From an uncultured Patescibacteria group bacterium (GTDB taxonomy: Bacteria > Patescibacteriota > Microgenomatia > UBA10105 > UBA927), in contig CAKZSU010000003.1 of NCBI GenBank assembly GCA_937921305.1, forward strand, positions 180,599-223,647: a DNA stretch of 43,049 bases, given 5' to 3'. Within the stretch, counting starts at the first letter, position 1; each line of letters begins with the position of its first letter. Positions 1 through 43,049 of this stretch are shown here, piece after piece. Under the pieces are notes generated by a model. It saw nothing but the letters and a program-made list of their open reading frames with translations. It did not search any database and was not told where the DNA came from. Position numbers and translations under genes: made by a program.

Positions 1-1095
1 TGCGGTTCGTGAATATGTGTGAGGCTGAAATATAACATGAATTCGATGATTTGGATACCAGGATCGAGCCGCGTTGATTGTGGCGACTATTTCACGGGGA
101 TGATGAGCATAATCATCAATGACGAGCGCATCATGATATTGACCAATATACTCAAATCTTCTCGACGCACCCCCAAAATGAGCAAGTGCATCAATGATCT
201 GTTGAGTCTCAATCCCAATCTGCTTTGTCACAAGAAACGCGGCGGCAGCGTTCAACAGATTATGCGTTCCGGGAATTCGCAAGACAACAGGAATCTCCTC
301 CCCATGAACATAAAATACGCCGTTGTTCTCCCATGGTTTTTGTTCGCCATATCGAACAATAAGATCGCCATTCGAGATGCCATAAGTAACGATTGTTTGA
401 TACCGAGAAAGAAGATAGCTACGAATACCATCATCATCGGCATTTGCGACAATCATACAAGATTTTTCTGCCAACAGTTGATACGCCCCTCCAACATCGT
501 CAAGCGCGGTATACACATCAGGATGATCATAATCAATTGAAGTGACAACAAGAATATCTGGCTTTTGCCATAAAAACCGCGGGGTATGATCGTAACCTGG
601 CTCTGTCGCATATTCATCAGCTTCAGCTATAAAATATGTTCCCTTTCCATAGTGCCCCGGAAGACCCAACCCCCGCACCTCCCCTGAACCAATAACATAG
701 GATGGATCAATGCCTGCTCGCATACAAATCGTCGCGATCATCGCCGTTGTTGTTGTCTTTCCATGACATCCGGCCACGGAAATCTGACGATACGGCTCCA
801 TAAACCTCCCCAACGCTCTGCCGTGAGGAAGAGATGGAATATGTTGCTTCATCGCTTCGATCACTTCCACATTTTCTCGCCCGCCGTGAGCACCTGTGTA
901 AATGACCATATCACCTGAAACATGATCTGGAGAAAATGTTGTATGTGGAAAAACGTCAATCGATCGTAATACAACATCTGTTGGAAATTCTTCCGGAATA
1001 TCTGATCCGGTTACTTCGTGCCCTTGTTCTTTTGCCCACACAGCAAGAGAGGTCATCGCGACGCCTTTAATCCCGACAAAATGCATGCGCGCCAT
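1..1095 (-). CDS. murC: UDP-N-acetylmuramate--L-alanine ligase (MurC/Mpl family), partial, runs off the left edge
   Basis: Hand translation of the minus strand from ATG at 1095 gives MARMHFVGIKGVAMTSLAVWAKEQGHEVTGSD...SVAGCHGKTTTTAMIA...FIAEADEY...THNLLNAAAA...FQPHTYSRTA with no stop to base 1. GCHGKTTT P-loop and FQPHTYSRT motifs. Not in the ORF track because it is open at the edge. Confidence 0.93.
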   Translation of the reverse strand, partial: MARMHFVGIKGVAMTSLAVWAKEQGHEVTGSDIPEEFPTDVVLRSIDVFPHTTFSPDHVSGDMVIYTGAHGGRENVEVIEAMKQHIPSLPHGRALGRFMEPYRQISVAGCHGKTTTTAMIATICMRAGIDPSYVIGSGEVRGLGLPGHYGKGTYFIAEADEYATEPGYDHTPRFLWQKPDILVVTSIDYDHPDVYTALDDVGGAYQLLAEKSCMIVANADDDGIRSYLLSRYQTIVTYGISNGDLIVRYGEQKPWENNGVFYVHGEEIPVVLRIPGTHNLLNAAAAFLVTKQIGIETQQIIDALAHFGGASRRFEYIGQYHDALVIDDYAHHPREIVATINAARSWYPNHRIHVIFQPHTYSRTA

Positions 1096-1107
1096 AATAT
1101 GGATATT

Positions 1108-1776
1108 TTACTTCTCAAACCAAATAATCGCTATCTGCTCCCCAAAAGACTCTTTGCCATCTCTGCGATAAGAAAAATATCGATCATTTCTGCACGATGT
1201 GCAATCCAAATCTACCATAACCTTGGCATCGGAGATGCCATACTCTTTAAGTTCCAATGTTACGACTCGTTCCAATTCAATCGCATGCCGTCCATCACGA
1301 CAAACAATAACTGACGAACCAAACGCCGACTCAAACAGTTCTTTTCTCTGTTCATCCACGCTATAACAACACGAGCGAATATGAGGACCAATTATCACAT
1401 GGATATGATCTCTTTGAGCTCCTATCGTTCTCATCGCATCTAGCGCGCTCTTGATAATATTCTTATATGCACCTCTCCACCCAGCATGAACAACACCAAT
1501 CACGCCATGCGTCTTGTCGTATAACAATATAGGAAGACAATCTGCAGTAAGGACGCCTAACGCAATATGCCGATCGGTTATAATACCATCGACACATGGA
1601 ATAATATCTTGAGAAGAATCCTGAACAATAGCAACCTGATTTCCATGCGTCTGCTCAGGGAGGACAAGAGGATAAGTAATAGAATTTTTCCTAAGAAATA
1701 AAGAGATATAAGCTCTATCTCTCATGTCTCCATCAACGCGATTCGACCATACCCAGCGAATGATCATATGAATCAT
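1108..1776 (-). CDS. pgeF: PgeF/YfiH family (multicopper polyphenol oxidase/laccase domain) protein
   Basis: Motifs PEQTHGNQV, TADCLPILLYD, GVVHAGWRGAYKNI, IGPHIRSCCYSVDE; ATGA overlap with the upstream ftsI stop. Confidence 0.9.
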   Translation of the reverse strand: MIHMIIRWVWSNRVDGDMRDRAYISLFLRKNSITYPLVLPEQTHGNQVAIVQDSSQDIIPCVDGIITDRHIALGVLTADCLPILLYDKTHGVIGVVHAGWRGAYKNIIKSALDAMRTIGAQRDHIHVIIGPHIRSCCYSVDEQRKELFESAFGSSVIVCRDGRHAIELERVVTLELKEYGISDAKVMVDLDCTSCRNDRYFSYRRDGKESFGEQIAIIWFEK

Positions 1777-3464
1777 CTTGAAGGAGGAATACCTAAATAT
1801 CGAAACAAATCTTTTGCAATCTTAAAAAACAACGGTGCTGCTGTTTCCGACCCCCACTGCGATGTTTTTGGCTCATGAAGAATAACCAATAAAACAAACG
1901 CCGGATCATCCGCCGGAGCAAGTCCAATAAACGACGCGATGGTTCGATCTTTGTCATAATGTCCATCAACCGGTATCTGCGCCGTTCCTGTCTTTCCGGC
2001 AATGTTATAACCTTTTGGAGCCGCCCATTTTGCCTCTCCATATTTCACCGATTCCACCATCATCTCTGTAACCGTCTTGGCAGTTTCTTTCGATATTACG
2101 CGACGAACTTCTTTTGGTCTCACTGTTTGAGTATTTCCACGAGCATCCCTTAACTCTTTTACAACATGCGGTTCCATAAGCTTCCCCTCATTCGCGATTG
2201 CCCCGACAGCTCGAACAAGCTGGAGCGGCGTCACCGCGATTCCTTGACCAAACGAAGCGGTGGCATAATCAATCTCCTTCCATTCCCTCTCGGTTCGAAG
2301 AAATCCAGAGGCTTCTTCTTGAAGATCAATATTCGTCTTTTCTCCAAATCCATACGCATGAATATATGAAAGCATGCGTTGTCCTCCCATTTGCCTCATA
2401 ACAAACACCATACCAACATTTGAAGAATATTTCAAAACATCGGTCATGCTAACAGTGTTTCTATATCTATCATCCCATGTTTTAATTCTATAGATGCCGA
2501 TAGCGATAGGACCTGTTTCTTCATAAGTTGTATGTTTTGAAATCTTCTTTTCATCCAGTGCGGCAGCCATGATCAATGGTTTAAATATCGATCCAGGCTC
2601 GTACGTCATCGCCACAGCGGGATTTTTGTACATATCTTGAGAAAATTCTTCATATCGTGATGGATCGTAATTTGGAAACGATGCCATGCCAAGAATGCCG
2701 CCTGTCTTTGGATCCATGGCGATCACGATACCCTTCTCTGCGCCATATCTCTCGATCCCTTCCAATAATCGCTGTTCAAGAATAAATTGAATTGATCGAT
2801 CAAGCCATAGGACCAATGTCCTTCCATGCTCGGGCTCAACGCGCTCCGATTCGCCAAAAAGAATCGGCGCTCCTTTCGCATCTCGTTCTTCAATCAACAC
2901 TCCATCCTTTCCCGAAAGCTCTCGATCATAATATCCTTCGATACCGAAGTATCCTTCTGGTTTTCCATCTTGATCTTGCCCAACAAACCCAAGCAAGTGT
3001 GCTGCCATAGACGCTTCTGGATAAAATCTCATAAATGATTCTTCAAACCCAAGCCCTTTCAATCCCAATTCTTCTAATGATCGCTTTGTTTCACTTGAAA
3101 CTTTCCTCGCGATTGGAACCCACCGTTTCTGTGGATCAGCAATCCGGTCACGAATCGCAGTCTCTGACAAGTGAGGAAGGACAGAAGCGATTTGTCGAGA
3201 AAAATAGTGTGGATTGTCTATAAGAAATGGATCTGCATACACAAGATACGATGGTTGATTCAGCACCAACGGAGAACCATCCGACGCAAGGATCGATCCT
3301 CGTTTTGACGGCAAAGGTATCGTTTTTCCATATTGCGCGATTGCTTGTGTCCTAAGCGTTTTGCCGTGAATAACCTGCCAGTACAATAATCGAAGAAACA
3401 ATCCAATGTATATAAGATTAATACCAATAAATACGATCCATAGTCGTTGCATTGCGTTTCGCAT
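1773..3464 (-). CDS. ftsI: Peptidoglycan D,D-transpeptidase FtsI/PBP2-like (class B PBP)
   Basis: N-terminal TM anchor, RGSILASDGSPL, SxxK (PGSIFKP), SxN (YSSNVGM), KTG (AGKTGTAQ); position in the dcw cluster. Confidence 0.92.
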   Translation of the reverse strand: MRNAMQRLWIVFIGINLIYIGLFLRLLYWQVIHGKTLRTQAIAQYGKTIPLPSKRGSILASDGSPLVLNQPSYLVYADPFLIDNPHYFSRQIASVLPHLSETAIRDRIADPQKRWVPIARKVSSETKRSLEELGLKGLGFEESFMRFYPEASMAAHLLGFVGQDQDGKPEGYFGIEGYYDRELSGKDGVLIEERDAKGAPILFGESERVEPEHGRTLVLWLDRSIQFILEQRLLEGIERYGAEKGIVIAMDPKTGGILGMASFPNYDPSRYEEFSQDMYKNPAVAMTYEPGSIFKPLIMAAALDEKKISKHTTYEETGPIAIGIYRIKTWDDRYRNTVSMTDVLKYSSNVGMVFVMRQMGGQRMLSYIHAYGFGEKTNIDLQEEASGFLRTEREWKEIDYATASFGQGIAVTPLQLVRAVGAIANEGKLMEPHVVKELRDARGNTQTVRPKEVRRVISKETAKTVTEMMVESVKYGEAKWAAPKGYNIAGKTGTAQIPVDGHYDKDRTIASFIGLAPADDPAFVLLVILHEPKTSQWGSETAAPLFFKIAKDLFRYLGIPPSR

Positions 3465-3754
3465 TATCGTTTAATAGCAACAGAAGCCGAATCAATGGTT
3501 ATTATAGCGTTTGGCGACGGCTCGATAAATCCTCGTTTTTTTGCTTCTTCCGCAATTCTTTTTATCGTTTGTTGTTCAGCAAGTATCTTTCGGAGCATAT
3601 CATTCTGTTCTTCCACTTCTTGAATTCTTCTCGTAATATATGCAAGTTTATCGCTGTAGATCATCATTTGATTTGAAACCACTAATTGAATAATGAAAGA
3701 AATAACGACTCCTATCGTCATGCAGATATATGCGTAACGAATAATTCGATTCAT
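3464..3754 (-). CDS. FtsL-like septum-formation initiator protein (short TM plus coiled coil)
   Basis: Start MNRIIRYAYICMTIGVVISFIIQL (ATG at 3754): one TM followed by a coiled-coil-like segment; located between rsmH and ftsI. The longer track ORF start is less likely. Function inferred from position and topology. Confidence 0.7.
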   Translation of the reverse strand: MNRIIRYAYICMTIGVVISFIIQLVVSNQMMIYSDKLAYITRRIQEVEEQNDMLRKILAEQQTIKRIAEEAKKRGFIEPSPNAIITIDSASVAIKR

Positions 3755-4626
3755 AGTTTTTCTCCCGCTCGAAGCTTTGCGCTTCTTGCTCGTTTGTTCC
3801 GATCTATTTCTTCTTTGCTCGGCCTGACAACATCGGCAAGGATCTTCCATGCCGGACGTCGAATCCATTGTTTTACGATTCTATCTTCCAACGAATGAAA
3901 ACTCACCACAACTAATCGTCCTTTCGATGAAAGAATGCGTTCGGCCCCAAGCAACCCCTCTCGCAAGACCGTCAACTCGTCATTAACAACAATTCGCAAC
4001 GCTTGACACACTCTTGATAACGTCTTTTCTTTATCTCCGCCGACAGTTGAAACAATACTCACAATATCTCCCATTGTTTCAATTGGCTTTACACGACGGG
4101 CGAGAACAAAAGCGTTAGCAATTGTCCAAGCACGCTCTTCCTCACCATATCTTGCAAATATTTCATAGAGCTCCTCCTTCGTATACGTATTGACGATGGA
4201 AGAAGCCGTTTGTGTTTCATCTCTATTCATTCTCATGTCAAGAGGCGCGTCTAGATACCGATAACTAAATCCTCGCTTCTTCGCGTCAAGCTGACAACTT
4301 GATACCCCAAGATCAAACACTACCCCTTTCACCTCGCTTATTCTTTCCTGCCTAACAATCGCTTCTATATTTTTAAAGTTCTCATGAATCAAAATATATT
4401 CTCTTCCTTCATGTTTTTCAGGCAGTTCTCTCTTCAGTCGTTCTCGCGTATATGTTATCGCGTCCACGTCTTGATCTATCCCAAGAACATTTCCATGTCT
4501 TTTTAGTATCGTTTCTGTGTACCCTCCGCCTCCAACCGTCGCATCGATGTACCACGCGCCTTCTTGAACATTCAAAAATGCAATAGATTCGTTAAGCAAT
4601 ACCGGAATATGGTAAGACATTGTCAT
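3751..4626 (-). CDS. rsmH: 16S rRNA (cytosine(1402)-N(4))-methyltransferase RsmH (MraW)
   Basis: MTMSYHIPVLLNESIAFL, YIDATVGGGGYTETIL, FDLGVSSCQLD, RGFSYRYLDAPLDMRM, VVSFHSLEDRIVK. Start chosen at the ATGA overlap with the mraZ stop. Confidence 0.95.
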   Translation of the reverse strand: MTMSYHIPVLLNESIAFLNVQEGAWYIDATVGGGGYTETILKRHGNVLGIDQDVDAITYTRERLKRELPEKHEGREYILIHENFKNIEAIVRQERISEVKGVVFDLGVSSCQLDAKKRGFSYRYLDAPLDMRMNRDETQTASSIVNTYTKEELYEIFARYGEEERAWTIANAFVLARRVKPIETMGDIVSIVSTVGGDKEKTLSRVCQALRIVVNDELTVLREGLLGAERILSSKGRLVVVSFHSLEDRIVKQWIRRPAWKILADVVRPSKEEIDRNKRARSAKLRAGEKL

Positions 4627-5024
4627 GAAGACCATGAATTCTTTCTTTGGCGCTCCCACGCATTTTTCTCCCACATCTCAAAATGATCTCCCGCGCCAAT
4701 TACCATCACATCTTTTGTTATCGAAGCATACTCCTTGAGGTGGGCAGGCAAGAGAATACGTCCTAAACGATCAATATCCACACTTTCCGCCGTTGAAAAA
4801 AGATATCGCCGAATCTCTCTTGCTCGCTGATCAATAAGCGGTCCTTCCAAGTGCTTTTCAGCTTCTCTCCCCCATGATTCTCGATCAAAACCAAAAATGC
4901 ACCGATCAAATCCTCGCGACAATATAACAATCTCCCCGCTTATCTCTTGTCGTATTTTCCGCGGCAGTGTTACTCTTCCTCGATCGTCTGAAACGTGTTC
5001 ATATTCCCCAAGGAATAACTTCAT
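4623..5024 (-). CDS. mraZ: Transcriptional regulator MraZ
   Basis: Duplicated MraZ/AbrB-like signature: DDRGRVTLPRKIR and DRLGRILLPAHLKEYA; first gene of the dcw cluster. Confidence 0.95.
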   Translation of the reverse strand: MKLFLGEYEHVSDDRGRVTLPRKIRQEISGEIVILSRGFDRCIFGFDRESWGREAEKHLEGPLIDQRAREIRRYLFSTAESVDIDRLGRILLPAHLKEYASITKDVMVIGAGDHFEMWEKNAWERQRKNSWSS

Positions 5025-5036
5025 GACTTAGATCTT

Positions 5037-5088
5037 ACCATTTTTTCCCATCTTTATCCATATTTACCCATTTTTCACAAAAAGTCAA
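5037..5088 (-). promoter_or_regulatory. mraZ/dcw promoter with MraZ-type box array
   Basis: Minus strand reads TTGACTTTTTGTGAAAAATGGGTAAATATGGATAAAGATGGGAAAAAATGGT. There is a TTGACT -35-like element (5083-5088) and four TGG(G/A/G/T) units at 5067-5070, 5057-5060, 5047-5050 and 5037-5040, exactly 10 bp apart, 12 bp upstream of the mraZ ATG. Confidence 0.78.
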
Positions 5089-5150
5089 GAGGATTTTTCA
5101 CATAAAACACACAAAACATATCTATCAAAATGAGAAATAGAAAAAAACTT

Positions 5151-5633
5151 TTAAATGGGGAAGTCTTGAGAGTATCTGCTTCTCTTTCCTTTTGTATCAA
5201 TAAGAATAAGGTCGACAGACACAGAGGAAACGCCGATATGCGGAACGCAAACATTTTTTGAACAAGTTCCTAAATATACTTCTTTAACAGACTCATCTTT
5301 GTCAGTCACATCAAGAGGTCTTGAACCAGAATTCACTCCTTGAAATGCTCCTTTTGTTTCATATGTTACTTCATACGAAATCCCTTGATACTTTTTTTCT
5401 AAATTCGACACCACAAGATCGATTGTATTTGGTTTTGAAGAAGAGCGAACAGATACGCGAATCGAGGTGTTTACGGGAAGCAATGTTGAAGGAGATTCTT
5501 CTTCTTTTTGCGTTGTTTGAGAAGAAGATGGTCCAATTATTGTCCGATATATCGCTATGCCACCGCCAATAATTCCAACGAACAATAAGAGAACAACAAG
5601 AACTATGCCTGCAAGTGCCCAACGATGCTTCAT
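5151..5633 (-). CDS. Hypothetical single-pass membrane protein
   Basis: N-terminal TM (WALAGIVLVVLLLFVGIIGGGIAIY) then a Ser/Thr-rich extracytoplasmic domain with two Cys (GTCSKNVCVP). Confidence 0.65.
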   Translation of the reverse strand: MKHRWALAGIVLVVLLLFVGIIGGGIAIYRTIIGPSSSQTTQKEEESPSTLLPVNTSIRVSVRSSSKPNTIDLVVSNLEKKYQGISYEVTYETKGAFQGVNSGSRPLDVTDKDESVKEVYLGTCSKNVCVPHIGVSSVSVDLILIDTKGKRSRYSQDFPI

Positions 5634-5651
5634 ATATAAGTCAGTACTATT

Positions 5652-7031
5652 CTATGATACCGCAAGATGCGATAACACATAGGACGGAAGATCATCAATA
5701 GCGATACGTTCCTGCTCTGTTGTATCGCGATCGCGAATCGTTACCGTATTATTCTCTAAGGTTTCATAATCAATGGTCACACACCACGGTGTCCCTATTT
5801 CATCTTGCGAAAAATATCGTTTTCCAATATTTCCTCGATCATCCCACACCGCATGGACATAGTTTTTTATCATCGCATAGACAGTTTTTGCTTTTTCAAC
5901 GATCTCCGGTTTATTGCGAAGAAGCGGAAACACAGCGACTTTATATGGAGCAAGATATGGTTTGAATCGAAGAACGACTCGCTTTTGCCCATTTCGCTCT
6001 TCTTCATGATACGCGCTGCACAAAACCGCAAGTGCAGTTCTCTCAACGCCCCATGTCGGCTCAACAACATGGGGAATATATTCCTCCCCTGTTTCAGAAT
6101 CTTTATAGATCATACTTTTTCCACTCATAGTCTGATGATTGCGTAAATCAAAATTTGTCCGATACGCCAATCCGTAGAGCTCTTTCTGGCCAAAGGGGAA
6201 CTCAAATTCAAAATCAATCGTTCGTTTCGAGTAATGCGCCCGTTCACCATCTGGAATCTCAATTTCATGAACTTTTGATGTATCTATGCCAACCGCATGG
6301 AACCATCGATACATTTCTTGACGCCAATACTCAAACACTTTCTGCCACTCTCTCTCTTCTTTTGGCTCAGGAAAGAAATATTCAATTTCCATTTGCTCAA
6401 ATTCTCTTGTCCGGAAAATAAAGTTTCCCGGGGTTACTTCATTTCGAAACGCCTTGCCAATTTGTGCAATGCCAAATGGCAACGATTTTGCCGTTACTGT
6501 CTGAACCAAAGGAAAATCAACAAACATCGCTTGCGCGGTTTCTCCTCGAAGATAGGTGCGATTTTTGCTTCCTTCCGCGGCACCAAGATACACGGGGAAT
6601 AACAAATTAAATTTCTTTGGAACATCCCACTCACGATTTTGACATGACGGACATGGAATTTCTTCTTTTAGTCGTCTCTGTTGCTCGAGATAATCATCCT
6701 CCATCGCCATGAATTCTTTGTTTGGAAAGAAATGATCAACGCGAAAACGTTCATGACAAACCTTACACTCAACCATCGGATCAGAAAAATTTGCGACATG
6801 ACCAGATGCTTCCCACACTTTCGCGTTCATCATGATGGACGCATCAATTCCAACGATATCATCTCTGCCATGAACAAACATCTTCCACCACAACGACTTA
6901 ATATTATGTTTCAATTCAACGCCGACAGGACCAAAATCCCATGAATTCGCCAATCCTCCATAAATTTCAGAACCAGAAAAAACAAATCCTCGTCGTTTAC
7001 TCAATGAAACAATCGCATCAAGAGAGGTCAT
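5652..7031 (-). CDS. glyS: Glycyl-tRNA synthetase (alpha2 class II type)
   Basis: RRGFVFSGSEIYGGLANSWDFGPVGVELK, paired Cys (CKVCHERF / CPSCQNREWDVPKKFNLLF), YLRGETAQAMFVDF, GIAQIGKAFRNEVTPGNFIFRTREFEQMEIEYF. Internal ATG at 7031 preferred over the TTG at 7055. Confidence 0.93.
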   Translation of the reverse strand: MTSLDAIVSLSKRRGFVFSGSEIYGGLANSWDFGPVGVELKHNIKSLWWKMFVHGRDDIVGIDASIMMNAKVWEASGHVANFSDPMVECKVCHERFRVDHFFPNKEFMAMEDDYLEQQRRLKEEIPCPSCQNREWDVPKKFNLLFPVYLGAAEGSKNRTYLRGETAQAMFVDFPLVQTVTAKSLPFGIAQIGKAFRNEVTPGNFIFRTREFEQMEIEYFFPEPKEEREWQKVFEYWRQEMYRWFHAVGIDTSKVHEIEIPDGERAHYSKRTIDFEFEFPFGQKELYGLAYRTNFDLRNHQTMSGKSMIYKDSETGEEYIPHVVEPTWGVERTALAVLCSAYHEEERNGQKRVVLRFKPYLAPYKVAVFPLLRNKPEIVEKAKTVYAMIKNYVHAVWDDRGNIGKRYFSQDEIGTPWCVTIDYETLENNTVTIRDRDTTEQERIAIDDLPSYVLSHLAVS

Positions 7032-7051
7032 ATGCGTGATTATATCAAATA

Positions 7052-7606
7052 TCAAACTAATGAGAGAAGTTTTACTGTTTTTAATTTTCTTTCCGTGATG
7101 GATTCGACAAATCGATGAATCGACGATTCATGAACATAATGCGATTCGGGGAGAAATCCTAACAGTCGAAGGATATGCAAAGCGAATTCATAAATCTCTT
7201 TCTGCAAATCAATTACAGATGATTGCATTGATACTGTTTGAAGCGATCGGATAAACCGATCATAGACATATTCATGACTCTGACGATCTGGAAGAAGGTA
7301 ATCAAGGAGCTCGCACGCGTAATACGCAAAACTTGCCCGTGTCAAATCTCGTCGAAATGACTCAAACTGCGCAAGAGAAAATACTTCGGTGATATGATCC
7401 CATGTTTTTCCTTGATAAAAAACAAACCTAGCCTGCGTAAAAACTTCCAAGTGTCCAGCTCTTCTGCTTGACACTTTGCGAACGCCTTTTGCGATGGCAG
7501 TTATCTTTCCATATCCTCTTGTGAATATGGTTATCACTCGATCGCTCTCTTGATAATTTATTCTTTTGAGAATAACGCCTTCTGCGGTGTACAGCTTTTT
7601 TTTCAT
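7052..7606 (-). CDS. recO: DNA repair protein RecO, short form
   Basis: YTAEGVILKRINYQESDRVITIFTRGYGKITAIAKGVRKVSSRRAGHLEVF is the RecO N-terminal OB-fold signature; 184 aa, with no C-terminal Cys motif. Confidence 0.87.
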   Translation of the reverse strand: MKKKLYTAEGVILKRINYQESDRVITIFTRGYGKITAIAKGVRKVSSRRAGHLEVFTQARFVFYQGKTWDHITEVFSLAQFESFRRDLTRASFAYYACELLDYLLPDRQSHEYVYDRFIRSLQTVSMQSSVIDLQKEIYEFALHILRLLGFLPESHYVHESSIHRFVESITERKLKTVKLLSLV

Positions 7607-7611
7607 GAAAT

Positions 7612-9642
7612 TTACAGCGAAATGGTTACTTCTGTGTCGGTATTTAAGATGAAAGACCGTATCTTTCCATTCACTCTCAATTCAAATTCTTGTCCAGACG
7701 TTCCCGGTTGCTTTTGAATTAAAACATTATATGTTCGATCAACTCGGATTGGCGACGTATATGTTACCTCCAATCTGGCAATTCCTTTTGGATTTACGAT
7801 AAGAAATCCTTCAAATACTGTTTTTCCCAGCGATTCATACACGATCATGTCTTGCGGTTTGCTCGACGATGGAGATATTGTCCCTTTGCTTTCAAGCAAT
7901 GTGCTTCCTTTTGGCACATAAACCCGAACCCAATTTCGAAGCGGCGCGTTTAAACAAAGCCCTCCTCGTTCCAGATTGCAATCAGACCCTGGAAATGGGT
8001 TTTTATAATCAACCACAAGTTTTGTTGTAATAGTTCCATCGGAATTAATGGTAATATCTTTCGTGAATGATTCTCTTACAAACATGTTCGCTTTCTGTCC
8101 AGCCATGTTGGCGTGATTCACATGAAGATAATCCCATTCCTCTCCTTCTTGATATTTCAAAACAGAGGCGGTTTCCTCTTTTGTCATGATTCTTCCCGCC
8201 ATATTGAACGCTTCCACGGCTTTTTGCGTTTCGAGATCTTTAAAATACGCCATAATATGCTTCTCATAAATTTGGTTTAATCCGACTTGAAACAATTGTC
8301 CCCAATACTTTGACGGAGACGTTCCTAACGCCATTTGCATCATGGTCTGCATCAACACACCAATAATATCTTTTCTATCTGTTCGAATATAATTAACGGG
8401 ACGAGTAGCATAATCTTCCAATTCATAGACCGCTTTTGGACAATCGCATCGCGGATCGTTTTCAACGCTAAATTCTCTACCCATAATATATAACGGCCCA
8501 AGAATTCGTAAAAACTCCACAAACGCATGTGTGTCGATTGTAATAATTCCGTCAATTCGCTCCTTTCCAGCGACAGTTTCATACATCTCTTCAAACTGTT
8601 GCATGGAAACTTTCAAATCAGGAGACAAATTGCTATCGCGAATATGCCACTCATTCACGCTTTTGTGATAGGTAAGAATTTCTTTCGGCGCCGGAAAACG
8701 TTTTCGCTTCGCTTCGTCAAGTTTGTAAATATCATCAGATCGCTCTAAAATTGCTTTCCCTCGAACAAAACGAAATTGTGCGTATGCGGTCAAAAATCCG
8801 CCAGTTGGACGAAGCTCTTTATCGTTTTGAAATAAAATAAGATATCGCTTCTCTATCGGTTCGCCAAGAATTTCAGGAAGTTTTGTTAATAACGGCTGGG
8901 CGTTAATAAACAAATTCGCGGCATTTTCAATTGTTTCCATCACATTCATAAGCTGACTACGAATTTTTATCCCTCGAAATTCTTCTGGGTATCGCATAGG
9001 ATCAATCTGCTCTAATTCTTTTCGCAACACATCAATGTCTTGCGCCATTGCGTTGATTTGTGGAATAAGCGCAGTCATAGTTTTTACCGCTATCTGAATT
9101 CGTTCATCCGCAGATCCAGCACTAAATGAACTGTTTCCCTTTAGTCCCAGCAGATCTGCATTTGGTTCAATAGCTGCAATTGCCTTGTCAGCAGCATCCA
9201 ATCCGGCAAAAGCGGCGTTGAACGCGTGCTCTCCATCCTTGACATATACCCCGATGTATGGAGCGGATTGTAACCAAAGCAATTCTTGATATGTTTGTCT
9301 CGCTTGCATCAATTCAGTTCTCAATGTTTGCAATTTCTCTTTTGTTAGATCAATATTTTGTGTTTTTATCGCATCCATCAAAGCTCTTCCGGTATCCATA
9401 ATTGTCTGGCCTTGAACAATAAGCGTTCTCGCCGGTGTTCCAACGCGAGCGTAAAGAAATGCACCCAATCCTCCAATAAGAAGAACAAGAACAAGAAGAA
9501 ATGCAAACAGCATCAAAAGGATCTTTTTAATAGGCGACCGTTTTTTTGTATTTTCTGTTGTTCCACGAGGAGCTTCCGTTGTTAAATCGATTTTTTTCAA
9601 TTCATTGGCATCTTTTATGATGTTATGTTTGTTCTGAACCAT
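7612..9642 (-). CDS. DUF4012 domain-containing membrane-anchored protein
   Basis: N-terminal TM; EPIEKRYLILFQNDKELRPTGGFLTAYAQFRFVRGK is the DUF4012 hallmark; next to a priming sugar transferase. Confidence 0.83.
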   Translation of the reverse strand: MVQNKHNIIKDANELKKIDLTTEAPRGTTENTKKRSPIKKILLMLFAFLLVLVLLIGGLGAFLYARVGTPARTLIVQGQTIMDTGRALMDAIKTQNIDLTKEKLQTLRTELMQARQTYQELLWLQSAPYIGVYVKDGEHAFNAAFAGLDAADKAIAAIEPNADLLGLKGNSSFSAGSADERIQIAVKTMTALIPQINAMAQDIDVLRKELEQIDPMRYPEEFRGIKIRSQLMNVMETIENAANLFINAQPLLTKLPEILGEPIEKRYLILFQNDKELRPTGGFLTAYAQFRFVRGKAILERSDDIYKLDEAKRKRFPAPKEILTYHKSVNEWHIRDSNLSPDLKVSMQQFEEMYETVAGKERIDGIITIDTHAFVEFLRILGPLYIMGREFSVENDPRCDCPKAVYELEDYATRPVNYIRTDRKDIIGVLMQTMMQMALGTSPSKYWGQLFQVGLNQIYEKHIMAYFKDLETQKAVEAFNMAGRIMTKEETASVLKYQEGEEWDYLHVNHANMAGQKANMFVRESFTKDITINSDGTITTKLVVDYKNPFPGSDCNLERGGLCLNAPLRNWVRVYVPKGSTLLESKGTISPSSSKPQDMIVYESLGKTVFEGFLIVNPKGIARLEVTYTSPIRVDRTYNVLIQKQPGTSGQEFELRVNGKIRSFILNTDTEVTISL

Positions 9643-9678
9643 ACTATCTATTCTTCAAAAATTTTCTTCTGTTGTCAA

Positions 9679-10314
9679 TCAAACCGCGCCTTTTCCAGTA
9701 ATCATTGCCCATGGACTTTTCAGCAGGATGATGAGATCAAAGAGGATAGACTGTCGTTGCACATATTCCGCGTCCATCTGAATTCGCTTATCGAAATTCA
9801 CTTGACTTCTTCCTGATATCTGCCAATACCCTGTCATGCCTGGCTTTGCCGACAACACGACTTTTACCAACTCTCGCGTTTGCGGAAATTTTTGTTGTTG
9901 CTCTTCAAGCTCGTCTGGATAATACGGACGAGGTCCAACTAAACTCATTTCCCCTTTGATCACGTTGATAAGCTGAGGAATTTCATCAATCGAGTGTTTT
10001 CTAATGAATTTTCCCACCCTCGTCACTCGAGGATCATTAACCAATTTATAACTATTGTGTTTATATTCGTGATATAATTTCGCCATTTTTGGATCTTTTC
10101 GCAGTATTTCATGCGCGTTCACAAACATTGACCGAAACTTAAAGAGCTTAAATAACTTCCCATCTTTTCCAACACGCTTTGGTGTATCCGCAAAAATCGG
10201 ACCGGGTGTATCCAGTACAATCGCAATCGCGGTAATCACACAAATAGGAAAGAAAAGAATCATAAGAATAATGCTTCCGACGATGTCGATAAGACGCTTG
10301 ACAATCGCGTACAT
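9679..10314 (-). CDS. Bacterial sugar transferase (undecaprenyl-phosphate sugar phosphotransferase catalytic domain)
   Basis: KRLIDIVGS, GPIFADTPKRVGKDGKLFKLFKFRSM, RKHSIDEIPQLINVIKGEMSLVGPRP, KPGMTGYWQISGRS. Confidence 0.93.
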   Translation of the reverse strand: MYAIVKRLIDIVGSIILMILFFPICVITAIAIVLDTPGPIFADTPKRVGKDGKLFKLFKFRSMFVNAHEILRKDPKMAKLYHEYKHNSYKLVNDPRVTRVGKFIRKHSIDEIPQLINVIKGEMSLVGPRPYYPDELEEQQQKFPQTRELVKVVLSAKPGMTGYWQISGRSQVNFDKRIQMDAEYVQRQSILFDLIILLKSPWAMITGKGAV

Positions 10315-10327
10315 AAAGAAGAATATG

Positions 10328-11410
10328 TTATGTTAATTTATCGTATTCTGTTCCAGATAAGCTTTCCACTAATTTTTTGATTTTTGGAACAGAAGATTTT
10401 TTGCATACCATAACGACATCAGATGTATTAACGACCAAGAAATCATCAAGATCAATTGTAACAACCATTTGATCAGTAAAGTTATAGACCAACGAATCTC
10501 TTGTGTCGGTAAGCAGCACTTTTCCTCGCGTCACATTTTGTTCTTGCGTCTCTTGCAAAGCTTCTTTAAGCGCTTCCCACGCGCCAATATCGCTCCATTC
10601 GATATTTTCAGAAATAACTAATCCATCCGCTGTTGACAATTTTTCTAAAATAGCATTATCAAAATGAATTTTTTCAACTTTTGGATAAATCGAGTGAAAC
10701 ACATCTTGAAATTCAGCGGTTTGCCACGCGTGGACGATTCGAGACAAATCGGCGTGAAGATTTGGCTCGTACTGTTGATATAATCCCCATAGAAACGACG
10801 GTGTTGTCACAAAATACCCGAGATTCCAAGCATGTTTTCCGCTTTTATAGTACTCTCCCGCCGTATTTTTATCAGGTCTGTACTGAAAATTCATTAATTG
10901 ATGCAATGATACGCCATCCTCGACGGAAACCACTTTTCCATACTCGATCCATCCCAAATTTTCACTGGGAAATCGAGGCTTTTGCGCGATAAAAACGATT
11001 TTTTTTGGATGTTGCTGAACAAATCCTGCCGCAATGAACAATAACCGACGAAACAATACTTCGTTTTTCACCAAATGATCGCTCCAGAGAATCGCCATTG
11101 GCTCATCGGAAAACTCTCTATTTAATATACCCGCCATCAATCCAACCGCCGGTCCGACATCTCGCATAGATGGTTCCCCTATCACATGATGAGGATCAAT
11201 AGTAGGCAATTGTTCTAATACAATAGGAACATACGGCTCGCTCGTCGCTATATAGATATCATTGATAGAAAAGTCAGGAAGCAGTCGGTCAACCGCCAAT
11301 TGAAGCGTTGACTTTTCTCCAACGATTTTTTCAAATTGTTTTGGCGATTTTTTCCTTGATAACGGCCAGAGTCGTGTTCCTTGTCCTCCGGCAAAAACAA
11401 CAATTTTCAT
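10328..11410 (-). CDS. manC: Mannose-1-phosphate guanylyltransferase (ManC type)
   Basis: MKIVVFAGGQGTRLWPLSRKKSPKQF, GEPSMRDVGPAVGLM, DHLVKNEVLFRRLL, SDIGAWEALKEAL. Start placed at the ATGA overlap at 11407-11410. Confidence 0.87.
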   Translation of the reverse strand: MKIVVFAGGQGTRLWPLSRKKSPKQFEKIVGEKSTLQLAVDRLLPDFSINDIYIATSEPYVPIVLEQLPTIDPHHVIGEPSMRDVGPAVGLMAGILNREFSDEPMAILWSDHLVKNEVLFRRLLFIAAGFVQQHPKKIVFIAQKPRFPSENLGWIEYGKVVSVEDGVSLHQLMNFQYRPDKNTAGEYYKSGKHAWNLGYFVTTPSFLWGLYQQYEPNLHADLSRIVHAWQTAEFQDVFHSIYPKVEKIHFDNAILEKLSTADGLVISENIEWSDIGAWEALKEALQETQEQNVTRGKVLLTDTRDSLVYNFTDQMVVTIDLDDFLVVNTSDVVMVCKKSSVPKIKKLVESLSGTEYDKLT

Positions 11411-12510
11411 AGACGAAATGACTTTTTTGTTTTGCTTATGAACGAACGCATGTTTTGTTTGAACGCGTGTTTCGAAAATTTTAACGCTCTTGATCGACAT
11501 TCAGTCGGATCAAATCGTTTATTTTGAAACATACGCACTGCTTCTATGATACTCTTTTCTGTCTGATCGTCAAATAAAACTCCTGTCTTTTCCGTTACGA
11601 TATCGGCGATACCGCTTCTTCTATACGCTATGACTGGTTTTCCGACAGATTGCGCCTCCGCCGCAGCAATTCCAAAATCTTCTTCTCCCGCAAACACAAA
11701 CGCATCGCAATGCTGATAATACTCAAGAAGTTTCTCATCTGTCAATTTCTCATGAATAAATGTAATCGTTGAACCAGCCAATTTATGAAGATACGACGCT
11801 TCTGATCCGTTCCCAATAACAACAAGTGGCAACCGCATGCGATTAAACGCGCGAATCAAGAGATCAATTCGCTTATATGGCACAAGACGAGCAACGACAA
11901 GAAAATATTCTTGAGGAAGATATCGGGGACGAATCGAATTTGAAGGAACAAATGTTTCAGTGTCCACCGGCGGATGAATAATTGCCGAGACTTCTCGATG
12001 ATAATACTGTTCTATTCGCTCCTTCACCAAGGAAGAAATAGCGATATACACATCGGGACGAGAAGAAAAATATAAATCCCACCTTTTTAAGGTGCTCCCA
12101 AATAAAGATAAAAATGCAGAAAAAATTGGATTGCGTTTATATTCATAATATCCGCTCCAAAGATATCGCGTTGGCGTCAAACAATAGCAAATATGAATGG
12201 CTTCTGGTTTTGTCAAAATATCTTTTGCTTCAGCCGAAGTAACAGAAAGAACAACATCGTATCCATCAAAATTAAACGATTCAAACGCAAACGGCGCGAG
12301 CCATGAATATAATTCATGCCGACGCGACGCAAAAGGAAATGCGTTTGCAAATGACGGATAAACCGTAAAATCATCCGCCCACGAAGCGCCTTGTTTGTCA
12401 AAAAATGCGGTATACAACGGCGCGTTCGGCCATATTTCATGAAGCGCCAATAAAACGCGCTCCGCTCCTCCAAACTTATTCACACGATCATACACAAGCG
12501 CAAGATTCAT
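11407..12510 (-). CDS. GT4-family glycosyltransferase (WbaZ-like mannosyltransferase family)
   Basis: VYDRVNKFGGAERVLLALHEIWPNAPLYTAFFD, HICYCLTPTRYLWSGYYEYKRNP, FVFAGEEDFGIAAAEAQSVGKPVIAYRRSG. Confidence 0.87.
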   Translation of the reverse strand: MNLALVYDRVNKFGGAERVLLALHEIWPNAPLYTAFFDKQGASWADDFTVYPSFANAFPFASRRHELYSWLAPFAFESFNFDGYDVVLSVTSAEAKDILTKPEAIHICYCLTPTRYLWSGYYEYKRNPIFSAFLSLFGSTLKRWDLYFSSRPDVYIAISSLVKERIEQYYHREVSAIIHPPVDTETFVPSNSIRPRYLPQEYFLVVARLVPYKRIDLLIRAFNRMRLPLVVIGNGSEASYLHKLAGSTITFIHEKLTDEKLLEYYQHCDAFVFAGEEDFGIAAAEAQSVGKPVIAYRRSGIADIVTEKTGVLFDDQTEKSIIEAVRMFQNKRFDPTECRSRALKFSKHAFKQNMRSFISKTKKSFRL

Positions 12511-13585
12511 AGACTGTTTTTGTTAACTCAGCGAGCTTCTTCCAATCAAACCGGTCAAAAAACGATGATGGAATCTTCTGCATTCTATATCTTCCCCTTG
12601 ACAAAGTACGAAACGCCTCAACCCACGCATATTCATCGTGCTTTACAAACAATGCGTACGGATCAAGCAATTCACGAAACACGGGAATATCAGAAACAAT
12701 AACAGGAACATGGTGATACAACGCCTCCAACGCAGGCAATCCAAACCCCTCATGCTTTGATGGGAATACAAGAGCGCAAGCGTTCGCATACATCGAGGAA
12801 AGATCATCATCAGCAACATCGTGATAAAACAGAACATGCGATTGCATTCCAAGATTCCTTATCATCATTTTTAGTCGTTCATAAAAAAAATCATTTTTCC
12901 CAACAAACACCAATAATGGAGCATTGGGTTCTTTCTCTGAAAACAACTTGTAACTCCGTATTAACAATTCCGCGTTTTTATGAGGATACACATTCCCAAC
13001 ATACAGAAAATATGGTGATTGAACATATCTCTTTCTATTGATTTTTCTTTTAAACACATCGTCAATCCCTTCATAGGTGACAATAATTTTTCGTTCAGGA
13101 ACATGAAATGTCTTGACAATGTCTTTTTTCACCGTTTGAGAAACGGTCAAAATAATGCGAGCCTTTTTTACTCCAATCCAAAGAACGATACAGTATGCCA
13201 ACCATTTTGCGAGATAGAGTGGATATAGACGCGTTGACGCCTTCCCTGTTCGCATTTTCAAAATTGTAAGATCGTGAATGGTCGTCACAATCGATCGTGG
13301 ATAGAGCAATGGGACAGTAAAGTATGGCACATGCAATACATCAAGACATTCTCTTAAAAAGAGAAAGGGAAGAATAATCTGTTCGGCAAGAGTATGCCAT
13401 CGGATAGCAATTTTTCGTTTCGTCCATCGATCATTTAGAATCTTAAACGAATCATAAGATTCGGGAGATAAAAAAACCACATAGTCGTTTTCACGATCCA
13501 TTTCTTGCAGATACTTCACAAGGTTTCGTATATATCTTCCTACACCGCTTTCTTGGATCAATCGCGCATCAATTCCTATCTTCAT
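12488..13585 (-). CDS. GT4-family glycosyltransferase
   Basis: MKIGIDARLIQESGVGRYIRNLVKYL, YFLYVGNVYPHKNAELLIRSY, FPSKHEGFGLPALEALYHHVPVIVSDIPVFREL. Start set at the ATGA overlap. Confidence 0.88.
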   Translation of the reverse strand: MKIGIDARLIQESGVGRYIRNLVKYLQEMDRENDYVVFLSPESYDSFKILNDRWTKRKIAIRWHTLAEQIILPFLFLRECLDVLHVPYFTVPLLYPRSIVTTIHDLTILKMRTGKASTRLYPLYLAKWLAYCIVLWIGVKKARIILTVSQTVKKDIVKTFHVPERKIIVTYEGIDDVFKRKINRKRYVQSPYFLYVGNVYPHKNAELLIRSYKLFSEKEPNAPLLVFVGKNDFFYERLKMMIRNLGMQSHVLFYHDVADDDLSSMYANACALVFPSKHEGFGLPALEALYHHVPVIVSDIPVFRELLDPYALFVKHDEYAWVEAFRTLSRGRYRMQKIPSSFFDRFDWKKLAELTKTVYESCACV

Positions 13586-14460
13586 ACCATTTTTATCCGC
13601 ATATCGATAATGAAAAAAATAATCCACATCATGACCCGAGGATATCGATCTTTGTAATGTTTCTGATAAAATAGTTTCATTGTTTCATAAAACGAACGAT
13701 CTGCTTTCCTCTTGATTGCTTTGTCAACGCTTTCTCTTCCACTTTGTTTCTTCTTATGAATAACAACGCAGTTGGGAACAAACAAAATTTTATACTGTCG
13801 TTGTTTTATTCGATATGCCCAATCGATATCTTCGCCGTACATAAAAAAATCTTCATCCAGGAATCCAATCTCATTAATCACGCGCCGTCGTATAAGAAAA
13901 AACGCCCCGCTTGGAACATCTATTTCATGCGTTTTCGAAAGATCTTTATAATACTGATGGTATTGAGAAAACAAACGACTTCGAGGAAACAATCGCTCAA
14001 GACCAATGATGTATGTGAACGCCGCCCATGGAGTTGGAAATCCTCTATGACACGCTGGATCGATCTTGCCAGAAGGAAAAACAAGTTTGCAGGTCGCCGC
14101 TCCCACTGTTGGATCCGAAAACACGGCAAGCGTTTTTTGTATTGCTCCTTGTTGTATCACTGTATCAGAATTCAACAACAGGATATACTCTCCTCTCGCT
14201 CTTTTTATTCCGATATTGTTGCCCTTCGCAAATCCATCATTCCGTTTATGAAATATGAAAGAGACAAATGAAACAAATGGTTTTTCTTTTGCCATTGTCT
14301 TCAATATCCTGACATACTCTGGAGAAGATGCGTTATCTACAACGATCACCTCCCAAGAGTCGTCATTTGTCTTCGCCGATACTATCGATTCCAAACAATT
14401 TCGCAATAATGTCGGCGTATTGTAATGAAGAATTATGATCGAGACCTGTATGCTTCCCAT
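13582..14460 (-). CDS. GT2-family glycosyltransferase (rhamnosyltransferase-like)
   Basis: VSIIILHYNTPTLLRNCLESI, VIVVDNASS, RNDGFAKGNNIGIKRARGEYILLLNSDT, DEDFFMYGEDIDWAYRIKQ. Confidence 0.88.
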   Translation of the reverse strand: MGSIQVSIIILHYNTPTLLRNCLESIVSAKTNDDSWEVIVVDNASSPEYVRILKTMAKEKPFVSFVSFIFHKRNDGFAKGNNIGIKRARGEYILLLNSDTVIQQGAIQKTLAVFSDPTVGAATCKLVFPSGKIDPACHRGFPTPWAAFTYIIGLERLFPRSRLFSQYHQYYKDLSKTHEIDVPSGAFFLIRRRVINEIGFLDEDFFMYGEDIDWAYRIKQRQYKILFVPNCVVIHKKKQSGRESVDKAIKRKADRSFYETMKLFYQKHYKDRYPRVMMWIIFFIIDMRIKMV

Positions 14461-15614
14461 AAAGATGAAAGATTCGTCGCTATTTGCGACCATATATATC
14501 GTTCTTCAATAAGCTCCCTTGCTTGCTTGACGATCTGATCGTGCAAAGATGAATTCTGAAAAATGAATTCAATAGCATTACCCCAATCAGTAAGATCGTC
14601 AACGATGAGGCAATGCTTTTTGTGAATCAGGGGCAACCCTTCCGCTCCTTTTGCTGTGGTTATCACCATTCTTCCAGACGCCATCGCCTCGAGAATTTTA
14701 TACTTGGTTCCTCCTCCAATACGAATAGGAGCAAGGACAATATCAGATTCGTATAAAAAGTCTCGAATGTCTTCAACTTGAGGAATATATGTTACAGAAG
14801 AATGAAATCGCTTCCACTTTTTCGGAAGATCTTGACCAATAATTTTCAATCTTGCATAAGGAAATCGATGATGAATAGCTGGCCAAACAACATTAAGCAA
14901 CGCGTCAAGCGCGTCCACATTTTGAATCCAACGAAAATTTCCAACGAATAAGCAGGTTGCATCTTTCTTATTGATAGTTTTGGGACGATACAAAAAAAAT
15001 GTTTCATCAACACCATTTAGAATCACATGAACATGTTCTGGTTTTACTTTCCGCATCGCATCAGCATCTTCTTCTGAAACGGCAACAACAGCTTGAGCTT
15101 TTTTCCACGAGTATTCTTCCCAATATCGCAATTTATAAACATCTCGCCGCATCAATGAAGAAAGAAGAGGATACCGTTTGTATTGATCAGCGTATGATTG
15201 ATAAATTGTGTACTCAATATTGTGCTCACACACTACAAGCGTTTTCAAATCTAGTGATTCAACAACAGGCCATACGTACGCCGGTTCAATATGAACAATA
15301 TCATTGTTCAAAACTTTTTGTTGAACAAGTGTTTTCATTTTTTGAATATTATATGTACTCATAAGAAATGGGTAACGTCCTATCAATGCCTGCATCATAT
15401 ACGAAATGTTCCATGCATATCCTCGGAAAATAGGAAAAACTTCTTTGCAAAAAGATAATTTAGAAACATATTCTAACTCTTCTTTTCTGCGAATAAACGC
15501 GCATAATGTGATTGCATGTCTTTTCGACAATCTTTTAAGCAAATTATATATTCGAACTTGTCCGCCAGAATACAAAGGATATGGAAATATTGCAGAAATA
15601 AAAAGAACATTCAT
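14433..15614 (-). CDS. GT4-family glycosyltransferase
   Basis: MNVLFISAIFPYPLYSGGQVRIYNLLKRLS, CLFVGNFRWIQNVDAL, LAPIRIGGGTKYKILEAMASGRMVITTAKGAEGL. Confidence 0.87.
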   Translation of the reverse strand: MNVLFISAIFPYPLYSGGQVRIYNLLKRLSKRHAITLCAFIRRKEELEYVSKLSFCKEVFPIFRGYAWNISYMMQALIGRYPFLMSTYNIQKMKTLVQQKVLNNDIVHIEPAYVWPVVESLDLKTLVVCEHNIEYTIYQSYADQYKRYPLLSSLMRRDVYKLRYWEEYSWKKAQAVVAVSEEDADAMRKVKPEHVHVILNGVDETFFLYRPKTINKKDATCLFVGNFRWIQNVDALDALLNVVWPAIHHRFPYARLKIIGQDLPKKWKRFHSSVTYIPQVEDIRDFLYESDIVLAPIRIGGGTKYKILEAMASGRMVITTAKGAEGLPLIHKKHCLIVDDLTDWGNAIEFIFQNSSLHDQIVKQARELIEERYIWSQIATNLSSLWEAYRSRS

Positions 15615-15620
15615 TGTGTT

Positions 15621-17057
15621 TTATTTTAATTCAATAATCGCAAATCGATCATTTCTCACAAGCAATGAATATCGATTGGCAAGATCTTCTGTTTCAGCGT
15701 CAAATGGGCTAATCGTTATATAATATGTCGCGCCTTGATCGATTTTTTGTTCTATATCGAATCCAATCGGCCATCCTTGGCGCTTCGTCTGATATAAAAA
15801 TGTCGTATCGCCATTATATGGCGCGATAACTTTCGCATCTAACGGAGCTATCGCATGAATCACTTTGCCTGCTTCTATAATCTCTGGCTTATTAATCCAG
15901 TAAAATCCGCGAACATGGTACCAAGAAAAAGCGCATGTAAATGCTATAACAGCGATGAACAAAAGTCTTGAAATCGTCTTGTGAAAAACTTCTGGTGGAT
16001 AAAGAAAAACATTTGCTCCCTTTGCCAAGAAAAAAGAAACACATGGAAGCAACAAGATTTGATAATAATCATGTTGAACATTTCCTCGCGCAATTACGAT
16101 AAGATACAATAACGAACCAAGTAGCAAAAAAAACGACCATATGCGATAATGTATTGATTCTTTTCGAAGAAGTCCAATAACAAACACTGCCACACCCCAA
16201 TATCCAAGGATCAATTTTCCTATTCTCTCAGCAAACAACCAATAAAACCAAGCGCCTTTAAATCGAATATTCCCTTCATTCAATAACCATGTATACGCTG
16301 GGATCCCCTCTGGAAAATTCGCTATCCACTGTCTCCATAAGAATAACGGACCAATAGAAATACCAAAAATAATCACGTAAAACGCTATGCTTCTCAATGA
16401 ACATCGGAAACGCGCAAGGAACATCCATGCCAAAGGAATTAATAAAAATATAGCAAACGGTTTAACTAACAATGCAAGAGATGCAAAGATCGCAGAAATC
16501 ACCGCGAAAATATATGCTTTATGCCCCTTATCAATTCTCGAGATATGAGCGAACACGAGAGATACCAATGATAACGCCACCATCAACGGCTCGGGCAATA
16601 TCGCTCTCCCGTAAAAAACGTTAAACGGAAGAATAGCGAAAAAAAAGGCACTCCCAATTCCTATTACTTTATTTCCAAATTCTTTTCCCAACCATCCCAG
16701 CGCGCCTATTGAGACAACCGACGCGATAATTGAAACAATACGAAGCGATTTCTCAATAGATATCCCAAAAGATTCAAACATGCGATAGACCACAACACCG
16801 AAAACTTGATAGAGAGGAAACTCAACCATACGATATCCCATCGGATTATCCTTTCCAGATTGAATATTTGAGAGATCATCATATCGAGGACGAAGGGGAT
16901 CAACGCCAAATCGAAGAAAATTTCTTGCTACAGCCGCGGTATCCGCTTGTCTCCAGCTATGCCAATCAGCAACTGGAGACTCTATCTTATATAACCGAAA
17001 GATGGCTCCTAATACGGAGATCAACACAATGCTCAACAAAAATATTCTATCGTTCAT
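15621..17057 (-). CDS. GT39/ArnT-like polytopic membrane glycosyltransferase (GT-C)
   Basis: Polytopic; loop-1 motif SPVADWHSWRQADTAAVARNFLRFG, then RAILPEPLMVALSL. Confidence 0.78.
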   Translation of the reverse strand: MNDRIFLLSIVLISVLGAIFRLYKIESPVADWHSWRQADTAAVARNFLRFGVDPLRPRYDDLSNIQSGKDNPMGYRMVEFPLYQVFGVVVYRMFESFGISIEKSLRIVSIIASVVSIGALGWLGKEFGNKVIGIGSAFFFAILPFNVFYGRAILPEPLMVALSLVSLVFAHISRIDKGHKAYIFAVISAIFASLALLVKPFAIFLLIPLAWMFLARFRCSLRSIAFYVIIFGISIGPLFLWRQWIANFPEGIPAYTWLLNEGNIRFKGAWFYWLFAERIGKLILGYWGVAVFVIGLLRKESIHYRIWSFFLLLGSLLYLIVIARGNVQHDYYQILLLPCVSFFLAKGANVFLYPPEVFHKTISRLLFIAVIAFTCAFSWYHVRGFYWINKPEIIEAGKVIHAIAPLDAKVIAPYNGDTTFLYQTKRQGWPIGFDIEQKIDQGATYYITISPFDAETEDLANRYSLLVRNDRFAIIELK

Positions 17058-17060
17058 AAG

Positions 17061-20045
17061 TTATTCTTTAACCACTTGCTGCAGATTGTATGCCTGATCA
17101 AATTCAAACACAATTTTTGCAGAATCTTTTTTATGAGGATAGGCAAATGCTTCTTCAACAGAATTCACTTGAACAATATCAAATGGACTTTCTCGATACA
17201 TATGCCACAACGCATCGGCAAGACCAGTAGGAAAAATCCACGCGTTTCCGTATCGAATCGGTGTGTTGACATACACAAATGTTTTATGCTCTAAAAGAGG
17301 GAAATAATGTTGTCTCATCGTTTGAAGCGTTCTCTGCGTAACAGAAGCAGCAAATGTCCATTGCTCTTCCAAACGACGCAATTCACTATAATTCCAAAGA
17401 GACGACAAAAGAACTATAAAAACAGTCGCTCCTTTCAAAATGAAAGAAAAATTACTCCACACGCGATGAAGTAGCACTCCTCCTAAAAGAATAAATAGTC
17501 CAGACGCGTACAACGTATAACGATCAGTCGCTCCACCCAACCCAAGATACATACTTAATGTAAGAAGAAATGAACCAAGCAATACAAGCACCCATCGCTC
17601 TTTTAATATCACCGTTTTGTATTTCCATACGATGAAGCTCACAAAACTAATACTAATAAATCCTCCAAATGTGATAATCGACGCGTATGATCGCATCGCT
17701 CCGCGGATCGATGCAATTTCTTCTATAACCCTCGGTCCCAAAAGGATTCCGCCAATATATGCGATAAAATTCGCAATACTATTGGGAATAAATCGCGCAA
17801 GATTGTACCCGTAATCTCCAGATGGAGGAACTGCATTTGCGGAAGATCGAAGAAACAGATACAACGGAATCATGACAAGCAATGGCATCGACGACCTCCA
17901 CTTTCTATATCCAAATCCTCCAAAAAGCAAAACAATAACCGGAGCGACAACCATAATGTCATAAGAGAACATCGAAAGAAACAAAAGAGACACCCCGCTT
18001 ACATACCAAATCTTTCCTTTTTTTAATCCGCTCCAAAAAAAGAGAAAACAGAGCAACGATCCCAAAAGAAAAACATATCCCAGCAGATGACTATGATTCG
18101 AAATCCAGAACACAGATTCATGATGAACGGACATCACAATGTAAAATGCAATGAGAAAAATACGAAGCATCCGTTGAACGCCAAAAAACGAAAGCAATGA
18201 CGCCAAAAATAACGCGCTTAGACCAAATAATAGTATCGAAGCAATATGATATGGTTGAGGCAATAACCAAAACACAGAAAACAAAAGAAAATACCATATT
18301 TTTGGAATTGGACGATAGAAAAATCCGGAAGAATCAGTGAAAAAGGAAGGAATATCATCGAATTTTGCTTCGGCAGCCCATCGAAGCCATGTAAAATCGT
18401 CTCCGATAAAATACTGAGGAACTGATCGTTGATATACAAAAAATACAAATGCAAACAAATACACTGTGTACGCGAGAGGATTAAAGAAAAATCGTCGCAA
18501 TACCGAAACATACGATAGATCTAACTGATATCGAGAGAGTATCGCCATCGCGAACCCAAGCAATAGCCACAGCGTAAACGCGACTTTTGACGCCTGAAAC
18601 ACATCAATAAGCACCGCGTTCAAGAGTAATCCGGCAATTCCCGCGAATAACCCAACAAAAAAACCTAATTCCAATCCCTCAAGTTTATCTCTCAGCTTAA
18701 AAAAAGCGTAAAAACTATAAATAAGAATGCCGAGAAACGATATCGTTCCAAGCAGTCCTGTTTCGCCAAGAAGGCGATGATAATTTCCGTCAGCCGCAAG
18801 TGAGAGCGTGGAAAATCCGCTTCCAAGGAATACATTTCGAGAAAAAGCTTCTATTGCTCTTGGCCATTGACCCTGAAACCGTGTGGTAATGGAAATATCC
18901 AACACAAAGGCTTTCTGAATAAGGAAACTGCCTGAGACCGTCGCTATTTCTCCAGAACCAGTGGCAAGATTTTTCTTTTTTATGATCTCGACGCGTTGGA
19001 TAGACGATGACGATGTGCTTGTGATTGTTGATGTCAAAGTCACAGGAACAGAGATAAACCCGCTTCCTTTCGGAAGATTCTCTTCATCGGGAGCAGCGAT
19101 AGGTTCAAGGGTTACAGCATCTCCTTCTAATTTTGCGACCGATCCAATCGGCTTTCCTGTTGACAAGTCAACAATCACATCATCAAATCGCAATGTTTTC
19201 AGAAATCGTTCCGTCGCACCGGTCACAAAATTCACTGAAATAATGCTCGCGACTACAACAGGAATAATCAATATCTTCTTCTTTCTCCACCATAACATGA
19301 GAGAGATAGCAACAAGATAGACCCCAAAGGAAATTCTCGAAGCTGTAAATAGGAGAAGAATAAACGCACACACAGTCACAACAAACAAAAGCACTTGATA
19401 TGCCCTATGTTTCAGCGAGAAAATAATGCTTCCCAACAAAGGAATAACAAGAACAAGGTATGCAGCCAAGTCATAATGTCCAGCGAATGTTGACATAACC
19501 CGCGCCGTAGGAGGAAGTCGAAGAGGAATACCCTTTGCGAATTCTTCATTCATCGTGGAAAATGCTGGCCATCCATAGTATTTTTGCCCCACCCCATAGA
19601 CAAATACAGTAAACACTGTTAACGAAAGGATAATAACAATCCACTTCAATCGATGTTCAACACGCTTTATTGCCCAGAATCCAACAAAAAACAATCCCAT
19701 ATATTCAATCCCTCGAAGATAAAATAATGCCGCCACTTGAGGAAAAAACCCTGGGAGACGATGCCCAATAAACAACAGAGAATTTAGAAGGGAAAGTAAT
19801 CCTACAATCCAGTACACAATAATCGGAATGGTTAATGGTGTTTTGAAACGATCTTTTGTCTTAAGAAGGATAATCCCCAAGACGACATAGGAAAAAACTA
19901 CGACAAAATCTTCAAGACGAATATCGACCCACGTTCCCACGATATCAACCAACGGTCTCTTTGGAAGAAGAGGAATAAACGCAATCAAAAATATGCTGAT
20001 CAAAAATAACGCGTTATGATGAAAAAACCGCAAGAGCTTTCGCAT
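17061..20045 (-). CDS. Fusion protein: N-terminal O-antigen ligase (Wzy/WaaL)-like domain plus C-terminal GT-C-like polytopic domain
   Basis: 994 aa. N half: STFAGHYDLAAYLVLVIPLLGS, FTASRISFGVYLVA, RFQGQWPRAIEAFSRNVFLGSGFSTLSLAADGNYHRLLGETGLLG. C half: new TM then YFIGDDFTWLRWAAEAKFDDIPSFFTDSSGFFYRPIPK and further TMs. Confidence 0.78.
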   Translation of the reverse strand: MRKLLRFFHHNALFLISIFLIAFIPLLPKRPLVDIVGTWVDIRLEDFVVVFSYVVLGIILLKTKDRFKTPLTIPIIVYWIVGLLSLLNSLLFIGHRLPGFFPQVAALFYLRGIEYMGLFFVGFWAIKRVEHRLKWIVIILSLTVFTVFVYGVGQKYYGWPAFSTMNEEFAKGIPLRLPPTARVMSTFAGHYDLAAYLVLVIPLLGSIIFSLKHRAYQVLLFVVTVCAFILLLFTASRISFGVYLVAISLMLWWRKKKILIIPVVVASIISVNFVTGATERFLKTLRFDDVIVDLSTGKPIGSVAKLEGDAVTLEPIAAPDEENLPKGSGFISVPVTLTSTITSTSSSSIQRVEIIKKKNLATGSGEIATVSGSFLIQKAFVLDISITTRFQGQWPRAIEAFSRNVFLGSGFSTLSLAADGNYHRLLGETGLLGTISFLGILIYSFYAFFKLRDKLEGLELGFFVGLFAGIAGLLLNAVLIDVFQASKVAFTLWLLLGFAMAILSRYQLDLSYVSVLRRFFFNPLAYTVYLFAFVFFVYQRSVPQYFIGDDFTWLRWAAEAKFDDIPSFFTDSSGFFYRPIPKIWYFLLFSVFWLLPQPYHIASILLFGLSALFLASLLSFFGVQRMLRIFLIAFYIVMSVHHESVFWISNHSHLLGYVFLLGSLLCFLFFWSGLKKGKIWYVSGVSLLFLSMFSYDIMVVAPVIVLLFGGFGYRKWRSSMPLLVMIPLYLFLRSSANAVPPSGDYGYNLARFIPNSIANFIAYIGGILLGPRVIEEIASIRGAMRSYASIITFGGFISISFVSFIVWKYKTVILKERWVLVLLGSFLLTLSMYLGLGGATDRYTLYASGLFILLGGVLLHRVWSNFSFILKGATVFIVLLSSLWNYSELRRLEEQWTFAASVTQRTLQTMRQHYFPLLEHKTFVYVNTPIRYGNAWIFPTGLADALWHMYRESPFDIVQVNSVEEAFAYPHKKDSAKIVFEFDQAYNLQQVVKE

Positions 20046-20880
20046 ACAGATTGAACATATCAGATTTTCGTATTATCCCACAGATGATCATAACAGACAA
20101 AGCTTTCAGCCTCAAAAGAATGCGAAGGATCGTTCTCTGATACGATGGAAGGTGTTTCGCATAGAAATAATCTAATCCTCGATAAATTTGAACCACCGGC
20201 TCTTTTTTGCCTCCTGAACTTGCTGCGCCAAGATGAATCACATGGGCATCTGGACAAAACCACACCTTATACCCTTTCTTTTTTGCTCGATAAAGAAACT
20301 CTATTTCCTCCATGTACATAAAAATCGACTCGTCAAATAATCCTACATCAAGAAATGATGCTTTCTGCCCTAAAAGACACGCGCCAGACACCCAATCAAC
20401 CCGTCTTGCGCGATTTGGAGAATATCTTGTGATATGAAGCTGATCTCCTTTACAAAATAGCATACAGAAAACGACAGGAAGCGTATAAAACGGACCTGCG
20501 GACGGTTGCGGCGTTCCATCCTCGTTATACAATTTTGCGCCGACAAACGCCTGTTTTTTTTCTTTTGCAAACAACAGCAATCTATCAATCGACCCCTCTT
20601 TCGCTCGACAATCAGAATTTAATAACAATATATATGATCCTTTTGCTCTCTTGATTGCCTGATTGTTTGCTTTTCCATATCCAACATTCTCATTATTTTG
20701 AATGAGTGCTACATACGGATATTTCGTTCTGACCATATCAGGAGAACCATCGATAGAATGATTATCAACAACAATCACTTCATGAGATGTTTTTCCTAGC
20801 GACGCAAGACATGCGTCGAGGAGGTGAATCGTATTGTAGCTGGGAATAATAATCGTAAGTTCCGGCGTTTTTTCCTTCAT
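20014..20880 (-). CDS. GT2-family glycosyltransferase
   Basis: ELTIIIPSYNTIHLLDACLASL, VIVVDNHSIDGSPDMV, NVGYGKANNQAIKRAKGSYILLLNSDC, FDESIFMYMEEIEFLYRAKKKGY. Confidence 0.88.
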   Translation of the reverse strand: MKEKTPELTIIIPSYNTIHLLDACLASLGKTSHEVIVVDNHSIDGSPDMVRTKYPYVALIQNNENVGYGKANNQAIKRAKGSYILLLNSDCRAKEGSIDRLLLFAKEKKQAFVGAKLYNEDGTPQPSAGPFYTLPVVFCMLFCKGDQLHITRYSPNRARRVDWVSGACLLGQKASFLDVGLFDESIFMYMEEIEFLYRAKKKGYKVWFCPDAHVIHLGAASSGGKKEPVVQIYRGLDYFYAKHLPSYQRTILRILLRLKALSVMIICGIIRKSDMFNLYAKALAVFSS

Positions 20881-20892
20881 GAATATGCACAA

Positions 20893-21486
20893 TCATTGAA
20901 ATAACTTCGCAAATTTCAGTGTATACCGAAGATCTCGAGAACGTTTTCGCATCTCCTTTGCGGGAATGCCGGCGACAACTGAATATTCTTCGACATCTTT
21001 TGTCACCACCGCTCCAGACGCGACCACCGCTCCTCGCTTTACATGAACTCCGGGTAAAATTGTTACCCGGGTCCCAATCACCACATAATCATCAATCGTC
21101 ACAGGTTCAGATCGCTCCGAAAAGTCAGGACTATCAATATCATGTTCCATTGTATAAATTCTTACTTCACCAGCTATGGAAACATTATTGCCAATTTTTA
21201 ACGGACGATAGGAGGGATTCAAAAAGTCTCGCATATATCGAATAAATCCTTTTGATGTCTTTTCTCGTTTATATCGACCATCGAGAAATGCGTCATTCCC
21301 AATAATTGTGTTATGACCAATTTCAATCCCGGCGGGATTATTAAATTCAGCTCGCCAATGGATTGATGAATCGTTGCCAATCTTCATTCGAAACACATGT
21401 CGATATAACCATAATCGGATAGTATGACTCGGAATATAGCCCACCAAAATAGAACAATACACCCAAAAATCAATAATCCCTCTCAT
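20893..21486 (-). CDS. Left-handed beta-helix (hexapeptide repeat) acyltransferase
   Basis: IGNDSSIHWRAEFNNPAGIEIGHNTIIGNDAFLDGR, VTIDDYVVIGTRVTILPGVHVKRGAVVASGAVVTKDVEEYSVVAGIPAKEMRKRS. Confidence 0.88.
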   Translation of the reverse strand: MRGIIDFWVYCSILVGYIPSHTIRLWLYRHVFRMKIGNDSSIHWRAEFNNPAGIEIGHNTIIGNDAFLDGRYKREKTSKGFIRYMRDFLNPSYRPLKIGNNVSIAGEVRIYTMEHDIDSPDFSERSEPVTIDDYVVIGTRVTILPGVHVKRGAVVASGAVVTKDVEEYSVVAGIPAKEMRKRSRDLRYTLKFAKLFQ

Positions 21487-22580
21487 AGCTCTCCCTTTCC
21501 CACACGTTCAAGGATGTCCAACGTTTGCTTCGCCGCCGTTTCCCAGGAAAATAATTGAACTCTCTTCGCTCCTTGTTGGATTCGTTTTGTATTGTCTTGC
21601 GTTATGGCTTTTCGTAATCCATCAGCAATACTCTCAACATCATTGGGATCTACATATATTCCCGCTTCTCTAGCAATTTCAGGAAGACTTGACACATTAC
21701 TTATCACTACAGGACACTCATGCGCCATCGCTTCAAGAACAGGCAACCCAAACCCCTCATACAAACTTGGCAATGCAAAACACACCGCATTCTTGTATAA
21801 CGATGGCAATTCCTCGTCAGGAACAAAATCTAAAAATACAACGCGATCTTGTACGCCAAACCGCTCTGGCGCAGAAATAATCGATTCATATAACCATCCC
21901 TTTTTCCCAACAATAACAAGCTCTCCCTCAAATTCGTTTAAAAGAGAAAACGCCTCGATTAATCGTTCATAATTTTTTCGAGGTTGGAGTGTGCCAACAG
22001 AAAGAATATATGGTCTTTTTCTTTTATTTTTTTGAATATTTTTTTTATTCATTGAAAAACCAGGGTATGTCACAAAAATACGCTCTTTCGGATATTTATA
22101 CGCTTGTATTATAGCATCACGCGTAAATTCGCTTATCGTACATATTGCTCTTGCATGACTCACCGAATACTTTGTCCCATGAAGCAATTGATAATAATCC
22201 TTTGGTCGAAACAATCTTGGAAAGTATAAAAAGGAAAGATCCATAATCGCAACAACCCGCGGATAAGGAATATATCGAGGCATGTAATGCGTTGGAGAAA
22301 ATACAACGTCAACTGACGGTCTATCAATGAGTAAATGCATAGGAAGTGAAAGAAAGGTCCAAAACCGCTTTGGAGAACAAACCTTATACTCCCATCGATC
22401 TGAACATTCAGGAAAATCAGCAAAGGGATTTTCAGGAAGATACACGCGAACACTCGTTTTTGAATGATCTCTTTCTTTATGAAGGATCGCATGGATATGA
22501 CGCATGATCTGGTAGGCATATTGACCTATGCCAACGCGCCGGTGTGTATTCGCCTCATACCCATCAATTGCGATGATCAT
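21483..22580 (-). CDS. GT4-family glycosyltransferase, full length
   Basis: MIIAIDGYEANTHRRVGIGQYAYQIMRHIHAI, YILSVGTLQPRKNYERLIEAFSLL, PSLYEGFGLPVLEAMAHECPVVISNVSSLPEIAREAGIYVDP. Confidence 0.9.
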   Translation of the reverse strand: MIIAIDGYEANTHRRVGIGQYAYQIMRHIHAILHKERDHSKTSVRVYLPENPFADFPECSDRWEYKVCSPKRFWTFLSLPMHLLIDRPSVDVVFSPTHYMPRYIPYPRVVAIMDLSFLYFPRLFRPKDYYQLLHGTKYSVSHARAICTISEFTRDAIIQAYKYPKERIFVTYPGFSMNKKNIQKNKRKRPYILSVGTLQPRKNYERLIEAFSLLNEFEGELVIVGKKGWLYESIISAPERFGVQDRVVFLDFVPDEELPSLYKNAVCFALPSLYEGFGLPVLEAMAHECPVVISNVSSLPEIAREAGIYVDPNDVESIADGLRKAITQDNTKRIQQGAKRVQLFSWETAAKQTLDILERVGKGEL

Positions 22581-23131
22581 AATCTATCAAATCCCGGATA
22601 CACCACAGTCATGCTCTTTAGTGGAATGCCAAGGAATTTATGAGCATCCTGTCGCGTCGATTCTGAATCACAAAAAAAATAAGCGCAGACAGTTCTTGAT
22701 CGCTGCATTTTCTCTCTATGTGTTGTCACGATATTCAATGAAAAACTTTCAGGAAAACGATATACCGTCAGATCATGAATTGTTGTCACGCCTTTTGCTT
22801 TCGAGAGAGGAGGTTGCGTCCAATCGCTGCTCCAAAATACATCAACATCGCCAATGAACCATTCAACCGGAACAACATGAAGTCTATTCCAAATAAACAC
22901 AAGGAGTGTTGGCGGTAAGGGAAAAACCTTTAATATAACTCTCCGCTTTGCTTCGTCTGGAAGCGAAGAAAAGAACTCATAAAACATGCGTCGTTGACGA
23001 AGGGACGAACCAAACAAAATATATCGATGGCGCGAACCTTGAATAATCACCTCTCTAACCATTCGTTCAACATACCGCCCAACTCCCGTCCCTTTATAGA
23101 CAATTTGACTAATATCAATACCAATGATCAT
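22577..23131 (-). CDS. N-terminal half of a GT4-type (GT-B fold) glycosyltransferase
   Basis: MIIGIDISQIVYKGTGVGRYVERMVREV...GVTTIHDLTVYRFPE...SESTRQDAHKFLGIPLKSMTVVYPGFDRL then stop; no C-terminal donor-binding domain. Confidence 0.75.
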   Translation of the reverse strand: MIIGIDISQIVYKGTGVGRYVERMVREVIIQGSRHRYILFGSSLRQRRMFYEFFSSLPDEAKRRVILKVFPLPPTLLVFIWNRLHVVPVEWFIGDVDVFWSSDWTQPPLSKAKGVTTIHDLTVYRFPESFSLNIVTTHREKMQRSRTVCAYFFCDSESTRQDAHKFLGIPLKSMTVVYPGFDRL

Positions 23132-24132
23132 ACATGCTCATACCCATGTGGATGCGTGGTGTGCCACTTCCACGCGGAAGAGACAATCGTTTGAATATCA
23201 GAGTATTGGGGTTTCCATCCAAACGTAGTCATAATTTTTTGAGGATTCGCCACAAGAATATTTGGATCTCCCGGTCTTCTTGGTTTTTCAATGACAGGAA
23301 AATCCCGTTGCGTTATATTTTTTATCGCTTCAACGACTTCTTTGTTAGTAATCCCTCTTCCAGTGGCCACATTAAAGACATCTGTTTGATGTCCATTTGC
23401 TAACGCGTCAAGAGCAACCAAATGCGCTGAACAAAGATCTTCAATGTGAATATAATCTCGTTCGCATGTTCCGTCTCTTGTTTCGTAATCAGTCCCATAC
23501 AAAAAGAATTCTTTTCGGTGCCCCATCGCTGTTTTTATAGCAAGAGGAATAATATGCGTTTCTGGATCATGCGCTTCTCCATATTCTCCGTCCAATGACG
23601 CCCCACAGGCGTTAAAGTATCGAAGACTTATCGACTGGATCGTCTTTTTCCTGCTATATACGGACAACAGATGCTCAAAAGAAAGTTTCGAAACGCCATA
23701 CGGACTCACGGGATTCTTTGGATGATCTTCGGGAATCGGAACAACCTCCGGAAATCCATATACCGCCGCGGTAGAAGAAAAAATAAGATACCTTACTCCC
23801 GCTTCCTCCATCGCCTCAAGCAATGAAACCGGACGAATGATATTATTCACCATGTATTTAATCGGGTCCCGAACAGATTCCTCCACCAACAAATAGCCAG
23901 CAAAATGAATAACCGCGTCAATGGTATACTCCTGCAAAATGCGAAGAACCGTTTCTTTATCGCCAACATTGCCAACCACTAACGGAATTTGATCCGGTAT
24001 TGACGCTTTGTGACCGTGCTCTAATGAATCAAGAACAACAGGGCGAATCCCTTTTCTTGCCAACACTCTCACCATATGGCTTCCAATATATCCAGTGCCG
24101 CCAGTCACAAGAATATTCATAAGGTCATTCAT
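23128..24132 (-). CDS. galE: UDP-glucose 4-epimerase (GalE)
   Basis: NILVTGGTGYIGSHMVRVLARKGIRPVVLDSLEHGH, VIHFAGYLLVEESVRDPIKY, SSTAAVYGFPE, YGVSKLSFEHLL, LRYFNACGA, GTCERDYIHIEDLCSAHL. Confidence 0.9.
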   Translation of the reverse strand: MNDLMNILVTGGTGYIGSHMVRVLARKGIRPVVLDSLEHGHKASIPDQIPLVVGNVGDKETVLRILQEYTIDAVIHFAGYLLVEESVRDPIKYMVNNIIRPVSLLEAMEEAGVRYLIFSSTAAVYGFPEVVPIPEDHPKNPVSPYGVSKLSFEHLLSVYSRKKTIQSISLRYFNACGASLDGEYGEAHDPETHIIPLAIKTAMGHRKEFFLYGTDYETRDGTCERDYIHIEDLCSAHLVALDALANGHQTDVFNVATGRGITNKEVVEAIKNITQRDFPVIEKPRRPGDPNILVANPQKIMTTFGWKPQYSDIQTIVSSAWKWHTTHPHGYEHV

Positions 24133-24368
24133 CTCCTTTTACTTTTATATTTTACTGCACATTGTCTCTTCTCAGGAATAATCAAACTCGCCAGAATGAA
24201 CACGCTTCCATACCATATCAACCGTTCCGCGGTAAAAAATATCCATGCTGAAAATAACGGAATGGCAAGGATATAGCAAAGAATACCAGCAACAAGAAAT
24301 AACTTCGGAATTCGTATAGAAAAAAGAACACTAAACATCGCTAGAAACACAATATCTTGCAGCTTCAT
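24129..24368 (-). CDS. Small polytopic membrane protein, unknown
   Basis: 79 aa, hydrophobic (IVFLAMFSVLFSI, LFLVAGILCYILAIPLFSAWIFF, YGSVFILASLII), ATGA-coupled at both ends. Confidence 0.55.
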   Translation of the reverse strand: MKLQDIVFLAMFSVLFSIRIPKLFLVAGILCYILAIPLFSAWIFFTAERLIWYGSVFILASLIIPEKRQCAVKYKSKRR

Positions 24369-25309
24369 ACAGTCTCCCTATAATATTCAATCGTTTTTCT
24401 CAACCCTTCGTCTAACGATATTTTCGGTCGCCATCCAGTCGCATTCAGAACTTTGGTAATATCTGGTCGTCGTATCGTTGGATCGTCTTGCGGAAGCTCT
24501 TTGTACACAATATCCGAAGAGGACTGCATCATCTCTTTCACTTTTCTTGCAACATCAATCACCGCGTATTCCTCGGGATTTCCCAAATTAACAACTTCTC
24601 CAGAAAGTGCTTCGCAATTCATCACATCCCATATTCCCTGAACCAAATCATCCACATAACAAAACGATCGCGTCTGCGCCCCCTTTCCATAAACAGTTAT
24701 TGGATAATTGTAAAGAGCTTGATTGATAAAGTTTGAAATAACTCTCCCATCTGTTTTTCTCATTCTCGGACCATACGTGTTAAAAATTCGGATAATCCGC
24801 GTATCAACACTATGGATTCGATGATAAAGTTGCGTCATCATTTCTCCATATCGTTTCGATTCATCGTAGCACGCTCGAATACCGATAGGATTAACGTTGC
24901 CCCAGTACGTTTCTTTTTGCGGATGTTCTTTTGGGTCGCCATACACTTCCGATGTGGAAGCAAAAAGAAATCGCGCGTTTTTTTCTTTTGCAAGCATCAA
25001 CATATTTCTTGTTCCCACAGCATTCGCCAATGCAGTTTCTTCTGGGTATTGCTGATAATCAATAACTGACGCTGGCGAGGCTAAATGAAAAATCCAATCA
25101 ATCGATCGCTCTATATCCAAAGGGTCCGAAACATCGTGAAGAAGAAAAGAGCATTGCTCGTAATCCTTCAGATGCGCAATATTCGACTCGCTCCCTGTGA
25201 TAAGATTATCTATCACAATAACTTCACACCCTTTTTGTATAAGAAAGTCAACCAAATGAGATCCAATAAATCCTGCTCCTCCAGTTACAAGACATGCTTG
25301 TTGTTCCAT
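24365..25309 (-). CDS. UDP-glucuronate decarboxylase (UXS)-like SDR
   Basis: CLVTGGAGFIGSHLVDFLIQKGCEVIVIDNLITG, FHLASPASVIDYQQYPEETALANAVGTRNMLMLAKEKNARFLFASTSEVYGDPKEHPQKETYWGNVNPIGIRACYDESKRYGE. Start ATG at 25309. Confidence 0.8.
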   Translation of the reverse strand: MEQQACLVTGGAGFIGSHLVDFLIQKGCEVIVIDNLITGSESNIAHLKDYEQCSFLLHDVSDPLDIERSIDWIFHLASPASVIDYQQYPEETALANAVGTRNMLMLAKEKNARFLFASTSEVYGDPKEHPQKETYWGNVNPIGIRACYDESKRYGEMMTQLYHRIHSVDTRIIRIFNTYGPRMRKTDGRVISNFINQALYNYPITVYGKGAQTRSFCYVDDLVQGIWDVMNCEALSGEVVNLGNPEEYAVIDVARKVKEMMQSSSDIVYKELPQDDPTIRRPDITKVLNATGWRPKISLDEGLRKTIEYYRETV

Positions 25310-25347
25310 AGATTCTTTGATTGTATCATAGTCGTGAACTTGAGAAT

Positions 25348-26376
25348 ATGAAAAAATACCAAATCGTTGGCATTTCAATTGTAGGAATGGGATATTGGGG
25401 ACCCAATTTTGTTAGAAATCTTTCAAGAATTCCTCTCACTAATATTCAATATGTTTGTGACATTAATCCGAAAAAGCTCAAAAGTATCGCACAATCATAT
25501 CCCCACATCAAAACCACAATGGACTATCAAAAAGTGCTCCAAGATAAACAAACCGACGCTATTATCATCGCGACTCCCGTCCAAACTCATTTTCTTTTAG
25601 CAAAACAAGCGTTGGAATCAGACAAACACGTTCTTATTGAAAAACCAATGACAACAAACAAAGCTGACGCCAAAGAACTAATCAACATGGCTCGTGAAAA
25701 AAAGAAAATTCTTCTTGTTGATCATACATTCATCTATCATCCAGCCGTAGAGAAAATAAAACAGCTTATTCAAAAAAAAGAATTAGGACAACTCTTTTAC
25801 TTTGATTCTGTGCGAACAAATCTTGGATTGTTTCAAAACGACACAAATGTTTTATGGGATCTCGCCACACACGATCTTTCAATCATGGATTATCTCTTAG
25901 AAGAGAATCCTCTGGAAATTATCGCGATTGGCGCGTGTCATATTAGAAAAGATATTGAAAACGTTGTTTATGTTACCGTGCGATACTCTAAAAGTTTGCT
26001 CGGCCACATCCATGTCAATTGGCTTACGCCGGTAAAAATTCGCACCATGCTCGTCTCTGGATACAAAAAAATGATCGTGTACAACGATATGGAGCCAATA
26101 GAAAAAATCAAAGTTTATAATAGAGGAATAACCTATAAAGAATATCCCGAGAATATTCATCAAAGTAAATATCGATATCGCGTTGGAGATATCCATTCTC
26201 CTCATATCGATGATGAAGAAGCGCTGTATCTATTATGCGATCATTTCATTCAATGCATTCTTAGAAATGAGAAGCCACGAACAGACGGAACGCAAGGACT
26301 TCGAATCGTAACAATGTTGGAGGCAGCCCAGGAATCACTTAAACAAAACGGAAAACCTATTCCCATACAATTATGA
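25348..26376 (+). CDS. Gfo/Idh/MocA-family NAD(P)-dependent sugar oxidoreductase
   Basis: ISIVGMGYWGPNFVRNLSRI, VCDINPKKLKSI, AIIIATPVQTHFLLAKQALESDKHVLIEKPMTTN, ATHDLSIMDYLL. Start ATG at 25348. Confidence 0.87.
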   Translation: MKKYQIVGISIVGMGYWGPNFVRNLSRIPLTNIQYVCDINPKKLKSIAQSYPHIKTTMDYQKVLQDKQTDAIIIATPVQTHFLLAKQALESDKHVLIEKPMTTNKADAKELINMAREKKKILLVDHTFIYHPAVEKIKQLIQKKELGQLFYFDSVRTNLGLFQNDTNVLWDLATHDLSIMDYLLEENPLEIIAIGACHIRKDIENVVYVTVRYSKSLLGHIHVNWLTPVKIRTMLVSGYKKMIVYNDMEPIEKIKVYNRGITYKEYPENIHQSKYRYRVGDIHSPHIDDEEALYLLCDHFIQCILRNEKPRTDGTQGLRIVTMLEAAQESLKQNGKPIPIQL

Positions 26377-27482
26377 CGATTCCTTTTGTTGACCTTTCGC
26401 GCATTCACAGACCATTAGAAACAGAATTTTTTAAGGCAGTACAATCTGTGATACATAACAACGCATTCATCCTTGGAGAAGATGTCTCGAAATTTGAAAA
26501 AACATTTTCGTCTTCCGAAGGAGCAAACCATGGCATCGGGGTAGCCAATGGGACAGACGCAATTCTTCTCGCGCTGAAAGCATGCGGCATACGAAAAGGC
26601 GATGAAGTCATTCTCCCGTCTCACACATTTATCTCAACCGCTCTCGCCGTCACATACGCTGGAGGAACTCCAATGTTCGCCGATATTGAAGAAGATTCAT
26701 ATACGCTAGACCCATTGTCTGTAGAAAAACGAATAACAAAAAAAACAAAAGCGATTCTTCCTGTTTCTTTATACGGTCAACCGCCGAACATATCAGCGCT
26801 TATGAAACTCGCAAAGGCATACAACCTCTACCTTATCCTTGATAACGCGCAAGCGCATGGAGCAACATATAAAAATAAACCGCTTGGTTTGTATGGTCAT
26901 GCGTGTTGTTATTCATTCTATCCTGGTAAAAATTTGGGGGCGTTTGGCGATGGTGGAATCCTTATCACGAATTCTTCTCGAATAGCTCGTCGCGTTTCGC
27001 TATTAAGAAATATTGGCAGAACCGCTTGGTACCATCATGCAGTCAAAGGATATAATAGTAGATTAGACACAATTCAAGCAGCGATTCTTTCCGTTAAACT
27101 GAACCATCTTCATCAATGGACGAAAGAACGACAAATGATAGCAAAACGATATGAAGAATTGCTTCAAGGTTTGCCGATTATATTACCAAAAAATCTTTCA
27201 GATCGAACGCATGTCTTTCATTTATATGTTATTCGCGTAAAGAATAGAAATGATTTTATGAAGTATTTAGAAGAACACGGTATTCAAACATCCATTCATT
27301 ATCCAGTTCCAATCCATAAACAACCAGCGTATAAAGAATATCGTCATATTTCACTACCTGTAACAGAACAAGTGGCAAAGGAAGTTGTGTCTCTTCCTTT
27401 TTTCATTGGCATGACCGAACAAGAACAGGAGTATGTGGCTCATCACATACAACGATTTTTACAGACATCCAAAAGTATGTGA
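26373..27482 (+). CDS. DegT/DnrJ/EryC1/StrS sugar aminotransferase, Lys type
   Basis: IPFVDLSRIHRPLETEFFKAVQSVI, GVANGTDAILLALKACGIRKGDEVILPSHTFISTALAV, LDNAQAHGATY, SFYPGKNLGAFGDGG with catalytic Lys; ATGA-coupled to the oxidoreductase. Confidence 0.9.
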   Translation: MTIPFVDLSRIHRPLETEFFKAVQSVIHNNAFILGEDVSKFEKTFSSSEGANHGIGVANGTDAILLALKACGIRKGDEVILPSHTFISTALAVTYAGGTPMFADIEEDSYTLDPLSVEKRITKKTKAILPVSLYGQPPNISALMKLAKAYNLYLILDNAQAHGATYKNKPLGLYGHACCYSFYPGKNLGAFGDGGILITNSSRIARRVSLLRNIGRTAWYHHAVKGYNSRLDTIQAAILSVKLNHLHQWTKERQMIAKRYEELLQGLPIILPKNLSDRTHVFHLYVIRVKNRNDFMKYLEEHGIQTSIHYPVPIHKQPAYKEYRHISLPVTEQVAKEVVSLPFFIGMTEQEQEYVAHHIQRFLQTSKSM

Positions 27483-29317
27483 TCAAACGAATCGAATATA
27501 ATAGGAAATGTTTGAATGAATAGATCGTAGTTAATCGCATAGTGAAAATCAGATGGTGGATTTTTTGGAAGAAGAATATAATCAACATTCGTATCGGCAA
27601 TCGCATATCGAAGTGTTTCTTCGTCTCTCGCGAAAAACACATTATCAATTTTGTCTTTTCTATATCGATCAGATTCAGAAAGAAATAGAAATGGCTGTTT
27701 GTAAAATCCGTAATAACTCTTTCTTCCGGAAAGCGTTATGGGATCAAATATTTCTTCATAGCCTAAAATCGTCGCCTCTTTCTCCGTATAGTCTCGAACT
27801 AAAGACACGAGCCCGCTTTTTTTTGTTGATGAAATAGGAAAAAGAAAATCATTTTTTATTACCATAAAATCAATCACACCAGACAAAACAAGAAACGGAA
27901 AAAGAATACTACCAATAATCTTTGAGACGATTCCTCTTGTCTCAAATATCGAAACAACACCATGCGCGCTAAATAACGCGATAATAATTTGCAATATATT
28001 CAGATATTTTTGATCAATAATCCCAAAAGGAATATTTATCGCCATGAATATAAAAATTAATACGATAATAGGAGAAAAACGAATAAATATTCTTGCGCTT
28101 CTTGCAACGCCAAAAAGAAACAAGAAAATCGATATCCCAAAGTTAAAGAAAAAAAACATCGCTATCGAAGACAATGAAAGAGACGAGATCGTATGCGAAA
28201 CTATTTCATTCGAAGACAATTGAACCATTCCAAAAATTCCTCGCAAAACATACGGAATCCACTGATAGTAAAATAGTGCTCCAAAGATCAATGTTCCAAC
28301 GATCAACACAATTGCTTCTCGAAATTTTTTATTCAAAATAAGATAGACAAAAAGAGAACTATACAATCCTATAGCAAGAAGAATATGCCAAAAAGCAAAT
28401 AATGCAAGAAAAAACGAGTAGATTATCAAAAATTTATACGAATAGGTATTTTTTCGAAACACAAATGATGTATACAAAAGAAAAAAAATCGCAAGAGCAA
28501 ACCCGAGGTGTCGTTGATTGACAAACACATTCAAAGTCAAAAATAACGAATACCATGATCCATCAAACGGACCGGAAAAAAGATAATTGTCATGACGCCA
28601 GAAAGAAGAAAAAGAAAAACCTCGCTGTTGAAAAAAATCTATAAACATAAATCCACCATGAAAAAGAAGAAAAACTGAACCAAGTATGCCCGTCGCCTTG
28701 CTTTGAAACAAAGAATATCCCACAGCATAAATCACAAGAAACAAGAACAAGAATCCCAAAGCGCTGGGAATATTGACCGCAAAAGAAATTGGAAATCCAA
28801 AATATTCATACATCGCGGACCAAAAATGAAACATGAAATGATAGATATGAAGAGTCCCTGAAATAAATGGCGATTGATAAGGAAGATTATCTCCCCACGA
28901 GAATGATCGAATGATCGAAAGCGCGTGTCCCATATCAAATACCGTATTCCTCGCAACATAAACACCACCATCATCCGCAACTTTGAAAGTTTTATGCATG
29001 ATATACGCGGAACATAAAGCAAATATCACGAAAAAAACGAAATCGACATACCCTATTGAATGTTCTTTCTGGTTTTTCCATAGTTCTTTTCTTTTCCAAA
29101 ACATAAATATCGAAACGAAAACAATGTAGGCATATACACCATACTGAAGAGATTGAAAGAAAATGCTTAAAAAGTATGTTAATGGAATGGAAAGAAATAT
29201 TCCGAGCAAAATCGATAAACAAAATGACATCAATCCATGACCACTAGTACGGATCCATGTTCTGCGCACCCATATTCCCAACACTATCATGAGCGCATGA
29301 TGAAGAATAAGTATCAT
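27443..29317 (-). CDS. Large polytopic membrane protein, GT-C-like, family unassigned
   Basis: About 624 aa, many TMs, Asp-containing first loop (FKVADDGGVYVARNTVFDMGHALSI). Start set at the ATGA overlap at 29314-29317. Confidence 0.65.
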   Translation of the reverse strand: MILILHHALMIVLGIWVRRTWIRTSGHGLMSFCLSILLGIFLSIPLTYFLSIFFQSLQYGVYAYIVFVSIFMFWKRKELWKNQKEHSIGYVDFVFFVIFALCSAYIMHKTFKVADDGGVYVARNTVFDMGHALSIIRSFSWGDNLPYQSPFISGTLHIYHFMFHFWSAMYEYFGFPISFAVNIPSALGFLFLFLVIYAVGYSLFQSKATGILGSVFLLFHGGFMFIDFFQQRGFSFSSFWRHDNYLFSGPFDGSWYSLFLTLNVFVNQRHLGFALAIFFLLYTSFVFRKNTYSYKFLIIYSFFLALFAFWHILLAIGLYSSLFVYLILNKKFREAIVLIVGTLIFGALFYYQWIPYVLRGIFGMVQLSSNEIVSHTISSLSLSSIAMFFFFNFGISIFLFLFGVARSARIFIRFSPIIVLIFIFMAINIPFGIIDQKYLNILQIIIALFSAHGVVSIFETRGIVSKIIGSILFPFLVLSGVIDFMVIKNDFLFPISSTKKSGLVSLVRDYTEKEATILGYEEIFDPITLSGRKSYYGFYKQPFLFLSESDRYRKDKIDNVFFARDEETLRYAIADTNVDYILLPKNPPSDFHYAINYDLFIQTFPIIFDSFDHILLDVCKNRCM

Positions 29318-31134
29318 AAACGTATTTTTACTTTTAATAAAACGATTGAAAAAAACATTGTAAATAATGACATGACAAACCCGACTAGCACCCATCTCGA
29401 AGGGAGATACATTAAAACTCCAAAATCCTCATCGCCTTGCGGAAGAATAAAATACATAAAATTCATATCGGACCGAAATGGAGAGAGCTGCTGTTCACCA
29501 ACGATAAATCTCCAACTTGGATCATACGACATGTCAACATGAAGGACACCTTCATGCTCTCTTCTTCCTATACGAACATGCCATGTATCTTCCCGTATCA
29601 TCTCCGCATGCGCTCGTTCCCCCTGTATTCGAAACCGGTCTCTCACATGTTCAAGAGTATATACCGCCAAAGCGGAAAATTCTTTCTTTCTTTCTAACGC
29701 CAGAACCGCATCAAGTTTCTCAGTAAGTTGAGAACGAAGTTCAGGATGAAACACATAGTCTTCAAGAAATATATTTTGTTCAATATCTTCAGGAATCACG
29801 ATATACGCAACCCCATATGATCGAAGCAACGGTATTGTCTCTGGATCATCAAACGCACGAAGAATTCCTAACACTGAACTCTCAGAAAACATCACCGACG
29901 CAGAAACAGATGGATGACGCTCGCTATGAAACCCAAACACATCTCGCCGAGGAAGCCACAACACTCTTCCAAAATTCTCGTCATGAATCAACAAATTCTT
30001 AAACCGAACAGCATCTTCTGTAAGCGATGGTGGAGAAATATTGCCGTTTACTTGTCCTAAAAAAACATATCGAAGAGAAAATAACCAAAATAGTAAAAAA
30101 AAACCAATACCAATCTTGTTTTTTGAAATCCTACGGAAAAAATAAGGAATAAGCACTGCATACGATAACGCGATTAACACATACCATTTTGTTGGATCTC
30201 GAAATAAAAAAAATCCTGGGAAATAGTTAAACAATACTTCATAAAATGTTCCAAACGGCTCACGCGTTCCTTTTGAAAGAAACGCCCCCAGGAATCCAAG
30301 AAGACCAAAAAATGTCGCATACCATGATCTCGAAAAAAAGAATGCGCTATACGCGAGAATCGGAATCAATAAAAATTCAGGTTTGAAAAAATATACTCTG
30401 CCAAACATGTTATCTGGATAATTTGGATGCAATAACGACAACGCTTGAGGAACATCCGCGACGCTAAAAAAAGAGAGATCGCTTTTTTTCGATTCATATA
30501 ACGTACTTGATTGCAAACTTTCCTTCGCAAGGATATTCGGAAGAATCCAAAAACTATTTAATCCAATCACGATAAACGGGATAACAAAAATTGTTAAAGA
30601 GGATCTAATTCGTTTTTCTTTTACGCTATACAAGAAAAAAAGCGCAAAAAATACAAACGCTATATAGGCAAATCGCAAATCCAATATCATCAATGTTCCC
30701 AAATGAAGAGCAAGAAGAATAGCGCTTCTCAACGAAGAATCCAAAGAAACATATTTCATAATACTCAAAACAACAAACGGAAAAAATCCATACGCCAACG
30801 CAACGCCTAATTGTCCGCCGTCAAATAAAAGAAGAATATACGTATTTATCGAATACACAAAACTTCCAATCCACGATTTTGTTAAACGATATGCGCCAAC
30901 AATACACAAGAAAAAAACAAGCATCCACCAAAACTTATCAATCCAGAACCACGAAAATCCCAACTGGAAAAGAAGAAATGTAATAAGTTTGAACGGATAA
31001 TCTATCCAAAGCATCGGCAATGCGCTATACCCAAATCCTTCCTGTCCATGCCATGCGTCAGGAAAAATCGATAGTGTTTGCAATTGTTCTGAAAAAAAGA
31101 ATGGCGCGTCGCCAGAAGCGAAAAACCAATTCAT
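29314..31134 (-). CDS. Polytopic membrane protein, GT-C/YfhO-like, lacking an N-terminal TM
   Basis: 606 aa; GDAPFFFSEQ at the extreme N-terminus, FFLFRDPTKWYVLIALSYAVLIPYFF, C-terminal extracytoplasmic beta-like segment then a final TM. Confidence 0.65.
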   Translation of the reverse strand: MNWFFASGDAPFFFSEQLQTLSIFPDAWHGQEGFGYSALPMLWIDYPFKLITFLLFQLGFSWFWIDKFWWMLVFFLCIVGAYRLTKSWIGSFVYSINTYILLLFDGGQLGVALAYGFFPFVVLSIMKYVSLDSSLRSAILLALHLGTLMILDLRFAYIAFVFFALFFLYSVKEKRIRSSLTIFVIPFIVIGLNSFWILPNILAKESLQSSTLYESKKSDLSFFSVADVPQALSLLHPNYPDNMFGRVYFFKPEFLLIPILAYSAFFFSRSWYATFFGLLGFLGAFLSKGTREPFGTFYEVLFNYFPGFFLFRDPTKWYVLIALSYAVLIPYFFRRISKNKIGIGFFLLFWLFSLRYVFLGQVNGNISPPSLTEDAVRFKNLLIHDENFGRVLWLPRRDVFGFHSERHPSVSASVMFSESSVLGILRAFDDPETIPLLRSYGVAYIVIPEDIEQNIFLEDYVFHPELRSQLTEKLDAVLALERKKEFSALAVYTLEHVRDRFRIQGERAHAEMIREDTWHVRIGRREHEGVLHVDMSYDPSWRFIVGEQQLSPFRSDMNFMYFILPQGDEDFGVLMYLPSRWVLVGFVMSLFTMFFSIVLLKVKIRL

Positions 31135-33797
31135 GTGTTGTGATTCAAAAGAAATTTTATCACTTTGCCACTAATGATTGTCAGCAAGCTTACAGATGTA
31201 ACAAAAACACCAACAAGAAATATTCTATGCGGTGTATACACGGGATTCATTGTAGTATTCAGATTATGCGTTTCTTCCGGTGATAGCAACCAGCCATTCT
31301 CGTATCCATTAACCATAACATGACGACCAATAGGAAAGTGCCACCGCGAATCGTATGAATAGGGAAATATAAATATTGATGGAGAATCTTCACTTCTCTT
31401 CCTCTCTAATACAAAAAATAAATGAGGATGCTCCTTGTAGTCATCTTTTGACAACGCAAATCGATGATATCCTTTCTCCAACGACATAATTTGAGAAAAA
31501 AAATTGTCTGAAGACATTACACGATACTCGCCAGATTCAGGAAGAACAATACCATATCGATAGAATTGATCATCTGTAAGCCACAGATCCTTCTTAATAG
31601 AATCGATCATTGGATCAAGAATTTCTTGAACCTTCTCATCGCCTAGTTCTTTTTGTTTCGTCAAAAATGCAAAAATCCGAATGCGATAATAATCTAACTC
31701 TCTACCACTCAAACGAGATAATTGTTTATCTATATCGTAGATAACTGATTGATATTCTTGTATCCATTGAGAAGATTTCGCATTCATATATTCACGGAGA
31801 ATAAACAATGATGCTGCAATTCTTCCATCAATACTTTCATCTGTAATGGTTCTATACCGAGATTTTGGTAAATGAATAGAAGAAATAAATGAATAATAAT
31901 CAAATTCAGAACAGTAAAAACACTCTGCCTCAAAAATCAATGTTGAAATATAATTGTTAATTGAAAATTGCCAATCAAGAGATATCACTGCTGAAGATGA
32001 TGAAACAAAATCACTTAAATGCGGTCCCGAAACAAAAGACAAAATATCATTCTTTACTTCAGAAGAAATAGAAGAAGAAATGTCCGTTTTATAAATAAAC
32101 CATTCACCAAAATCTTTATATGCACTTCCAAATAATCTATCAATATCTTCTTTTGAGATTTTTCTTCCGTGAGGAGAATATCGGATATCATTTCTATACA
32201 ATATATGCGTTATTCCCAAAACATGCGCTATGGTAAAAAATTTCTCCTTGTTTTTTTTATAAATAGCATCATATAAAGATTGAACTATTTCGTGTGGTGA
32301 ATCATTCGCGATAATCGGCTTATTAATAACAATTCTAGGAAGAAGATCAAGACTATAGTATCCCCATTCATAGGTATCTATTGGTCTATAAATAAATCCT
32401 CTGTCAAGCTCAGGAAGCATCATAATTCTTCCAACTGTAGAATCTTTATTCAATACTTGAGCTGATTCATGCACATACAAAGGAATCTTTACTCTTGTCG
32501 TAAAATCTTTTGAAAAATGAAAAGAATTTGGAGAAAAAAATGGGAAATGATAGAGTAGTACTCCAACGAGAATAACTACTTTCAAAAATCGTATTTTCTT
32601 ATATAGAAAAAAGAAATGGTGTAAAAAATATCCGCTTAAAACGACAACGGAAAACAAAACAACAGGAAAGAATTTATAAAAACTTGAACGAAACACCGCA
32701 AATCCCGGAATCTTCTTCATAAACAACGCATATATTTCTCCAGTTGGAGGATGAGATCCAGACGCAAAAAATAATCCAACACCTAAAAGAATCCATACTA
32801 ACCAAAAAAAATATTTCTCTTTTTGAGGAATATGTTTTCTTAAAAATATCATTCCGAAAATAATAGTAAAAAAAGGAAAGAAACTTATTACTATGAAAAC
32901 AGGATTCGTTAAGAACAAAGATGCGTATGGATGATTCGGATTATCATACCAATCTGGAATACCTTGTAATCGAAGTAAATTCACAAACGACGCATGCTTG
33001 CTTATTTCTCTTTCCCAAGCAAGCAACCCTTCAATGCCACCCTCAGAAGCAACAGCTGACGAATAGTTTGATCGAAACAAATCTATTTGAGGAAAAATCC
33101 AATACGCGTTCAATAAAAAGAAAACACAAAAAAAGCCAATGAAAACTTTTAATGAGAAAAAAAAGTTCTTTTTAAGAAATGATAAATATATCCATGAAAC
33201 TCCCCAGACAATAAGAGAAGCACCGAACAAAGGAGGAGAACCTCCTCCATTCAAGAAAAAATATAATAATCCAAAAAGCAAAGAACCTTTAAGAAAGGAA
33301 ATCTTCTTTTGAAAAACAGCAATACATACCACTATTGATAACGGAAGCGCCGCATATAAAGAAAATTTCGCTCGTTCAGCGATAAACCATGCCTGAAGAA
33401 TAAAAAAGTTAAATACCCAAAATATACTTGTATATAAGCGAAGAAACCAATATGTCCTTTTAGGAAAAAAATAACTCATGGCAATATACATAGAAATCGC
33501 CATAAGAAAAAACCAAAAAATCAACACGAAACCCTGAGCTCTTTCTAATGAGCCAAAAAGTGTTTGAATCACAAACTCAGGAAATTGAATCATAAGAAAA
33601 CCCTTAAATAATGACCAATCAACACCAGTATTCACCGACGTATTAAATGTCTGCCACAACATCTTCATATGATGCTGAATATTCACTCGAAATCCGCTAT
33701 CATGTCCAAGAATTACATATCCATCTCTAATCCAAAGAAGAGGGGTCAAGGAGAGAATAAAAATAATAAAAATTTCAAATAAGATACGCTTCTTCAT
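31131..33797 (-). CDS. Giant polytopic membrane protein, GT-C/YfhO-like
   Basis: 888 aa; TM1 then LWIRDGYVILGHDSGF, FAVFRSSFYKFFPVVLFSVVVLSGYF, C-terminal YSYDSRWHFPIGRHVMVNGYENGWLLSPEE plus last TM. Confidence 0.68.
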   Translation of the reverse strand: MKKRILFEIFIIFILSLTPLLWIRDGYVILGHDSGFRVNIQHHMKMLWQTFNTSVNTGVDWSLFKGFLMIQFPEFVIQTLFGSLERAQGFVLIFWFFLMAISMYIAMSYFFPKRTYWFLRLYTSIFWVFNFFILQAWFIAERAKFSLYAALPLSIVVCIAVFQKKISFLKGSLLFGLLYFFLNGGGSPPLFGASLIVWGVSWIYLSFLKKNFFFSLKVFIGFFCVFFLLNAYWIFPQIDLFRSNYSSAVASEGGIEGLLAWEREISKHASFVNLLRLQGIPDWYDNPNHPYASLFLTNPVFIVISFFPFFTIIFGMIFLRKHIPQKEKYFFWLVWILLGVGLFFASGSHPPTGEIYALFMKKIPGFAVFRSSFYKFFPVVLFSVVVLSGYFLHHFFFLYKKIRFLKVVILVGVLLYHFPFFSPNSFHFSKDFTTRVKIPLYVHESAQVLNKDSTVGRIMMLPELDRGFIYRPIDTYEWGYYSLDLLPRIVINKPIIANDSPHEIVQSLYDAIYKKNKEKFFTIAHVLGITHILYRNDIRYSPHGRKISKEDIDRLFGSAYKDFGEWFIYKTDISSSISSEVKNDILSFVSGPHLSDFVSSSSAVISLDWQFSINNYISTLIFEAECFYCSEFDYYSFISSIHLPKSRYRTITDESIDGRIAASLFILREYMNAKSSQWIQEYQSVIYDIDKQLSRLSGRELDYYRIRIFAFLTKQKELGDEKVQEILDPMIDSIKKDLWLTDDQFYRYGIVLPESGEYRVMSSDNFFSQIMSLEKGYHRFALSKDDYKEHPHLFFVLERKRSEDSPSIFIFPYSYDSRWHFPIGRHVMVNGYENGWLLSPEETHNLNTTMNPVYTPHRIFLVGVFVTSVSLLTIISGKVIKFLLNHNT

Positions 33798-33798
33798 C

Positions 33799-34452
33799 TT
33801 ACTTCTTCGCAATAATTAATGTTGTTGAAACAAATCCTTGCCAAGGAACATATCGAGGAATCATCATGCCCCAAAGAATAGGAGGAACAGAAAGAGGAAA
33901 TGTTTTCACATTTAAAAATCCTTCTGTCATAAACAAAGTCTTCCAAAAAAAAGGAAGATGAACATTTACATGTGTTGGGTCAGTCATATTCTTTGCATAT
34001 GGATATGGCGTGCTTCCAATGAAATATCCACCGCGTTTTAAACGTTTAAAAATATTCTTCACAGCAATACCAACATCTGGAACATGTTCAAGGACTTCAA
34101 ATGCAACAACAAAATCATATGTTTCCTTATAAGGAAAAGTTTCCATGATATTGTAAAAAAAGAAATCTATATGTGGAGAAATTTTTTTTGCTTTCTCGAG
34201 TATTTTTCGAGAAATATCTGTTCCCACTGGCATGGAGCCTTCTTCATACAATAAAGAAACAAACGCTCCGATACCGCATCCTATCTCTAACACCTTAGTA
34301 TTTTTAAATTCAAATTGCTGATTCTTTTTTATGTATGCAAGCCAATTCTTGTACCATCGTTTATACTTTGCTATATCTTCATTGCTCCAATCATCCTTCT
34401 TTGGTTTATATCGTGTATAAAAATATGAATCCCAGTTAATATTATTGCTCAT
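33799..34452 (-). CDS. Class I SAM-dependent methyltransferase
   Basis: KVLEIGCGIGAFVSLLYEEGSMPVGTDISRKILEKAKK, YDFVVAFEVLEHVPDVGIAVKNIFKRLKRGGYFIGSTP. Confidence 0.88.
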   Translation of the reverse strand: MSNNINWDSYFYTRYKPKKDDWSNEDIAKYKRWYKNWLAYIKKNQQFEFKNTKVLEIGCGIGAFVSLLYEEGSMPVGTDISRKILEKAKKISPHIDFFFYNIMETFPYKETYDFVVAFEVLEHVPDVGIAVKNIFKRLKRGGYFIGSTPYPYAKNMTDPTHVNVHLPFFWKTLFMTEGFLNVKTFPLSVPPILWGMMIPRYVPWQGFVSTTLIIAKK

Positions 34453-34464
34453 ATATAAATTGTC

Positions 34465-35757
34465 TCATCTCATGTCCTGAATAAATTTTTGAAATTGTTT
34501 TTGTATATATAAAATCATTTCTTCAGTTATCCCAGGATGCACGCCTATCCAAAATCCTCGTTCCATAATAATGTTTGTATTTAACAAATCAGATGCGATA
34601 CGAATGTCTTTTCTTGACGCATATGCGGGATGTTTTAATAAATTACCTGCGAATAAACTCCTTGTCCCTATGTTCTTCTCTTCAAGAAACATCACAATAT
34701 CTCTTTTCGCAAATGGAGCACTATCTCTTATCACCATCATAAATCCAAACCAACTGGGATCAGCGTTCTTCTCTGATTCGCTGAATAAAAAATACTTTTC
34801 ATATGGAGACAATAATTCTTTTAATCGTTGAAAATTCTCTCTTCTTTTTTTTATAAACAATGGCAATTTCTTTAGTTGAGCAAGCCCTATCGCCGCTTGC
34901 ATATCCGTAAGTTTCAAATTATATCCAATTTGGGAATAGATGTATTTATGGTCATATCCAAACGGAAGTTTGCCAAGTTTCCATCCAAAACGTTTTCCGC
35001 ATGTGTTATCATGACCAGTTTTGCACCAACAATCCCTTCCCCAATCGCGAAATTGTCGTATGGATCGATAAATAAGCGAGTTATTTGTAACAATAGCTCC
35101 TCCCTCTCCCATCGTTATTTGATGCGCTGGATAAAATGAATAGGTTGCAACATCGCCAAATGTTCCCACAGGTTTCCCATCATACATAGCTCCGAGCGCA
35201 TCGCAACAATCTTCGATAAACCACAAATTATATTCTTTCACCACTTTCATAATTTCTTTTATTAGGAAAGGATTTCCCAAAGCGTGAGCAACCATAATCG
35301 CCTTTGTTTTCGATGAAACTGCTTTTTTCATTTCATCGATTAATATGTTTTTTGTTTTTAAATCAACATCAACAAATACAGGAATAAGATTATTTTGAAT
35401 AATAGGATTAACTGTGGTGGGAAATCCGCAAGCAACAGTAATGACTTCATCTCCCGGTTTTAATGCTCGTTCTCCAAAAACTGACGATGTTAATGTAGTA
35501 ATCGCAAGCAAATTCGCCGAAGATCCTGAATTTACAAGCGTAACATATCTACAACCGCAAACCTTAGCAAATTCCTTTTCAAATTTCTGCGCAAATCTTC
35601 CCTCTGTCCACCATCCATCAAGCACCGCTTGCATGCCATAAACAAGTTCTTCCTCGTCAAACACTTTTTGCGTCGGCGGAATATATGTTTTCCCCGGAAT
35701 AAATAAATCTTTTTTAATGGAGTCAATTGCGAGATCTCTTAAAATCTTGCTCATCAT
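34465..35757 (-). CDS. rfbH: RfbH/E1-like PLP- and [2Fe-2S]-dependent NDP-4-keto-6-deoxyhexose 3-dehydrase
   Basis: SFYPAHQITMGEGGAIVT (His replaces Lys); RDWGRDCWCKTGHDNTCGKRFGWKLGKLPFGYDHKYIYSQIGYNLKLTDMQAAIGLAQLKKL; exact C-X57-C-X-C-X7-C spacing counted by hand. Confidence 0.88.
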   Translation of the reverse strand: MMSKILRDLAIDSIKKDLFIPGKTYIPPTQKVFDEEELVYGMQAVLDGWWTEGRFAQKFEKEFAKVCGCRYVTLVNSGSSANLLAITTLTSSVFGERALKPGDEVITVACGFPTTVNPIIQNNLIPVFVDVDLKTKNILIDEMKKAVSSKTKAIMVAHALGNPFLIKEIMKVVKEYNLWFIEDCCDALGAMYDGKPVGTFGDVATYSFYPAHQITMGEGGAIVTNNSLIYRSIRQFRDWGRDCWCKTGHDNTCGKRFGWKLGKLPFGYDHKYIYSQIGYNLKLTDMQAAIGLAQLKKLPLFIKKRRENFQRLKELLSPYEKYFLFSESEKNADPSWFGFMMVIRDSAPFAKRDIVMFLEEKNIGTRSLFAGNLLKHPAYASRKDIRIASDLLNTNIIMERGFWIGVHPGITEEMILYIQKQFQKFIQDMR

Positions 35758-36734
35758 AAATAAGTATTATTTTCTCGATACCATTCTATTGTTTTTTTCA
35801 ATCCATCGTCCAAAGATGTCTTTGAAATAAATCCTAATAATCGTTTAGCTTTTTCATTGTTGCTCTTCCTTCTTGGACTTCCGTCAGGTTTCGTAGAATC
35901 GAATTCAATACGAACACTAATACCAGATAAATTAACAATTTTACATACTAAATCTTTTATCGAGATCTCTTCATCAGAACCTAAATTTATTGGATCTGGA
36001 AAAGGATACTTTTCCACAGCAACAATCATTCCATCAACGAGATCTTCAACATAAATAAACGATCTTGATTGTTTACCACTTCCCCATACAATCAACGGAT
36101 TTTCTCCTGAAAAAATCCTTCGAATCAAAGCTGGAATAACATGTGATCGATCAGAATCAAAATGATCTCTTGGACCATATGCATTATATGGTCGAACAAT
36201 AGAAATATTCATATGAAATTCTTCAGCGTAGTATCTTCCTAAAATCTCTCCCATTCTTTTTGCCCAACCGTATCCGCCATTTGTTGGCTCTGGTTCATCT
36301 CTAAATCCTTCTTCCTCAGGTGTTGGTATTATCGCGTCATGAGGATATACGCAGGCGGAAGAAACAAGAAGAATTCGCTCCACACTTGATTTTCTCGCCG
36401 CTTCTACTATGGTCGTAAGTATTTCTAGATTCTTTCTCATAATCGATCCTTGATGGGTTCTATTGTATTCAATGCCTCCAACATGAGCCGCAAGGTTCAT
36501 TAAAATTTCTTGGCTTTTTAATGCAGAAAAGACATGCTCAAAATTATTGCAATCCCCATTGATAATTTTTACTTCTTTATAAAATTCCTTAATATTTCTC
36601 AATTTATATTCTTTCACATGATCAAGAATGGTAACATTTGCATGAAGGGAAAGAAGCTTCTCTACTAAATGACTACCAATAAATCCTAATCCTCCTGTAA
36701 CTAACACGTGCTTGTTATTCCAAAAATTTTTCAT
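35754..36734 (-). CDS. NAD-dependent epimerase/reductase SDR, GDP-L-fucose synthase/ColC-like
   Basis: HVLVTGGLGFIGSHLVEKLLSL, NLAAHVGGIEYNRTHQGSIMRKNLEILTTIVEAARKSSVERILLVSSACVYP, YGWAKRMGEI, STKPDGSPRRKSNNEKAKRLLGF. Confidence 0.75.
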   Translation of the reverse strand: MKNFWNNKHVLVTGGLGFIGSHLVEKLLSLHANVTILDHVKEYKLRNIKEFYKEVKIINGDCNNFEHVFSALKSQEILMNLAAHVGGIEYNRTHQGSIMRKNLEILTTIVEAARKSSVERILLVSSACVYPHDAIIPTPEEEGFRDEPEPTNGGYGWAKRMGEILGRYYAEEFHMNISIVRPYNAYGPRDHFDSDRSHVIPALIRRIFSGENPLIVWGSGKQSRSFIYVEDLVDGMIVAVEKYPFPDPINLGSDEEISIKDLVCKIVNLSGISVRIEFDSTKPDGSPRRKSNNEKAKRLLGFISKTSLDDGLKKTIEWYRENNTYL

Positions 36735-37903
36735 GATATAAATAAACTTTTTAATATTTGTAATTCTTTCTTTGTTAAGTCAGGATTATTGCCAAAATAA
36801 AAACCTTTTGCATGAACAAAGTTTGCATTTTTACATGTTTCATAAACATTCGGAACATACTTTTTAAAAAATGGTTGAGAAGTCATATTTCCTCCAACAA
36901 TTGGACGAATCTCAACAATTCCATAGCATCTTTTCACCAATTCATCTTTTATTTCAGTTGTTTTGCAAACCACAGGAATTGCAAAATTTGAAACTATATC
37001 CATGTGATCCCAACGAATAGGCAAATAATTTGGATGGTTATATAACATATTTGCGAAATATTTAAAGTTTTTTTGACGCTTTTCAATAATCTCTGGAAGA
37101 TATTTTATCTGAATAAGACCAAGGAAACCTGTAATTTCTGTTGGTCTAAGATTATACCCCAAATCATAAAAAGTATACCGGGAATAAAATGATGAATTTA
37201 TATGAAATTTCTTCCTTATTTGTTCTTGCTTCGCAAAATCTAAATTTCTATCCCATCCATGCGCTCGAACAATACGAATCATCGTCGCCAATTCATCATC
37301 ATCGGTTATCACCGCTCCGCCCTCTATTGTTGACATGTGATGCCCAACATAGAAAGAAAATGTCGCCGCTAACCCAAAGTTTCCTAATTTTTTCCCTTTA
37401 TATTCACTTCCTAACGACTCACAATTATCTTCAATCAATATCACATTTGCTTTCTTGCATATGCGATGAATCTGATCAATGTCATCGCAAAATCCAAGAA
37501 GGTTTGTTAGAAAAACCATTCTCAAAGGATATTTCTTTAACATTTTCTCGAGGTTTTTTGAAGAAATATTTAATGTATCAAGAGAAATATCTATTGGAAC
37601 AGGTTGCAACCCCAATTGAATAAGCGGCATGACATTGGTTGACCATGTTACTGCTGAAAATCCAACAAGATCTCCCTTTTTAATTCTATTCAAATTTAGC
37701 AATGCTTGAATAATCGCAAGATTTGCCGAACTTCCACTATTTAACAAAACACACTCTGATCTCCCTTGCCACGAAGAAAATGCTCGTTCGAATGTTTGAC
37801 ATTTTTCTCCGAAACTTAACTGTTTTGCTGCTTGGATAAACTTTATGAGCGACGATTTTGTTTTATATTCTTTATAAAATGATGATTTAATAAGTGAAAT
37901 CAT
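36731..37903 (-). CDS. ColD-like PLP-dependent sugar 3-dehydratase (DegT fold, His type)
   Basis: IEDNCESLGSEYKGKKLGNFGLAATFSFYVGHHMSTIEGGAVITDDDELATMIRIVRAHGWDRNL, EIRPIVGGNM, KGFYFGNNPDL. His occupies the catalytic Lys position. Confidence 0.82.
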   Translation of the reverse strand: MISLIKSSFYKEYKTKSSLIKFIQAAKQLSFGEKCQTFERAFSSWQGRSECVLLNSGSSANLAIIQALLNLNRIKKGDLVGFSAVTWSTNVMPLIQLGLQPVPIDISLDTLNISSKNLEKMLKKYPLRMVFLTNLLGFCDDIDQIHRICKKANVILIEDNCESLGSEYKGKKLGNFGLAATFSFYVGHHMSTIEGGAVITDDDELATMIRIVRAHGWDRNLDFAKQEQIRKKFHINSSFYSRYTFYDLGYNLRPTEITGFLGLIQIKYLPEIIEKRQKNFKYFANMLYNHPNYLPIRWDHMDIVSNFAIPVVCKTTEIKDELVKRCYGIVEIRPIVGGNMTSQPFFKKYVPNVYETCKNANFVHAKGFYFGNNPDLTKKELQILKSLFIS

Positions 37904-37905
37904 GA

Positions 37906-38232
37906 CTATTTTTTATTTTTATATAGAAAAAATGACTCGTACGCATACTGTATCATCCCAATGAGAAAAAATATATAAAACCATTCTCCAATACGCTCTG
38001 TCGTTCGGAAAGGACCTCTATATATATAACTTGCTCCCATAAAAAAAAGAAAAAATAAAACAAAAAAAAATGTTGCTTTGCTCGAAATTTTCTTATACAT
38101 AACAAGAAAAATATATAGCATAGCGCTTATAATGAAAGGATTGTCATGATTTCCAAGTAAATATAACATATCTAGGATAAAGATGATAAAAATAATGAGA
38201 AATCCTAAAAAAAATAAAATTTTGTTTTTCAT
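37906..38232 (-). CDS. Small polytopic membrane protein, unknown
   Basis: Start MKNKILFFLGFLIIFIIFILDMLYLL; about four hydrophobic segments. Confidence 0.55.
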   Translation of the reverse strand: MKNKILFFLGFLIIFIIFILDMLYLLGNHDNPFIISAMLYIFLVMYKKISSKATFFFVLFFLFFMGASYIYRGPFRTTERIGEWFYIFFLIGMIQYAYESFFLYKNKK

Positions 38233-38234
38233 CG

Positions 38235-40460
38235 TTAATAATTTCTCTTTGAACATTTATAAGAAAATAATAAGTTGATAAACATTAAAACTATTCCAAC
38301 CACAGTCAAAATTCTTCCATAAACAAAATATTTTTGAATCTCAAGTTTTATCACGCCATAAATCTCTCCTTTTTTATTTATCTTTTCAGGATGAATAATC
38401 CATCCGGTAGCATATTCGTTCACGCGAATAGGAGGAAGTTTTTCTCCATCAAGATACAAATTCCAGTGTTTATTAAAATATTCAAGAAGAGCAAGAATAA
38501 AAGGATGATCATGATCTTCATTTATTGTGAAAGCATAAACATACTCAAATGGAGATTTCTTATAAAAAGACAAATTAGGAATATTAGAGTTCAATTGATA
38601 ACAAAGCGCATAACTTTCACAAAATCGCTTATCTATAGATGCAGACCGAAAAGATTGACTATACAATAATTCATTCTTATCAGAATAAATAATATCAGGA
38701 ATATATAACGCTGGACGTATAATATCTTTCGAAATTTCGTAAAGTTCAAAAAAACCTTCTTGATATATTTTCCTCGTAGGGAAAAAAGATAACAATTCAT
38801 TATATGTGTCATTACTATTGATTAATCGAATATCATTATAAAGCATGTTTCCTAAAAAATTTTTAAAAATTCTTTGATCAGAATTTTTTAATACATATTT
38901 AATATTATGAAGCGAAAAAATCTGAAGTATTTTTTGTTTTTCTTCTTGGTTTAATCCATATAAAAGATCTTTCTCATATACTCCAAAATCCCAAAAACCG
39001 GCAAAATCTTTTCTCCCTGTTAAGGGTTGAATTGTTGATATTCCAACGTATGCTCCAGAAGAATTTCCATAAAAAATTTGAAAATATGGAAAAGTTAATG
39101 GAATCAATATTATATTTGAATCATCTTTTAAACTCTTTACTGCATTGATCGAATTAATCCAACCAGGAGGAATATCAAATACAACTGGAATATTCGTGCT
39201 TGGATGAATTGCGTTTCTATAAATATCTCCCTTTAGAAATGGAAGTATTCTTAAAAGAATGCTGAAAATGATTACAAAACCTACAAAAAAAGAAAAATTT
39301 TTTTTATTCTTAAATAGTAAGTAAAAAGATGTGGCAAACAGCAACGTGTAAAAAAATGAAAAGGCACCATGCCATTTCTCATCAAATGATCGGAACATCA
39401 TAAATCCAGGAATTGAAAATAACATTCTGTATATTTTGATACCAATAATCGTAATATTTGCAGAGATTAAAAATAACGTTATGAGAAAAAAAATACCAAT
39501 CAATGAAAGAAGTTTTGATTTTTGTTTTATAAATCCCAATAATCCAATCAAGGGAATGAGAAAAACAAATATCGTTCTTTGTAATGAATATTCTGGTTGA
39601 AACAACTGCATACTTATTTTCCCAAGAGATTGTCTGTTGTGATCAAAATAAGAAAGTCCGGCATTCTTTTTTGTTTCCTCAGAGAAAATGTAATTATTTA
39701 TACTTGAATCTTTATCGAAAATTGTTGCTATCATGGGAACAAGATGAAACCCATGAAGTAATACAAATAGCGCAAATATTCCTACAAAAGATCTCCAAGG
39801 AATAATGATATTTCTAATGTATCGACAATATAAAAAAAGAAAAGCTAACGCAAATGGATAGAATGAAAAAATTTGAGGAGAAGCTGAAAAGCTAAAATTT
39901 TGAGATTGAAAAAATGTGATCAATAACAAGAAAAAAGCAAAAATAAATTTATTTGTCGAAATAAATTTAAGGAAAAGATATAATATGGCTATATTTAAAA
40001 AAACATAATGATGCGTCTCTAACGATTTGACCCATCCATATTTTGTGATAAATCCAACATATACCAAACCAGAAATAACTCCAACAAATTGAATAAAAGT
40101 ATCCTTTTTATTTCTATAAATAGAAAGAATTTCTATGACAAATAGGTACATAAAAAGAAAACTTAATAAGAGCTTTATTCCATTTTCAAATGCAATTAAA
40201 TAGGTCATCGAAGGAATAAAAACTTTTAATACGGAAAGACCAAAAACATAAGGAAGAATTCCATACATATGAGATCCGAATCCTTGAGGAACTTGATGAA
40301 GGAACATCTGTTTAAAAACTGAATCAGGATCAAAAAAATATAATCGACCGCTATCCCCGCCTAAATCCACAAACCCATCTGGCAACCAAAAAAAGGGGAG
40401 AACAAAAAAAATAGTAGCAATGAATGCTACTAAAAAATAATGCACGGAGATTAATTTCAT
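38235..40460 (-). CDS. Giant polytopic membrane protein, GT-C/YfhO-like
   Basis: 741 aa; TM1 then LPDGFVDLGGDSGRLYFFDPD, FMMFRSFDEKWHGAFSFFYTLLFATSFYLLF, C-terminal FNKHWNLYLDGEKLPPIRVNEYATGWIIHPEK plus last TM. Start chosen at the ATGA overlap at 40457-40460. Confidence 0.68.
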   Translation of the reverse strand: MKLISVHYFLVAFIATIFFVLPFFWLPDGFVDLGGDSGRLYFFDPDSVFKQMFLHQVPQGFGSHMYGILPYVFGLSVLKVFIPSMTYLIAFENGIKLLLSFLFMYLFVIEILSIYRNKKDTFIQFVGVISGLVYVGFITKYGWVKSLETHHYVFLNIAILYLFLKFISTNKFIFAFFLLLITFFQSQNFSFSASPQIFSFYPFALAFLFLYCRYIRNIIIPWRSFVGIFALFVLLHGFHLVPMIATIFDKDSSINNYIFSEETKKNAGLSYFDHNRQSLGKISMQLFQPEYSLQRTIFVFLIPLIGLLGFIKQKSKLLSLIGIFFLITLFLISANITIIGIKIYRMLFSIPGFMMFRSFDEKWHGAFSFFYTLLFATSFYLLFKNKKNFSFFVGFVIIFSILLRILPFLKGDIYRNAIHPSTNIPVVFDIPPGWINSINAVKSLKDDSNIILIPLTFPYFQIFYGNSSGAYVGISTIQPLTGRKDFAGFWDFGVYEKDLLYGLNQEEKQKILQIFSLHNIKYVLKNSDQRIFKNFLGNMLYNDIRLINSNDTYNELLSFFPTRKIYQEGFFELYEISKDIIRPALYIPDIIYSDKNELLYSQSFRSASIDKRFCESYALCYQLNSNIPNLSFYKKSPFEYVYAFTINEDHDHPFILALLEYFNKHWNLYLDGEKLPPIRVNEYATGWIIHPEKINKKGEIYGVIKLEIQKYFVYGRILTVVGIVLMFINLLFSYKCSKRNY

Positions 40461-41571
40461 ACACATGCATTAACACAGTTTATAATATAGTCAATTTCCT
40501 CATCAGTAAGCTTTGCATAGAATGGAAGCGTTATTGCTGAATTTCCTATTCTCTCTGCTTCTGGAAACATTCCCTTCTTAAAATTATATTTATTTCTATA
40601 ATAAGACATATAATGAATTGGTCTATAGTTTACTGCAACACCTATTCCTAAATCTTGGAGCTTTTCAATAATAGAATCTCTATTTTCAACCCATATCGTG
40701 TAAAGATGCATAGCATGCTTTACTTTTGGTAAAATTTTTGGTTTTTTTATACGGTTATTTTTCTTAAACCCATCATCGAATCTTTCCCATATAATCTTTT
40801 TTTTAGACAGAATATTTTCAATCCGATCAAGCTGATGAATCAAAAGAGCCGCCTGAATATTTGTCATGTTTGTTTTATAACCGAGAAACTCCATGTCATA
40901 ATGTTCATATCTTTTTGTATATCGATCAGCGGCATTTTTACTCATTCCATGCAATCTTGCCTTCTTGAACCATTCATACGCCTCTATTGAATGGCATGTT
41001 ATTGCGCCGCCCTCACCTGATGTAATATTCTTTGTCGCATAAAAACTGAAACATGCAACATCTCCAAGCTGACCAGGCTTAATTCCTTCTCGTTCACCTT
41101 CAATGCAATGAGCGCAATCTTCTATAACTTTTAGATTATATTTATCAGCTATTCTTCGAATTTTCTTCATATCGCACATATGCCCATACAAATGAACAAC
41201 AACAATTGCTTTTGTTTTTGATGTTATTTTTCCTTCTATTAATGATGCATCAATATTTCCAGTAGAAGATTCAACATCAACAAAAACTGGCGTACCGCCA
41301 CAATGCTCTATAACATTAGTCGTAGCAATGAAAGATAACGGAGTGGTAATAACTTCATCGCCACGCTGTATATTAAAGTACTTTAACGCCAAAAAAGAGC
41401 ATCGGTGCAACTGTTAACTCCAACAACATACTCATTGCCAGTATATTGAGAAAAAGCTTTTTCAAATCTTGATACAACTTCTCCCGTCGTCAAAAAAAGA
41501 GAATGAAGAACATTCATGCATTCTTGTCTATCAATATCTTCTAGATTGTGTTTATAAAAATCAATTTTCAT
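40457..41571 (-). pseudogene. DegT/DnrJ/EryC1/StrS aminotransferase (Lys type) split by a single-base frameshift at 41391-41396
   Basis: Track ORFs 41383..41571 and 40457..41410 are two frames of one protein: ...YVVGVNSCTDALF | LALKYFNIQRGDEVITTPLSFIATTNVIEHCGGTPVFVDVE...EDCAHCIEGEREGIKPGQLGDVACFSFYATKNITSGEGGAI. Could be a sequencing error rather than a true pseudogene. Confidence 0.82.
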
Positions 41572-42511
41572 AAAATCTATACTCCTTGCTTTGTTCTATA
41601 ATTCTTTTGATTCCATCTTCTATGGAAAACATGGGATTGTAATTAAGAATTTGTCTTGCCTTTCTAATATCTTGAGGACCTCGAAATACTTGTTGTTTAT
41701 CAGGATCGCGAATTTCATATGTAAAATGAGGAAAATGTTCCTTAACTATTTCAGCAAATTCTATTGTAGATCGAGATTCTCCTCTTGAAATATTAAATGT
41801 TTGAAAATTGGCTTTATCTTCAACAATTACTCTTAAAAAACCATCTGCGACATCATCTATAAAAGAAAAATCTAATGTCTCCCCTCTAACAATCCATGCA
41901 GATTTACGTAAAAATGCTGCATCCAGAAGCAATTGTGTAACTCTATTTGCACAATCAGTAAATCCATATACTGATGTTGGTCGAACTATAACCCATTTTT
42001 TCTGAGAAAGCTTCACAAAGAATTCTCCTGAAGCTTTTGAAGCGCCATAAATATTAATAGGATTAAGAATAGCTTCTTCTTTTTGTGGTATCTGATGAAA
42101 ATGACCATAGGCCATACTTGAAGATGCGTATACAATCTTTTCAGCTTTTGATTTTTCAAACACATCTAAAACATTTAACGTCCCGAAAAGATTAATAGAT
42201 ATCATTTCATGATTAAATTTTTCTAAAACTCTTGCCATTGGTAATCCCGCAAGATGAACAATAATATCTGGGTTGAAATCATTGATCACATTTAAAAGAG
42301 AATCTTTATCTCTTATATCGCCTGTATAATTTTTTGATGGCTGATAATAAATTTTTTTCCTTAAAAAAAGACACTTCTGATAATACTGAGGATTATCTAT
42401 AAAATTCAAACATGCATCAAAAGAAGCCGTCTCGTAACCTTGTTTATTCAATAAATGTATAAGAGCAGATCCTATAAATCCTGCTCCCCCTGTAATAAAT
42501 ATCTTTTTCAT
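41561..42511 (-). CDS. NAD-dependent epimerase/dehydratase (extended SDR)
   Basis: KKIFITGGAGFIGSALIHLLNKQGYETASFDAC, IIVHLAGLPMARVLEKFN, YASSSMAYGHFHQIPQ, YGASKASGEFF, RPTSVYGF. Confidence 0.85.
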   Translation of the reverse strand: MKKIFITGGAGFIGSALIHLLNKQGYETASFDACLNFIDNPQYYQKCLFLRKKIYYQPSKNYTGDIRDKDSLLNVINDFNPDIIVHLAGLPMARVLEKFNHEMISINLFGTLNVLDVFEKSKAEKIVYASSSMAYGHFHQIPQKEEAILNPINIYGASKASGEFFVKLSQKKWVIVRPTSVYGFTDCANRVTQLLLDAAFLRKSAWIVRGETLDFSFIDDVADGFLRVIVEDKANFQTFNISRGESRSTIEFAEIVKEHFPHFTYEIRDPDKQQVFRGPQDIRKARQILNYNPMFSIEDGIKRIIEQSKEYRFYEN

Positions 42512-42517
42512 GATAGT

Positions 42518-43049
42518 CTATACATGCTTATGATATACCAACTCAACATTAGATAATAAAAAATGATTTCTTTGAAAAAATCTATTTGCTTGTATATTTT
42601 CTCCTGCAGTAGCAACCCAAACTCTTTTTGGATTATTAGCATAAAGATATTTCATTGCTTCAAATAATAACAATTTTCCAAATCCTCTTCCGCGAAATTG
42701 TGGAAGAATACCAAAAAGATCAATCCTCGCATCCGTGCGATCATCACTTAAACGTGTTGTACATATCCCAATAGGATTATCTTCAAAAAAAATAAAAAAA
42801 GACTTTGAAGCCAATCCATTCCATAGACTATTTTCTATCCAACGAACATATATTGCTTGACTTTTATCTTTCGGAATTTTTTCATCTTTATAGTACCTAT
42901 TCACCTGCCCTATTAAATTTGCAAACGATTGTATTGAATCCTGAGAAATCGAAGTTTCTTTTGTAAATTCTTTAACAATGCAAGACGGATGTGCATCTAC
43001 AATCTTTACTTCATGTAAAAAATCAATCCCCCTATGTACATAGGTATTT
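42518..43049 (-). CDS. GNAT-family N-acetyltransferase, partial at the right edge
   Basis: ARIDLFGILPQFRGRGFGKLLLFEAMKYLYANNPKRVWVATAGENIQANRFFQRNHF. Hand translation upstream of the track start (GTG at 42904) stays open to 43049 (NTYVHRGIDFLHEVKIVDAHPSCIVKEFTKETSISQDSIQSFANLIGQVNRYYKDEK). Confidence 0.82.
   Translation of the reverse strand, partial: NTYVHRGIDFLHEVKIVDAHPSCIVKEFTKETSISQDSIQSFANLIGQVNRYYKDEKIPKDKSQAIYVRWIENSLWNGLASKSFFIFFEDNPIGICTTRLSDDRTDARIDLFGILPQFRGRGFGKLLLFEAMKYLYANNPKRVWVATAGENIQANRFFQRNHFLLSNVELVYHKHV

Follow-up and report, generated by a model that had tools for sequence, protein, structure and literature searches.

A Patescibacteria gene trio that probably combines parts of two nucleotide-sugar pathways

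In the 970-kb genome (10 contigs) of an uncultured Patescibacteria group bacterium, the genes for a ColD-like dehydratase, an SDR and an RfbH-type dehydratase lie one after the other. With a probability of about two in three, this trio joins parts of two nucleotide-sugar pathways, which would lead to two 3,6-dideoxyhexose-type sugars. The window, i.e. the whole stretch of 43,049 nucleotides that was analysed (G000:C3:180599-223647), ends at the contig end, and its relevant features are collected in Table 1. The three minus-strand open reading frames and both ATGA overlaps lie exactly as an earlier note on this DNA had described them. The reading frames are no chance ORFs, since they are intact and have kept their catalytic residues. 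However, of the 30 pairs of closely spaced genes on the same strand in the window, 9 overlap by exactly four bases. Thus, the ATGA coupling was ruled out as special evidence and rather reflects compact packing.

Table 1 Features of the window and of contig C2 that are relevant to the synthesis of deoxysugars
Feature	Position	Strand	Basis or remark
ColD-like PLP/PMP-dependent sugar 3-dehydratase, 390 aa, without Fe-S motif	36731..37903	-	PDB match, tree, residues
ATGA overlap, ColD-like stop / SDR start	36731..36734	-	sequence
GFS/ColC-like SDR, 326 aa, presumed C5-epimerase/C4-reductase	35754..36734	-	PDB match, residues, clade
ATGA overlap, SDR stop / RfbH start	35754..35757	-	sequence
RfbH/E1-type PMP + [2Fe-2S] CDP-4-keto-6-deoxyglucose 3-dehydratase, 430 aa	34465..35757	-	NF011936, E1 match, residues
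SAM-dependent methyltransferase, next downstream gene, same direction	33799..34452	-	sugar link positional only
ManC-type mannose-1-phosphate guanylyltransferase domain, start possibly 11410	10328..11500	-	TIGR01479; possible GDP-mannose source
RfbF-like	C2:15335-16156		best family TIGR02623, 287 bits, cut-off 300
RfbG-like	C2:14318-15331		best family TIGR02622, 211 bits, cut-off 278

For the substrates, products and nucleotide specificities, we infer the following scheme, in which the trio would be co-transcribed. With the help of PMP and glutamate, the ColD-like enzyme would take the C3 hydroxyl off a 4-keto-6-deoxyhexose, and this substrate would most likely be GDP-4-keto-6-deoxymannose. 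C5 epimerisation and C4 reduction by the SDR would follow, yielding GDP-L-colitose or a close relative. In the other pathway, RfbF and RfbG from contig C2 would provide CDP-4-keto-6-deoxyglucose. RfbH would convert it to CDP-4-keto-3,6-dideoxyglucose by removal of the C3 hydroxyl, using PMP and a [2Fe-2S] cluster that receives its electrons from a cellular reductase. A split transketolase could then add a branch at C4 of this product, and an RmlD-like SDR, encoded together with RfbF and RfbG, could carry out the reduction. Both sugars would finally be incorporated into a surface glycan.

The identities that had been proposed for the three proteins hold. RfbH passes the curated model NF011936 (656 bits; cut-off 423), matches the E1 structure 3bcx with 518 bits and is 55% identical to the Yersinia E1. 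It has kept His220 of E1, which replaces the aminotransferase Lys, as well as the Fe-S residues Cys193, Cys251, Cys253 and Cys261, and the same His and four Cys are present in all 18 aligned RfbH proteins. The best PDB match of the ColD-like protein is ColD (2gms, 224 bits), although it is only 35% identical to the E. coli enzyme. In a quick tree it groups with E. coli ColD and apart from E1 (SH-aLRT 100), and RfbH groups with E1. The catalytic His188 is present in the window protein and is a His in 78 of 78 aligned ColD-like proteins, and Arg, Leu and Ile occupy the positions of E1 Cys251, Cys253 and Cys261. Moreover, 18 positions that are conserved in at least 90% of the 78 ColD-like proteins are common to ColD and the window protein and are not found in RfbH. 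The earlier note had named simple duplication of the PLP enzymes, or the loss of activity in one of them, as the case against its idea. Indeed, both proteins belong to the DegT/DnrJ family and share 28% identity. However, they fall into different functional clades, carry different cofactor motifs, have both retained the catalytic histidine in full-length frames, and neither looks catalytically dead. The view that they are duplicates, or that one is dead, was thus rejected on the basis of the clades and the retained residues and can be considered extremely improbable.

ColD and E1 both target the C3 hydroxyl (PMC8987622), and it is therefore unlikely that they act consecutively on one sugar. 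This bears on the two outcomes between which the earlier note did not decide, namely two 3,6-dideoxyhexoses or one multiply deoxygenated sugar. The former is best supported. A single hexose made by all three enzymes would agree with the coordinated expression that the overlapping genes suggest, but the second enzyme would have no C3 hydroxyl left to remove. Furthermore, RfbH and the ColD-SDR pair are separate cassettes in relatives, and a trideoxy route would need a 2,3-dehydratase, which was not noticed among the ORFs of the window. The single-hexose product was rejected because of the C3 chemistry and the separability of the cassettes, and it is very unlikely.

In the colitose pathway, a 4,6-dehydratase acts first, followed by ColD and by reduction and epimerisation (PMC8987622). 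The window protein belongs to a sharply separated ColD-like family, whose members in other genomes show 51-64% identity. This family is present in 16 of 380 phylum genomes and, within the window's taxonomic family, in nine of 24. The nearest named relatives of the window gene include those of Candidatus Gottesmanbacteria and other Patescibacteria. Among 80 named ColD-like loci, 30 have a GMD gene at a distance of up to about 8 kb and 22 have both GMD and a GFS/ColC-like SDR, and RfbH is located nearby in only four. Five neighbouring dehydratases were tested (L067, L069, L071, L072 and L073), and all of them pass the GMD cut-off. GMD was detected genome-wide in 13 of 15 sampled genomes, a count taken among ColD-containing genomes only, with 11 scores over the cut-off and two at 403 and 377 bits. 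The gmd-colD-colC cassette is frequent among the ColD-containing Patescibacteria, in which the ColD-like and GFS/ColC-like genes are adjacent and in the same order as in the window. Moreover, a Streptomyces plasmid carries gmd, a ColD-like gene (49%) and a GDP-L-fucose synthase gene in this order. Since the orthologues, GMD and the SDR make up the gene set for colitose, the ColD-like enzyme and the SDR were assigned to a GMD-linked pathway, and the predicted activity of the former is most likely on GDP-4-keto-6-deoxymannose. The ColD-like enzyme and the SDR have also kept the catalytic residues of their counterparts in the GDP-L-colitose pathway (gmd, colD, colC) of E. coli, Yersinia and Salmonella. 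In contrast to this pathway, RfbH is appended to the trio, canonical GMD is lacking in the genome and the family, the ColD identity is low, and the SDR stands apart from GFS.

The best PDB match of the SDR is GDP-L-fucose synthase (165 bits), and its score against the curated GFS model is 200 bits, under the cut-off of 500. The five aligned catalytic positions Ser, Cys, Tyr, Lys and His are conserved with E. coli GFS. The protein falls outside the known GFS clade and into a separate clade of 11 members with an Asp at the end of beta-strand 2; ColC proteins of the GFS type, as encoded in gmd-colD-colC clusters, lie outside this clade, too. SDRs with Asp at this position generally prefer NAD(H) over NADP(H), which suggests that the window SDR may likewise use NAD(H). 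The clade members are encoded next to or near ColD-like genes, and none of the 11 has GMD within 8 kb. The nearest sister SDRs (L177 and L178) keep the order GMD-ColD-SDR.

The statement that the window lacks GMD was correct and can be extended to the whole 97%-complete genome. A canonical GMD over the cut-off was detected neither in the bacterium's own genome nor in any of the 24 genomes of the taxonomic family, which counts against the two-pathway reading. The sole SDR in the genome that comes closest to the gmd model (190 bits; cut-off 415) is RMD-like. This candidate (C6:54479-55438) was rejected as a canonical GMD because it matches RMD, the GDP-6-deoxy-D-lyxo-4-hexulose reductase (2pk3), with 294 bits versus 170 bits for GMD. 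Matches of this strength occur in 20 of the 24 family genomes, with or without ColD. ManC had been suggested as a supplier of GDP-mannose. This is plausible, as the nucleotidyltransferase part matches TIGR01479 with 215 bits (cut-off 373), but no canonical GMD for the following step was found in the genome. The contig ends just upstream of the trio. Three explanations offer themselves: the C6 SDR could double as GMD, the assemblies could lack gmd, or ColD and SDR could have switched their substrate in this lineage.

A lineage-specific switch of the ColD-like enzyme and the SDR to CDP- or dTDP-4-keto-6-deoxyglucose, which would make them a counterpart of RfbH that is driven by glutamate and needs no Fe-S cluster, seems unlikely. 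It would be consistent with the lack of canonical GMD in the family, with the clade, the NAD-type Asp and the GMD-free surroundings of the SDR, and with genome G391, in which ColD-SDR belongs to the same cluster as RfbF-RfbG-RfbH. Furthermore, ColD is present in five of the six family genomes that have RfbF and RfbG (p = 0.015). This would fit a CDP-linked ColD and counts against the two-pathway reading. However, four ColD-containing family genomes lack RfbF and RfbG, one of which is a single contig (G199), and the positions that separate ColD and its relatives from RfbH have been kept. The GMD-ColD-SDR order of the sister SDRs and the presence of an RMD-like GDP-sugar SDR in all nine ColD-containing family genomes also argue against a switch.

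The CDP-linked part of the two-pathway reading gained from the search for partner genes that the earlier note had proposed, as RfbF and RfbG were both found on contig C2. They belong to the cassette RfbG-RfbF-TktC-TktN-RmlD-like, in which RfbH is absent (RfbF and RfbG span C2:14318-16156). Both score slightly under the curated cut-offs, which counts against two pathways, yet they were accepted as evidence of CDP-glucose supply, and the only PDB match of the RfbG-like protein is a CDP-glucose 4,6-dehydratase. RfbH of other Patescibacteria usually occurs with RfbF and RfbG. Within the taxonomic family, RfbH co-occurs with RfbF and RfbG in five of six genomes (p = 0.0008, without a correction for relatedness), and orthologous cassettes including an RfbH that is 61-68% identical to that of the window are present in genomes G383, G389 and G391. 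G383 shows the order RfbF-RfbG-DegT-x-TktN-TktC-RfbH, and G389 has TktN-TktC-RfbH with RfbF-RfbG nearby. In G391, RfbF-RfbG, RmlD-like, TktN-TktC, RfbH, one further gene, ColD and SDR follow each other on nearly always the same strand. Thus, the RfbH that the C2 cassette lacks seems to be the one of the window, which is placed beside ColD-SDR.

The locus resembles the CDP-3,6-dideoxyhexose pathway (rfbF, rfbG, rfbH), known from abequose, paratose, tyvelose and ascarylose, in the RfbH residues and the RfbF/RfbG-like genes. It differs in that RfbH is separated from RfbF and RfbG and lies beside ColD-SDR, and that RfbF and RfbG adjoin a split transketolase. Moreover, a PF00175 search of the genome did not identify a dedicated E3 reductase with ferredoxin and FAD/NAD domains, which counts against the two-pathway reading. 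Both of its two matches lie away from RfbH, and one of them, FNR-like and 239 aa long, adjoins thioredoxin-reductase-like and glutamate-dehydrogenase-like genes.

It had also been stated that ColD and RfbH normally belong to different pathways. This is right, yet the two are neighbours in other genomes as well, namely in G391 (L133), G389 (L163) and, at a distance of about 6 kb, G383 (L131). In the Patescibacterium locus L167, GMD-ColD-ColC is directly followed by RfbF-RfbG-SDR-YerE-like-RfbH, so that two complete sets are present in one cluster. Counting how often the trio's genes co-occur, as the earlier note had advised, gave a divided answer: the arrangement recurs in some relatives, but an enrichment at the scale of the phylum was rejected because both genes occur in 1 of 380 genomes, with 0.63 expected. 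In the taxonomic family, four genomes have both genes (2.25 expected; p = 0.11). In the openly accessible literature, no paper on colitose in Patescibacteria was found.

The split transketolase cassette is a more interesting lead than the trio itself. Like the yersiniose-type clusters (rfbF, rfbG, rfbH, yerE, yerF), it combines a ThDP enzyme and a reductase with genes for CDP-3,6-dideoxysugars. However, in the window's genome and its relatives the split transketolase takes the position of YerE. A split transketolase replaces the YerE carboligase in some CDP cassettes (L113, L235 and L236), whereas L110 and L167 are of the YerE type, and the YerE-like enzyme of L167, encoded between RfbG and RfbH, matches 5ahk (359 bits). 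Besides several Patescibacteria, Methylovirgula pHY1 carries this gene set (rfbF-rfbG-SDR-rfbH-TktN-TktC). In Paenibacillus cellulosilyticus, a gene for an SDR-TktN fusion and the TktC gene behind it adjoin rfbF-rfbG. Both the ThDP-binding DGE..EG stretch and the C-terminal chain's Glu-Gln motif have been conserved. According to a review from 2025, sugar-branching transketolases of the split-gene type that accept ketones are restricted to putative and uncharacterised sequences from Streptomycetes (PMC12247030), and no paper on CDP-sugar transketolase cassettes was found in the openly accessible literature. We tentatively suggest, at somewhat less than even odds, that the split transketolase, in place of YerE, might transfer a hydroxyacetyl group to C4 of CDP-4-keto-3,6-dideoxyglucose and that the branched sugar would then be reduced by the RmlD-like enzyme, alongside a colitose-type pathway of the window's family that lacks a canonical GMD. 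If true, this would be a new type of branched-sugar pathway that is fed by RfbH.

With the two-pathway reading, very small bacterial genomes can encode two chemically different 3-deoxysugar routes, and mixed operons of this kind are to be read as neighbouring pathways and not as one exotic pathway. Moreover, two testable questions are raised, namely which enzyme stands in for GMD in supplying the ColD of this lineage and whether split transketolases branch CDP-3,6-dideoxysugars.

The RMD-like SDR encoded on another contig (C6) of the source genome has matches in 20 of the 24 genomes of the family, and its operon partners are RmlA, RmlB, RmlD and UDP-glucose dehydrogenase genes. It is 65% similar to its counterpart in G007, the other lineage that carries a ColD-like gene and lacks a canonical GDP-mannose 4,6-dehydratase (GMD).

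The gene set on the Streptomyces plasmid is a colitose-type cassette outside Patescibacteria. Its ColD-like protein, annotated as an aminotransferase, compares with that of the window at 49%. The distant ColD-like enzyme of genome G299 (33%) carries the sequence FGHQLSTIEGG, and the kinase and nucleotidyltransferase of its cluster are heptose-pathway-like as called from the sequence start only.

In the window, a reading-frame change near 41392 splits the PseC-like aminotransferase gene, reflecting either a sequencing error or a broken gene.

Table. Coordinates of the features.
Feature	Location	Positions	Strand	Remarks
RMD-like SDR	G000:C6 (L024)	54479-55438 (6480-7439)		
gmd, ColD-like, GDP-L-fucose synthase	Streptomyces sp. 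HUAS 15-9, linear plasmid (L242)	6905-10176		
Cluster	G299 (L074)	3929-12635		GHMP-type kinase, nucleotidyltransferase, GDP-L-fucose synthase-like SDR, TktN, TktC, distant ColD-like enzyme
PseC-like aminotransferase, split	window	40457-41530	minus	two PF01041 pieces
SDR near it	window	41561-42511		
GNAT acetyltransferase near it	window	42518-42904		
Split transketolase genes	L025 (G000:C2:7000-24000)	7319-11726		
YerE-like ThDP enzyme	L167	12938-14719		5ahk match, 359 bits
YerE-like ThDP enzyme	L110	7662-9425		from position and sequence start only

Split transketolase genes (TktN and TktC, the N- and C-terminal chains) adjoin RfbF/RfbG(/RfbH) in Patescibacteria and Methylovirgula; further loci listed for this association are L113, L233, L235, L236, L239 and L240, and Paenibacillus cellulosilyticus has an SDR-TktN fusion. 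The split transketolase is a candidate branching enzyme for CDP-deoxysugars. Both YerE-like ThDP enzymes lie within RfbF-RfbG-RfbH clusters, suggesting yersiniose-type branched sugars in Patescibacteria.
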